Source: Wenzhouxiangella sp. AB-CW3 (GTDB taxonomy: Bacteria; Pseudomonadota; Gammaproteobacteria; Xanthomonadales; Wenzhouxiangellaceae). From it: a DNA stretch of 64,000 bases. Of the stretch, positions 1 through 64,000 are shown piece by piece; the stretch's first letter is position 1, and each line of letters begins with the position of its first letter. The notes beneath the pieces were generated by a model that did not search any database, was not told the origin of the DNA, and saw nothing but the letters and a program-made list of their open reading frames with translations. The stretch is from the NCBI RefSeq assembly GCF_014725735.1, contig NZ_CP061368.1, positions 697,225 to 761,224 of the forward strand, given 5' to 3'. A program made the translations under genes and the position numbers.

Positions 1-904
1 ACCAGCGCTTTTCGGTTGTGCTGAAGTCTTCAAGGCCAAGGTGGGTCGGCGTGCCGTCTTCGGCCACGACCACGCCGGCGGAATAGGGCGACGGGTTGCC
101 GTCGTGATCGCGCAGGCGGTAGACCATCAGGTCGCGCCCGTCGGCTAGCTGCAGTGCAAACCAGTCCCAGCCGGCCAGGTCGTCTGAAAGCTGGCTCGAT
201 CCCCACTCGCGGTCCAGCCAGGCGTTGCCGGTCACCAAATGCCAGCGATCACCCAGGCGAATGCGACCGTCGGTGGCCAGGCGGGTGGCCGAGTAGTAGC
301 GCGAGGCATTGCCCGGCTCCGGGCCTTTCTGGCTGTAGCCGGCATCGCCCTGCAGGACGAAGGGCTTTAGCTGTGCCATGTCCAGATCGACGGCGAAGTC
401 TCCGGCATCGGCCTTGAGCCGCCAGCCATCCTCGGTGGCCAGCACCTGCCAGTCGCGCAGCCACCAGCGGTCGGTCTCGGCGCCGGCCAGGCCGATGGCA
501 TCGCGGGCAAAGCGTTCGGCCTGGTAGAAGCGTTCCCCGGCACCATCGCTGACGGCCAGGTGCGCCATCCAGATCGCTTCGGCGGCCCAGGCGGAGTCCG
601 GCGTCGGCCCGGGATCCAGGGCGAAGCGGAACAGGGTGAACTGGAAACCGGCCGGTCCCTCCGGTCGCTCCAGGCTGCCGGTGAAATACCACCATTCGTT
701 GCGATAGCCCGGATGCAGGGCATGATCGGCCGGGAATTCCAGCGGCACGGGCCCGGTCACGCGCCGGAATTCGTCGGGTGCGGCGGTCAGCAGGCCGCTG
801 GCCTGCAGCCTTACCGGCTGCGGTTGTGCTTCGCGCGTCTGCCAGCCCAGCCAGGCAGCCAGCGCCAGCGCAATCAGCAAGACGATGACAAGATCGCGTT
901 TCAT
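1..904 (-). CDS. AttH/CrtC-type lipocalin-like protein (3' end outside window)
   Basis: The reading frame runs off the left edge, so about 301 N-terminal residues are visible. It opens with a hydrophobic segment at residues 4-18 (signal peptide or anchor) and carries NEWWYFTG near residue 69, the hallmark of the AttH/carotenoid 1,2-hydratase lipocalin fold, followed by further Trp-rich strands (DREWGSSQ near residue 230). The start is set by an ATGA overlap with the stop of the permease gene, so the two are translationally coupled. Family members of this kind commonly sit at the end of LolD/FtsX-type ABC operons and are thought to bind a lipophilic cargo on the periplasmic side. The cargo cannot be read from the sequence. 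Confidence 0.85.
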   Translation of the reverse strand, partial: MKRDLVIVLLIALALAAWLGWQTREAQPQPVRLQASGLLTAAPDEFRRVTGPVPLEFPADHALHPGYRNEWWYFTGSLERPEGPAGFQFTLFRFALDPGPTPDSAWAAEAIWMAHLAVSDGAGERFYQAERFARDAIGLAGAETDRWWLRDWQVLATEDGWRLKADAGDFAVDLDMAQLKPFVLQGDAGYSQKGPEPGNASRYYSATRLATDGRIRLGDRWHLVTGNAWLDREWGSSQLSDDLAGWDWFALQLADGRDLMVYRLRDHDGNPSPYSAGVVVAEDGTPTHLGLEDFSTTEKRW

Positions 905-3336
905 CCGCGGCTCCGCAATTCGCTCGAAGGATTGCGCGAGGCGATCTGCCAGGCCGGGTACAGGCCGGCGATCAGCCCGGCGGCCAGCGCCAGCATGAGC
1001 ATGGCGCCCAGCGGTGGCAAGGGCAGGCTCAGCGGCAGGGACCAGCCGAAAGCGCGCGGTTGCACTACCAGTGTGAGTCCGGCGTGGATGGCGATGGCCA
1101 GCGGCGCGGCGACCAGGGCGCTGGCCGCAGCCAGCCCGGTGGTCTGGCTGACCACCAGGCCGGTCAGTCCGCGCCGAGTCAGGCCCAGGGCGCGCAGGGT
1201 TGCATGGTCGCGCCGCCGCTCCAGCCCCAGCGCCAGCAGGGCGCTGACCAGGGCGATCAGCGCGATGATGCCGACCAGTGCGGCCAGTGCCCAGGAGATG
1301 CGGAAGGTGCGGTCGAACACCACCAGGGTCTGCGCGCGGACCTGCTCTGGCGTGGTGACCACGATGCGCTCGTCGATGGCCTCAAGGCGCTGACGCCAGC
1401 GCTCGATATCGCCGGTTTCGTGAAAGTACAGCCCGAGGCTGTCGCGGACCTCGTCATCGAACCAGTCGCGGTAGTCATCGGCATTCACCGCGATCGCACC
1501 CTGGTCGCTGCCGTAGTCGCGGTAAACGGCGGCAATCGGCAGACTGTGGCGATGGTCGCCCGATTCGATCACAATCTCGTCGCCGATGGTCTTGTCCTGG
1601 CGGCGGGCGAAGGGTTCGGTGACCAGTACCGCTTCGCCGGCCATGAACGCCTCGCGTGCCGGGCCCGGGTCGCCGGCGACCAGCTCGAAACCGTCCCAGG
1701 CGTCGGCCGGCAGGTCGTAGGCGATCAGCACCCGGCCGTCGGGCAGGTGATGCTGGCGCGCACTGGACACCGCGGCGATGCCCTCGAGCTCGCCGATGCG
1801 CTCGGTCAGTTCGGCATCGATGACGCCCTGGCTGACGGTGACATAGGCTTCGGCGCGCAGCAGCCGCTCGATCCAGTCATCGACGGTGACGCGAAAGCCC
1901 AGCACCATCATGCCGATGCCGGCACTCAGGGCCAGTGCCATGCTCAGTGCCGCCAGGGCCGGGGCAATGCGGCGTCGCGAGGTGGCCAGCATGCCCAGCG
2001 CGCGTCCGGCTAGCTTGTGCTTCAGCGGCCAGCGCATTAGTCGCAGAAGCAGCATGCCGGCCCGGGGGGCGAGCAGGGCACAGCCCATCAGGGCCAGGAA
2101 CAGGCCACCCAGCGCCGCGGCCAGCCCCGCCGACAGCAGGGTGACGGCCATGCCGGTGATCAGCAGGCCGGTTGCCGCCGCATATAGTCCGGGCCGTGTG
2201 CCGGTCGGGTCACGATCCTGGCGCACCAGCTGCCCGGGCGGAATCCGTCGGGCTTCCAGCCATACGGCCAGGGTGCTGCCCAGGGCCAGTGCCACCGCCA
2301 GAGCCCAGATTGCGAGGTAAAGGGTGACGGTCGGGCGGGTCTGCGCCGCCGGCACAAGCCGGTAGAGTTCGGCAATGGGCTGGCGCACCAGGGTCAGCAA
2401 CTGGTCGGCCAGCACCGTACCCAGGACGAGGCCGATCAAGGCGCCGAGCCCGGCCAGGATGAATGTCTCGGTGGCCAGCAGACCGGTGATCTGCCCGCGC
2501 GTAACCCCGACGGCGCGTAGCATGCCGACGGCGCGGCGTCGTTGCACCAGCAGAAATGACAGCACGCTGTAGATCACGAACAGGCCGACGGCCAGGCTGA
2601 GCAGGCTCATCGCGGTCAGGTTGGCGCGCATGCCCTCGGTCAGGCGGGCGGCGGCATCGCGGCGCTCGCCGGCGCTTTCGATGCGGACTCCCTCGGGCAG
2701 CTCGGCTTCCAGCCAGGCGCGGCTGCCGGCCGGTGCCTCGATCCAGCTCAGTTCTCCCTGGCGCCCGAGCACCTCCTGGGCCGAGCCGATATCCATCAGC
2801 AATCGGTCGTCCAGCGCCCGTCCGCGTGCCAGAATGGCGGTCAGTTCGAGTTGATGGTTGGCGCCGGCAATGCGCAGGTCGATATGATCGCCTTCGCTCT
2901 TCGCCAGTCGTCTGGCCGTGGCCTCGTTCATGGCCACCCCAGCTCGATTGCGCATCAGCGCATTGATCTGGTTGCCGTCCAGGCCCATGCCGGTCTCGCC
3001 GCCCACGGCAATCGGGTCGGTGGCCAGCAACTCCAGGATGCGACCGTCGTGGCGTGCTCGTGCGGCGATCGCCGGCACCAGCTCCGGTGCGCCGGGGCGG
3101 GTGGCCAGGTCGGCGAGCAGCGACTCGTCGATCCGGCCCGACGGGTGATGGACCCGGACACTGTCGCGTCCGGCCAGTTCTTCGCCGGCCAGGTCCAGTG
3201 CATTGATCAGCACATCGCGCATCAACGCCACCCCGGTCACCACGGCCACGCCGGCGGCTATGCCGACCAGGGCCAGCAGCAACTGCCCCGGGTGTCGATA
3301 GAAGAAGCGCCGCGATGACTGAACCAGCAGTCTCAT
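901..3336 (-). CDS. FtsX-like ABC transporter permease
   Basis: This 811-residue protein has the MacB/FtsX layout: an N-terminal membrane segment near residues 17-37, a large periplasmic domain, then groups of membrane helices around residues 240-480 and 680-800. The duplicated FtsX permease block fits permeases of the LolCE/MacB superfamily that extract or export lipophilic substrates. The start beginning MRLLVQSSRR is preferred over an upstream in-frame ATG at 3366, because its ATG overlaps the ATPase stop codon as ATGA. Its partner is the ATPase just upstream, and the AttH protein downstream is probably part of the same system. Confidence 0.9.
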   Translation of the reverse strand: MRLLVQSSRRFFYRHPGQLLLALVGIAAGVAVVTGVALMRDVLINALDLAGEELAGRDSVRVHHPSGRIDESLLADLATRPGAPELVPAIAARARHDGRILELLATDPIAVGGETGMGLDGNQINALMRNRAGVAMNEATARRLAKSEGDHIDLRIAGANHQLELTAILARGRALDDRLLMDIGSAQEVLGRQGELSWIEAPAGSRAWLEAELPEGVRIESAGERRDAAARLTEGMRANLTAMSLLSLAVGLFVIYSVLSFLLVQRRRAVGMLRAVGVTRGQITGLLATETFILAGLGALIGLVLGTVLADQLLTLVRQPIAELYRLVPAAQTRPTVTLYLAIWALAVALALGSTLAVWLEARRIPPGQLVRQDRDPTGTRPGLYAAATGLLITGMAVTLLSAGLAAALGGLFLALMGCALLAPRAGMLLLRLMRWPLKHKLAGRALGMLATSRRRIAPALAALSMALALSAGIGMMVLGFRVTVDDWIERLLRAEAYVTVSQGVIDAELTERIGELEGIAAVSSARQHHLPDGRVLIAYDLPADAWDGFELVAGDPGPAREAFMAGEAVLVTEPFARRQDKTIGDEIVIESGDHRHSLPIAAVYRDYGSDQGAIAVNADDYRDWFDDEVRDSLGLYFHETGDIERWRQRLEAIDERIVVTTPEQVRAQTLVVFDRTFRISWALAALVGIIALIALVSALLALGLERRRDHATLRALGLTRRGLTGLVVSQTTGLAAASALVAAPLAIAIHAGLTLVVQPRAFGWSLPLSLPLPPLGAMLMLALAAGLIAGLYPAWQIASRNPSSELRSRG

Positions 3337-4037
3337 TCGGCTTCGAGGCGGCCCTGCTTCAGCCACAGCGTGCGATTGCAGATGCGTGCCGCGTCCGGGT
3401 TGTGAGTGACCATCACCAGCGCGCAGTCGCGCCCCGCGGTGACCCGGTCGAACAGGTCGAGCACGCCGGCCGCGGTGACCTGGTCGAGCGCACCGGTGGG
3501 CTCGTCGGCCAGCAGCAGACGGGGTTCGTGGATCAGGGCCCGGGCAATGGCCACTCTTTGCTGTTCTCCGCCCGATAGTTCACCGGGCAGGCGATCCAGC
3601 AAGCGTTCGAGGCCGAGTTCTCCGGTCAGTGCCCGAAAAGTCCTGTCCTCGAGTGATTTGCCATTGAGCCACATCGGCAGTTCGATGTTTTCCGCCACGC
3701 TGAGGCTGTCAATCAGGTTGAAGTCCTGGAATACCAGGCCGATGGTGGCGGCCCTCAGCCGTGTGCGCTTGGGCTCCGGGGTACCGGCGAGATCGATGCC
3801 CGCCACCTGCACGTGCCCTTCGTCGGGCCGATCCATGCCGGCGGCCAGGTGCAGCAGGGTGGACTTGCCGGACCCCGAAGCCCCCATGACGGCCACGCGC
3901 TCTCCGGCGGCCACTTCCAGTTCGAGTCCGTCCAGGACACGGATCGTCTCACCGCCGGAAACGAAATGCCGCGAAAGCCCGCTCAGGCGCAATACCGGCT
4001 CAGCTGACACCCGCACTGCCCAGTAGGCCGCTGGCAA
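3333..4037 (-). CDS. ABC transporter ATP-binding protein, LolD/MacB type
   Basis: Single ABC ATPase domain of 234 residues. Walker A is GASGSGKST (residues 52-60), the Q-loop glutamine is at 104, the signature is LSGGEQQ (154-160), Walker B is LLLADE (174-179) and the switch histidine is H212. The length and the LSGGEQQRVAIARAL signature are typical of LolD/MacB/FtsE ATPases that pair with FtsX-type permeases, which is what follows. An alternative GTG start at 4010 would shorten the overlap with the upstream gene from 38 to 11 bp and is about equally plausible. Confidence 0.92.
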   Translation of the reverse strand: MPAAYWAVRVSAEPVLRLSGLSRHFVSGGETIRVLDGLELEVAAGERVAVMGASGSGKSTLLHLAAGMDRPDEGHVQVAGIDLAGTPEPKRTRLRAATIGLVFQDFNLIDSLSVAENIELPMWLNGKSLEDRTFRALTGELGLERLLDRLPGELSGGEQQRVAIARALIHEPRLLLADEPTGALDQVTAAGVLDLFDRVTAGRDCALVMVTHNPDAARICNRTLWLKQGRLEAE

Positions 4038-4431
4038 GCAGAACAGCGATGGCCGCCAGGGTGAGCATCAGTCGCATGCGCCGGTGCCAGCCGCTGCGGC
4101 CCTGTGCCCGCCAGGGTTCGTCGATGAACAGGTAGATGGTATACAGCGCGGCCAGCCAGAACATGGCCCAGTGCAACGGCATGACGAGGGCCGGCCAGGC
4201 CACCAGCGCGAGGGCCAGCGCCGCAATCAGCAGCCACGGGCGCGGCGGATCGTCGTCGAGATGACGCATCCACAAGTGGCCGGCCCAGAAGGCAAGCAGG
4301 ATCACCGCCCAGCTCACCAGCAGGTCAACAAGCCAGTCCGGGGAGGGGATCAGGGCAATGATCGGCAGACCCGCCAGGGGCGCCAGTCCGATCCAGCCGG
4401 TCAGTCGTGCGATCCGGGCGCTTTGTGTCAT
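4000..4431 (-). CDS. small membrane protein, DUF3429-like
   Basis: A 143-residue hydrophobic protein with about five predicted membrane helices and short charged loops (DDDPPRP, DEPWRAQGR). The size and helix pattern resemble the DUF3429 family of uncharacterised inner-membrane proteins, but I assign that family only tentatively. It is the first gene of the leftward ABC operon and its 3' end overlaps the ATPase start, so it is probably co-transcribed. Any role in the exporter is inferred from position only. Confidence 0.65.
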   Translation of the reverse strand: MTQSARIARLTGWIGLAPLAGLPIIALIPSPDWLVDLLVSWAVILLAFWAGHLWMRHLDDDPPRPWLLIAALALALVAWPALVMPLHWAMFWLAALYTIYLFIDEPWRAQGRSGWHRRMRLMLTLAAIAVLLASGLLGSAGVS

Positions 4432-4595
4432 GAACCGTTCCTCCGAGCAACAATGAACAGTGGCATCACTATAACTCGGCAGGGGTTAAACGAAAGCGAG
4501 GTGCTGTACTGCAGCGGCGGGCGGTGGTGGAACTTTTTGTCTGGCCCCCGTTCGAAACGGATGTGCTTCAAAAGACCGCTTCAGGGCGAGTAAGC

Positions 4596-4625
4596 TTGGC
4601 AAGCCGGCGAGAGTTGTGGTAGACT
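4596..4625 (+). promoter_or_regulatory. candidate sigma-70 promoter upstream of panD
   Basis: TTGGCA (4596-4601) and TAGACT (4620-4625) are separated by 18 bp. This would start a transcript near 4632 that either terminates at the hairpin at 4708-4731 or reads into panD. The -35 box matches consensus at five of six positions and the -10 box at four of six. Confidence 0.4.
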
Positions 4626-4631
4626 TGCAAC

Positions 4632-4738
4632 CAACCTTGGTAAAGCCGCAACGGAACAACTAAGGTCGCAGGGCGCGAAGCGAGGTACATCACTCCGACA
4701 TCCATTGCCCCTCCCCCTCAAAGGGGAGGGGTTTTTTT
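4632..4738 (+). ncRNA. candidate short terminated RNA or panD leader
   Basis: The 339-bp space between the leftward ABC operon and panD contains no convincing gene. It holds a plausible promoter, about 75 bp with small hairpin potential (for example ACCA-ACCT-TGGT near 4634), and a strong intrinsic terminator only 33 bp before the panD start. A promoter followed within about 110 bp by a terminator is what a small RNA, or an attenuator leader of panD-pgi, would look like. I recognise no known RNA family. Confidence 0.35.
4708..4738 (+). terminator. rho-independent terminator upstream of panD
   Basis: CCCCTCCCC (4708-4716) pairs perfectly with GGGGAGGGG (4723-4731) around a 6-nt loop, followed at once by a run of T residues. 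It faces the + strand and lies just before panD, so it ends a short upstream transcript or attenuates panD expression. Confidence 0.85.
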
Positions 4739-4770
4739 TAGATGATCGTCAAATCGCAGGGTAACCGACC

Positions 4771-5151
4771 ATGCAACTGAATATGCTCAAAGCCAAGATC
4801 CATCGCGCGACCGTGACGCGGGTCGAACTCGACTACGAGGGTTCCTGCGCGATCGACGAGGCACTGCTGGAAGCTTCTGGAATTCTCGAGTACGAACAGA
4901 TACATATCTACAATATCGCCAATGGCGAGCGGTTCGTGACCTATGCCATTCGAGCCGAGCGCGACAGCGGTGTGATTTCGGTCAACGGAGCGGCCGCGCA
5001 CAAGGCCAACGAGGGTGATCTCATCATCATTGCCGCCTACTCGCGGATGAGCGAATCGGAAGCGGCCAGTCACGAGCCCAAGCTGGTGTACCCGGATGCC
5101 GAGAACCGTATCGCACGCACCGCCGGCCGGATTCCTGTCCAGGCGGCCTGA
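4771..5151 (+). CDS. panD: aspartate 1-decarboxylase
   Basis: A 126-residue pyruvoyl enzyme making beta-alanine from L-aspartate for pantothenate and CoA synthesis in the cytoplasm. The proenzyme self-cleaves at G24-S25 (motif YEGSCAID), leaving a pyruvoyl group on S25. The familiar active-site residues K9, Y22, R54, T57 and Y58 are all present at the expected positions. The length is normal for the family. It is followed 14 bp later by pgi on the same strand, so the two may share a transcript. The intrinsic terminator just upstream suggests possible attenuation. Confidence 0.97.
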
Positions 5152-5165
5152 GGCACCCTGACTGG

Positions 5166-6599
5166 ATGTTGCAAAAAAACGACACCCCCGGCATCGCCGA
5201 ACTCTTCGAAAGCGATCCCGGGCGAGAACAAGACTTTCGTCTCAGGCAATCGGACTGGGAACTGGACTATTCACGAATTCCGCTTGAGCGGGCGGGTCTG
5301 ACGTCACTCCATACCCTGACAGAATCGGCAGGACTGGGCGCCGCCGTCGCCCGCCTGTTCGCGGGCGAGTCGGTCAATACCAGCGAACGCCAGCCCGCCT
5401 TGCACATGGCGCTACGTGCCGAAGAAGGCAGCAGCTTTGGTCCTGGCGCCGATATGGCCACACTGCTGCGCCAGCGACAGCGTTTTATGGACCTTGCCGC
5501 GCGCCTGCATGATGGCAGCAGCGGCCTGACCGACCTGCTGCATATCGGCATCGGCGGTTCCGACCTGGGTCCGCGGCTGGTCGCCGACGCCCTCAATGCC
5601 GACGACAGCGCCGTGCGCGTGCACTGGCTGTCAACCCTGGATGGGCGGCGGTTCGAACGCTTGTGCCGCGAGCTTGATCCGGCCACCACCGGCATGGTGA
5701 TGGCCTCGAAGTCGTTTTCCACGGAAGAAACCATGACCCAGGCCAGGGCCGCGCGCCAGTGGCTGGGCGAAGGCTGGGCAAAGCGTGCATGGGCGGCCAC
5801 CGCCAATGCCGGGAGGGCTGAGGAGTTCGGGGTGCCGGCCGATCACGTGCTTGAGTTTCCGAGCTTTGTGGGTGGCCGCTACTCGCTGTGGTCCTCGGTG
5901 GGTGTAAGCGCCGCGGCGCGCATTGGACCGGAGCGTTTTCGCCGCCTGCTTGCCGGTGCCGAGCGGGCCGACCGCGAGTTTGCCCGGTCAGAGCAGGACC
6001 CGTCCATGGCCGTGGTGCTGGCCCTGCTGATGCACTATCTGCGGCGAGATCTGGATCTGAACACGCTGGGTGTTGTCAGTTATGAGCCGCGCCTGGCGCT
6101 GCTGGCCGGTCATCTGCAGCAGCTGGTCATGGAGAGCCTGGGCAAGGGTGTGGACCTGGATGACCGCCCCCTCGATGTGCCGACTGCCCCCCTGATCTAC
6201 GGTGGCCGTGGCACCGATCTTCAGCATTCCATCTTCCAGGCCCTGCACCAGGGGCGTGATACGCATCCCCTGCTGCTGGTCGGCAGCCTGCGCGACCGCC
6301 ATGCCTATCCGGAGTGGCACCAGGCCCAGTATGCCCATCTGCTGGCCCAGGCCAGGGCCTTTGCCAACGGTCGGTCCGACGGCGAAATCTACCAGAACAT
6401 GCCTGGCAATCGTCCCGTTGCCACGCTCATTGTCGACGAACTCGATAGCGACAACCTTGGCTGGCTGCTGGCCAGCCTGGAGCATGCAGTCTATGCTCTG
6501 TCGGTGCTCTGGGGCATCAATGCCTTCGACCAGTGGGGCGTGGAAGAAGGCAAGCGACTGGCCGCCGAAATTCGGTCCCGGTTGCAGTCCGGCACCTGA
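5166..6599 (+). CDS. pgi: glucose-6-phosphate isomerase
   Basis: Interconverts glucose-6-phosphate and fructose-6-phosphate. The 477-residue protein is shorter than the roughly 550-residue E. coli enzyme but keeps the core motifs: GIGGSDLGP (128-136), the phosphate-binding GGRYSLWSSVG segment (about 237-247), the histidine-bearing DLQHSIFQALHQG region, and C-terminal QWGVEEGK (456-463) with its catalytic lysine. Together with the fbp gene nearby on the opposite strand it supports gluconeogenic carbon flow. A strong hairpin follows the stop. Confidence 0.95.
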   Translation: MLQKNDTPGIAELFESDPGREQDFRLRQSDWELDYSRIPLERAGLTSLHTLTESAGLGAAVARLFAGESVNTSERQPALHMALRAEEGSSFGPGADMATLLRQRQRFMDLAARLHDGSSGLTDLLHIGIGGSDLGPRLVADALNADDSAVRVHWLSTLDGRRFERLCRELDPATTGMVMASKSFSTEETMTQARAARQWLGEGWAKRAWAATANAGRAEEFGVPADHVLEFPSFVGGRYSLWSSVGVSAAARIGPERFRRLLAGAERADREFARSEQDPSMAVVLALLMHYLRRDLDLNTLGVVSYEPRLALLAGHLQQLVMESLGKGVDLDDRPLDVPTAPLIYGGRGTDLQHSIFQALHQGRDTHPLLLVGSLRDRHAYPEWHQAQYAHLLAQARAFANGRSDGEIYQNMPGNRPVATLIVDELDSDNLGWLLASLEHAVYALSVLWGINAFDQWGVEEGKRLAAEIRSRLQSGT

Positions 6600-6605
6600 G
6601 TATCC

Positions 6606-6643
6606 CCTGAACCACTCCACGCGGACGCGTGGAGTGGTTCAGG
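6606..6643. terminator. bidirectional hairpin between convergent pgi and S9 peptidase genes
   Basis: A perfect 17-bp inverted repeat (6606-6622 with 6627-6643) closes on a 4-nt GGAC loop. It lies between two convergent genes, 7 bp after the pgi stop and 16 bp before the peptidase stop, and has no long T tract, so it probably acts as a two-way terminator or 3' end stabiliser. Confidence 0.75.
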
Positions 6644-6658
6644 ACATTCCTCATGGGA

Positions 6659-8668
6659 TCATTCGCGCGGGTGATGCCGTTCGAACCAGTCCAGAATCAG
6701 TTCCAGACGCTTGACCAGGTTGACCGGTGTGCCGGCGCGTGACAGTCCGTGGCCTTCGCCCTCGAACACGGCCAGTTCGGTTTCCACATCGTTGTTGATC
6801 AAGGCGTAGAACCACTCCTGCCCCTGGCCGATGGGCGTGATCTGGTCATCCGTGGAGTGGATGATCAGGGTAGGGGTGCGTACCTGGTCGGCATACTTCA
6901 GAGGTGAACGTCCCCAGTAGTAGTCGTAGTTTTCCCAGATCGTGCCGCCGAACTCGGCATTCATCATGGCCGGAACGTAGGCCTGGGTGCCGGCCTCGGA
7001 CACCCAGTTCGACACGCTGCGCTGGGTGACGGCTGCGCGGAAGCGATCGGTCTGCGTGGTGATCCAGTTGGTCAGAAAGCCGCCATGACTTCCCCCGGTC
7101 AGGTAAAGACGATCCACGTCGATCCAGTCGAAGCGCTGCAGGGCCTCGTCCAGGGCTTGGATGTTGTCGCGGTAGTCGACGCCACCGTAGTCCTGGTAGA
7201 CGGCCGACTGGAAGTCGAAACCGTAGCCGGTAGAGCCGCGGTAGTTGGTGAACAGCACCGCGTAGCCGGCTCCGGCCATCATCTGGAATTCATGGAACCA
7301 GCGATGTCCCCACATGCCGGCCGGGCCGCCGCGGATATTGAGAACCAGCGACCAGGGCTGGTCGGCCTCGAAGCCTTTCGGGCGCAGCAGAAAGCCGTCG
7401 ACCACCTTGTTGTCTTCGACTTCGAAGCTGAAGCGGTCCAGTTCACCAAGGTGACGCGAGGACAGCAGTTCGTCGTTGAATTCGGTCAGCCGCCGCGGCT
7501 CGAACGAGTCGTTACCGGCCAGGTGAACTTCGGCCAGACGGGTCTCGCTTTCCATCAGGAACGCCAGCGTCCGGCCATCGTCGGCGAAGCTCAAGCCATT
7601 GAGCACGGCGCCCTCTCCGATCAGAATCTCCGTGCTGCCATCGTCGTGCAGTCGCATCAGCGGATGGCTGCCGCGATAGTCGGCGCGAATGAGCGGCCGG
7701 TCGTATCCTTCCGGCCACATGGCCTCGGCCACGGACAGGTCCTGACCGTCGTGCAGCACTTCATGGGCCTCGCCGTCGATGCTGATCAGGTGCAGCTCGG
7801 TCGGACGATAGCGGTCGGACTGGTAGCTGAACGCGATCTGCTGGCCATCGGGCGAAAAGACAGGCGAGGTGGCACGACCGTCTGGAGTGGGCAGCTTGCG
7901 GTCTTCGCCACTGTCCAGGTCGAGCAGATAGATGTCCTGGTTGTGACCGCCGTCGTACTCACTTCCGCTGCGATCGGCGTTAAATGCCAGCAGGCGCCCA
8001 TCGGGCGAAACGGCCGGGTTGTTGTAATTCCACTCGCTGTCGGCGGTCAGCCGGGTCAGTTCGCCGCTTTCGAGTTCGAGCAGCCACAGCGTATTGCGGC
8101 GCTCGTCCAGCCAGCCCGCGGCCTCGGTACGATAAAGCTGGCGCGAATAGATCTTCACGTCGGCACTGGGTTCGTCGTTGTCCTCTTCGGCCTCGGTCGG
8201 GTCATCGACGGCCGGGTCGATGGACAGCGTCAGCACCATCCGTTGTCCATCTGGCAGCCAGGTGAAACCGGCAATCCGTCCCTGGCGAATGGTGGTGGCC
8301 GGCCGGGCCTCGCCGCCATCAATGGGCATGCGGTGAATCTGGGTATCGCCATCGATCGGGCGCAGAAAGGCCAGTTCGCTGCCACCCGGGGAGAAGCGCG
8401 GGTGACGGTCAGAATCGCCACTGGTGAATGACTCGGCCGGGCTCGAGCCGTCAGCGGCCACCGTCCAGATGGCCGAGTCGCGGCCGCGTCGCTCCTCGTT
8501 GACTTGGGCGCGCACGAAGGCGATGCGCCCGCCATCGCCGGCCAGTTGCGGGTCCTGGATGAACTGGAAGTCGTAGTAGTCATCCGGCGCCAGGGGCTGG
8601 ATGTCATCGGCCCAAAGGGGCAGGCAGAGTGCAAGGGCCAGTAGCAGGAAAAGCGGTATTCTTGTCAT
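6659..8668 (-). CDS. secreted S9 family prolyl-oligopeptidase-like peptidase
   Basis: A 669-residue protein with an N-terminal signal peptide (residues 1-20, ending LPLWA). An N-terminal beta-propeller-like half (TolB/PD40-type strands such as PRFSPGGSELAFL and NPAVSPDGRLLAFN) is followed by a C-terminal alpha/beta hydrolase. The catalytic triad can be placed at S527 in GGSHGG, D608 in HSTDDQITP and H640 in GEGHGLSR. This is the architecture of dipeptidyl/acylaminoacyl peptidases of clan SC, which here would cleave short peptides in the periplasm. Such enzymes are abundant in protein-degrading Xanthomonadales relatives. Confidence 0.93.
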   Translation of the reverse strand: MTRIPLFLLLALALCLPLWADDIQPLAPDDYYDFQFIQDPQLAGDGGRIAFVRAQVNEERRGRDSAIWTVAADGSSPAESFTSGDSDRHPRFSPGGSELAFLRPIDGDTQIHRMPIDGGEARPATTIRQGRIAGFTWLPDGQRMVLTLSIDPAVDDPTEAEEDNDEPSADVKIYSRQLYRTEAAGWLDERRNTLWLLELESGELTRLTADSEWNYNNPAVSPDGRLLAFNADRSGSEYDGGHNQDIYLLDLDSGEDRKLPTPDGRATSPVFSPDGQQIAFSYQSDRYRPTELHLISIDGEAHEVLHDGQDLSVAEAMWPEGYDRPLIRADYRGSHPLMRLHDDGSTEILIGEGAVLNGLSFADDGRTLAFLMESETRLAEVHLAGNDSFEPRRLTEFNDELLSSRHLGELDRFSFEVEDNKVVDGFLLRPKGFEADQPWSLVLNIRGGPAGMWGHRWFHEFQMMAGAGYAVLFTNYRGSTGYGFDFQSAVYQDYGGVDYRDNIQALDEALQRFDWIDVDRLYLTGGSHGGFLTNWITTQTDRFRAAVTQRSVSNWVSEAGTQAYVPAMMNAEFGGTIWENYDYYWGRSPLKYADQVRTPTLIIHSTDDQITPIGQGQEWFYALINNDVETELAVFEGEGHGLSRAGTPVNLVKRLELILDWFERHHPRE

Positions 8669-8701
8669 GATGTTGCCTGGGCTTGAGAGTGCCGCAACAT
8701 C

Positions 8702-9721
8702 TTAGCCTGCTTCCGAGCGGTGGAGTTCATCCACGCGCCGGACTTCATTGCGGGCACCGAGAATGACCGGGACACGCTGATGGATCTCTTCCGGATTGAC
8801 TTCGAGAATGCGTTCCAGCCCCGTGCTGGCCGCGCCACCGGCCTGCTCGACGATATAGGCCATGGGGTTGGCTTCATACAGCAGGCGCAGCTTGCCGGCC
8901 TTGCCGGCGGCCCGGAGCTGGCTGTGGCAGGGATAGAGGAAAACCCCGCCACGGGTGAGAATGCGATGGACCTCGGCCACCATGGAAGCTACCCAGCGCA
9001 TGTTGAAATTCTTCTGGCGAGGACCGTCGGCACCCTGCAGGCATTCTTCGATGTACTGAGTGATTGGTTGGTCCCAGAAGCGCTGGTAGGACATATTGAT
9101 GGCGAATTCCCCGGTGTCGACCGGAATCTCGACTTGTTCACGGGTCAGCAGGAATTCACCGAAGTCCCGATCCAGGGTGAACATGCTGACACCGTGGCCG
9201 GTGGTCAGTACCAGCATGGTCGAGGGGCCATAGAGACAGTAGCCGGCAGCGACCTGCTCAGTGCCAGGACGCAGGAAGTCCTTCTCGGAAGGGTTGGTCA
9301 CCCCGTCGGGTGCCTTGAGAATGGAAAATATCGTACCGACCGAGACATTGACGTCGATATTCGACGAGCCGTCGAGCGGATCGCACAGCAGCAGGTACTT
9401 GCCACGCGGGGCATTGGCCGGCAGGTGGTAGACCGAGTCCATTTCCTCCGAGGCCAGAGCCGCAATATGGCCGTTGTATCGCAGCGCCTCGATCATCAGC
9501 TCATTGGAGATCACATCGAGCTTTTTCTGGGTTTCACCCTGCACGTTCCGGCTGTCGGTGGCCCCCAGGACATTGACCAGTGCGCCCTTGTTGACCAGGT
9601 CGGCAATTTTCTTGCACGCCACGGCAATGTCGTTGAGCAGGCCGGTGAATTCACCGGTAGCGCCTTCGATGTGGCGCTGGTTCTGGATGATGTAATTGGT
9701 AAGCGTGGTACCGATGCGCAT
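8702..9721 (-). CDS. fbp: class I fructose-1,6-bisphosphatase
   Basis: A 339-residue gluconeogenic enzyme that hydrolyses fructose-1,6-bisphosphate to fructose-6-phosphate. Metal- and phosphate-site motifs of the class I family are clear: SEEMDS around residues 91-96 and DPLDGSSN at 114-121. The start beginning [10 protein letters not shown] matches the usual N-terminus and has an AGGA-type ribosome site about 9 nt upstream. An in-frame ATG at 9796 would add 25 unlikely residues. It is transcribed away from the following ABC exporter pair. Confidence 0.96.
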
Positions 9722-9954
9722 GAGCCGAATCCTGTCCTGTCCGCTGGGTCGGAGTACAAGGCACGGGAATCTACCATGAGCCACCCGTCCAGCCAAGCGC
9801 GGGATGATGGCCAGAGCCCCGATTGAGGCATGGAACGGCCTGGGGTGATCCGGTCCGCCAGTGTCTTGACCACGGCGGTATGCTATTTCATGGGGGTAAG
9901 TGTGTTGCCCGCACCTGCCGGTGTCGGAGCGGAATGACTCAACGGAGCCGATGA

Positions 9955-10946
<992 letters not shown>

Positions 10947-10950
<4 letters not shown>

Positions 10951-11732
10951 ATGCTTCCACCTTCCCGCGCTTCAATCTGCGCGGCGTGCGTGCGCTCTAC
11001 CTGTTTGAAATGGGGCGCTTCAAGCGCACCCTGTGGCAAAGCATGGCCACCCCGGTTATTACTACAGTGCTGTACTTCGTGGTGTTCGGGTCTGCCATCG
11101 GCAATCGCATTGGCGAGATCGACGGCGTCAGCTACGGCGCTTTCATCGTACCGGGCCTGATTTTGCTTACCGTTTTCACCCAGAGCCTGAGCAACGCCGC
11201 GTTCGGCATCTACATGCCGCGCTTCTCGGGCACCATCTATGAAATCCTCTCGGCCCCGATTTCTGCCATCGAGATGGTGCTGGCCTATGTCGGCGCTGCG
11301 GCCACCAAGTCTCTGCTGCTCGGTCTGCTGATCCTGGCCACGGCCAGCGTACTGATCGACCTGGAAGTGGCCTATCCGGTATTGATGCTGCTGTACCTGT
11401 TCCTGGTGTGTTTTGCCTTCTGCCTGGCCGGGTTCATCATCGGCATCTGGGCCGAAGGGTTCGAACACCTGCAGCTGCTGCCCATGCTTGTGGTCACACC
11501 GCTGACCTTCCTCGGCGGGGTGTTCTATTCCATCGAGATGCTGCCGGAGCCCTGGCGCACGATCAGCCTGTTCAATCCGCTGGTCTACGTCATCTCCGGC
11601 TTCCGTTGGTGTTTCCATGGCAGCGGCGACGTGGCGCCCTGGGTCAGCCTGGCGGTTTTGCTTGGTTTCTGTACACTGTGCATCGGCCTGGTCTGGTGGA
11701 TGTTGCGCACCGGCTACCGCATCAAGCCTTGA
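10947..11732 (+). CDS. ABC-2 type exporter permease (YadH-like)
   Basis: A 261-residue integral membrane protein with about six helices and the ABC-2 family signature near the C-terminal third ([12 protein letters not shown], then [14 protein letters not shown]). It is translationally coupled to the ATPase (4-bp overlap). The pair is the minimal half-transporter arrangement of YadGH-like exporters. The sequence does not show what is exported. Confidence 0.92.
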
Positions 11733-11740
11733 TGCAGTGC

Positions 11741-11766
11741 ATATCCCCCGGCATTGCTGGGGATAT
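11741..11766 (+). terminator. possible terminator after the ABC-2 exporter
   Basis: ATATCCCC (11741-11748) pairs with GGGGATAT (11759-11766) around a 10-nt loop, starting 8 bp after the permease stop. It has only a weak T tract, so termination is plausible but not certain. Confidence 0.45.
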
Positions 11767-11867
11767 TTGGCAAGCGCGTGGCATCGGCCTGGCAAATCTC
11801 ATTCTGGCTTGGGGGCTAGTGACCATGGACTGATTTTATCAAGGGGTCAGTGAGGGAGTGTTGTTGC

Positions 11868-14831
11868 ATGCGTTTAGTACCGGTGTTGGTACTGGTTTTT
11901 CTGGTCGCTGGCGAACTGGCGTCCGCGGCAGTCGATTACGACATCGTCTATGTGCGTCAGGCGCGCTTCGGTGATGAGATCAACACGGTCTGGCCCGAGG
12001 TCGGGCGACCTGGCCGAATCGATCCAGGTGCCGACCTGATCCTGCGCAGGCCCGATGGCAGCGAGGAGGTGCTGGTGGAGTGCGATGTCTGTGCCGTCAC
12101 CGACCCGATGGTGTCATTCGATGCCCAGTGGGTTTACTACAGCCTGTTTCACGACGTCAGTCCCGAGGCACTCAATACCCAGCGTCGCCACCTGTCCTAC
12201 CAGGGCGCCGATATCTTCCGGATCCACCTGGAGACGCGCGAGATCGAGCAGTTGACCTTCGGTGAGTTCACGCCCAATACCGGTTCCGGTCAGTGGGACG
12301 AGAACAATCCGGTCGATCCGCCCTCGGGATACAACCGACTCGGATACGGTGTTCTCAACCTGGGTCCGATGCCGCTTCCCGGCGGCCGGTTGGTGTTTAC
12401 CAGCAGTCGCAATGGTTTCATTCCCACCCGGCCGTTCAGTTCGCCCACGCTGCAGATGTTCGTGATGGATATCGATGGCGAGAATGTCGAGGCCATCGCT
12501 CCCATGACCCTGGGCAGTGTGCTGCACCCGACCATTCTCAGGGATGGGCGCCTGATGTTCTCCAGTTACGAATCACAGGGCCTGCGCGATCGGCGCGTCT
12601 GGGGCGTGTGGGCGATCAAGCCCGACGGGCGACAATGGGAGCCTCTGGTCAGTGCCATGTCATCGCCGGATGCATTTCACTTCATGACCCAGATCAGCAA
12701 CGGCGATATCGTCGTCGAAGCCTACTACAACCTGAACAACAACGGTTTTGGCGCCTTGTACGGCTTTCCGGCTTCGCCGCCCCCCGGCGAGCCGGCCTTC
12801 CATAGCTGGGATCCCGAAGCCAACCCGGAAATTGACGTGACTTCACCGGGCGGGTCGGCGACCACCTTCCGCATGTCCTATACGCCGAACGGTTACTACG
12901 CGGTCACGCCCATGACCCATCACTTCGACAATGCCGCGCCCGAGGGTGATGATGGTGAACGGGTCGGCAAGTTCACTCATCCTTCTGCAGCACCCAATAA
13001 CGACCTGCTGGTGGCGTGGACGCCGGGGCCGGCCAACGACCTCAATCGCCCCACGCGCTACCCGTACTACGACAGCGGCATCTACCTGATCCCCGGCAGC
13101 GAGCCGGTCTGGGACCCAGACGACATGGTGACGCTGGTCGAGGACGAGAACTTCAATGCTGCCTGGCCGCGCGCTGTGGTGCCCTACAGCGCCATTCATG
13201 GCGTGGACGAACCCGAAGAGCTGGACTGGCTGCCCAATGATGGCAGTGAGCATCCCGAACTGCCCGCCGGTACGCCCCATGGTCTGGTTGGGACATCGAG
13301 CATGTACAAGCGCGAGACCTTTCCGGGAGCCGGATCAAATGCCTTTGATGGCCTCGATCCCTTCAATACCTCAAGCAATCGCAACCATCGCAACAGGCGC
13401 TGGAGTAACTGGGTGTATCAGGGTGCAGATGCCGGGCGCTACGATGATTCGGATATCTGGGCCGTCCGGGTTCTGGCCATGGAGGGGATTCCCGAACGGC
13501 GCTACGGGCCCGATGCCCATCGTACCAATGGCTTTTACAATCACGCCAATGAACGACTGCGTATCCTGGGAGAAATTCCGGTCCGCAACGTCGATTCCGA
13601 TGGCCAGCCGATTATCGATGCCGAGGGAAATCCGGATACCAGCTTCCTGGCCAAGCTGCCGGCCGACACGCCGTTTACTTTCCAGACACTGGACCGTAAC
13701 GGCATGGTGCTCAACATGGCTCAGACCTGGCACCAGGTGCGCCCCGGCGAGATGCGGGCCGACTGCGGTGGCTGTCATGCTCACAGTCAGATGCCGCTGG
13801 AATTCGAGGGGACGGCCGCCAGCCAGCCCGACTACGAGGTGCCGGACCTCACGGCCGGCACCACGCTGGTCAGCCGCAACGAACAGGGTGAGCCGAACCT
13901 GGTGGAAGTGATCGAAAAACTGGTCGATGTGGAGTTCTACCGCGACATCCGCCCGATACTCCAGGACCACTGCGTGCAATGTCACAACGCCGATGAGCTG
14001 GCCGGAAATCTGGACCTTGCCGACACCGACATCATCGACGGCTGTAACTGGAATGATCCGTCGTTGCCGGGGGATTACCGCCGGCTGGCCGCCGACGAGT
14101 GTGCCGACTTCGGTTACCCGCCGGTGATCAGTACCGGTTCCTGGCGTCAGACCAATGCCAGCCGCTACATCCGCAAGTTCCAGAGCCGTCGCAGTCTGCT
14201 GGTCTGGAAAGTCTTCGGCGAACGGCTGGATGGCTGGAGTAACGACGATCACCCCACCGAGTCGGTCGCCGGCGATCCGGATACCCTGCCGCCCGGTGCC
14301 AGCCCGAATGACGCCGATATCGATTTCACCGGCACCATCATGCCGCCGCCCGACAGTGGCGTGTCGCCGCTGAGCATGGAACAGAAGATGACCATCGCCC
14401 GCTGGGTCGACCTTGGAGCCCCCATCGACCTGGCCGCCCAGCATGGCATGAACCCGAAGCTGGGTTGGTTCATGGATGCCGAGCGTCCGACCTTGACCAT
14501 CTCCAGCCCGCGCCACAACCTGGTCCCCCAGCCGGTCGACGCGATCCGCTTCGGTATGGCCGATGCCAACAGCGGCCTGGATCACGACAGCCTTTCGGTC
14601 ACTGCCAGCTTCTCCGTGCGCGGCCGCGGGGCCGGCACGGAGCTTGCCGATCTGGTCGAGTCAGCCGGTGACGGACGCTACTTCATCGACTTGCCCGACG
14701 GATTGCCGGGCAGTCTCTACAACGCCCGGGTCCATGTCGAGGTGGCAGACCAGCAGGGCAATATCACGCGCGTCAGCCGCCGATTCCATACCACGCCCAG
14801 CGGAGATATCTTTTCAGATCGGTTCCAGTAG
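11868..14831 (+). CDS. large secreted two-CxxCH protein, HzsA-middle-domain-like
   Basis: A 987-residue protein with a signal peptide (MRLVPVLVLVFLVAGELASA). The ATG at 11868 follows a GAGGGAG ribosome site and is preferred to an in-frame GTG at 11850. The N-terminal 450 residues form TolB/WD-like beta strands with repeated PDGR/DGRLMFSS motifs, which resemble the middle domain family named after hydrazine synthase alpha subunit. That resemblance is of fold only. Two c-type haem motifs follow, CGGCH (633-637) and CVQCH (702-706), so it may be a periplasmic or surface cytochrome. A final Ig-like module ends in the tail IFSDRFQ. Function and redox partner are unknown. Confidence 0.72.
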   Translation: MRLVPVLVLVFLVAGELASAAVDYDIVYVRQARFGDEINTVWPEVGRPGRIDPGADLILRRPDGSEEVLVECDVCAVTDPMVSFDAQWVYYSLFHDVSPEALNTQRRHLSYQGADIFRIHLETREIEQLTFGEFTPNTGSGQWDENNPVDPPSGYNRLGYGVLNLGPMPLPGGRLVFTSSRNGFIPTRPFSSPTLQMFVMDIDGENVEAIAPMTLGSVLHPTILRDGRLMFSSYESQGLRDRRVWGVWAIKPDGRQWEPLVSAMSSPDAFHFMTQISNGDIVVEAYYNLNNNGFGALYGFPASPPPGEPAFHSWDPEANPEIDVTSPGGSATTFRMSYTPNGYYAVTPMTHHFDNAAPEGDDGERVGKFTHPSAAPNNDLLVAWTPGPANDLNRPTRYPYYDSGIYLIPGSEPVWDPDDMVTLVEDENFNAAWPRAVVPYSAIHGVDEPEELDWLPNDGSEHPELPAGTPHGLVGTSSMYKRETFPGAGSNAFDGLDPFNTSSNRNHRNRRWSNWVYQGADAGRYDDSDIWAVRVLAMEGIPERRYGPDAHRTNGFYNHANERLRILGEIPVRNVDSDGQPIIDAEGNPDTSFLAKLPADTPFTFQTLDRNGMVLNMAQTWHQVRPGEMRADCGGCHAHSQMPLEFEGTAASQPDYEVPDLTAGTTLVSRNEQGEPNLVEVIEKLVDVEFYRDIRPILQDHCVQCHNADELAGNLDLADTDIIDGCNWNDPSLPGDYRRLAADECADFGYPPVISTGSWRQTNASRYIRKFQSRRSLLVWKVFGERLDGWSNDDHPTESVAGDPDTLPPGASPNDADIDFTGTIMPPPDSGVSPLSMEQKMTIARWVDLGAPIDLAAQHGMNPKLGWFMDAERPTLTISSPRHNLVPQPVDAIRFGMADANSGLDHDSLSVTASFSVRGRGAGTELADLVESAGDGRYFIDLPDGLPGSLYNARVHVEVADQQGNITRVSRRFHTTPSGDIFSDRFQ

Positions 14832-14848
14832 CGTAGTTCGCGCGGGGG

Positions 14849-15478
14849 TCAGCTCAGCGGCAGGGCCGCCAGCAGACCGTCGAGAATGAACTGAATGGCC
14901 AGCGCGGCCAGCAGCATGCCCAACAGACGGGTGATGATGTTGCTGATGGTCTCCGGAATGAAATGGTCGAAGCGTGCGGCAGTGACCAGCAGCACCGCAC
15001 CAATGGCCATCACCGCAACACCCGCACCCATGACCACGGCCTGGCCGACCAGGTCGCCGGCCTGGCCTGAGGTGAGCAGCATGATCGATGCGATGGCGCC
15101 GGGCCCGCACAGCAGCGGAATGGCCAGCGGAAACACGGAAATATCTTCCGGTTCGTAATGATCCTGAATATCCTCGGCGGATTTCGACTTGCGATCGTTG
15201 CGTCGGGAAAACAGCATTTCCAGCGCAATCAGGAACAGCAGGATGCCGCCTGCGATGCGGAAGGCCGGCAGAGTGATGCCGAAGTTGTCGAGCAACCTTT
15301 CGCCAATGATCCCGAACACCACGAGCAGCACTGCGGCGATCAGGCAGCCCATCAGCGCCATGCGGATCTTCTGTCCACGCGTAGCCCCCGCGGTCAGCGA
15401 AACGAAAATCGGAATGATGCTGACCGGATCAATCGTGACAAACAGCATCACGAAGGCCGGAATGAAAATCTCGAGCAT
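14849..15478 (-). CDS. MarC family integral membrane protein
   Basis: A 209-residue protein with six predicted membrane helices. It starts MLEIFIPAFVMLFVTIDP, the usual MarC N-terminus containing the conserved D-P pair. A second conserved block, PLLCGPGAIAS, lies mid-protein. An in-frame start at 15616 would add a non-hydrophobic extension reaching into the repeat tract and is rejected. The family is widespread in bacteria. Despite its name it is not established as an antibiotic resistance factor, and its function is unresolved. Confidence 0.92.
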   Translation of the reverse strand: MLEIFIPAFVMLFVTIDPVSIIPIFVSLTAGATRGQKIRMALMGCLIAAVLLVVFGIIGERLLDNFGITLPAFRIAGGILLFLIALEMLFSRRNDRKSKSAEDIQDHYEPEDISVFPLAIPLLCGPGAIASIMLLTSGQAGDLVGQAVVMGAGVAVMAIGAVLLVTAARFDHFIPETISNIITRLLGMLLAALAIQFILDGLLAALPLS

Positions 15479-15570
15479 GGGGGCGGCATCTGGGCGGTGG
15501 AGCGGGAATGCTAACGCTGCACCACCGCCAAGGCAATGCCAACCCGGCGTCATCTTCTTACCCCCAACCC

Positions 15571-16340
15571 CCGTCGCCCCCGACATATCGCGTCGCGATG
15601 ATCCGGGGCCTCGCACCCATCAGTGAGCACGGCGCTGCACCGGCCGTTCAGCCGTGCAGATTCTCTACGTGCGGGGTCCCGGATATCGCCTGCGGCGATT
15701 CCGGGACGACCAAGTGCGGTTCAGTGTCTCGTCTCTTCCAGCCCTCGTCGCCCCGGACATCGCGTCGCGATGATCCGGGGCCTCGCACCCATCAGTGAGC
15801 ACGGCGCTGCACCGGCCGTTCAGCCGTGCAGATTCTCTACGTGCGGGGTCCCGGATATCGCCTGCGGCGATTCCGGGACGACCAAGTGCGGTTCAGTGTC
15901 TCGTCTCTTCCAGCCCTCGTCGCCCCGGACATCGCGTCGCGATGATCCGGGGCCTCGCACCCATCAGTGAGCACGGCGCTGCACCGGCCGTTCAGCCGTG
16001 CAGATTCTCTACGTGCGGGGTCCCGGATATCGCCTGCGGCGATTCCGGGACGACCAAATGCGGTTCAGTGTCTCGTCTCTTCCAGCCCTCGTCGCCCCGG
16101 ACATCGCGTCGCGATGATCCGGGGCCTCGCACCCATCAGTGAGCACGGCGCTGCACCGGCCGTTCAGCCGTGCAGATTCTCTACGTGCGGGGTCCCGGAT
16201 ATCGCCTGCGGCGATTCCGGGACGACCAAGTGCGGTTCAGTGTCTCGTCTCTTCCAGCCCTCGTCGCCCCGGACATCGCGTCGCGATGATCCGGGGCCTC
16301 GCACGCATCAGTGAGCACGGCGCTGCACCGGGACGACCAC
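15571..16340. repeat. 172-bp tandem repeat array, 4.4 copies, non-coding
   Basis: Four full units and a partial fifth follow one another at exactly 172 bp (equivalent bases at 15600, 15772, 15944, 16116, 16288). Units 2-4 are nearly identical. Unit 1 has small differences in its first 30 bases. Unit 5 contains an internal deletion joining two CCGG-containing sites. Each unit has three inverted repeats: CCCCGGA...TCCGGGG, GCACGGC...GCCGTGC and TCCCGGA...TCCGGGA. The repeated 115-codon frames inside are an artefact of the repetition. This and the heptamer tract fill the 1-kb space between marC and acnD. Confidence 0.95.
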
Positions 16341-16361
16341 CTTTCACCTTTCACCTTCCGT

Positions 16362-16428
16362 CCCGTCTCCCGTCTCCCGTCTCCCGTCTCCCGTCTCCCG
16401 TCTCCCGTCTCCCGTCTCCCGTCTCCCG
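16362..16428. repeat. CCCGTCT heptamer tandem repeat (9 copies plus CCCG)
   Basis: Nine perfect copies of CCCGTCT run from 16362 to 16424, followed by a partial copy. The tract ends 51 bp before the acnD start codon, close enough to lie in its promoter or leader. Tracts like this change length by slippage. Confidence 0.95.
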
Positions 16429-16479
16429 CCCCAACCCGCGTTATCATATTCAGTTGCCTCAACCCAATGCGTCGACGCC

Positions 16480-19077
16480 ATGAACACCGATTACCGCAAA
16501 CGCCTGCCTGGCACCGAGTTGGATTACTTCGATGCCCGGGCTGCTATCGAGGACATCCACCCGGGTGCCTGGGCGACGCTGCCCTATGTCTCGCGCGTGC
16601 TGGCCGAGAACCTGGTGCGACGCTGTCCGCCGGACGACCTGGATGAATCGCTGCGGCAGATCATCGAGCGCAAGCGTGAGCGCGATTTCCCCTGGTTTCC
16701 GGCGCGGGTGGTCTGCCACGACATTCTGGGTCAGACCGCGCTGGTCGACCTGGCCGGGCTGCGCGATGCCATCGCCGAGAAGGGCGGCGACCCGGCCCAG
16801 GTCAACCCGGTGGTGCCGGTGCAGCTCATCGTCGACCACTCCCTGGCCGTGGAGCACGCCGGCTTTGAAAAGAACGCCTTTGAAAAGAATCGCGAGATCG
16901 AGGAGCGTCGCAACGCCGATCGCTTCCATTTCATCAACTGGACGAAGGAAGCCTTCGACAACGTCGACGTCATTCCGCCGGGCAACGGCATCATGCACCA
17001 GATCAACCTGGAGCGGATGTGTACGGTGGCCGAGGTGCGCGACGGGGTTGTTTTCCCGGATACCCTGGTCGGCACCGATTCACACACCCCGCATGTCTGT
17101 GCCCTGGGCGTGATCGCGATTGGCGTCGGCGGCCTGGAGGCCGAGAACGTCATGCTCGGGCGTGCGTCCTATCTGCGTCTGCCCGACATTGTCGGCGTGC
17201 GACTTACCGGCCGGGCCCGGGCCGGCATCACCGCGACCGACATCGTGCTGGCGATCACCGAGTTCCTGCGCAAGGAAAAAGTGGTCGGCGCCTGGCTGGA
17301 GTTTTTCGGCGATGGCGCCCGCACGCTGACGGTGGGCGATCGTGCCACCATTTCCAACATGACCCCGGAATTCGGCGCCACGGCAGCCATGTTCCACATC
17401 GATGAACAGACCATCGACTATCTCAAACTGACCGGGCGTGACGATGCCCGCGTGAAGCTGGTCGAGGATTACGCGAAGCATATCGGCCTGTGGGCTGACG
17501 ACCTCGCCACGGCCGAGTACGAGCGTGTGCTCGAGTTCGATCTGTCTTCGGTCGGTCGCAACATGGCAGGCCCTTCGAACCCGCACCGGCGCGTGGCCAC
17601 CTCCGACTTGTCGGAACAGGGCATTGCCGGCCAGTGCCAGTTGCCCGAGGACGGTTCCATGCCAGACGGGGCGGTGATCATCGCCGCCATCACGTCCTGC
17701 ACCAATACGTCCAATCCGCGCAACGTGATCGCTGCGGGGCTTTTGGCCAAGAAAGCCAACGAACTCGGCCTGACTCGCAAGCCCTGGGTCAAGTCGTCAT
17801 TTGCGCCGGGTTCCATGGCCGTGCGCCTGTATCTCGAAGAAGCCGGCCTGCTTGAGGAACTGGAAGACCTGGGTTTCGGCATCGTTGCCTTTGCCTGCAC
17901 CACCTGCAACGGCATGAGTGGCGCGCTGGACCCGAAGATCCAGCAGGAAATCATCGACCGGGATCTTTACTCGGTGGCCGTGCTGTCGGGCAATCGCAAC
18001 TTCGACGGTCGCATTCATCCCTATGCCAAGCAGTCCTTCCTGGCCTCGCCGGCATTGGTGGTGGCCTATGCCCTGGCCGGTTCGGTGCGTTTCGATATTG
18101 AAAAGGATGTGCTCGGGGAAGATGCCGAGGGCAACCCGGTCACGCTCAAGGATCTCTGGCCCAGCGACGAGGAAATCGATGCCATCGTGTCGAAGAGCGT
18201 CAAGCCCGAGCATTTCCGCAAGGTCTACGAGCCGATGTTCGGCCAGCAGTACAAGCGCATCAAGAAGGTCGACCCGCTGTATGACTGGCGCCCGGAGAGC
18301 ACTTACATCCGCCGCCCGCCCTACTGGGAAGGCGCCCTGGCCGCCCGGCCCACGCTGAGTGGCATGCGCCCGCTGGCCGTGCTGGGCGACAACATCACGA
18401 CCGATCACCTGTCGCCATCCAATGCCATTCTTGCCGACAGTGCGGCCGGCGAATACCTGGCGAAAATGGGCCTGCCCGAAGAAGACTTCAATTCCTACGC
18501 CACCCATCGCGGCGATCACCTCACCGCGCAGCGCGCCACCTTCGCCAACCCCAAACTGATCAATGAAATGGCGGTGGTCGACGGCGAGGTGAAACAGGGT
18601 TCGCTGACCCGCCTGGAACCCGAGGGCAAGGTCATGCGCATGTGGGATGCCATCGAGGCCTATATGGAGCGCAAGCAGCCGCTGATCGTGATTGCCGGCG
18701 CCGACTACGGCCAGGGGTCCTCCCGCGACTGGGCCGCCAAGGGCGTCCGGCTGGCCGGCGTCGAGGCGATTGTGGCCGAAGGTTTCGAGCGCATTCACCG
18801 TACCAACCTGATCGGGATGGGGGTGATGCCGCTGCAGTTCGAGCACGGCACCACCCGCAAGACGCTGTTAATTGATGGCAGTGAAACCTTCGACGTGACC
18901 GGCGAGCCCGAACCCGGCACCACGCTGGCACTGGTGATCCATCGCCAAAACGGCGAGACCGTGGAAGTGCCGGTCACCTGTCGCCTGGATACCGCCGAGG
19001 AAGTCAGCATCTACCAGGCCGGTGGCATTCTCCAGCGATTCGCGCAGGATTTCCTGGAAGAATCGGAAGCAGCCTGA
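16480..19077 (+). CDS. acnD: Fe/S-dependent 2-methylisocitrate dehydratase
   Basis: An 865-residue aconitase-superfamily enzyme of the methylcitrate cycle, dehydrating 2-methylcitrate during propionyl-CoA catabolism. The N-terminus (MNTDYRKRLPGTELDYFDAR) and the length fit AcnD rather than the roughly 890-residue AcnA. The 4Fe-4S ligands are C407 in SCTNTSNP and C473/C476 in CTTCNG. AcnD needs the isomerase PrpF, which here lies 26 kb downstream, although the two genes are usually adjacent. prpB and prpC are not in the window. The promoter region is unusual in carrying a heptamer repeat tract. Confidence 0.92.
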   Translation: MNTDYRKRLPGTELDYFDARAAIEDIHPGAWATLPYVSRVLAENLVRRCPPDDLDESLRQIIERKRERDFPWFPARVVCHDILGQTALVDLAGLRDAIAEKGGDPAQVNPVVPVQLIVDHSLAVEHAGFEKNAFEKNREIEERRNADRFHFINWTKEAFDNVDVIPPGNGIMHQINLERMCTVAEVRDGVVFPDTLVGTDSHTPHVCALGVIAIGVGGLEAENVMLGRASYLRLPDIVGVRLTGRARAGITATDIVLAITEFLRKEKVVGAWLEFFGDGARTLTVGDRATISNMTPEFGATAAMFHIDEQTIDYLKLTGRDDARVKLVEDYAKHIGLWADDLATAEYERVLEFDLSSVGRNMAGPSNPHRRVATSDLSEQGIAGQCQLPEDGSMPDGAVIIAAITSCTNTSNPRNVIAAGLLAKKANELGLTRKPWVKSSFAPGSMAVRLYLEEAGLLEELEDLGFGIVAFACTTCNGMSGALDPKIQQEIIDRDLYSVAVLSGNRNFDGRIHPYAKQSFLASPALVVAYALAGSVRFDIEKDVLGEDAEGNPVTLKDLWPSDEEIDAIVSKSVKPEHFRKVYEPMFGQQYKRIKKVDPLYDWRPESTYIRRPPYWEGALAARPTLSGMRPLAVLGDNITTDHLSPSNAILADSAAGEYLAKMGLPEEDFNSYATHRGDHLTAQRATFANPKLINEMAVVDGEVKQGSLTRLEPEGKVMRMWDAIEAYMERKQPLIVIAGADYGQGSSRDWAAKGVRLAGVEAIVAEGFERIHRTNLIGMGVMPLQFEHGTTRKTLLIDGSETFDVTGEPEPGTTLALVIHRQNGETVEVPVTCRLDTAEEVSIYQAGGILQRFAQDFLEESEAA

Positions 19078-19085
19078 CTTCCGAT

Positions 19086-19109
19086 CCGCCGGGTGATTGG
19101 CCCGGCGGG
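19086..19109. terminator. hairpin between convergent acnD and GST genes
   Basis: CCGCCGGG (19086-19093) pairs with CCCGGCGG (19101-19108) around a 7-nt loop, 8 bp after the acnD stop and just before the GST stop. It is probably a shared terminator, though it lacks a long T tract on the + side. Confidence 0.6.
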
Positions 19110-19110
19110 T

Positions 19111-19683
19111 CTAAAGCCGTGGCCGCGTGGCGACAAATGGCGGCCAGGGCGCCAGTTGATCCAGGAAACGCTGCAATGCCGAATAGCGTGCCGGGTCGAT
19201 GCGCTGTCGAAAACGGGCCCAGTCGAGAAAACAGCCCAGCCGCAACAGGGCGTCGTTCAGCCGGTTCTGGCTGGGTTGGTCGTTCATGGCCAGCAGGCGC
19301 TCGTTGAGATCATTGAGGATATCTTGCACTCGATCGGCCTGGCGCTGCAGGTAGGGGCTCTGGGCAGGGGTGATGCCGTCTCGCTCCAGCAAAAAGAGAT
19401 TGACCGTGCTGTCCATGGCCGTGTTGACCATGGCAAACAGATCGGCCTGCTCGACCGTCTGCAGAAAAGGTCGTCTGGAAGTCTCCCGTATATGCCGAAG
19501 GATACTGGCGGAATCGGTCAGCAAAAGATTGCCGTCCTTGAGAAACGGAACGCGCCGGGTCGGTGTCAGCCGGGCACTGGCCGCGTAATCGGTCTCGACA
19601 AACTCGAACTCGATGCCGCCCTCAATCAGCGCAATCCGGCAATGCCTGACATATGGAGAGGTAAAGCTGCCGTACAACTGCAT
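19111..19683 (-). CDS. glutathione S-transferase-like protein
   Basis: A 190-residue protein beginning MQLYGSFTSPYVRHCRIAL, a typical thioredoxin-fold GST N-terminal strand with a Ser/Tyr pair in the glutathione-activating region. RRVPFLKDGN (the cis-proline motif) and LTDSASILRHI (the glutathione-binding segment) follow, then an all-helical C-terminal half. An in-frame start at 19728 would add 15 residues with no strand and is rejected. The substrate is unknown. It lies between acnD and the large RHS locus, converging on acnD. Confidence 0.85.
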   Translation of the reverse strand: MQLYGSFTSPYVRHCRIALIEGGIEFEFVETDYAASARLTPTRRVPFLKDGNLLLTDSASILRHIRETSRRPFLQTVEQADLFAMVNTAMDSTVNLFLLERDGITPAQSPYLQRQADRVQDILNDLNERLLAMNDQPSQNRLNDALLRLGCFLDWARFRQRIDPARYSALQRFLDQLAPWPPFVATRPRL

Positions 19684-19826
19684 ACTTGTTCTTGCGTCTC
19701 GTTGTGCCCGTCGCCCGGGCACAAGCAAAGACGATCCGCGTAGATGTATGCGGGCAAGGATAACGCAAGCTACAGTTCCTGGTCACGAGCATCAGTTGCG
19801 TGTGCTGCCATAGATCCAAATGTTAT

Positions 19827-19855
19827 TTGAAATCTTTTGTCCGTCAGGCTATAAG
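19827..19855 (+). promoter_or_regulatory. candidate sigma-70 promoter of the giant RHS gene
   Basis: TTGAAA (19827-19832) and TATAAG (19850-19855) are separated by the ideal 17 bp, the best consensus match noticed in the window. It lies in the 391-bp space between the divergent GST gene and the giant gene, which holds no other gene. A start near 19862 would give a leader of about 213 nt before the ATG at 20075, whose ribosome site is GGAG at 20063-20066. Confidence 0.6.
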
Positions 19856-20074
19856 GTGCTCTGGGGAGCTTGCGGTGGATCATGGATGTGGGGGCGGTGC
19901 ACGATGATCGTAGTCCTGTATAGCAAGCCGCAGACTTCCTTGATGATGGTTCGTTCTAGCCGCGCTGCTTGTGTGCGCGGAAGAGGGAAGGGGTTTGCCG
20001 CGGTGTCGGGGTTGATTGTTCATGGAGAACGCCCGCCTTATCCTGCCGCGGCCTGATTGGCTGGAGACAGGGAC

Positions 20075-23000
20075 ATGATTGGACTGAGGGAATGGTTTGG
20101 CTCGCGCGCAGTCTTGGCGTGGGCAGGGTTGTTGGCGGCGTTGGCATTGGTTCTTGCGCCGGCTTTCGGGCAGGAGCCGGTTGGTTCGCCACAGGGCGAA
20201 ATGGACGGACTGGTCGCCTCAGGACAGTTACCGTTGATGCTGGACTTGGGTCCGGCGCGGCGCTACAACGGCTTTTTCCTGGAAGGCTTCTCGGCGCCGT
20301 CTTCAGACGTGGAAGGGCGCTTGGCGGCTGGTGGCAACGTGTCCATCAATCACTATTCCATCGCCGAGAAGCTGCAGTCGGTTGAGCCGGGGATTGCCTT
20401 GCTGGTTGGCGGAGATCTGCACTTTCCCAGTGGGCGGGTGTATCACGGTGATATCGTCGTTGGTGGCAGTGCCGCTGGTCTGGGGGCTTCGGTCCGACAT
20501 GGGTTGGGGGCGGAGCAAGCTGTAACCGAGTTTTCCGAATTGCCGTTCGAATTCTCGGCCGAGTTTCAACGCCTGGAACAGACCAGCCAGGCGTTGGCCG
20601 GCTTGCCCGCCAACGGCACTGCGCAGTGGCAGTGGGGCGGGCTGTATCTGGAAGGCGACTGCGAAAGCCCAGCCCAGGTGTTCGCTCTGGACGGCCAGCA
20701 GGTGTTGTCGGCCCATACCTTCGAGGTCAGTTGCATTCCCGTTGGCGCGACCGTGATATTCAATATCGACGGCAACCATGCAGGCCTCACCAACATGAGC
20801 CTGGCCAGTCTGATTCCCCACCGCCAACAGGTGCTGTTCAACTTCCACCAGGCCGAGTTGCTGACTCTGTCGGGCATGGGTATAGAAGGCAGTGTTTTGG
20901 CACCGCTTGCGCATGTCGAGCAGCCGCAGGGCGTGATCGATGGCACCATGATCGCGCGCTCCTGGGACGGGCCCATGCAACTCAACCACCGACCGTTCAA
21001 GGGTGTGGGAGGTGGTGATGCCTGCTCACTCTACCCGATTGCCCTTCCGTTCGAAGACCTCGATGCCACCGGTTCTGGTACTGAATTCCAGCAACTGCCG
21101 CGCGGTACCGGGCCGGGAAATTACTCCTGGCTGACCTGGGCAGGCGGTTCCAGCGCGCCTACTCTGGCCAACAGTCTGTTGCCTCCTGGCGACAGTCATA
21201 CGTACGTCAACCCGGACGACGATACCGACTGGCTATTGAAACCCGGTGACTGGGTGCAGGGCGCGCCCGGGGCCATGAACTCCCAAGCGGTGCGCGATAA
21301 CCTGGATGCACTGCTGGACACTGAAATCGTGCTCCCGGCCTGGTCCGAAACCCGCGGTCAAGGAGGGAATCTCGATTACCGGGTTGCTGATTTTGTCAGG
21401 GTGCGCCTGCTGGACTACCGCCTGCCCGGAAACGGTTGGCTGAGTTTCGAGTTTCTCGGTTTCACGCATTGCTACAACCAGGCTCCGGAAGCCTTTGACC
21501 AGCAGCTTGAAACCGAAATGGAGGTGCCACTCGACATCGAACTAACCGGCGACGACCCGGAGGGTGACGAACTCACCTTCGAACTCGTCAGCGAGCCGGA
21601 GCATGGAACGCTGAGCGGCGAGCCACCCAACCTGGAGTACCAGCCGGATCCGGGTTTTGCCGGTAGCGACAGTTTCGACTTCATAGCCCGGGATGCCTAC
21701 CTGGAGTCACCCCCGGCCACCATCACCATCGAAGTTATCCAGACCAATCAGCCCCCGGTCGCGCATCCGCAGTCTTTGGAAGTGGAGTCCGGCGAGGTGC
21801 TCCCGATCACCTTGACTGGCGAGGATCCGGACGGGGATGAACTCGCCTTCGAACTGGTCAGTTGGCCGGAACACGGAACACTGAGCGGTGATGCCCCCGA
21901 CCTTGTCTACCAACCCGATCCTGGGTTTGTGGGCACCGACCAGTTCGACTTTTTTGTCGATGACGGACTGGATGTCTCCGACCCAGCCACGATCACCATT
22001 CAGGTGATCCAGCCCAATCGCCCCCCGGAGATCGTCTCCGAGCCGGTCACCGAAGCATTGCAAGGCCATCCCTATCAGTATGATGTCGAGGCGATCGATC
22101 CGGACCCCGGCGATGTGGTGACCTACAGCCTGAACAGATCTCCCGAGGCAATGACCGTAGGGCCCGATAGCGGGCTCATCGACTGGCTGCCGGACTCCTC
22201 CTATGCGGGCAATATTGGCGGTCACAACGACCATTGCTATGTATCCGGAGCTCAGGACGCCGAGACAGCCCTGGCGGCCGATGTGGTTTTTGTGATTGAT
22301 GAATCCGGCTCCATGCGGGGTGAGCACGACTGGATTTCCGAGTTTGCGTTCGGTCTCGAAGCCTATCTCATGGCCCATGATGTTGGCGCGGGCGGCACCA
22401 TTAATGAATACGGCCTCATCGGCTATGAGCGTGTTCCCAGGCCCCTGCCGGTCGGGGGCGACGAAATGGGGGATCTCTATGAACTCCTCGAAGCTGCGGA
22501 TCTGTTAAGAACTTCTGGTGGTAGAGAGGATGGCTGGATGGCCATGCATCACGGGCTCGTCGAGTACCCGTTGCGATCGGATGTCTCAACCAACATCATC
22601 CTGATCACGGACGAAGGTCGTGATATCACCGATCCGGACATCACCTATGAGTCGATCCTGAATGATTTTCAGCAGGCCAACGCCATTCTCAACGCCGTCG
22701 TCAATGCCCGTTTCGAATGCACCGATGAGGAGGGTGAGCGGGTTGAAGCCATGGGTATGGATGCCAATGGCACCGGCTACCTGCCCGATGGTGAGGGCGG
22801 CTATCTGACCTGTTCCGGCCCGGAGGCTACCTGGGGGCATACCAATACCATCAATACGCTGGAAGCTTATGTGGATCTGGCGTTGGATACCGAAGGTGCC
22901 GCCTGGGATTTATTCTTCCTGCGTGGGGGAGGGCCGGATGCCCTTTCATTTGCGCGTGCCCTGAACGATATCAAGGTCCGGGAGATCGTCGAGCATTTTC

Positions 23001-26000
23001 CTCCGCGAGCCTTGCCCGATCTGTCCGTAGATCGGCTGGAATGGCGTGATGGAGAAGTCGAGACCGAGATCAGCAACCGCGGACAGGCTGATACCAGTGC
23101 AGCGCTGGAGGTTCAAATCCTGGCCAACGGGGTGCTGGTGGCCAATGAAATCGTCAGTCCACTGGCCATGGGTGAAACGGCGATCATTGCCGTACCATTC
23201 GTCCCTTCTGAGCCGGAAAGCCTGGAGCTCCGCGCGGTCGTGGTGAGCGACCCCGACGAGGAAGAATGTGTCACTTCCAATCACCAGCTTGCCGTGCCCC
23301 TGGTCACCGTTCAGGCGACCGATCAGAATGGATTGTACGATCGTCAGTCGTTCAGTATCTCGGTTCTTCCGCACAACTCGCCGCCGGAGTTTGTCTCGGA
23401 ACCTGTTTTGGCGGCTTCGGTCGGGGCTCGCTATGTCTACCAGGCAGAAGCGGTTGATCCGGACGCCGGGGATGCCGTGAGGTATGAGTTGATCGAGGGT
23501 CCGCCGGGAATGTCCATTGACGCTTTTGGCGGTCTCCTGTCCTATCTGCCCAACGCAGCCCATGTCGGCACTCACGCCGTAGTGGTCCGGGCTACTGATC
23601 TGGCCGGGACCTACACCGAACAGGCCTTTGAGCTGGAAGTCGCCGAGGACTACCAGTTCCCGCGCTTCAATCTGATCGAGGACCAGCGTGTTGTCATCGA
23701 GACACCATTCGAGCTGCAAACCGAAGTCGTGGCCGACCCCATGGCGGATCTGACCTATGACGTTCTGATGGCACCGGCAGGGCTTGAGATCGATGCAGAG
23801 ACGGGTCTGGCCCAGTGGCAGGTTGCAGCACATCTGGCCGGCCAGCGTGTGCCCGTTGCATTGCACGTGGTCGATCAGTTCGGAAACTTCGATCTGCTTA
23901 TCTTCGATCTGTTGGTCGATATTCCCAACGAAGCGCCATACTTCACATCCAGTCCGCGCCTCGATGCCCGCGAGGGAAGCTCATACAGCTACAACAGCCG
24001 GACTGACGACCCGAACTACTTTGATGAACATCAATGGAATCTGGCGCACGGTCCCGCTGGGATGACCGTCGACCCCGATTCGGGGCGGGTGCGTTGGCCG
24101 GGAAGCGCGGTTTCCACAACCGCCCCGGCAGGACCCTCGGATATTAATCCGTTCTGCCTGACCCGCGAGTTTGAATCGGCAGTCGTGGAAATGCGCGAAG
24201 CTTGGAGCTGGACTTCCGATGTCAATCGGTTTACGCAGCCGCTCGTCGTGCCTCTCTTCTCGGATTCGTCACAATCCACTCCGGACCTGGAGGCCGTTCA
24301 ACTTGTTGTTGGAATCACTTGGAGTGGTGGTGGCATCAGCGATCGCGCCATTCATGCCCTGGACCTGGATACCGGAGAACTTTACTGGAGCTATGCGGAC
24401 AATGCACCCGACTGGGGAGTCTCGCCCGCCGCTGCCGAACTCGATGACAGCGGAACGCCGACTATCGTTTTTGTTGATAGCCAGCATCATCTGGTGGCCA
24501 TCGACACTTTCGGTCAACTCAAATGGATCAGCGATCAACCCGTTGCAAATCCGGGCGCCAGCATGAACGAAGCGGCTATCGTTATCGCCGACCTTGACAA
24601 TAGCGGTCGGCCGGAGATCCTGGTTGGACCCTCGGTGTTTCGTCACGATGGCAGTCTGCTATGGAGATTCCCCGACCATGGCGACTGGCACTCCACCGCA
24701 CTTCGAGCCAGTCCCATGGCGGCCGATCTGTCCGGCGACGGTCGTATGGAAATGGTCATGCACAACGAGGTCCGCGACGCCGATGGCGGATTGTTGTGGA
24801 AACTTCCTTTCGATTCCGATCAGTCCTTGCGTCGGGCGCACTTCGGCATCGGCGATCTGACCGGTGATGGTGAGCCTGAACTGGTGGTTTCGGCCCGACT
24901 GTCGTTTGATCGTGTTCTTCTCGCTGTCTCAAATGAGGGCCAACTGCTTTGGCGCAACGATTCCAGTGCAGTGCGGGATATCAGTGTGCCGCTGGTGGCC
25001 GATTTTAGCCGGGATGGGAGTAAGGAGGTCTTTCTCGCTGGTGGTAGTATCCTGCTCGACGGTCATGGCGAAATGCTCTGGCAGCGGGAATCGGGTGTGT
25101 CACCTGGGGCGTACCGCAATGCCATCGCCACCGACCTGAATGGTGATGGCTGGCTCGAAATTCTCCTGCACGAGGCCAACAGCCTCAAGGTATTGTCCGG
25201 TCTGCATGGCTTTGCGCTCCATTCCATACACTCCTCGCAGCGCACCGACCGTCGGGGTCTGGTTCCAGCCCTGGTCTGGCCGGAACCGTTCGAGAGGCCG
25301 CGGCTCGTGGCTGGTGGAAGCCAGGGATTGCTTGTGCTTCAACCGGCTTGGGGCGAGTGGCCCACCCCGCTAAAGCAGTTCACTCAGATTGAGTTCGCAG
25401 CAGGCCAGAAGCGGCACGACAGCCTTCGCATCGTCCAGAAACCGGTTACCGACCAGCCCACGACCAACTACCTGCCTGACCTGCATGTTGAGTCGCCCAG
25501 TGCCCGGTTGAGCGATGATGGCAAGCGGCTGGATACGGTGGTCCGGAATCGCGGCACGGCACCTGCTTCCGGGCCGGTTCATGTCGAGTTCTATCGCGGG
25601 GCTCCTGATGCGGGAGGGGAATTGCTCGCGCACCGGCTTATCGAGGCTTCACTGCAACCCGGGGAATCGGTTTCTATTCAGGTGCCCGGCCTGTCAGCGG
25701 ACGACCTGGACGATGAAGTTTTTGTCCTGGCTTATATGGACAATGATGACGCGGCGGAATGCGAGCTGGGGAACAATCTCGCATCCGGGGTTCGTGTTGA
25801 TCTCCGGGTCGAGGATCTGGGCGGGCTTGCAGCGCTCCAGACATGGTTGATCGGCGTCAGTGAGGGTCGCATAAGGCCAAGTTTCGCGAGTACGCCGCCC
25901 ACCAGCACGACCGAGAACGAACCACTGGTATATCAGGCCCATGCGGAAGACCCAAACACGGGCGATGTCGTGCGCTACCAACTGGAACAAGGCCCTCGGG

Positions 26001-29000
26001 ATGCACAGCTTCACCCGGTGACGGGAGAACTGACGTGGACGCCTGCCTGGGGCCAGACCGGATCGTTCCGGTTCAGAATCCGGGCACGTGACCTGACCGG
26101 CCGGAGCAGGATCCAGACCTTCGATGTGGAGGTCTCCGAATCACCGCTTCCCAACGATCCACCGGTCTTTCTTTCCCAGCCGGTCACGGCGGCACAACTT
26201 GGATTCCCGTATGAGTATCAGGTTATCGCCGAGGATCCGAACGGACTGGAGTTGACCTATCGGGTTGTTGAAGGTCCCGAAGACATGACGATTCATCCCC
26301 GCACCGGGCTGGTCACCTGGATCCCGCAAACCGAGAAGCCCGAACCGGTTCCGGTCACTCTCCAGATTGAAGACGAACGCGGGGCAACCGCGGAGCAGGC
26401 GTTCACCATCACGGTTCATGCGGAGGCGAATCAGCCACCGGAAATCACCAGTCAGCCGCCGATTACAGTCGATCTGGGTGATACGTGGATTTACCAGGTA
26501 GAAGCCTTCGACCCCGACGGCGACCCTCTTGAGTTTCTACTGCTGCAGGCGCCGGATGGTGCCGTCATGGACGAAACTGGATTGGTTCAATGGACGCCGC
26601 ATGCCGAACAACTCGGCGCCAGTGAGTTCACGATCGAGGTGCGTGATGATCGTGGCGGCTGGGTTCGTCAGAGTTTCGAGGTGCACGTCAACGACGCTGC
26701 GGCCAACAACCCACCGGAGATTCTCAGCACACCGCCTCTTGAAGCGGTCGAGGGCAGTTTGTACAGCTACCAGATCGAGGCAGTCGACCCCGATGGTGAC
26801 ACCCTGGAATACCAGCTGATCGAGGCGCCATCCGGGGCTTCGCTTGATCCTGCCGATAGCTTGCTGACCTGGATTCCGGGTGCATCCCAGGTCGGCGAGG
26901 CCGAGTTCGAGATTCATGTTGTCGATGGCAACGGCGGAGTCGCCTGGCAACAGTTCGTGGTCGTGGTTGAACCGGCCCCGGTCGCCAACCGTCCCCCGAT
27001 TATCCACTCGACCCCGCCACTGACCGCCAAGACCGGTCACCTCTACCGCTACGCCATTGACGCCAGCGATCCGGACGGCGATGAGCTGACCTTCAACCTG
27101 GCCGAAGGGCCGGCGGGAATGGTGCTCGATCCCGCCAACGGAGAGCTCGAGTGGCAGCCGGACGAGACCGGTGAGCAATTCGTTCGCATCGAGGTCAGCG
27201 ACGAGGAGTTCACGGTAGCCCAGGAATGGCATGTCGAAGTCCTGGACGGCTCGGTGCCGCTCGACCTGAGCCTGGAAATCACCCCCTCGGTGGCCGACAT
27301 CGGACAGACCGTTGAAATCCGACTGGTCCCCGAAGCGGCCGCAGGCGAAGTGATCGCCGAGGTCATGGTCGATGAGGAGTCGGTCACGGTCGATTCCGAC
27401 CTGGTCGCTCGCTTTGTACCATCGGAGCCCGGCGAGCACATGGTGGTCGCCGCCATCGACGATGGCTTCGAACAGGCCGATGCGTCCGGCAGCTTCTTCG
27501 TGCGCGATCCCGATGCGGAAGGGGGTCCGGTCGTCAGCCTGGCGACTCCGGACCAGGGGGCGGAAGTCACAGCGCCCACCCAGATTATCGGTACCGTCCA
27601 GGACGACGACCTGGCCGGCTGGACCCTGGCCTGGGCCGAAGCGGGCACGCAGAACTGGACCGTATTGGCTGAAGGTACCGACCCCCTCAGCGAGGCGGAG
27701 ATCGCCAAGTTCGACCCAACCCTGCTGATGAACGGCCAGTATCGTATCGCGTTGCAGGCCTGGGACAACCAGGGCCAGAGCAGTTCCGATTCGCGCGAGA
27801 TCCAGGTCGCCGGCGCGATGAAGCTGGGGCATTTCGCCATCACCTTCGAGGACGCCACGGTACCGCTGTCGGGTATCCCGATCACCCTCACCCGCACCTA
27901 CGACAGCCGCCAGCGTCACATGGATCTGGACTTCGGCTTCGGCTGGTCGGTGGGTTATCAGGATGTGCGCCTGCACGAGTCGCGCCGCGTGGGTCTGGGC
28001 TGGTCGCAGAACGAGTACTCCTCCGGCATGTTCAGCACATTCTGCGTGGAGCCCAATGGCGATCCCATTGTCACCGTGCGCCTGCCCGACGACGAGGTCC
28101 ACCGCTTCAAGGCCAAAGCCGATCCCGAGTGCCAGCAACTGGTGCCGTTTGTCGACGTGCAGATCGTTTTCGAGCCGCTGCCGGGCACACACTCCGAGCT
28201 TGAACAGCTCGACCACGGCTGGGTGCGGCTGATCAACGGCAACATCGCCGAGCTCGACAGTCCCGACAGCCCCATCGATCCGGAGAATTACCGCCTGACC
28301 CTGGAGGATGGCACGCAACTGACCATCGATCAGAATTTTGGTCTGAGCGAACTTCGCGATGGCGATGACAACACGCTCAGCTTCACTGACGATGGCATCA
28401 CCCACTCCAGTGGTGTCGGCATCGAGTTCATTCGCGACAGCTTTGATCGCATCACCCAGGTACTGCTTCCCGATGGCGAGGTGCTCGACTATATCTACGA
28501 TGCCCAGGGCAACCTGAGCGCCTTCGCCGACCCGCTCGAGAACGTTACCGAGTTCACTTATCTGGAAGGCGCCGAGCACTACCTGGAGGACATCATCGAC
28601 CCGCGGGGCGTGCGCGCCATTCGCAACGAGTACGATGAAGACGGCCGTCTGGTGGCCCAGATCGATGCCGATGGCAACCGCCTGGAGTTCGATCGCGACA
28701 TCGAAGGCCGGGTCGAGACCATTACCGACCGCAACGGCAACGCCACCGTCTACATATACGACGAGCGCGGCAATGTCTTAAGCGAGACCAACGCCCTGGG
28801 TGAGACCACCACGCGGACCTACGACGAGTTCGGCAATGAACTGACCCGCACCGACCCGCTGGGCCACACCTGGGAAATGGCCTACGACAATCGCGGCAAC
28901 CAGACCGAAGACACCAACCCGCTGGGCGAGACCACCGAGTCGGCCTACAACGACCGTGGCCTGCTCACCAGCCAGACCGCGCCCGACGGCACGGTGGTGA

Positions 29001-32000
29001 TGAGCAACCAGTACGACCCCAACACCGGCAACCTGACGGTCACCGCCGATGGTCTGGGCCACGAGACCGAGTTTATCTATGACGCCAGCGGCAACCTCAC
29101 CCACACCATCGACGCCGCCGGCCACGAGACCCGCAACTTCTACGACGGGCAGGGCAACCTCATTGGCGAGATCGACCCGGCCGGCACCGAGACAAGCTAC
29201 ACCCACGATGCTATGGGCCGGGTCCTGACCGAGACCGTGAGCTGGACCGATGACGACGGCATCGAGCACAGCCATACCACCAGCCATGTGTATGATGCCG
29301 CCGGCAACCGGATTGAGACCATCGACCCGCACGGCGCGGTCACTGCATTCGAGTACGACGAAGCCGGCCAGAAGACCGCCGAGATCGACCCACTGGGCCG
29401 ACGCACCGAGTACGAGTACGACAGCCGCGGCAACCAGGTACTGATCCGCCATCCCGATGGCAGCACCGAGACCAGCGAGTACGACCCCGAAGGCAATTTG
29501 ATCGCCGAGACCGACCGGGCCGGTCGCACCACGAAGATGGTCTATGACGCCGCCGGGCGCCTGATCGAGACCATCCTGCCGGATAACACCCCGGACGATG
29601 ACAGCGACAACCCGCGCAGGTATTCCATCTACGATGCCGCCGGAAGACTGGTCGAGGAAGTCGACGAGCGCGGCAACAGCACCTTCTACGAGCACGACGC
29701 GGCCGGGCGCAACACCCGGGTCATCGATGCGCTGGGCAACGAGACGACTTACGAGTACGACACCCGAGGCCAGCGCACGGCCATGATCGACGCCCGCGGC
29801 CACCGCACTGAGTACCAGTACGATGCCGCCGGCAGGCTGGTCAGAACGATTTTCCCCAACGACACTGAGAGCACGGTGGCCTACGACGCCCTGGGCCAGA
29901 AGATTGCCGAGACCGACCCAGCCGGCCGAACCACGCAGTTCGAGTACGACGAGCGCGGCAACCTGACCGCAGTCATCGATGCCCTGGATCAGCGCACCGA
30001 GTACAGCTACGACGGCCAGGGCAACCGCATCGCCCAGACCGATGCCAACGACCACACCACGATGTGGACATTTGATGTGCTCGGTCGAACCCTGTCGCGC
30101 ACCTTGCCTCTGGGTCAGACCGAGACGTTTGGGTATGATGTGGCTGGGCAGCGCATTATGAAGACCGACTTTAATGGCGAAACCACCCAATGGGACTATG
30201 ATGCTGCGGGCAGAGTGGTTGCGATGACCCGTCCCGATGGCACCGCGCTGACCCGAACCTACACGGACGATGGTCAACTGGCGACAGTCATGGACGGTGA
30301 CGAAATGACATCCTACACTTACGATGCGAGGGGGCGGCTGACCCAGGTAACGTACCCGGATGGCCAGAATATTGGCTACGAGTATGACCATGCTGGAAAC
30401 CGTACTGCCATCATCACGGAAGGGGGAAGCGTGGCCTATGGGTTCGACGAGCTAAATCGCCTTAGTACGGTCACCAGGGATGGCAATACCGTCACTCATT
30501 TCTACGACGAAGTAGGTAACCGAAGCCGCCTGGAGCATGCCAACGGCCTGAGCAGCTTTTATGCCTATGATGATCTTAATCGCTTGACGGAAATAAGCCA
30601 CCGAGATGTGGAAGACCAACTCATCCAGCGTCTTCAGTACACGCTTGGGCCGGCTGGTCACCGTAATGAATTGATCGAGTCCAGTGGTCGCCGGGTCGAC
30701 TACACCTATGATGGACTGTATCGTCTGGTTACAGAAACCGTGACCGACCCGTTGTTGGGCGACCGTACCACCACCTACACTTACGATGCTGTCGGAAACC
30801 GGCAAAGCCGCCTGGTGGAGTGCGATCCGTCCCCGTGCACCGGCGAGGATCTCGGAGAGGGGCTCACTACCTACACTTACGATGCCAACGACCGTCTCCT
30901 GGAGGAGTCTGGCCCGGCTGGCATGACGCAATACAGCTACGACGCCAACGGGAACCAGGTCGAGAAAATCGGTCCAGACGGCACCACCGTCCTTACCTAC
31001 GATGCCGAGAATCGTCTCACGTCTGCCACGACTCCTGAGAGCACTTTGGCCTACACCTACGACCACAACGGCATTCGCCAAAGCCAGACGGTTGACGGGG
31101 AGACCACGAGGTTCCTGGTCGATCCGAATCGCAATTACGCCCAGCTCATCGCCGAACTGGACGGCACAGGGCAAATCCAGTCCCACTACCTCCACGGTGA
31201 CGACCTGTTAGCTCAGGCCAACGCCCAAGGCACCTACACCTACCTGGCCGACGGACTGGGCAGCGTCAGAATGTTGGCCGACGAGTCTGGTCAGATAACG
31301 GACCAATATGTTTACGAGGCCTTCGGTAATCTAGAATGGTCGCTTGGGGATACAGCGAATATATTCCAGTTCGCCGGTGAGCAATACGACAATAACTTGC
31401 ATCTGTATTATCTTAGGGCGAGATTCTATGATCAAAACGCGGGGCGATTCTTTGCACAAGATCCTTATCTAGGTAATATTCAAAGTCCCTTTAGTTTGCA
31501 TCGTTACATATACGGTAATGCAGATCCAGTTAACAACACTGATCCTAGTGGCGAGGTTACCCTGATTGGGGTTATGAGAACAGTGACGCTCCTAGGTGCT
31601 TTCCCAGTTTCTTTTGGTAGTGTCGACTATGCACTAAGAAGGCCGCATTACTATGACTTTACAGATGCTGTTTGTAGAACAGATCAGTTTACGGGGTGCA
31701 CAAAGGAACAGGTATGGGTTGGGTTGACATATTACCCAGCGCCAGGTCGGTCCAGTAATGGTATTGAACCAATTGAGAGGGGACGAGATCGAAGCGTTCT
31801 TTTTGGAAGGTGGCCTGTTAGACATCGACGTATTGACCGTGGACTCACTGTTTGGAATATAACTGAGGAAGGTCATATATTGCATCGGGGTTCTGTGAAG
31901 AGAAAAGTGATATCGACTGAATCAGGGGTTTCAATAAGAACTATAGGCGAGGGAGAGGGTCGATTTGCGGTAACCAATATTATTTCCGGCAGGCAAATAT

Positions 32001-32044
32001 GGAGACACTCCGCCCACCAGATATCAGCTTGGGTTGGACAATGA
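20075..32044 (+). CDS. giant Sec-exported RHS/YD-repeat polymorphic toxin with adhesin-like head
   Basis: A 3,989-residue protein. Signal peptide 1-32; choice-of-anchor A domain about 56-310 (EGRLAAGGNVSINHYSI); a beta-rich module 317-466; two Ig/cadherin-like repeats 469-649; an Ig-like domain interrupted by VWA (MIDAS D742-x-S744-x-S746) and a CARDB-like module, about 650-1095; more Ig-like domains to about 1340; an FG-GAP/PQQ-like propeller 1360-1780 (DLDNSGRPEI, DLTGDGEPEL); CARDB 1800-1920; five Ig-like repeats 1936-2390; RHS entry domain about 2580-2830; YD repeats to about 3710; RHS core ending ADPVNNTDPSGE near 3828; a tip of about 160 residues. No PAAR or VgrG part is visible, so export by Sec and surface display, not T6SS, is inferred. 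The tip contains GHILHRG and a Trp/His-rich end, which I cannot assign. From about nt 30105 the DNA becomes less GC-rich and leaves the downstream tip family. The start at 20075 has a good ribosome site; an in-frame TTG at 20057 is less likely. Confidence 0.88.
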   Translation: MIGLREWFGSRAVLAWAGLLAALALVLAPAFGQEPVGSPQGEMDGLVASGQLPLMLDLGPARRYNGFFLEGFSAPSSDVEGRLAAGGNVSINHYSIAEKLQSVEPGIALLVGGDLHFPSGRVYHGDIVVGGSAAGLGASVRHGLGAEQAVTEFSELPFEFSAEFQRLEQTSQALAGLPANGTAQWQWGGLYLEGDCESPAQVFALDGQQVLSAHTFEVSCIPVGATVIFNIDGNHAGLTNMSLASLIPHRQQVLFNFHQAELLTLSGMGIEGSVLAPLAHVEQPQGVIDGTMIARSWDGPMQLNHRPFKGVGGGDACSLYPIALPFEDLDATGSGTEFQQLPRGTGPGNYSWLTWAGGSSAPTLANSLLPPGDSHTYVNPDDDTDWLLKPGDWVQGAPGAMNSQAVRDNLDALLDTEIVLPAWSETRGQGGNLDYRVADFVRVRLLDYRLPGNGWLSFEFLGFTHCYNQAPEAFDQQLETEMEVPLDIELTGDDPEGDELTFELVSEPEHGTLSGEPPNLEYQPDPGFAGSDSFDFIARDAYLESPPATITIEVIQTNQPPVAHPQSLEVESGEVLPITLTGEDPDGDELAFELVSWPEHGTLSGDAPDLVYQPDPGFVGTDQFDFFVDDGLDVSDPATITIQVIQPNRPPEIVSEPVTEALQGHPYQYDVEAIDPDPGDVVTYSLNRSPEAMTVGPDSGLIDWLPDSSYAGNIGGHNDHCYVSGAQDAETALAADVVFVIDESGSMRGEHDWISEFAFGLEAYLMAHDVGAGGTINEYGLIGYERVPRPLPVGGDEMGDLYELLEAADLLRTSGGREDGWMAMHHGLVEYPLRSDVSTNIILITDEGRDITDPDITYESILNDFQQANAILNAVVNARFECTDEEGERVEAMGMDANGTGYLPDGEGGYLTCSGPEATWGHTNTINTLEAYVDLALDTEGAAWDLFFLRGGGPDALSFARALNDIKVREIVEHFPPRALPDLSVDRLEWRDGEVETEISNRGQADTSAALEVQILANGVLVANEIVSPLAMGETAIIAVPFVPSEPESLELRAVVVSDPDEEECVTSNHQLAVPLVTVQATDQNGLYDRQSFSISVLPHNSPPEFVSEPVLAASVGARYVYQAEAVDPDAGDAVRYELIEGPPGMSIDAFGGLLSYLPNAAHVGTHAVVVRATDLAGTYTEQAFELEVAEDYQFPRFNLIEDQRVVIETPFELQTEVVADPMADLTYDVLMAPAGLEIDAETGLAQWQVAAHLAGQRVPVALHVVDQFGNFDLLIFDLLVDIPNEAPYFTSSPRLDAREGSSYSYNSRTDDPNYFDEHQWNLAHGPAGMTVDPDSGRVRWPGSAVSTTAPAGPSDINPFCLTREFESAVVEMREAWSWTSDVNRFTQPLVVPLFSDSSQSTPDLEAVQLVVGITWSGGGISDRAIHALDLDTGELYWSYADNAPDWGVSPAAAELDDSGTPTIVFVDSQHHLVAIDTFGQLKWISDQPVANPGASMNEAAIVIADLDNSGRPEILVGPSVFRHDGSLLWRFPDHGDWHSTALRASPMAADLSGDGRMEMVMHNEVRDADGGLLWKLPFDSDQSLRRAHFGIGDLTGDGEPELVVSARLSFDRVLLAVSNEGQLLWRNDSSAVRDISVPLVADFSRDGSKEVFLAGGSILLDGHGEMLWQRESGVSPGAYRNAIATDLNGDGWLEILLHEANSLKVLSGLHGFALHSIHSSQRTDRRGLVPALVWPEPFERPRLVAGGSQGLLVLQPAWGEWPTPLKQFTQIEFAAGQKRHDSLRIVQKPVTDQPTTNYLPDLHVESPSARLSDDGKRLDTVVRNRGTAPASGPVHVEFYRGAPDAGGELLAHRLIEASLQPGESVSIQVPGLSADDLDDEVFVLAYMDNDDAAECELGNNLASGVRVDLRVEDLGGLAALQTWLIGVSEGRIRPSFASTPPTSTTENEPLVYQAHAEDPNTGDVVRYQLEQGPRDAQLHPVTGELTWTPAWGQTGSFRFRIRARDLTGRSRIQTFDVEVSESPLPNDPPVFLSQPVTAAQLGFPYEYQVIAEDPNGLELTYRVVEGPEDMTIHPRTGLVTWIPQTEKPEPVPVTLQIEDERGATAEQAFTITVHAEANQPPEITSQPPITVDLGDTWIYQVEAFDPDGDPLEFLLLQAPDGAVMDETGLVQWTPHAEQLGASEFTIEVRDDRGGWVRQSFEVHVNDAAANNPPEILSTPPLEAVEGSLYSYQIEAVDPDGDTLEYQLIEAPSGASLDPADSLLTWIPGASQVGEAEFEIHVVDGNGGVAWQQFVVVVEPAPVANRPPIIHSTPPLTAKTGHLYRYAIDASDPDGDELTFNLAEGPAGMVLDPANGELEWQPDETGEQFVRIEVSDEEFTVAQEWHVEVLDGSVPLDLSLEITPSVADIGQTVEIRLVPEAAAGEVIAEVMVDEESVTVDSDLVARFVPSEPGEHMVVAAIDDGFEQADASGSFFVRDPDAEGGPVVSLATPDQGAEVTAPTQIIGTVQDDDLAGWTLAWAEAGTQNWTVLAEGTDPLSEAEIAKFDPTLLMNGQYRIALQAWDNQGQSSSDSREIQVAGAMKLGHFAITFEDATVPLSGIPITLTRTYDSRQRHMDLDFGFGWSVGYQDVRLHESRRVGLGWSQNEYSSGMFSTFCVEPNGDPIVTVRLPDDEVHRFKAKADPECQQLVPFVDVQIVFEPLPGTHSELEQLDHGWVRLINGNIAELDSPDSPIDPENYRLTLEDGTQLTIDQNFGLSELRDGDDNTLSFTDDGITHSSGVGIEFIRDSFDRITQVLLPDGEVLDYIYDAQGNLSAFADPLENVTEFTYLEGAEHYLEDIIDPRGVRAIRNEYDEDGRLVAQIDADGNRLEFDRDIEGRVETITDRNGNATVYIYDERGNVLSETNALGETTTRTYDEFGNELTRTDPLGHTWEMAYDNRGNQTEDTNPLGETTESAYNDRGLLTSQTAPDGTVVMSNQYDPNTGNLTVTADGLGHETEFIYDASGNLTHTIDAAGHETRNFYDGQGNLIGEIDPAGTETSYTHDAMGRVLTETVSWTDDDGIEHSHTTSHVYDAAGNRIETIDPHGAVTAFEYDEAGQKTAEIDPLGRRTEYEYDSRGNQVLIRHPDGSTETSEYDPEGNLIAETDRAGRTTKMVYDAAGRLIETILPDNTPDDDSDNPRRYSIYDAAGRLVEEVDERGNSTFYEHDAAGRNTRVIDALGNETTYEYDTRGQRTAMIDARGHRTEYQYDAAGRLVRTIFPNDTESTVAYDALGQKIAETDPAGRTTQFEYDERGNLTAVIDALDQRTEYSYDGQGNRIAQTDANDHTTMWTFDVLGRTLSRTLPLGQTETFGYDVAGQRIMKTDFNGETTQWDYDAAGRVVAMTRPDGTALTRTYTDDGQLATVMDGDEMTSYTYDARGRLTQVTYPDGQNIGYEYDHAGNRTAIITEGGSVAYGFDELNRLSTVTRDGNTVTHFYDEVGNRSRLEHANGLSSFYAYDDLNRLTEISHRDVEDQLIQRLQYTLGPAGHRNELIESSGRRVDYTYDGLYRLVTETVTDPLLGDRTTTYTYDAVGNRQSRLVECDPSPCTGEDLGEGLTTYTYDANDRLLEESGPAGMTQYSYDANGNQVEKIGPDGTTVLTYDAENRLTSATTPESTLAYTYDHNGIRQSQTVDGETTRFLVDPNRNYAQLIAELDGTGQIQSHYLHGDDLLAQANAQGTYTYLADGLGSVRMLADESGQITDQYVYEAFGNLEWSLGDTANIFQFAGEQYDNNLHLYYLRARFYDQNAGRFFAQDPYLGNIQSPFSLHRYIYGNADPVNNTDPSGEVTLIGVMRTVTLLGAFPVSFGSVDYALRRPHYYDFTDAVCRTDQFTGCTKEQVWVGLTYYPAPGRSSNGIEPIERGRDRSVLFGRWPVRHRRIDRGLTVWNITEEGHILHRGSVKRKVISTESGVSIRTIGEGEGRFAVTNIISGRQIWRHSAHQISAWVGQ
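28714..30105 (+). repeat. long direct repeat: YD block shared with 37421-38812
   Basis: This 1.39-kb stretch of the giant gene aligns with 37421-38812 at a constant offset of 8,707 bp at both ends, so the two are colinear with little or no net indel. Sampled differences are mainly third-position changes. Part of the same block (nt 38066-38630) recurs a third time at 42095-42661 with almost no differences. These are ready substrates for homologous recombination between the expressed head and the displaced tips. Confidence 0.85.
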
Positions 32045-32445
32045 AGTTGAAGCTATATTCTTGTAAGAAAGTTCATGAGCGGAACCTTTCGGCATTTTTT
32101 TTTGTGGCGATCCTTGCTTCGGTTCTTTATGCGTTGATATTTGCAATTGCTTCTGATTACTTCTTGGTTGTTCTTTATGTGTTTCCAGTTTCTGTATCAG
32201 TGATAACGATACTTATTTGGTTTCAATATCCTGGTATGCTTCTTGTGCTTAGGTATCTTAGGATAACGTCGGGCTTTACATTTTTTGTGTTTGGAGTCGT
32301 AGGGGCTATTTGGGGAATAGTGCTGTACATGACTATTGCTCATTTTCGGTTATCGGATTGGTTGTTGTATGTTCACTGTGGTATTGGAGTAGTCATTGGT
32401 GTAGCGTGCCTTGCTGTTCTGAAACGATCGAATGATGACGCTTGA
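32041..32445 (+). CDS. candidate membrane immunity protein of the main RHS tip
   Basis: A 134-residue protein with four predicted membrane helices (for example FFVAILASVLYALIF and FFVFGVVGAIWGIVLY). Its ATG overlaps the stop of the giant toxin gene as ATGA, so the two are translated together. A small gene directly following an RHS tip is the standard position of the cognate immunity gene, and a membrane immunity protein suggests that the tip acts on, or enters through, the inner membrane. Base composition is much more AT-rich than the housekeeping genes around, as usual for such pairs. No family was recognised. Confidence 0.7.
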   Translation: MKLKLYSCKKVHERNLSAFFFVAILASVLYALIFAIASDYFLVVLYVFPVSVSVITILIWFQYPGMLLVLRYLRITSGFTFFVFGVVGAIWGIVLYMTIAHFRLSDWLLYVHCGIGVVIGVACLAVLKRSNDDA

Positions 32446-32492
32446 TCCAACTGGAGCCAGCTCTTTCGGCAGATTAGTTTCGATGCAGGGTC

Positions 32493-34373
32493 AGGAGCCA
32501 CGATGGTCGTGATGGATTTGCCCGTGCCGACTATCCTGATCAAGGAAGGAGCGACCGCTGGATCGAGTACACCTGGGACGAGGCCGGCAACCGTACTGAG
32601 GTGCGCACCGACAACCAGCGCACCCGCTACAGCTTCGATGCGCTCAACCGGATGAGCACGGTGATCGCCTGCGCCAACGAGTCCTGCAGCGAGGGCGCGG
32701 AGACCGTCTACAACTACAACCCGGTCGGCAGCCTGCAATCGGTCGAACACGCCAACGCCACGGCCACCGAGTACCAGTACGACGAACTCAACCGCCTGAC
32801 CCTGCTCAGAACCTGGGATGCCCAGGGCACCCTGATCCAGCGCCAGCAGTTTCATCTGGGCGCTGCCGGGCACCGGGAAATGGTGGTCGAGGTCCCCGAA
32901 CGGGTCGTCGAGTACACCTACGATGCCCTCTACCGCCTGACCGAAGAAAAAGTCACCGACCCCAATGGCGACCGCACCACCACCTATACCTTCGATGCCA
33001 CCGGCAATCGTCTGAGCCGTGCGGTTTCTTGCGATCCGGCCTGCACGGGTGAAGTCGAAGCCGGCACCACCACGTACGTCTATGACGCCAATGATCGGCT
33101 GCTGGAAGAGTCTGGCCCGGACGGCACCACCATCTACACTTACGACGAAAATGGCAACACGACCAGAAAAACCGCCCCTGACGGCATCGTCGACTACCAC
33201 TACAACACCGACGACCGCCTGACCCGGGCGACGGGTGACCTGGAGTCAGCCGCCACTGAGGCGAGCTATACCTACGATGCGCATGGGATCCGACAGGGTC
33301 AGGTGGTTGATGGCGTTGAGGGGAGATTCCTGGTGGATCCGACCCACCAGTATGCCCAGGTGCTGGAGGAACTGGATGGGGCCGGGAACCCGGTGGCCCT
33401 GTATGTCGTTGGTCACGAGCGCATCAGTCAGACCCGCGCCGAAGGCCAGTTCACCTACCACGGCGATGGCCTCGGCAGCATCCGCCATCTGACCAATGAA
33501 GATGGTCTGGCAACCGACCGCTTCGTCTACGAAGCCTACGGCCTGCTCGAGCACCGAGAAGGCACCAGCCCCAACAACTTCCGCTACACCGGCGAACAGT
33601 ACGACCCGAATTTGGGTTTCTACTACCTGCGTGCCCGCTACTACAACCCGGCCACCGGCCGGTTCCCCACCATGGACACCTACCAGGGCCGTATCCACGA
33701 GCCCCAGACCCTGCACAAGTACCTGTATGTGCATGCGGATCCGGTGAATGGCACTGACCCCACCGGCCTCTTTATGAATACAACAGGATTGATGGTAGCG
33801 CAACAGGGTAGAACTACATTGGCGCTGCAGAGATTGTTCTCGTTGGCTGCTCGACCCCTGATAAGGCGAGCTGCAGTGGCGTCAGCCTTTGCTATGGTAG
33901 GAACTGCCGCCTTTATAAGCTCCCGACGATTGGAAGATGATCCAAAGTACCCACCTATGTTCCTTGTTGGAAACAATCATCCTGAAGTTAGGGCGCATAT
34001 CAAAGATGCGCTACTAAAGAAAGGAATTTCTTCAGTAGTACATAGAAAAGGGGACGAGCACGATCGTGGTTGGCTTCGCACATCTCTCGTGGCGGGTACA
34101 TGCGGTAAAGGTTTAACTGGCGTGGGGACAGGTAAGGATTGTGATGAGTTTCCGATGGCAACACACATAGAAGGAGGTAAGAAAAATTTCTTGAGAGGGG
34201 CGGTATCGGTGCGGGCTGTATCAGCTTCTCAGAACAGATCAGTTGGAGGTATGATTCCAGCGTTTCATGATACGTGTGGAATTGTTCCAGATGATCCTGG
34301 GCTTGATGGCGCATATGTTATGGGGATAACTGACGCGGCAACGCATTGGATCTGTGGGGCTGCAGGACGGTGA
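32493..34373 (+). CDS. orphan RHS tip 1 with NucA/NucB-type DNase domain (5'-truncated)
   Basis: YD homology starts in frame near 32493, only 48 bp after the preceding immunity gene, with no credible own start (first in-frame ATG at 32601). A 12-nt insertion near 32537 distinguishes its first YD unit from the other copies. YD repeats lead to an RHS core (GLGSIRHLTNE, then HADPVNGTDPTG) and a C-terminal domain with CDEFPMATHIEGG (Cys at codon 514 counted from 32601) and SQNRSVGG, the conserved motifs of NucA/NucB sporulation-type nucleases. A hydrophobic segment (AAVASAFAMVGTAAF) precedes it. Without the head it is presumably silent unless recombined or read through. A SUKH-like gene follows 11 bp later. 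Confidence 0.8.
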   Translation, partial: RSHDGRDGFARADYPDQGRSDRWIEYTWDEAGNRTEVRTDNQRTRYSFDALNRMSTVIACANESCSEGAETVYNYNPVGSLQSVEHANATATEYQYDELNRLTLLRTWDAQGTLIQRQQFHLGAAGHREMVVEVPERVVEYTYDALYRLTEEKVTDPNGDRTTTYTFDATGNRLSRAVSCDPACTGEVEAGTTTYVYDANDRLLEESGPDGTTIYTYDENGNTTRKTAPDGIVDYHYNTDDRLTRATGDLESAATEASYTYDAHGIRQGQVVDGVEGRFLVDPTHQYAQVLEELDGAGNPVALYVVGHERISQTRAEGQFTYHGDGLGSIRHLTNEDGLATDRFVYEAYGLLEHREGTSPNNFRYTGEQYDPNLGFYYLRARYYNPATGRFPTMDTYQGRIHEPQTLHKYLYVHADPVNGTDPTGLFMNTTGLMVAQQGRTTLALQRLFSLAARPLIRRAAVASAFAMVGTAAFISSRRLEDDPKYPPMFLVGNNHPEVRAHIKDALLKKGISSVVHRKGDEHDRGWLRTSLVAGTCGKGLTGVGTGKDCDEFPMATHIEGGKKNFLRGAVSVRAVSASQNRSVGGMIPAFHDTCGIVPDDPGLDGAYVMGITDAATHWICGAAGR

Positions 34374-34384
34374 GTGACTAAAGT

Positions 34385-34969
34385 ATGAAATTGGATGATT
34401 GGAAGGAATTTCTCGCGAAGTGGCAGAGCTCCCTGTATGCGCAGTATAAGAGTAAACAGAAGGCATGGGAGTATATGGGGCTACCAGATATTTCGACCTT
34501 GGAGGTCCAGGAACCAGATTTGGGCGGTGTTGATCAGATTATTGGTTCAGGAAGCATGACAAGCAAAAATGAGATTGTGCGTTTCTATAGAGTGACGAAT
34601 GGCTGGCCGCTATGGCTCGGTGAGTACTGTGTTTCCATATGTCAGGTTGCAAAGCTGGACCTTTTCCAGCATAGATCGCCAGGCTCGTTTGAAATTGCCG
34701 TTGAGAATGCAGCTGAACAGCGGATAGTTTCCTCAAATGATACGTTGTTGTCCGTGAGTGATTTCAGAGGTGCTCTTATGTTTAGCGAGCCGGTAGATGC
34801 AAGGGAAATTTTGCTTCTATTGCCTGATGGGGCCATTTGTTTCTATCAGTTCTCAAGCATGAATCTGTTCTCTGGTTTTGATGAGTTTATGCGAGAGATG
34901 TATGGTCGTGTTATCAGAGAAGTGGAAGAACTCATCCAAATTTACGAATCTGGATGGCGAAAGGAATAG
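34385..34969 (+). CDS. SUKH-like immunity protein 1 for the NucA/NucB tip
   Basis: A 194-residue acidic soluble protein with the SMI1/KNR4 (SUKH) style segment FYRVTNGWPLWLGE, common in immunity proteins of nuclease polymorphic toxins. It follows a NucA/NucB tip by 11 bp and is clearly related to the protein at 40937-41491, which follows the other NucA/NucB tip, for example in the shared VTNGWPL/VTDGWPL block. The pairing of related immunity with related toxin, twice, supports the assignment. Its last 16 codons overlap the first frame of the next orphan tip. Confidence 0.75.
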   Translation: MKLDDWKEFLAKWQSSLYAQYKSKQKAWEYMGLPDISTLEVQEPDLGGVDQIIGSGSMTSKNEIVRFYRVTNGWPLWLGEYCVSICQVAKLDLFQHRSPGSFEIAVENAAEQRIVSSNDTLLSVSDFRGALMFSEPVDAREILLLLPDGAICFYQFSSMNLFSGFDEFMREMYGRVIREVEELIQIYESGWRKE

Positions 34970-36966
34970 CTATTCCTGAAGCCTCTACGACGCTCCGCCT
35001 CACCTTGATGGGCTTCAAGGGTCAGACGGTCGAGTTTTTCTACGACCAACTCAGCCGCCCGATCCGCAGCGAGTATCCCGGTGAGGTGGTGGTCGAGACC
35101 CGCTACACCCCCAGCGGCCAGGTCTGGGAGATCGAAGTGACCTGCACCCCGGCGGCTTGCGCCGAGGCCGGCAAGGATCCGGGCATCACCCGCCACCACT
35201 ACGATGTCCGCGACCGCCTGACCCACATCGATTACCCCGACGGGCGCTGGATCGAGTATGCCTGGGACGAGGCCGGCAACCGCACCGAAGTGCGCACCCA
35301 GAATCAGCGCACGCGCTACACCTACGATGCCTTGAACCGCATGCACACCGTCACGGCCTGCGGCAACGAAGATTGCAGTGTGGGTGAGACCACCACCTAC
35401 CACTACAACGCCGTCGGCAGCCGTAGCGGAGTCGAGCATGCCAACGGCACGGCCACCGAGTATCAGTACGACGAACTCAACCGCCTGACCCTGCTCAGAA
35501 CATGGAATGCCCAGGGCAGCCTGATCCAGCGCCAGCAGTTTCATCTGGGTGCGGCCGGGCATCGCGAGATGGTGGTCGAAGTCCCCGAACGGGTCGTCGA
35601 GTACACCTACGATGCCCTCTACAGGCTTACGGAAGAAAAGGTTACCGATCCCAACGGCGACCGCACCACCACCTATACCTTCGATGCCACCGGCAATCGT
35701 CTGAGCCGTGCGGTTTCTTGCGATCCGGCCTGCACGGGCGAAGTCGAAGCCGGCACCACCACGTACGTCTATGACGCCAATGATCGGCTGTTGGAAGAGT
35801 CTGGCCCGGAAGGCACTACCGACTACAGCTACGACGAAAACGGCAACACGACCAGAAAAACCGCCCCTGACGGCATCGTCGACTACCACTACAACACCGA
35901 CGACCGCCTGACCCGGGCGACGGGTCATCTGGAGTCAGCCGCCACCGAGGCGAGCTATACCTACGATGCGCATGGGATCCGACAGAGTCAGGTAGCCGAC
36001 GGCGTCGTGAGCCGGTTCCTGGTCGATCCCACCCATGAGCACGCCCAGGTGCTGGAAGAGCTGGACGGAGCGGGCAATCCAACCGCCCTGTACGTGATCG
36101 GGCACGAGCGCATCAGCCAGGAGCGGGCAGAGGGGTATTTCACGTACCACGGCGACGGCCTCGGCAGCATCCGGCAATTGACCGACGAGAACGGGCTGGA
36201 AACCGACCGGTTCGTTTACGAGGCCTACGGCCTGCTCGAACATCGCGAAGGCACCATTCCGAACTCCTTCCGCTACACCGGCGAACAATACGACCCCAAC
36301 CTGGGCTTCTACTACCTGCGTGCCCGCTACTACAATCCGGCGACGGGAAGGTTCCCGACCATGGACACCTACCAGGGCCGAATTCACGAGCCCCAGACCC
36401 TGCACAAATACCTGTATGTACATGCGGATCCGGTGAACAATATCGATCCGAGTGGGGAGGTTGCATCAAATGCGGTAATTGGCCATATAACAGTGCTCGC
36501 AACCATTTCGGGCGTTGCGCATGGCGGTTATCAAATCTACCAAGGAAACTATGCCCGAGGTGCTGCAGAGGTTACCGTTTCACTTTTAGGCGGAGGAGTA
36601 GTCAAGCTCGTTTGGGTCCCAGCGAGAGCTATTCGTATGAATTATGTTCGCTTGGTAGGGGAAATGCGAGCTAGGCAGAACGCAATGTCAATCGCTGGAA
36701 AGTCTTCGGAGGAAATTGCAAGGACATTGGTGATTATGCGAAACTCGGTAAAGCTAGAAGCCCGTTCAGACACTGTTCGTGAGCTAGGATGGACTGGAAG
36801 GAGGTTGGTCGAGTGGGCAGAAAGGAGGAATGTGAGGAAGTATGGAAACTCACTAGGACCTACGGCTGAGGAACTGGTTACCAGTGGTAAATCTATGAGC
36901 CAGATCGTTGAGGAAAGCGCGCTTAGAACAAATCAGATCGTGAATTACTTGTTCGCGGTCTTCTGA
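34954..36966 (+). CDS. orphan RHS tip 2 with unassigned helical toxin-like domain (5'-truncated)
   Basis: YD homology begins near 35010, 41 bp after the end of the SUKH gene, and continues gap-free (offset 3,863 bp to the copy at 38877-40300) through the RHS core to HADPVNNIDPSGE. The last 165 or so residues are unique: a hydrophobic stretch (VTVSLLGGGVVKLVWV), then a charged helical domain with MRARQNAMSIAGKSSEEIA and KYGNSLGPTAEELV. This looks like a recurring polymorphic-toxin tip domain, but I cannot name its activity. Its stop overlaps the next small gene (TGATG). It lacks a plausible start and secretion signal. Confidence 0.72.
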   Translation: MAKGIAIPEASTTLRLTLMGFKGQTVEFFYDQLSRPIRSEYPGEVVVETRYTPSGQVWEIEVTCTPAACAEAGKDPGITRHHYDVRDRLTHIDYPDGRWIEYAWDEAGNRTEVRTQNQRTRYTYDALNRMHTVTACGNEDCSVGETTTYHYNAVGSRSGVEHANGTATEYQYDELNRLTLLRTWNAQGSLIQRQQFHLGAAGHREMVVEVPERVVEYTYDALYRLTEEKVTDPNGDRTTTYTFDATGNRLSRAVSCDPACTGEVEAGTTTYVYDANDRLLEESGPEGTTDYSYDENGNTTRKTAPDGIVDYHYNTDDRLTRATGHLESAATEASYTYDAHGIRQSQVADGVVSRFLVDPTHEHAQVLEELDGAGNPTALYVIGHERISQERAEGYFTYHGDGLGSIRQLTDENGLETDRFVYEAYGLLEHREGTIPNSFRYTGEQYDPNLGFYYLRARYYNPATGRFPTMDTYQGRIHEPQTLHKYLYVHADPVNNIDPSGEVASNAVIGHITVLATISGVAHGGYQIYQGNYARGAAEVTVSLLGGGVVKLVWVPARAIRMNYVRLVGEMRARQNAMSIAGKSSEEIARTLVIMRNSVKLEARSDTVRELGWTGRRLVEWAERRNVRKYGNSLGPTAEELVTSGKSMSQIVEESALRTNQIVNYLFAVF

Positions 36967-37397
36967 TGTCTAAAGAACTGACACTTCTTTGTGCTGATGA
37001 TCGAACTTATGGTGCAATGATGAATCTACGCACTGGGCAATTTGATGATCCAAAACCCATGGATTTAGCGTTGGATGAATGTGATGGTGAGTATAAGAAG
37101 TGTCTGATTGGTGGGTTGATTGCTCTTTTCAGGCTAGATGGTGAATGGTTTATTCAGGTTGGCAAGTTTCGTTGGCCTCTTGGGTTGCATGAGTTACATA
37201 TATCGCAATCCCGGTTTGGAGTTTTGCAGTTTGTTAACATAAGTTGCGGTTCGTTCAGTAAGACCTTCGTGGACACAAGATTTCAGGAATTCGCATTCAG
37301 CAAAATGGATCCAACTTATGACCAAATTGATGACTGGATGAGTGATTTCTTTGGGCGAATGGTTTTCCTGCACGAAAGAGCTCTCGGGGCACGGTAA
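36966..37397 (+). CDS. candidate immunity protein of orphan tip 2
   Basis: A 143-residue soluble, acidic protein of unknown family beginning MSKELTLLCADDRTYGAMM. It has alternating hydrophobic/aromatic strands (GEWFIQVGKFRWPLG) and no membrane segment. Its start codon shares one base with the toxin stop (TGATG), so it is co-translated with the tip. The immunity role is inferred from position and AT-rich composition. YD homology restarts 24 bp after its stop. Confidence 0.65.
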   Translation: MSKELTLLCADDRTYGAMMNLRTGQFDDPKPMDLALDECDGEYKKCLIGGLIALFRLDGEWFIQVGKFRWPLGLHELHISQSRFGVLQFVNISCGSFSKTFVDTRFQEFAFSKMDPTYDQIDDWMSDFFGRMVFLHERALGAR

Positions 37398-37406
37398 TCC
37401 TGATTA

Positions 37407-40400
37407 TTGATTGGCTCCGACGAGACCCTTACCGACCGCAACGGCAACGCCACCGTCTACATCTATGACGAGCGCGGCAACGTCTTGAGCGAGACCAATG
37501 CCCTGGGCGAGACTACCACCCGGACCTATGATGAGTTCGGCAACGAGCTGACCCGCACCGACCCGCTGGGGCACACCTGGGAAATGGCCTACGACGAGCG
37601 CGGCAACCAGACCGAAGAGACCAACCCGCTGGGCGAGACCACCGAGTCGGCCTACAACGATCGTGGCCTGCTCACCAGCCAGACCGCGCCCGACGGCACG
37701 GTGGTGATGAGCAACCAGTACGACCCCAATACCGGCAACCTGACGGTCACCGCTGATGGTCTGGGTCACCAGACCGAGTTTATCTATGACGCCAGCGGCA
37801 ACCTCACCCGCACCATCGATGCCGCCGGCCACGAGACCCGCAACTTCTACGACGGGCAGGGCAACCTCGTTGGCGAGATCGACCCGGCCGGCACCGAGAC
37901 CACCTACACCCACGACACCATGGGCCGGGTCCTGACCGAGACGGTGAGCTGGACCGATGCCGACGGCATCGAACACAGCGCGACCACCAGCCATGTCTAC
38001 GACGCCGCCGGCAACCGCATCCAGACCACCGATGCACTGGGCGCGGTCAGCCAGTTCGAGTACGACGAGGCCGGCCAGAGGACCGCCGAGATCGACCCGC
38101 TGGGCCGACGCACCGAGTACGAGTATGACAGCCGCGGCAACCAGGTACTGATCCGCCATCCCGACGGCAGCACCGAGACCAGCGAGTACGACCCCGAAGG
38201 CAATTTGATCGCCGAGACCGACCGCGCCGGTCGCACCACGAAGATGGTCTATGACGCCGCCGGCCGCCTGATCGAGACCATCCTGCCCGATGACACCCCG
38301 GACGATGACAGCGACAACCCGCGCCGCTACTCCATCCATGACGCGGCCGGAAGACGGGTCGAGGAAGTCGACGAGCGCGGCAACAGCACCTTCTACGAGC
38401 ACGACGCGGCTGGCCGCAACACCAAGGTCATTGATGCGCTCGGCAACGAGACCACCTACGAGTACGACAGCCGTGGCCAGCGCACAGCCATGACCGATGC
38501 AAGAGGTCATCGAACCGAGTACGTCTACGACCAGGCCGGTCGCCTGATCAGGACCCTTCTGCCCAACGGCACCGAGACCACGGTGACCTACGACGCCCTG
38601 GGCCAGAAGATCGCCGAGATCGACCCGGCCGGCCGCACCACGCAGTTCGAGTACGACGAGCGCGGCCATCTCGTGGCAGTCATCGACGCCCTGGGCCAGC
38701 GCACCGAGTATGCCTACGACGGCCAGGGCAACCGGATTGCCCAGACCGATGCCAACGGCCACACCACGATGTGGACATTCGACGTGCTCGGTCGAACCCT
38801 GTCGCGTACCCTGCCCGAGGGCCAGACCGAGACTTTCCAGTATGACCTGGCCGGTCAGCGCACCGCTCATACCGACTTCAAGGGCCAGACGGTCGAGTTT
38901 TTCTACGACGAACTCAGCCGCCCGATCCCCACCGAGTATCCCGCTGACGTGGTCGTCGAGACCCGCTACACCGCCAGCGGCCAGGTCTGGGAGATCGAAG
39001 TGACCTGCACCCCGGCGGCTTGCGCCGAGGCCGGCAAGGACCCGGGCATCACCAGCCACCACTTCGACGAGAGAGATCGGCTGACCCGTATCGACTATCC
39101 AGACAGCCGCTGGATCGAGTACGCCTGGGACGAGGCCGGCAATCGCACCGAAGTACGCACCCAGAACGAGCGCACCCGCTATACTTTCGATGCGCTCAAC
39201 CGCATGAGTACGGTCATGGCCTGCGCCAACGAGTCCTGCAGCGAGGGCGCGGAGACCGTCTACAACTACAACCCGGTCGGCAGCCTGCAATCGGTCGAAC
39301 ACGCCAACGCCACGGCCACCGACTACCAGTACGACGAACTCAACCGCCTGACCCTGCTGAGAACCTGGGATGCCACCGGCCAACTCATCCAGCGCCAGCA
39401 GTTTCACCTGGGTGCGGCCGGACATAGAGAGATGGTGGTCGAGATCCCCCAGCGGGTGGTGGAGTACAGCTACGACGCCCTCTACAGGCTGACAGAGGAG
39501 AAGGTCACCGACCCCAACGGCGACCGCACCACCAGCTACAGCTTCGATGCCACCGGCAATCGTTTGAGTCGGGTGGTTTCATGCGATCCGGCCTGCACCG
39601 GCGAAGTCGAGGCGGGCACGACCACCTACGTCTACGACGCCAACGACCGTCTGCTGGAAGAAACTGGCCCGACCGGTAACACCGTCTACACCTACGACGC
39701 CAACGGCAACACCACCCGGAAAACCTCACCGGACGGCATTGTCGATTACGACTACAACGCCGATGATCGCCTGACCCGGGCCACCGGCGCTATGGAATCG
39801 ACCGCGACCGAGACTGCCTACACCTACGACGCCCACGGCAGCCGCCAGCGTCAGACGGCAGATGGCATCACCAGCCGTTTCCTGGTCGATCCGACCCACG
39901 AGCATGCCCAGGTGCTGGAAGAGCTGGACGGAGCGGGTAACCCAATCGCCCTGTACGTGATCGGGCACGAACGCATCAGCCAGGAGCGTGCAGAAGGAGT
40001 ATTCAACTACCACGGCGACGGATTGGGCAGCATCCGGCATCTGACCGACGAGACCGGGCTGGAAACCGACCGGTTCGTTTACGAGGCCTACGGCCTGCTG
40101 GAGCACCGTGAAGGTGCCACCCCCAACACCTTCCGCTACACCGGCGAACAATACGACCCCAACCTGGGCTTCTACTACCTGCGTGCCCGCTACTACAACC
40201 CTGAAACGGGGCGGTTCCCCACCATGGACACCTACCAGGGCCGCATCCACGAGCCCCAGACCCTGCACAAGTACCTGTATGTGCATGCGGATCCGGTGAA
40301 CAACACTGATCCGAGTGGTTTGATGGCGTTGGCAGAAGCAAGTGCAGGATTTGCCGTAAGGACTAACTTGCGTACTATGGCATTGCCTTCGTTTGCCTTG

Positions 40401-40913
40401 ACAAGGCGAGCTGCGCTGGCATCAGCTTTTGCTGCAGTGGGGACTGCCACCTTCATGACATCAAGAAGACTCGAAGAGGACACGAAATTTCCTCCTATCT
40501 TCCTGGTTGGTAGTAATCATCCAGATGTCAGAAATCACATTCAAAGCGCCCATCTGGAAAGGGGGATCAAGCCGGTCGTCAATCTGATCAGGCCGCCGCA
40601 CAGTCGGAGATGGCTAAGAGGCGGATTGGCGCGTGGAGTTTGTGGTCCTGGCCTTACTGGTGCAGGAACGGGTATGGATTGTGATGAGTTTCCGATGGCA
40701 ACACATCTTCAAGGAGGTCGTGAAAACTTCTTGGCTGGAAGGGTTTCACTCAAGGCAGTGCCGCTCTCTCAAAATCGTTCTGTCGGCCAAATGGTGGGAC
40801 AATTTCATTCAGTCTGCAATATTGAGGCCAATACACCTGGCCTCAGAAGTGCATACGTAATGGGGACTACCGAGTCGACTACTCATTTCATTTGCGGTGT
40901 TAATCGCCGGTAG
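37407..40913 (+). CDS. orphan RHS tip 3, longest copy, with second NucA/NucB-type DNase domain
   Basis: Homology to the giant gene starts at 37421 and stays colinear for 1.39 kb. It then continues in the tip family shared with the other orphans, to the core (GLGSIRHLTDE, HADPVNNTDPSG) and a nuclease domain with CDEFPMATHLQGG (Cys at codon 1092) and SQNRSVGQ. The domain is a diverged paralogue of that in orphan tip 1, also preceded by a short hydrophobic segment (AALASAFAAVGTATF). The only start available is a TTG at the junction, so this is a displaced C-terminal part, not an independent gene. It may be the tip once attached to the head, since it shares the head's repeats further upstream than any other copy. 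Confidence 0.8.
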   Translation: MIGSDETLTDRNGNATVYIYDERGNVLSETNALGETTTRTYDEFGNELTRTDPLGHTWEMAYDERGNQTEETNPLGETTESAYNDRGLLTSQTAPDGTVVMSNQYDPNTGNLTVTADGLGHQTEFIYDASGNLTRTIDAAGHETRNFYDGQGNLVGEIDPAGTETTYTHDTMGRVLTETVSWTDADGIEHSATTSHVYDAAGNRIQTTDALGAVSQFEYDEAGQRTAEIDPLGRRTEYEYDSRGNQVLIRHPDGSTETSEYDPEGNLIAETDRAGRTTKMVYDAAGRLIETILPDDTPDDDSDNPRRYSIHDAAGRRVEEVDERGNSTFYEHDAAGRNTKVIDALGNETTYEYDSRGQRTAMTDARGHRTEYVYDQAGRLIRTLLPNGTETTVTYDALGQKIAEIDPAGRTTQFEYDERGHLVAVIDALGQRTEYAYDGQGNRIAQTDANGHTTMWTFDVLGRTLSRTLPEGQTETFQYDLAGQRTAHTDFKGQTVEFFYDELSRPIPTEYPADVVVETRYTASGQVWEIEVTCTPAACAEAGKDPGITSHHFDERDRLTRIDYPDSRWIEYAWDEAGNRTEVRTQNERTRYTFDALNRMSTVMACANESCSEGAETVYNYNPVGSLQSVEHANATATDYQYDELNRLTLLRTWDATGQLIQRQQFHLGAAGHREMVVEIPQRVVEYSYDALYRLTEEKVTDPNGDRTTSYSFDATGNRLSRVVSCDPACTGEVEAGTTTYVYDANDRLLEETGPTGNTVYTYDANGNTTRKTSPDGIVDYDYNADDRLTRATGAMESTATETAYTYDAHGSRQRQTADGITSRFLVDPTHEHAQVLEELDGAGNPIALYVIGHERISQERAEGVFNYHGDGLGSIRHLTDETGLETDRFVYEAYGLLEHREGATPNTFRYTGEQYDPNLGFYYLRARYYNPETGRFPTMDTYQGRIHEPQTLHKYLYVHADPVNNTDPSGLMALAEASAGFAVRTNLRTMALPSFALTRRAALASAFAAVGTATFMTSRRLEEDTKFPPIFLVGSNHPDVRNHIQSAHLERGIKPVVNLIRPPHSRRWLRGGLARGVCGPGLTGAGTGMDCDEFPMATHLQGGRENFLAGRVSLKAVPLSQNRSVGQMVGQFHSVCNIEANTPGLRSAYVMGTTESTTHFICGVNRR

Positions 40914-40936
40914 ATCTCATTGCGGAGTGCTAAGGT

Positions 40937-41491
40937 ATGAATTCCAATGAATGGAGGATTTTTCTCGAATCGTGGGAGGCCAAGCTCAGAACAGAGTTTA
41001 CTCGGCACAGAGATATATGGGATCAGCTAGGTCTGCCGGATCTAGCTGAGTTCGAGTTCTTTGTTCCTGTTCATGACAAGCCCGCTCTACCCAGAAGTGC
41101 TGCTGCTAGAAAGGGGGCCGAGGAGTTACTAACGTTCTACTCTGTTACTGACGGTTGGCCGCTTCTCATAGGAGAGGATTTGGTTGAAATTTCCCCAATA
41201 AAGGAAATTGATGCGTTCCGGGAGATTGGTGGCGAGAATTTCGATATTGCTGCTGCCAATGCTCCTATGGACCTCGACATAGACCAAGAGAAGAACCTTT
41301 TGAGTGCCTCAGAAATTTCAAGTGCCATATTGATCAGTCGCCCGGTCATTGCACGTGAATTGCTGCTGTGGCTTGAGTCGGGTGAAGTTTGTCTGTATTT
41401 GTTTGAAGACGTTATGCGCTTTGATAGTCTAATTGGCTTCCTAAATTTCCATTTGGAATGGACGTTGCGGGACGTTCGTACGTCTATATAG
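40937..41491 (+). CDS. SUKH-like immunity protein 2 for the second NucA/NucB tip
   Basis: A 184-residue soluble protein homologous to the one at 34385-34969 (similar N-terminal WRIFLESWEAKL, shared FYSVTDGWPL motif and C-terminal layout) but clearly diverged. It lies 23 bp after the toxin stop and has a GGAG ribosome site. Divergence in parallel with its toxin is what is expected if each immunity protein protects mainly against its own nuclease variant. Confidence 0.75.
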   Translation: MNSNEWRIFLESWEAKLRTEFTRHRDIWDQLGLPDLAEFEFFVPVHDKPALPRSAAARKGAEELLTFYSVTDGWPLLIGEDLVEISPIKEIDAFREIGGENFDIAAANAPMDLDIDQEKNLLSASEISSAILISRPVIARELLLWLESGEVCLYLFEDVMRFDSLIGFLNFHLEWTLRDVRTSI

Positions 41492-41575
41492 CATGAGGCG
41501 CTTGGTGACATAGCATGGGTTACAAAAACGGCTGAAGTTTGTGATGACTAATCGGGTACGCCCTGAGTCAAGTAA

Positions 41576-41700
41576 TTCCCTGCGACCCGGCCTGCACGGT
41601 GAGGTCGTGGCGGACACCACCATCTGCACCTATGACGAATTCGGCAATGAGCTGATGCGCACCAATCCGCTGGACCACACCTGGGAGACAGCTTACGGGA
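41576..41700 (+). pseudogene. chimeric YD-repeat scrap
   Basis: About 60 bp resembling the repeat encoding CDPACTGEVEAGTTTYVYD (near 39587) is fused directly to about 60 bp resembling the repeat encoding EFGNELTRTDPLGHTWE (near 37530). These lie some 2 kb apart in the intact copy. Both pieces carry changes. It begins 85 bp after the SUKH gene and ends just before the next small gene, so it is what remains of a deleted tip cassette. Confidence 0.7.
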
Positions 41701-41706
41701 TCCCTA

Positions 41707-42051
41707 ATGATTAAAGTAGCGATAACGGTATCGGACGGTTTCGATACAGATGGAAGCGCCATTGAAGTTGGCTCTTCTTCATTCCTTTCTAAGCTGGATG
41801 AAGGGGGTCATTCCTCCGAATTCGAGTATTCTGGTGACATGGATGGTGCGTTGCCTTTCCATCTAAGTGTTGCTGGCACTTTTAAGGATCTAGGTGATGC
41901 CTTCAGCGGATTGTATTTCGTTCACATTGGAGGGCGCCAGATCCTGAGCTGTGGAGGCAGGTTTACGAATGTGCCGTTGGCCTCAACCATCTTGGTAGGC
42001 GATACTGAAACAAGCGAACTCAGTGTCTCGGTTCATGTATGGCAAGTCTAA
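41707..42051 (+). CDS. orphan immunity-like small protein
   Basis: A 114-residue soluble protein of unknown family beginning MIKVAITVSDGFDTDG, rich in beta-strand pattern. It sits exactly where an immunity gene would in this array, between a YD scrap and the next YD block (44 bp after its stop), with the same AT-rich composition as the other immunity genes, but no toxin domain precedes it. It may protect against a tip that has been lost here. The assignment rests on context only. Confidence 0.5.
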   Translation: MIKVAITVSDGFDTDGSAIEVGSSSFLSKLDEGGHSSEFEYSGDMDGALPFHLSVAGTFKDLGDAFSGLYFVHIGGRQILSCGGRFTNVPLASTILVGDTETSELSVSVHVWQV

Positions 42052-42094
42052 AGCGCCACACTCTCCTGCCAAGGTCGCCGGATTGCCTGGACAG

Positions 42095-42661
42095 AACGAG
42101 GCCGGCCAGATGACCGCCGAGATCGACCCGCTGGGCCGACGCACCGAGTACGAGTACGACAGCCGCGGCAACCAGGTACTGATCCGCCATCCCGACGGCA
42201 GCACCGAGACCAGCGAGTACGACCCCGAAGGCAATTTGATCGCCGAGACCGACCGCGCCGGTCGCACCACGAAGATGGTCTATGACGCCGCCGGCCGCCT
42301 GATCGAGACCATCCTGCCCGATGACACCCCGGACGATGACAGCGACAACCCGCGCCGCTACTCCATCCATGACGCGGCCGGAAGACGGGTCGAGGAAGTC
42401 GACGAGCGCGGCAACAGCACCTTCTACGAGCACGACGCGGCCGGCCGCAACACCAGGGTCATCGACGCGCTCGGCAACGAGACCACCTACGAGTACGACA
42501 GCCGTGGCCAGCGCACCGCCATGACCGATGCAAGAGGTCATCGAACCGAGTACGTCTACGACCAGGCCGGTCGCCTGATCAGGACCCTTCTGCCCAACGG
42601 CACCGAGACCACGGTGACCTACGACGCCCTGGGCCAGAAGATCGCCGAGACCGACCCGGCC
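42095..42661 (+). pseudogene. 5' part of decayed RHS cassette, interrupted by IS element
   Basis: YD-repeat coding sequence aligned gap-free to 38064-38630 (offset 4,031 bp) with very few differences, so a recent copy or gene conversion. The frame stops shortly after the IS insertion point. It continues at 44313 beyond the element. Confidence 0.85.
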
Positions 42662-42730
42662 CCCCCTCTGTCAGGATAGTTGTCGTCTCCTCTAAAATAG
42701 TCTCCAAGAGGGGGCGGACAGGAGCTGACA

Positions 42731-43255
42731 GTGAAGTATTCAGAAGAACGCAGAAAATCAGTGCTGGCCAAATTGTGCCCACCACATAATCGAACGGTCC
42801 GAGAAGTCGCCGCTGAGGAAGGCATTTCTGAGCCGACGGTGTACTTGTGGCGCAAGCAGGCTCGGGAGCGCGGAGAGCTGTACCCCGATGCCGGATCTGA
42901 CGCCCAGGGCTGGAGTGCTCGGGACAAGTTCGCGGCCGTGATTGAAACGGCTTCGATGAACGAGTCTGAGCGCTCGGAATACTGCCGCAAGCGCGGCCTG
43001 TATCCTGAGCAGCTGGCTGCTTGGCGTCGGGCCTGCGAGCAGGCCAACGACTGGGCCGAGGAACGCACCGCCAGCCAAGTGAAGGCTGACCGGGAACAAC
43101 GCCGGAAGATGCGCGAACTCGAGCGCGATCTGGCACGCAAGGAAAAGGCCCTGGCGGAGACGGCTGCCTTGCTTACCTTGTCAAAAAAAGCCCGGGCGAT
43201 CTGGGGGACGGAGAGGACGAATGATCAGCACCCCGGATCGCCAGAAAGCTGTTGA
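42731..43255 (+). CDS. IS3-family transposase OrfA
   Basis: A 174-residue DNA-binding subunit with a helix-turn-helix near residues 20-42 (REVAAEEGISEPTVYLWRKQ) and a coiled-coil-prone charged C-terminal half (REQRRKMRELERDLARKEK). It starts with GTG behind an AGGAG site. The end reads AIWGTERTNDQ, whereas one additional G in the G-run at 43203-43207 would give WGDGEDE and a TGA overlapping the orfB start. OrfA may therefore have lost a base. The usual -1 frameshift at the A7 run just upstream would not reach orfB in the present sequence. Confidence 0.88.
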   Translation: MKYSEERRKSVLAKLCPPHNRTVREVAAEEGISEPTVYLWRKQARERGELYPDAGSDAQGWSARDKFAAVIETASMNESERSEYCRKRGLYPEQLAAWRRACEQANDWAEERTASQVKADREQRRKMRELERDLARKEKALAETAALLTLSKKARAIWGTERTNDQHPGSPESC

Positions 43256-44276
43256 GCTGATCGACGAGGCCAGAACCGCTGGCGCCCGTCTCAGGCCCGC
43301 CTGCCAGGTGCTGGGCATCACGGCACGCACTTATCAGCGCTGGACGGCTGATGGCGGCGTGCGCGCCGACAAACGGCCTGAGGCAGTGCGCCCGTTGCCT
43401 TCTCACGCGCTCAAGCCTGAAGAACGGCAAGCGATTGTAACGGTCTGCAACGAGCCCGAGCACGCTTCCATGCCGCCGGGCCAGATCGTGCCGAAGTTGG
43501 CCGACGAGGGCCGCTACCTGGCCTCTGAGTCGAGCTTTTACCGCGTACTGAATGACGAGGACCAGCAGCACCATCGCGGTCGTGCCCGCAAGCCTGCAGC
43601 GGCCCGGCCGCCAGCGACGCACTGTGCCGATGCGCCCAACACCGTTTGGTGTTGGGACATCACCTGGTTGCCGGCCGATATCCGTGGGCGCTTCTTCTTC
43701 CTGTACCTGATCATGGATCTGTTCAGCCGCAAGATCGTAGGCTGGGAAGTGCATGATAGCGAGAGTGCCGTGCTGTCCAGTGAGCTGGTGCAGCAGACGG
43801 TCTGGCGGGAAGGCTGCGTCGATCAACCGCTGGTCCTCCATGGTGATAACGGCAGCCCGATCAAAGGTCAGACCGTCCAGGTCATGCTCGGCAAGCTGGG
43901 TATCACGGCCTCGTTCAGCCGACCGCGGGTCAGTGATGACAATGCCTTCGTCGAATCGTTGTTCCGAACCTGCAAGTATGTGCCGGACTTCCCGAAGACT
44001 GGCTTTGCCTCGCTGGAAGCGGCACGCGAGTGGGTCGCGCGCTTTGTCGAGTGGTACAACCATCAGCACAAGCATCGCGGGATCAACTACGTCACCCCGC
44101 ACCAGCGCCACACTGGACAGGACATTGAGATCCTGGCCAAACGCCATGCCGTCTATCAAGCGGCGCGGGACAAGCATCCACAGCGCTGGAGTGGGGATAC
44201 CCGCAACTGGTCTCCGGCAGGAGCCGTGTGGTTGAACCCGGAAAAGGAAAAGCAGCCGGAAAGTCAGGCTGCATGA
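43221..44276 (+). CDS. IS3-family transposase OrfB (DDE integrase domain)
   Basis: A 351-residue transposase with an N-terminal HTH-type region (LGITARTYQRW) and an rve-type catalytic core. The acidic triad is D146 (WDITWLP), D209 (HGDNGSP) and E245 (FVESLFRT), with the exact D-35-E spacing of the IS3 family. It has its own ATG and a GGAG/AGGA ribosome site and overlaps OrfA by 35 bp in another frame. The catalytic domain looks intact. Confidence 0.92.
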   Translation: MISTPDRQKAVELIDEARTAGARLRPACQVLGITARTYQRWTADGGVRADKRPEAVRPLPSHALKPEERQAIVTVCNEPEHASMPPGQIVPKLADEGRYLASESSFYRVLNDEDQQHHRGRARKPAAARPPATHCADAPNTVWCWDITWLPADIRGRFFFLYLIMDLFSRKIVGWEVHDSESAVLSSELVQQTVWREGCVDQPLVLHGDNGSPIKGQTVQVMLGKLGITASFSRPRVSDDNAFVESLFRTCKYVPDFPKTGFASLEAAREWVARFVEWYNHQHKHRGINYVTPHQRHTGQDIEILAKRHAVYQAARDKHPQRWSGDTRNWSPAGAVWLNPEKEKQPESQAA

Positions 44277-44312
44277 GTATGGAAAAGGCGACTTCTATCT
44301 TGACAACCACCG

Positions 44313-45010
44313 GGCCGGCCGCACCACGCAATTCGAGTACGACCAACGCGGCAACCTCACCGCCGTAATCGATGCCCTGGGCCAGCGCACCGAGTACGCC
44401 TACGACGGTCTGGGCAACCGGATTGCCCAGACCGATGCCAACGGCCACAGCACTACTTGGACATTCGACGTGCTGGGCCGAACCCTGACGCGCACCCTGC
44501 CCGAGGGCCAGACCGAGACTTTCCAGTATGACCTGGCCGGTCAGCGCACTGCTCATACCGACTTCAAGGGCCAGACGGTCGAGTTTTTCTACGACGAACT
44601 CAGCCGCCCGATCCGCACCGAGTATTCAAACGATGTGGTGGTAAACACCCGCTACACCCCCAGCGGCCAGGTCTGGGAGATCGAAGTGACCTGCACCCCG
44701 GCGGCTTGCGCCGAGGCCGGCAAGGACCCGGGCATCACCAGCCACCACTACGACGAGAGAGATCGGCTGACCCGCATCGACTATCCAGACAACCGCTGGA
44801 TCGAGTACGCCTGGGACGAGGCCGGCAACCGCATTGAGGTGCGCACCGACAACCAGCGCACGCGCTACAGCTACGATGCGCTCAACCGCAAGCACACCGT
44901 CACCGCCTGCGCCAACGAGTCCTGCAGCGAGGGCGCGGAGACCGTCTACAACTACAACCCGGTCGGCAGCCTGCAATCGGTCGAACACGCCAACGCCACG
45001 GCCACCGAGG
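44313..45010 (+). pseudogene. 3' part of the IS-split RHS cassette, truncated before the core
   Basis: YD coding sequence resumes with RTTQFEYDQRGN and runs through the CTPAACAEAG and CANESCSEGAETVYNY repeats, matching the other tips, then stops abruptly at 45010 in the middle of an NATATE repeat. No RHS core, toxin or immunity gene follows, so this is a dead end marking the right boundary of the RHS array. Confidence 0.85.
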
Positions 45011-45416
45011 CCGTCGCCACTGCCTGGATTGCTGCCCGGAGTCAGGCCAATGAAAGTGTTGGAAGTAAAGGTCTGACGTGGCGCGTAAGGCCAGAGGCGG
45101 ATGAAATGCTGGTTGTAGCGTTCGTAGGGCTGATCAAAGGTCAGTCCCATGATGCTGGCATCGGGTGAGCTGGTGTTCAGGAACAGCTCGCGCAGAATCG
45201 GGGTCTCTCCCGGGGCTGCCATCAGGACTGAAGGACGGTTTGTGTTGAGACTAAGGCATCTGCCGGCAACTGCCAGCTCTCGCTCTCGGACCATGCCGAA
45301 TGGCTCAATGCAAGTAACATCGCGGCAAACACGGCATGCACAATGCGGTTGCTCCGGCCAGTCCTGGCTTGAGTCGGTCTGATTCGGGGTGAAGCCAGGT
45401 TCCAGTTGCCGTGCAT
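45011..45416 (-). pseudogene. 5' fragment of a frameshifted secreted-protein gene
   Basis: On the minus strand, the frame starting at 45416 has a signal peptide (IVHAVFAAMLLALSHSAWSE) and stops at 45222. A second frame with gene-like codon use continues from about 45230 (MAAPGETPILRELFLNTSSP, QPYERYNQHFIRLWPY) to the array junction at 45010. A one-base shift near 45222-45240 would join them. The gene appears cut off by the RHS array. Family not recognised. Confidence 0.45.
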
Positions 45417-45511
45417 GTCGGGTATCCTCTGCTTGTTGTCGTCCCGGCATGCATTCGGGCATGCCGGGCGGGAAATTTTCCGAAGCCTACCCCAATTTAC
45501 TGATCATCGTC

Positions 45512-46684
45512 ATGGTTGACACGCAACAACTTCGCATCCCCGCCACCTACATGCGGGGCGGCACCAGCAAGGGTGTGTTCTTTCGCCTCGAAGATCTGCC
45601 CGAGCCGGCACGCCAGCCCGGTGAGGCGCGCGATGCCCTGCTGCTTCGCGTGATCGGTTCGCCCGACCCCTACGGCAAACACACCGATGGCATGGGCGGG
45701 GCCACGTCGAGCACCTCCAAGACCGTCATCCTGTCGAAGTCCGACAAGCCCGGTCACGATGTCGACTACCTGTTCGGCCAGGTGGCCATCGACAAGCCAT
45801 TTGTCGACTGGTCGGGCAACTGCGGCAACCTGACCGCGGCGGTCGGATCATTTGCCATCAGCAACGGTCTGGTTGATAAAGAACGCATTCCCGACAACGG
45901 CATCTGCACGGTGCGTATCTGGCAGGCGAATATCGAAAAGACCATCATTGCCCATGTGCCCATTTCCGATGGCGAGGTGCAGGAGATCGGTGGCTTCGAG
46001 CTCGACGGCGTGACGTTTCCGGCCGCTGAAGTGAAGATCGATTTCATCGCGCCGACCGGTGATGCCCCCGTGCTGCCTACCGGCAACGTAGTTGACGAGC
46101 TCGAGGTGCCCGGATTCGGGCGTCTGCAGGCCAGCTTCATCAGTGCCGGCATCCCCACCATCTTCGTCAACGCCGCCGATATCGGTCTGGAAGGTACTGA
46201 ACTGCAGCCGGCCATCAACGATCATGTCGAATGGCTGCAGCGTCTGGAAGTCCTGCGCGCGCATGGTGGCGTGGCCATGGGGTTGTTCGATCGAGTCGAG
46301 GAGGCTGAACAACGCCAGCACACACCCAAGATCGCCTGGGTGGCATCGCCGGGTGACTACGTTGCCTCCAGCGGCAGGGAGGTGGCGGCTTCCGACATCG
46401 ATCTGAACGTACGCGCCATGTCCATGGGCAAGCTGCATCACGCCATGATGGGCACCGCCGCCGTGGCCATCGCTACAGCAGCGGCTATACCCGGAACGCT
46501 GGTCAATCTTGCTGCCGGCGGTGGCGAGCGCGACGTGGTGCGATTCGGACATCCCTCCGGCACTCTCAGGGTCGGTGCCAGCGCCAGCCAGGTGGATGGC
46601 GAGTGGTTTGTCGAGAAAGTCAGCATGAGCCGCAGTGCCCGGGTGCTGATGGAGGGCCGGGTGCGTGTGCCGCCGCTATTCTGA
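45512..46684 (+). CDS. prpF: AcnD-accessory aconitate isomerase PrpF
   Basis: A 390-residue member of the PrpF/DUF453 family (diaminopimelate-epimerase fold). Motifs: the N-terminal PATYMRGGTSKGVFF, the DGMGGATSSTSKT block and the WSGNCGNLTAAVG cysteine region. PrpF isomerises the aconitate-type product of AcnD so that 2-methylisocitrate can form in the methylcitrate cycle. The start at MVDTQQLRIP fits the family; a longer in-frame start at 45389 falls in the pseudogene region. acnD, its functional and usual genomic partner, is 26 kb upstream on the same strand. Confidence 0.94.
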   Translation: MVDTQQLRIPATYMRGGTSKGVFFRLEDLPEPARQPGEARDALLLRVIGSPDPYGKHTDGMGGATSSTSKTVILSKSDKPGHDVDYLFGQVAIDKPFVDWSGNCGNLTAAVGSFAISNGLVDKERIPDNGICTVRIWQANIEKTIIAHVPISDGEVQEIGGFELDGVTFPAAEVKIDFIAPTGDAPVLPTGNVVDELEVPGFGRLQASFISAGIPTIFVNAADIGLEGTELQPAINDHVEWLQRLEVLRAHGGVAMGLFDRVEEAEQRQHTPKIAWVASPGDYVASSGREVAASDIDLNVRAMSMGKLHHAMMGTAAVAIATAAAIPGTLVNLAAGGGERDVVRFGHPSGTLRVGASASQVDGEWFVEKVSMSRSARVLMEGRVRVPPLF

Positions 46685-46721
46685 ACGAAACGGCGGAACT
46701 GCCAATGCAGTCACCTTAGAC

Positions 46722-47468
46722 TCAGGACGATGACTTGTCGACCGAAGAGTCAGTCGGGCATCCCAGGTGCCTGGCACCTTCCGGGGAAATGGCATGGGTG
46801 ACACGAATGCCAAAGTTCTTTTGCAGGAAGTCTTCCATGCTGATCCACTGACCATCGATATCCAGGCGTCCGGTCCACGAACACATGCGCACCATCTTGT
46901 CCAGGGTCTTTTCGGGCGTCGTTTCGGGCTGGAGCTCCGATTCGACTCGCGCCAGATCTTCCAGAACACGCAACCTTTCCAGGGCCAGTGATACGGCATC
47001 GGCAAGAATCGTGAACAGCCTCAGTTCCAGCTCGCTGGCTGCATGGTGATCGGCCCAGTAGAAGCCGATGGCGCCAATCGGGTCTCGACTGCGAATGGGC
47101 ACCATAGCCATGCTGCGAACAAAGGTTGTACTGTAGGCTTCGGTCGGTACCCGATCGTCCTTGTGGATGTCGGCAATGACCGCCGGTTGCCGATTAAGCA
47201 TGACCCAGCCACTGACGCACTGGCTTATGGGGAACCGCTTGCCTCGCCACAGCGGCGAGACAGCGTTCTCTTCCACGTAGTGACACAAGTCGCCATCACG
47301 GAGCACGAAGGTGGCGCCGTCTGCCCGCGCGATCTTGCGCGCCGCCTGGCCGGCGAGTTTGGAAAATTGCAGACAGTTCCCTGCCCCCTGACAAGGCAGG
47401 CTGACGTGCGCTTGGTCTTCGGCTCCATACTGACACGGGCAGATGCCAGGTGCAAATCGCTTCTGCAC
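46722..47468 (-). CDS. GAF domain protein
   Basis: A GAF sensory domain fills most of the protein: AARKIARADGATFVLRDGD, then GWVMLNRQPAVIADI and VRSMAMVPIRS..PIGAIGFYWA, ending with a helical segment and a short C-terminal region. No output domain is present, so it may be a stand-alone ligand-binding or regulatory module. The start is uncertain. The frame is open to an ATG at 47594, which would overlap the divergent aminotransferase, and a GTG at 47468 is taken here. The usual helix before the GAF core seems shortened. Confidence 0.7.
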   Translation of the reverse strand: MQKRFAPGICPCQYGAEDQAHVSLPCQGAGNCLQFSKLAGQAARKIARADGATFVLRDGDLCHYVEENAVSPLWRGKRFPISQCVSGWVMLNRQPAVIADIHKDDRVPTEAYSTTFVRSMAMVPIRSRDPIGAIGFYWADHHAASELELRLFTILADAVSLALERLRVLEDLARVESELQPETTPEKTLDKMVRMCSWTGRLDIDGQWISMEDFLQKNFGIRVTHAISPEGARHLGCPTDSSVDKSSS

Positions 47469-47571
47469 ACCGCCCGGCCGGGCATGGGGGGGCGACACGG
47501 CTTGCTTTGAACCCGGGTTGTGTGAATCATGGCCCGGACACTTTGAATCGTTTTGCAGCCAAGGAGCACTC

Positions 47572-48720
47572 ATGCCCCGATATCCCGACATCAATGCTGC
47601 CGCCCAAGGTGTGCGCGGCTCGGTCTATTCCGGAATGAGCCGCAAGCCGGCATCCGGCCGCCCGCCGGTGCCACTGCATGTGGGCGATACCTGGATGGAG
47701 CCGGCCGAAGGGTGCCGCATGCAGGATCTGACGGTGGCGGATTACCCCGGCATGCATCGCTATTCGCCCGTGCCGGGTTATTCGCAGCTGCGTGACCGAA
47801 TTGCCGAGGTCCACGGCGAACGCACCGGGGTCAGCACCGAGCGTGACCAGGTCATCGTTACGGGTGGGGCAACGGCTGGTCTGGCTGCCGTGATCGCCGC
47901 GCTGGTGGCGCCGGGCGAGGAGGTCCTGCTGGCCGCACCCTACTGGCCGCTGATTGCCGGCAGCATTCGCGCAGTCAGCGCCCACCCGGTTGACGTACCG
48001 CTGATGACCGAAGTCGAGACCGCCGAAGAGGCCGTGGCGCGCTTCGAACAATACCGGACCGAGAAGACCGTGGCGGTGTACTGGAATACCCCGCACAACC
48101 CCACCGGCCGACTGCTGCCGGAAGGCTGGCTGCAGGCACTGACCGACTGGGCGCGCGAACACGATTTGTGGATCTTCTCCGACGATGTTTACGAGGACTA
48201 CGTGTTCGAAGGAGAACACGTCTACACCCGTGCGCTGGCGCCCGATCACACCATCTCGGTGCACTCTTTCTCCAAGGCCTACGGCATGGCCGGCAATCGA
48301 TGCGGCTATCTGGCCGGGCCGGAAGACGCCATCGGCGCGATCAAACGCATCGTCACCAACATCAACTATTCGGCGTGCTCGGCCTCGCAATTGGCCGCAC
48401 TCAATGCACTCAACGGGGCCGGCCAGCCCTGGGTCGACGGCGCGCGCGAGAAGTATGCGGAGTTGGGTCGCGAGGCAGCCGAAGTCTTGGGGCTGCCGGC
48501 CCCGAAGGGCAGCACCTTTCTGTTTCCCGATGTCGCTCACTGCCTTGATGAGCGTGGACTGGATGGGTTTCTTGGCGACCTGGCCGAAGCCGGCGTGCTG
48601 GTGGCGCCGGGCCCGAGTTTCGGGCCCTACCCGACGCACGTCCGTGCCTGCTTTACCGCGGCCGACCCATCCGAGGTACGGCGCGGCATCGACATCCTGG
48701 CCGGGAAACTGAAGGGCTGA
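47572..48720 (+). CDS. pyridoxal phosphate-dependent class I/II aminotransferase
   Basis: A 382-residue fold type I aminotransferase. The PLP lysine is K235 in SFSKAYGMAGNRCGY. Other family marks are VTGGATAGLAA (cofactor phosphate region), NTPHNPTGR and SDDVYEDYVF (the Asp contacting the pyridine ring). The start has an ideal AAGGAG site 5 nt upstream. The closest family resemblance is to aspartate/aromatic-type aminotransferases, but the substrate is not determined. Confidence 0.9.
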   Translation: MPRYPDINAAAQGVRGSVYSGMSRKPASGRPPVPLHVGDTWMEPAEGCRMQDLTVADYPGMHRYSPVPGYSQLRDRIAEVHGERTGVSTERDQVIVTGGATAGLAAVIAALVAPGEEVLLAAPYWPLIAGSIRAVSAHPVDVPLMTEVETAEEAVARFEQYRTEKTVAVYWNTPHNPTGRLLPEGWLQALTDWAREHDLWIFSDDVYEDYVFEGEHVYTRALAPDHTISVHSFSKAYGMAGNRCGYLAGPEDAIGAIKRIVTNINYSACSASQLAALNALNGAGQPWVDGAREKYAELGREAAEVLGLPAPKGSTFLFPDVAHCLDERGLDGFLGDLAEAGVLVAPGPSFGPYPTHVRACFTAADPSEVRRGIDILAGKLKG

Positions 48721-48726
48721 GCCAGA

Positions 48727-49123
48727 TCAGACGCTGCTACTTTCGGGCATTGCCCCTGTACCGCTATCTGCTGGATGTTTCCTTGCGTGAAGATCCCGTG
48801 CTGGCCGAGCCGCGGGCGGCAACCGCTGATTTGCCGCAGAGCAACACGCAGATTGCTCCGGAGCAGGGCCAGTACTTCGAGCGCTCGCTGAGGTTGATCC
48901 TCCCCCCGGCGGACTGATCCTGATCGACAATACCCTGTGGGGTGGCAGCGTTATCGATCCGGAAAAGACCGATGAGGACTCCGAGGCCACCTATGCATTC
49001 AATCACCATGTTCACCACCACGCCGGCGTGGATCTGTCCCTGGTTCCCATTGGTGACGGTCTGACACTTCTTCGCAAGCGAACGGATCGCCATTGGGGGC
49101 CTTCGGCCCGCAACGGGCCATGA
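48727..49123 (+). pseudogene. O-methyltransferase pseudogene with internal deletion
   Basis: The first part encodes the conserved N-terminus of SAM-dependent O-methyltransferases (YRYLLDVSLREDPVL, then QIAPEQGQYFE). The last part, in another frame from about 48890, encodes the C-terminus (LILIDNTLWGGSVIDPEKTD, then IGDGLTLLRK). The whole Rossmann core between them, about 100 residues including the SAM site, is missing, and the junction near 48885 changes frame. No start codon is evident. This fills most of the 620-bp gap before the next gene; 49124-49340 holds nothing else I can support. Confidence 0.8.
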
Positions 49124-49340
49124 TCAGGATCCTCCCTGCAATGTCGCACGAGGCTTGTTAGGGTAGGCAGAGCGGCATGCCTTTCCGGGGGCGAATCAGG
49201 CCGACGGGGAAGCGACAGAAGCTGGCATGCGCGCCGGTTTGCCGATGCGGCACGAAATCACTTTGATACGCACCGGTCCGGGAACGGTCTCTTGGCACCA
49301 GAGCGCCGGTTTGGGGTCGGTACTGTCGGGAGCAGTCACT

Positions 49341-50213
49341 ATGTCACAACTACAGAAGCAGGAGGCCAGGCAGGATTTCGGTTCTGATCCTGTCAAAGTT
49401 CGTGAAACCGACCACTATCGCAAGGAGTATGTGCACCGCTTTGTTGACAAGTGGGACGAGCTCATCGATTGGGATGCCCGTTATCGCAGCGAGGGCGATT
49501 TCTTTGTCCGCCAGCTCATGGAGCGAGGTGCCCGCCGTGTGCTGGATGTGGCGACCGGCACCGGTTTTCATTCCGTGCGCCTGGTCGAGGCCGGTTTTGA
49601 AGTATGCAGCGTCGATGGTTCGGCCGAGATGCTGGCCAAGGCATTCGAAAACGGCAGAAGACGCGGGCATATCCTGCGCACGATCCAGGCCGACTGGCGG
49701 TGGCTCAATCGTGATGTGCATGCCACCTATGATGCGGTGATCTGCCTGGGCAACTCCTTTACCCACCTGTTCAGTGAGCGAGATCGCCGCAAGGCACTGG
49801 CCGAGTTCTACGCCGTGCTCAAGCACGACGGTTGCCTGATACTCGATCAGCGCAACTACGACGCTCTCATCGGCGGCGACTATTCCTCCAACCGCAAGTA
49901 CTATTATTGCGGGCGCCAGGTCAGCGCCGAGCCCGAGCATGTAGACGACGGCCTGGCGCGATTTCGCTATACCTTTCCCGACGGTTCGGTCTTCCACCTC
50001 AACATGTTTCCACTACGACGCGACTATGCTCGCCGACTGATGCGAGAGGTGGGCTTTCAGGAAATTTCCACCTACGCCGACTTCGAGGAAGACCCCGCCC
50101 GGGTGGACGGTGAGCCCGACTTTTTCATTCACGTTGCCGAAAAGCGCTACGAATGCAGTGAGTCGACCGCTGACTCGACGAAGACCAATGCGACAGGATC
50201 CAAAGCGGAGTAA
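49341..50213 (+). CDS. glycine/sarcosine N-methyltransferase
   Basis: A 290-residue SAM-dependent methyltransferase with motif I VLDVATGTGFHS (67-78) and the characteristic GSMT N-terminus (ETDHYRKEYVHRFVDKWDELIDW). It methylates glycine to sarcosine and on to dimethylglycine. With the next gene it completes a two-enzyme route from glycine to betaine, the known de novo osmolyte pathway of halophiles. The start has a GGGAG site 8 nt upstream; an in-frame ATG at 49227 would add 38 residues. The two genes are 12 bp apart and surely co-transcribed. Confidence 0.92.
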   Translation: MSQLQKQEARQDFGSDPVKVRETDHYRKEYVHRFVDKWDELIDWDARYRSEGDFFVRQLMERGARRVLDVATGTGFHSVRLVEAGFEVCSVDGSAEMLAKAFENGRRRGHILRTIQADWRWLNRDVHATYDAVICLGNSFTHLFSERDRRKALAEFYAVLKHDGCLILDQRNYDALIGGDYSSNRKYYYCGRQVSAEPEHVDDGLARFRYTFPDGSVFHLNMFPLRRDYARRLMREVGFQEISTYADFEEDPARVDGEPDFFIHVAEKRYECSESTADSTKTNATGSKAE

Positions 50214-50225
50214 GGAGTATCGTGC

Positions 50226-51095
50226 ATGAACAATTCGGAGCACCCCGTGAAAAGCAATGGCGACGGATACTCGCCAGCCGTGGAAACCGCTCGCGAATAC
50301 TACAACAGCTCTGATGCCGACAATTTCTACTTTCATGTCTGGGGCGGCGAGGATATCCACATCGGCTTGTATGAACGCGATGATGAACTCATCGCCGAAG
50401 CCAGCCAGCGTACTGTTGGCCGTATGCTCGAATTGCTTGGCCCTGTGGATGAACGTCATCGGGTGCTGGATCTCGGGGCCGGGTATGGAGGCTCCATGCG
50501 CTACCTGGCCCGACACGCGGGCTGTCGTTGCGTTGCGCTCAATCTCAGCGAGGTCGAGAATGAACGCAATCGCCGCATGAATCGTGAGCAGGGGCTGGCC
50601 AATCGCATCGAGGTGGTCGATGGCGACTTTACCAATCTGGACTACGACGATGGTTGCTTCGATATAGTGTGGTCTCAGGATGCCTTCCTGCATTCCGGCG
50701 ACCGCGCCCGTGTGTGTGCCGAGGCCGCGCGCGTGCTGCGCGACGGCGGCCGTTTGATCTTTACCGACCCGATGCAGGCCGATGACGCACCCGCGGGTCA
50801 GCTCCAGCCCATTTACGATCGGTTGCATCTGGATTCGCTGGGCTCTCCAGAGTTCTATCGTGCAACCTTCCGCGACCTGGGGTTGGTCGAGCAAGGCTTC
50901 GAGGATCACAGCGAGCAACTTCCGCGTCACTACGCCCGCGTGCGCCAGGAGCTGGTCAAGCATGAAGAATCGCTGCGAGAGCGTGGCGTGAGTGATGACT
51001 ACATACAGCGCATGAAAGTCGGCCTGCAACACTGGGTGGATGGCGGCCGAAGGGGGGATCTGACCTGGGGGATTTTCCGCTTCCTGAAGTCCTGA
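50226..51095 (+). CDS. sarcosine/dimethylglycine N-methyltransferase
   Basis: A 289-residue methyltransferase with SAM motif I VLDLGAGYGGS (80-90), the N-terminal EYYNSSDADNFYFHVWGGED typical of SDMT, and WSQDAFLHS in the active-site region. It converts sarcosine to dimethylglycine and dimethylglycine to glycine betaine, completing the pathway begun by the preceding gene. Accumulated betaine is a compatible solute, pointing to a saline habitat. The 3' end converges on the HAD gene with only 12 bp between. Confidence 0.93.
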   Translation: MNNSEHPVKSNGDGYSPAVETAREYYNSSDADNFYFHVWGGEDIHIGLYERDDELIAEASQRTVGRMLELLGPVDERHRVLDLGAGYGGSMRYLARHAGCRCVALNLSEVENERNRRMNREQGLANRIEVVDGDFTNLDYDDGCFDIVWSQDAFLHSGDRARVCAEAARVLRDGGRLIFTDPMQADDAPAGQLQPIYDRLHLDSLGSPEFYRATFRDLGLVEQGFEDHSEQLPRHYARVRQELVKHEESLRERGVSDDYIQRMKVGLQHWVDGGRRGDLTWGIFRFLKS

Positions 51096-51107
51096 ATTTG
51101 CCGTCGG

Positions 51108-51950
51108 TTACGTCTTGCGGCGGAAAAGCTGCAATAGTCCTTTGACGGTGACATCAAGCTGGCTGCCGCGCGTGTAGTTGCCGGGTACGACATAACTGAC
51201 CCGGTCCTCGGCGATGAGCTTGCCGATCTTGTCGCGGGTGGTTTTCTTCTGCCAGTGATTCTCGTCGAACACGGCCAGGCTGAACCCACCCTGCTGCTTG
51301 ACCAGTTTCATCGACGGGATATCGGTATCGCCATCACCGAAGTAGATCATGCGCCGAAAGGGGAAGGGGCGCTGGTCCGCTTCAATGTACTGGTTGACAG
51401 CGGCATCGTCCCAGCGGTTGGCGATGCCCTTGTTGATCCGGAACAGGTACTGCGTCTTGGTCGTGTAGTTGATGGCGACCGATGGCCACTTGGCGTGACC
51501 GGTGTCCTGGTCGTAGTGATAGCGGCAGGCGAAGACCTGCCGAAAGTGGTGGGCGATGGGCGTGCCCAGAATCATGTCTTCCAGTCCGCTGGACACGATG
51601 AAGTGGGCAATGTTCAGCCCTTGTTTAGCGGCAAAGGCATCAATGCGCTGAAACCAGTCCCGAACCCCGGGAAACAGCTTGATTTCAGCGCCGTGAATGC
51701 GCAGCCGCTCCGGGCGCAGTTCCTCTTTCCGATCGGCATTTCTGGCCGCCAGGGCTAGTTCCCCCAGGTAGGTCAGGATCTGTTCGCCGTCGCGCTCTTT
51801 TGCCTGCGCGGTGACATTGCTCCAGAATGCGTCGGCATCCTCGATACCCAGGGCCGGGAACAGGCCGTGTTCAGCACAGTTGCCGGCCGCCAGTGTGCCG
51901 TCGAAGTCGTAGACCAGGGCACAGTCGATGGGTGATTGATTCATGGCCAT
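51108..51950 (-). CDS. HAD-superfamily phosphatase-like protein
   Basis: A 280-residue HAD hydrolase. Motif I is DFDGT (D15 nucleophile, D17), motif II lies around HFIVSSG, and motif IV is YFGDGDTDIPS. An inserted helical cap follows motif I, as in the phosphoserine-phosphatase-like subgroup. The family makes cytoplasmic phosphomonoesterases. The substrate is not evident from sequence or neighbours. Confidence 0.85.
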   Translation of the reverse strand: MAMNQSPIDCALVYDFDGTLAAGNCAEHGLFPALGIEDADAFWSNVTAQAKERDGEQILTYLGELALAARNADRKEELRPERLRIHGAEIKLFPGVRDWFQRIDAFAAKQGLNIAHFIVSSGLEDMILGTPIAHHFRQVFACRYHYDQDTGHAKWPSVAINYTTKTQYLFRINKGIANRWDDAAVNQYIEADQRPFPFRRMIYFGDGDTDIPSMKLVKQQGGFSLAVFDENHWQKKTTRDKIGKLIAEDRVSYVVPGNYTRGSQLDVTVKGLLQLFRRKT

Positions 51951-52149
51951 GCCCCTGTTGTGCCGAAAATCATGAGTGCATTCTGGACTCGTCCCGGTGC
52001 AGATTCAATGCGGCTGTCTGTAAAATGCTGCACGTACTGAATCGGCAGGTATGTAGATCGCATTCAGCCGCCGTGTGGCTTTCGGCCCCAAGGGTGTTGC
52101 CGTTGGCTGCATATTTCGGGCAATCCGCAAAAGAGGTCTTATCACAGTC

Positions 52150-52470
52150 ATGGATGAACAAACACGCATACAAGTCGAGGCTGCGGCCTTTCGTGACCTG
52201 ATCGCGCATCTGCAAAAGCGCACGGATGTGCAGAATATCGACCTGATGAACCTGGCCGGTTTCTGTCGCAATTGCCTGGCCAAGTGGTATCGTGCCGAGG
52301 CGGAACGCCGGGGTGTGGCCATCGACTACGATCAGGCCCGGGAGTATGTTTACGGCATGCCCTACCCCGACTGGAAGGAACGCCACCAGGCCGAAGCTAG
52401 TTCGGCCCAGAAGGCAAAGTTTGCTGCGCTATCAGCCGATGAGCTCGCCGATACCCGTGGGGGTCGTTGA
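52150..52470 (+). CDS. DUF1244 family protein
   Basis: A 106-residue protein matching the small proteobacterial DUF1244 family, with the conserved core NIDLMNLAGFCRNCLAKWY and YDQAREYVYGMPYPDWK. The ATG at 52150 is chosen because the conserved region starts just after it; the upstream in-frame extension to 52075 looks non-coding. The two conserved cysteines (CRNC) could bind metal, but the function is unknown. Confidence 0.88.
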   Translation: MDEQTRIQVEAAAFRDLIAHLQKRTDVQNIDLMNLAGFCRNCLAKWYRAEAERRGVAIDYDQAREYVYGMPYPDWKERHQAEASSAQKAKFAALSADELADTRGGR

Positions 52471-52518
52471 AGGTCGGGTTGATTTCTGGATCAATGCCTG
52501 TCTCTATAGGAATTTTGC

Positions 52519-52830
52519 ATGAAAGTGATTAGAGGAAGGGAGTTCAGGGCCGATCACGCATGGGGTGCCCGCGAGATCGCCAACATGGACGGTATAACCA
52601 CGCGCCTGCACTGGACCGACAAGCCCTACAAGTGGCATATCAACGACGGTGAGGAAGTGTTTGTCGTACTTGATGGGCAAGTCGAGATGCACTACCGAGC
52701 CGACGGAGAGCAATCGTCGGTCCTGCTTGATGAAGGCGACATCTTCTTCGCTTCGGTGGGCACAGAACATGTCGCCCACCCCGTGGGGGAGGCAAGGGTT
52801 CTTGTCGTCGAGAGAGAGGGCAGTGCCTAA
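52519..52830 (+). CDS. small cupin domain protein
   Basis: A 103-residue single-domain cupin. The metal-binding motifs appear as WHINDGEEVFVVLDGQVEM (His and Glu ligands) and GDIFFASVGTEHVAHP (second His). Such proteins act as sugar/organic acid isomerases, dioxygenases or simple ligand-binding modules, and sequence alone does not choose. It lies 48 bp after the DUF1244 gene, so probably shares its transcript, and is followed by a strong hairpin. Confidence 0.88.
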   Translation: MKVIRGREFRADHAWGAREIANMDGITTRLHWTDKPYKWHINDGEEVFVVLDGQVEMHYRADGEQSSVLLDEGDIFFASVGTEHVAHPVGEARVLVVEREGSA

Positions 52831-52872
52831 GGCAAGGTCGGGGCAGTCACCTTCAGCGTGATCGACGGATTG

Positions 52873-52899
52873 GGCGCGGCACTGTTGCGGTGCCGCGCC
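52873..52899. terminator. perfect 10-bp hairpin between convergent cupin and ggt genes
   Basis: GGCGCGGCAC (52873-52882) pairs with GTGCCGCGCC (52890-52899) around a 7-nt loop, between two convergent stops. It is probably a shared bidirectional terminator. Confidence 0.65.
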
Positions 52900-52919
52900 T
52901 AAGCTCCGGTGAGCCGGGG

Positions 52920-54821
52920 TTACCAGGCGATCCCGTAATCCTCGGCAAAGTCGCTGGCGGCACCCTGCATGGTGTCATTTTCAAAGTCGAACCAGATGGC
53001 GGTGGTCGGGTTGTAAACCCGGTCGACCGTTTCCAGATCGTAGCCCATTTTTCTTAGTTGCTCGCGCGTATACGGTGTAGTGAATTCACGCGAGACCTGC
53101 AGGCGGCCGGGTTCGGCCTGGTGAGCACCAAAGGAACTTTGCATCTGGTGGCTCTGCATATGCCCCAGGCCGTCGGCGGACTGCTGCACGTTCATGCCCC
53201 ACTCGGCCATGGCCAGGAAGAACTGCAGCAGGTTCTGATCCTGCGAGTCGCCGCCCTGCACGGAAAAGGCCATGCGGGGCCGGCCGTCTTCCAGCGCCAG
53301 GGTGGGGGTCAGGGTGACGCGCGGTTGTTTGCCCGGCTCGACCACGTTGTAGGGATTGAGCTCCTCGTCGAGCACGAAGCTCTGCATGCGCTGGCTCAGG
53401 CCAATGCCTGATTCGCCGGCGATAAAGGCCGGAATCCAGCCCCCGGACGGGGTGACCGAAATGACCCAGCCGTCGGCATCGGCCGCCTGGATGGAGGTCG
53501 TGCCGGCATAGAAGGCTTCCTCGCGACTCATCAGGCTGGCCTCCTGGAAGCCTTCAATGCCCAGGGCTTCGGCATCGGGCGGGTTGAGCTGCCAGTTCTG
53601 CCGGAGCTCCTCGAACGGGTTTTCCTCGCCCTGGAACGGGTAGGGGTCGCCGGGCAGATAGTCGATCAGGTTGTGGTCTTCGGGAATCAGCGCTCTTCGC
53701 TCGGCAGCATATTCCTTCGACAGCAGCCCTTCGATCGGCACTTTCGGCTCGGTGTAGACATCGCCGTAATAGAAATCACGGTCGGCAAAGGCCAGGTTCA
53801 TGGCCTGGTAGAGCGTATGAATGTAGCGCGTGGAGTTGTAGCCCATGGCCTGCAGATCGAAACCCTCGAGGATATTGAGGATCTGCAGCATGACCGGGCC
53901 CTGGGTCCAGGCCGTGAGTTTGTAGACGTCGATGCCGCGGTAATTGGTGCTGACCGGTTCTTCCAGGCGGACTTCCCAGTTGGCCAGGTCTTCCGGGGTG
54001 AACAGCCCGCCGGCCTCGCGGGTGGCAGTGACGATCTCCTCGGCGATATCGCCGCGGTAGAAGCGATCGTAGGCGGCCATGATGGCCTCCTCGCGGCTCT
54101 TGCCGGCTTCCAGTGCCTGGCTTTCGGCTTCGACCAGCTTTCTCAGCGTGGCGGCCAGATCGGGTTGGCGGAAGATCTCGCCGGCCTTCGGCGCGGCACG
54201 CTTTTCCGGGTTGTCCGGGTCGAGGTGGGGCAGGAACACCCGGGTCGACGATGGCCACCGTTCGAGAATTTCGCGCCGGTTCTCGATGTTGTCGGCAGTC
54301 TGGGCCTCGATGGGATAGCCATCGGCCATGTCAATGGCCGGCGCCAGTACTTCGGCGAGGCTCAGGTTGCCGAACTCGGCCACCATGACCATCAGGCCGC
54401 CCGGCGTGCCCGGTGTGGTGGCCGCGAGCGGTCCGAATTCGGGCGGATACACCATGCCCTGTTCACGAAAGAATTCCGGGGTGGCGCCGGTCGGTGCCAC
54501 GCCCAGGGCATTGATGCCGATGACTTCATCGGTTTCGGGGTTGTAGATCAGGGCCTGGGTTTCTCCGCCCCAGCCCAGCACGTCCCACATGGTGGCGGTG
54601 GCGGCCAGCATGGCCGCGGCCGAGTCCACGGCGTTGCCGCCGCGCTCGAAGATCTTTGCTCCGGCCGTGGCGGCCAGGGGTTTGCCGGTCACGGCCACCC
54701 ATTCCTTGCCATGCAGTATGGGGCGGGTGGTGTCCTGGGCGCTGGCCGGCCCCAGGGCGGTGGTCATGAGGGCGCCGCCGATCACAAGCGCGCGGCAGAT
54801 CTGGAGGGGTATGGACGACAT
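52920..54821 (-). CDS. gamma-glutamyltransferase family protein
   Basis: A 633-residue periplasmic enzyme with a signal peptide (cleavage after GPASA). It belongs to the N-terminal nucleophile family made as a proenzyme that self-cleaves before a threonine. Here this is T441 in FYAGTTSIQAAD, giving subunits of about 440 and 193 residues. The substrate-site region GGETQ and GGWIPAF are recognisable, while the usual TTH after the cleavage site reads TTS. It may cleave glutathione or other gamma-glutamyl compounds, or act on cephalosporin-type amides; the specificity is open. Confidence 0.88.
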   Translation of the reverse strand: MSSIPLQICRALVIGGALMTTALGPASAQDTTRPILHGKEWVAVTGKPLAATAGAKIFERGGNAVDSAAAMLAATATMWDVLGWGGETQALIYNPETDEVIGINALGVAPTGATPEFFREQGMVYPPEFGPLAATTPGTPGGLMVMVAEFGNLSLAEVLAPAIDMADGYPIEAQTADNIENRREILERWPSSTRVFLPHLDPDNPEKRAAPKAGEIFRQPDLAATLRKLVEAESQALEAGKSREEAIMAAYDRFYRGDIAEEIVTATREAGGLFTPEDLANWEVRLEEPVSTNYRGIDVYKLTAWTQGPVMLQILNILEGFDLQAMGYNSTRYIHTLYQAMNLAFADRDFYYGDVYTEPKVPIEGLLSKEYAAERRALIPEDHNLIDYLPGDPYPFQGEENPFEELRQNWQLNPPDAEALGIEGFQEASLMSREEAFYAGTTSIQAADADGWVISVTPSGGWIPAFIAGESGIGLSQRMQSFVLDEELNPYNVVEPGKQPRVTLTPTLALEDGRPRMAFSVQGGDSQDQNLLQFFLAMAEWGMNVQQSADGLGHMQSHQMQSSFGAHQAEPGRLQVSREFTTPYTREQLRKMGYDLETVDRVYNPTTAIWFDFENDTMQGAASDFAEDYGIAW

Positions 54822-54981
54822 GGTCAGGCTTCCCGGTTGAATCCGACTCCCGATGATAGCAGCACCCGGTCGATGTCATCGGCCGGCTGGTGGCACAGAC
54901 ATGATCCCGAATCCGTAAACTGGAGTGGACGGCCGCTGCCCCTGTTCGGTCGCAGCCCATTCATGATCAAACGGAGTCCTG

Positions 54982-64000: not shown

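Follow-up and report, generated by a model that had tools for sequence, protein, structure and literature searches.

An Rhs toxin locus of Wenzhouxiangella sp. AB-CW3 very probably shaped by C-terminal displacement

A complete and giant Rhs gene of Wenzhouxiangella sp. AB-CW3 is followed by a series of Rhs fragments composed of repeat core and a toxin-like tip. How did these fragments come to lie there, and could the complete gene still use them? A preliminary description had read them as displaced tips that form a layered record and a reservoir for switching. Here, we examine this reading in the 64-kb stretch of DNA that holds the locus (referred to as the window) and in comparisons with other genomes.

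A giant head and its truncated followers

The head of the locus (20057..32044; likely start, ATG 20075), on the plus strand like all genes, fragments, and the IS element below, encodes a 3995-aa Rhs protein with ice-binding-like adhesive, Ig/cadherin-like, and DUF6531 domains, Rhs repeats, and a C-terminal tip. Its core matches solved Rhs proteins and teneurins in a solved-structure search. The N terminus carries a hydrophobic signal-like stretch, and the likely start has a Shine-Dalgarno match of 4/6 with a spacing of 7. WapA-type Rhs proteins also combine Sec signal-led export with a C-terminal toxin; they differ from this head in their N-terminal domains, and the host here is Gram negative. 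WapA/WapI are named in PMC3967940. The head does not qualify as a type VI PAAR-Rhs effector: none of its 14 Pfam families is PAAR, and the sheath gene VipB (PF05943) had no match in the genome in a search whose control gave a match in 1 of 14 genomes (E. coli). The head had no match in PADLOC and no relative in a plasmid collection (megablast query), and none of the 22 candidate stretches found in genome contigs with its first 1000 aa was confirmed.

The 5' part of the head core (28714..30178) ends at a position that we call point X (~30178), where a 3' half-core (30179..31552), probably a replacement, begins and leads to a 163-aa tip without a Pfam match (31553..32044). An immunity-type gene with four hydrophobic stretches follows (32041..32445), its ATG overlapping the toxin stop. 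As described before, three 5'-truncated core and tip units lie behind this head, each with a small immunity-type gene after it. Unit 1 (32554..34373; gene 1, 34385..34969) joins an old-type core fragment to a NucA/NucB tip; unit 2 (35013..36966; core, 35013-36455; gene 2, 36966..37397) begins at the equivalent of point X and carries a tip not assigned to a family; and unit 3 (37421..40913; core, 37421-40318; gene 3, 40937..41491), the longest fragment, again ends in a NucA/NucB tip. The immunity-type genes start at -4, +11, -1, and +23 bp relative to the toxin stops of the head and units 1 to 3, respectively. Farther on are a scrap of Rhs core (41604..41711), an orphan small gene (41707..42051) that is immunity-like by position only, and a decayed unit 4, whose left piece (4a; 42096..42661) is parted from its tipless right piece (44309..45009), which ends mid-core, by an IS element (42669..44305, ends read by eye; transposase frames at 42701-43252 with HTH_Tnp_1 and 43083-44273 with rve).

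Traits of displacement loci found here are a complete head followed by dissociated core and tip fragments, and GC-poor tips on a GC-rich core: G+C content was 62 to 67% in the cores (54.9% in the head half-core) and 43 to 49% in the tips and immunity genes. No Rfam match was obtained in the window at gathering scores, and no common motif was seen by eye in the stretches that link each immunity gene to the following core. YD homology had been said to resume 48, 41, 24, 85, and 44 bp after successive immunity-type genes; distances to the first tool-matched base were 108, 43, 23, 112, and 44 bp, and in the first and fourth gaps a weaker likeness begins earlier by eye. A second head in this genome is accompanied by three orphan core fragments, counting repeat pieces longer than 100 bp.

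The longest start-to-stop frames of units 1 to 3 have 590, 670, and 1168 aa. The earlier claim that the orphan tips lack a secretion signal holds, given that no orphan frame contains a hydrophobic signal-like stretch; its other half, that they lack a credible start, is less firm. The candidate starts examined had Shine-Dalgarno matches of at most 4/6 at poor spacing, a weak test because the ATG of the head likewise reaches only 4/6, and unit 2 has an in-frame ATG (34954) that overlaps the end of the preceding immunity gene. Promoter-like and terminator-like sites in 30000-45600 showed no excess over shuffled sequences.

Tips 1 and 3, which are related to each other (56 to 59%), match DNase_NucA_NucB (PF14040; E values, 7e-6 and 1.8e-5; 26.9 and 25.6 bits against a cutoff of 23.8) and are thus candidate NucA/NucB DNase toxins. 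Neither the head tip nor tip 2 had a convincing Pfam family match. None of the solved structures matched tip 3, and the predicted folds of tip 3 (with tip 1; pLDDT, 35.0) and of the head tip (30.5) were of too low a quality to serve as queries. At an E value of 0.01, the tips of the head, unit 2, and unit 3 are mutually unrelated, as are their immunity genes; genes 1 and 3 share 32% identity. Relatives of the head tip (29 to 34%) occur in the five other genomes with such loci. The tip-3 type is found on a 3338-aa frame in another family (49%), where the gene that follows is related to immunity genes 1 and 3 (35% and 30%), and tip 2 had no other occurrence among 398 genomes. We infer that the small genes are putative immunity genes that may still be expressed.

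Core comparisons and the origin of the expressed end

Repeat pieces of about 150 bp or more were compared, both within the window and with the relative introduced below. Orphan cores matched one another and the 5' core of the head at 82 to 99% identity over 0.2 to 1.5 kb (84 to 87% among units 1 to 3), and the 3' half-core of the head matched them at only 65 to 69% in the pieces found. The head and unit 3 share 1465 bp in the same frame (89.5%; longest identical run, 68 bp), the core of unit 3 being a direct repeat of the head at an offset of 8707 bp; the sliding identity of the two then drops from 0.79-0.98 to 0.50-0.72 at unit 3 position ~38855.

Among 60 relatives searched, only G016, a same-genus Wenzhouxiangellaceae metagenome-assembled genome (MAG), had a full-length match to the first 1100 aa of the head (65%). 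It carries the same head in surroundings that differ from those in the window, so whole-locus transfer is possible. The match between the G016 head and unit 3 is unbroken from 37421 to 40301 (79.9%; sliding identity, 0.72-0.91 as far as the tip), whereas that between the G016 head and the window head ends at 30126, save one 69% piece. In a core tree (full support on 4 of 17 inner branches), units 1 to 3 group with the G016 head in a single clade (100/100), and the half-core of the window head lies outside it, placed in an open fork. The tip and immunity gene attached in G016 match none in the window (E limit, 0.01). Tips are thus not identical in all relatives: judged against one relative with this head, the attached end differs in half-core, tip, and immunity gene, and the orphans bear the G016-type core. 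Because the head half-core leaves the colinearity of G016 and the orphans at ~30178 and is joined to an unrelated tip and immunity gene, the expressed end has most likely been replaced, with old-type ends persisting as orphans. Replacement of tips with the old end kept downstream, as first proposed from the window, is therefore upheld by the comparison with G016, and the core tree agrees.

No relative was found to carry a window orphan tip on this same head. Searching genome contigs with an orphan core yielded 10 loci from 31 candidate stretches, with only G016 close (78%; next, 41%), and viral contigs yielded no relative. The G016 contig ends just inside its first orphan, whose core starts about 24 bp from the equivalent start of unit 1. 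These two may be one inherited orphan, although the linkers differ.

Could the series have arisen within the locus, through tandem duplication or unequal crossing-over with later divergence and decay, and with no tip from outside? The likeness of the unit 1 to 3 cores, of tips 1 and 3, and of immunity genes 1 and 3 would fit, and unit 4a was recently copied from unit 3 (98.6%; dS, 0.04). We hold this origin to be very improbable, given that the head tip, tip 2, and tip 3 and their immunity genes are unrelated, that another family has the tip-3 type next to a related immunity gene, and that the head half-core falls outside the orphan clade. Furthermore, dS among orphan cores (0.52 to 0.64) nearly equals that between orphan cores and G016 (0.62 to 0.75), with 0.33 between the head and unit 3. 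We conclude that this is, with high probability, an Rhs polymorphic-toxin locus shaped by C-terminal displacement.

Order of events and age of the units

Under displacement, one complete head would be made and exported through its Sec-like start. A new tip and immunity gene would arrive by recombination in or beside the repeat core, and the former tip, severed from its start, would be shifted downstream with its immunity gene retained. Unit 3 was likely displaced first, leaving a core that is a direct repeat of the head. A block with the present half-core, the head tip, and unit 1 would later have been inserted at point X of a head bearing tip 2, since the parts of unit 3 matched by the head (to 30178) and by unit 2 (from 35013) directly abut each other. 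One clean insertion leaves the start of unit 1, about 230 bp past point X, unexplained. Displacement may have passed through a circular intermediate, of which the 8707-bp-offset repeat is an expected footprint and not proof. G016 presumably shows the older state.

Age does not simply rise with distance from the head, contrary to the cleanly layered record proposed at first. The far end does contain the scrap, the orphan gene, the IS insertion, and a truncation at 45009, but its unit 4 left piece is the youngest-looking copy. In addition, exchange of tracts has made the orphan cores mosaics: the observed identity runs were reached in 0/2000 permutations each for unit 3/unit 1 and unit 1/unit 2, and in 26/2000 for unit 3/unit 2. 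Their dN/dS values (0.12 to 0.15, with no stop in 400 codons) may, being below 1, reflect the period when the tips were attached.

Stored tips, fossils, and known systems

Does the series work as pilin or surface-antigen cassettes do, as a true store for switching whose orphan tips are copied on a regular basis into the head that is expressed? Antigenic variation calls for recombining sequence common to stored and expressed copies, which we found in unit 3 only. Its in-frame 1465 bp, the mosaic orphan cores, and a 744-bp exact run common to the head and an orphan of the second locus speak for such a store; in evolved Salmonella, 522 bp at 95% was held sufficient (PMC3967940). The longest identical runs between the present head and units 1 and 2, however, do not exceed 14 and 16 bases, respectively, and joining unit 3 would delete the head immunity gene and units 1 and 2; Jackson et al. 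do not regard rhs as a true analog of antigenic variation (PMC2935791). A regular store is thus unlikely, and the reservoir for general switching envisaged earlier is not borne out; unit 3 alone could, by its sequence, join the head by homologous recombination, deleting everything between.

Alternatively, the orphans may be mere fossils, useless pseudogenes retained by chance. Two units are decayed, one of them broken by an IS, and neither a signal nor a good start was seen on the tips. That three long frames and their small genes stay open despite the orphan-core dS makes this doubtful. Tentatively, we suggest that the last tip change may have joined a foreign half-core mid-core at point X with poor homology. 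This would have cost the head its sequence link to two of the three tips in store, leaving an immunity bank where switching had once been open. If so, such hetero-core joins would carry tips across the clade barrier stated for Rhs loci, and they raise the question of how strict the need for identity is in tip exchange. Provided that G016 retains the older state, the between-species comparison points to a tip change on the lineage of the window.

These loci are candidate weapons of AB-CW3, a predator of Gram-positive bacteria; in the available text of its genome paper (PMC7691419), "rhs" has 0 occurrences, and section 19 (toxins, secretion) names no such loci. C-terminal displacement itself is already in print (Jackson 2009; Poole 2011; Koskiniemi 2014), and our results add giant Rhs heads of Wenzhouxiangellaceae that have a Sec-like start, in a genome in which no type VI sheath gene was found. 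The Rhs loci of Enterobacteriaceae (Jackson et al. 2009, PMC2935791) are alike in their complete head, GC-poor dissociated tips, and core fragments of varying length behind it, and the scheme proposed for them, in which a new tip shunts the old one downstream through a circular intermediate, is the one applied here. There, the cores within a locus, whether their tips are attached or dissociated, were described as belonging to one clade and as always identical. In the window, one clade is seen among the orphans and upstream of point X, whereas the attached half-core, about 50 to 72% identical to unit 3, is not part of the orphan clade; the head also differs from theirs as a giant protein with a Sec-like start.

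The Snodgrassella loci (Steele et al. 2017, PMC5727410) likewise have a 5' head, then truncated Rhs and immunity genes, and tipless last fragments, although their heads are type VI PAAR proteins and many of their orphans are transcribed. Silent mafB cassettes of Neisseria (PMC4287609) also place C-terminal cassettes with immunity genes, some startless, downstream of a head, which is a different protein; Jackson et al. report no evidence of homology (PMC2935791). Orphan cdiA-CT/cdiI and rhs-CT/rhsI modules (PMC3150448, PMC3967940) resemble the units here as mostly startless toxin/immunity pairs with IS-broken members, a retained immunity gene, and recombination with the head. Their function was established by experiment, whereas our locus is known from sequence alone, and direct switching would be open here to one of three tips. 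The mismatched core has a precedent among them, since one CDI orphan of Poole et al. is without significant identity to the head gene past the VENN point (PMC3150448).

Architecture of the head gene and the units behind it

The complete giant Rhs toxin gene (the head; 20057-32044, plus strand) encodes 3,995 aa counted from the first in-frame start. Its likely ATG is at 20075; counted from there, residues 13 to 31 are hydrophobic. The protein carries an ice-binding-like adhesive domain, Ig and cadherin-like domains, DUF6531, and Rhs repeats. No PAAR domain was present among the Pfam families of the head, and the host genome (a single contig of 3,844,697 bases, 64 kb of which form the window) yielded no type VI sheath protein. 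Behind the head lie units 1 to 3, in each of which a core fragment leads into a tip and then a small immunity-type gene; next come a core scrap with an orphan gene and the decayed unit 4, which is interrupted by an IS element and ends abruptly at 45009. Locating these elements confirmed the preliminary description of displaced tips with small genes behind one head.

Tips 1 and 3 matched the NucA/NucB family and were 56 to 59% alike; their immunity genes were 32% alike. The remaining tips and immunity-type genes showed no mutual relation at an E value of 0.01, and none of the immunity-type genes matched a Pfam or NCBIfam family at an E value of 0.1. The immunity-type protein adjacent to the head (32041-32445) has four hydrophobic stretches, a feature in which its orphan counterparts differ; these stretches hint that the head toxin may be membrane-acting.

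The locus is flanked on one side by an aconitase-family gene (16480-19077) and on the other by prpF (ORF 45389-46684), both assigned by Pfam; a putative glutathione-transferase-like gene also lies between the two, alongside the Rhs locus. Among the 12 other genomes of the genus with a prpF match, aconitase directly precedes prpF in five, with gaps between the aligned parts of 26 bp (four genomes) or 179 bp (G026). It was not found in the upstream sequence (up to 1.5 kb) of prpF in the other seven, including G016, a Wenzhouxiangellaceae MAG with the same head. Given these counts, it is likely, but not certain, that the Rhs locus split an aconitase/prpF pair. The 11.5-kb upstream flank of the G016 head had no match in the window, and the surroundings of the two heads differ.

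Probable replacement of the end of the head

The head (28714-30178) and unit 3 (37421-38885) match at 89.5% identity and then diverge, with sliding identity dropping to 0.50 to 0.72 past position ~38855. That the end of the head had been swapped and old-type ends kept behind it was supported by G016. Its head matches unit 3 without a break across this parting point (37421-40301; 79.9%), with sliding identity remaining at 0.72 to 0.91 as far as the tip, whereas its match to the window head is lost at 30126, except for one 69% piece further downstream. In a tree of 20 cores, in which 4 of 17 inner branches had full support and some branches were long, units 1 to 3 and the G016 head formed a clade (support, 100/100). 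The half-core of the window head (i.e., its 3' core part from ~30178) fell outside this clade, in an open fork with cores from other families. The G+C content of the half-core is 54.9%, versus 62 to 67% in the other core pieces. The simplest reading is that the half-core and end were replaced once, in the lineage of the window.

G016 belongs to the same genus as the host, may not be its closest relative, and carries its head on a contig of 62,387 bases. There, an orphan core starts ~50 bp behind the head's own immunity-type gene and is ended by the contig edge. The orphan-core search matched REEQ01000090.1, probably this contig, from a Wenzhouxiangellaceae MAG. The core starts of the first G016 orphan (13269-13500 of rev(L030), a G016 stretch) and unit 1 (32554) are ~24 bp apart; the two are mutually closest (84%) and have different linkers. 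Another G016 contig holds a decayed old-type core scrap with stops (L031, G016:C9:12411-13060).

Possible order of events, tract exchange, and potential for switching

Unit 2 starts at the equivalent of position 38876 in unit 3, and the head departs from unit 3 at 38885 (i.e., ~10 bp apart); the head and unit 2 match adjoining parts of unit 3 with no gap. Because these junctions adjoin, it is as if the block 30179-35012 had entered the head at a single point. We put the chance of two junctions falling within 10 bp in ~2.9 kb at roughly 1% for any one pair, rising to a few per cent when all pairs are counted, and regard the adjoining junctions as suggestive only. Unit 3 repeats the head in direct orientation at an offset of 8,707 bp, the expected outcome if a circle entering through a single crossover had displaced it; unequal crossing-over would also yield this repeat. 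The dS was 0.33 between the head and unit 3, 0.52 to 0.64 among orphan cores, and 0.62 to 0.75 between orphan cores and G016. The proposed layering by age was not upheld: unit 4a, the left part of unit 4 at the far end, is a near-copy of unit 3 (98.6% identity; dS, 0.04), and the array provides no clean clock.

Long identity runs at variable sites were compared with 2,000 permutations. No permutation gave runs as long as those of units 1 and 3 or units 1 and 2, and 26 matched or exceeded those of units 2 and 3, while orphan pairs with G016 had ordinary runs (123, 324, and 1,773 of 2,000). Given this excess among the units, the orphan cores have exchanged tracts. The longest identical runs with the head were 68 bp (unit 3), 65 bp (unit 4a), 19 bp (unit 4b, the right part), 16 bp (unit 2), and 14 bp (unit 1), and the common stretch of the head and unit 3 is in the same reading frame. 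Unit 3 alone could therefore be loaded directly onto the head, with loss of the intervening DNA; a general reservoir for switching is not supported, since units 1 and 2 have so little identical sequence in common with the present head. The available text of Poole et al. (2011, PMC3150448) names such loss as a cost of recombination, and there and in that of Koskiniemi et al. (PMC3967940), prior duplication of the locus is proposed to avoid it.

A second locus of the host genome (2524-2538 kb; L001, G000:C1:2521000-2540500) contains a head (1,330-aa frame) with a signal-like start (by eye) and three orphan core fragments, with exact head/orphan runs of 744, 459, and 93 bp. It follows the ordinary same-core pattern and would be the better locus for seeking switching, the 744- and 459-bp runs being a good substrate. 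IS200-like (Y1_Tnp) transposase frames, one above and two just below the Pfam cutoff, adjoin its orphan units; we take them to be reminiscent of REP-associated transposases. A 4,254-aa frame, signal-like at its start and glycine-rich at its end, lies immediately upstream of the second head (L001/L002).

Distribution of modules and relation to known systems

Of 398 genomes searched within the order, 8 matched tip 3 and 10 matched the head tip (some of these matches being short or broken), the host's own counted in both cases; tip 2 was found in the host only. In G085, from another family, the tip 3 match (49%) lies inside a 3,338-aa frame, and the gene after it shares 35% identity with immunity gene 1 and 30% with immunity gene 3; the flanks of the six other loci tested yielded no such gene. 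Of 30 genomes in the genus, 13 have the Rhs core-end family; the host has seven copies. Among 10 genomes examined for frame lengths, G069 has a giant head (4,494 aa) near same-strand frames of 772, 275, and 1,258 aa, and G099 has one (4,389 aa) near a same-strand frame of 676 aa; the layout of a head with shorter frames thus appears to extend beyond the genus.

Among the papers listed by our literature search, which covered mainly open-access journals, none concerned Rhs arrays in Wenzhouxiangella. As far as the available texts go, the displacement model, including a circular intermediate, was published by Jackson et al. (2009, PMC2935791), orphan modules and their recombination were described by Poole et al. 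(2011, PMC3150448), Koskiniemi et al. (2014, PMC3967940), and Steele et al. (2017, PMC5727410), and MafB cassettes are covered in PMC4287609. We conclude that the array behind the head is real, well explained, and of an already known sort, the foreign half-core on the expressed head being its sole uncommon feature.
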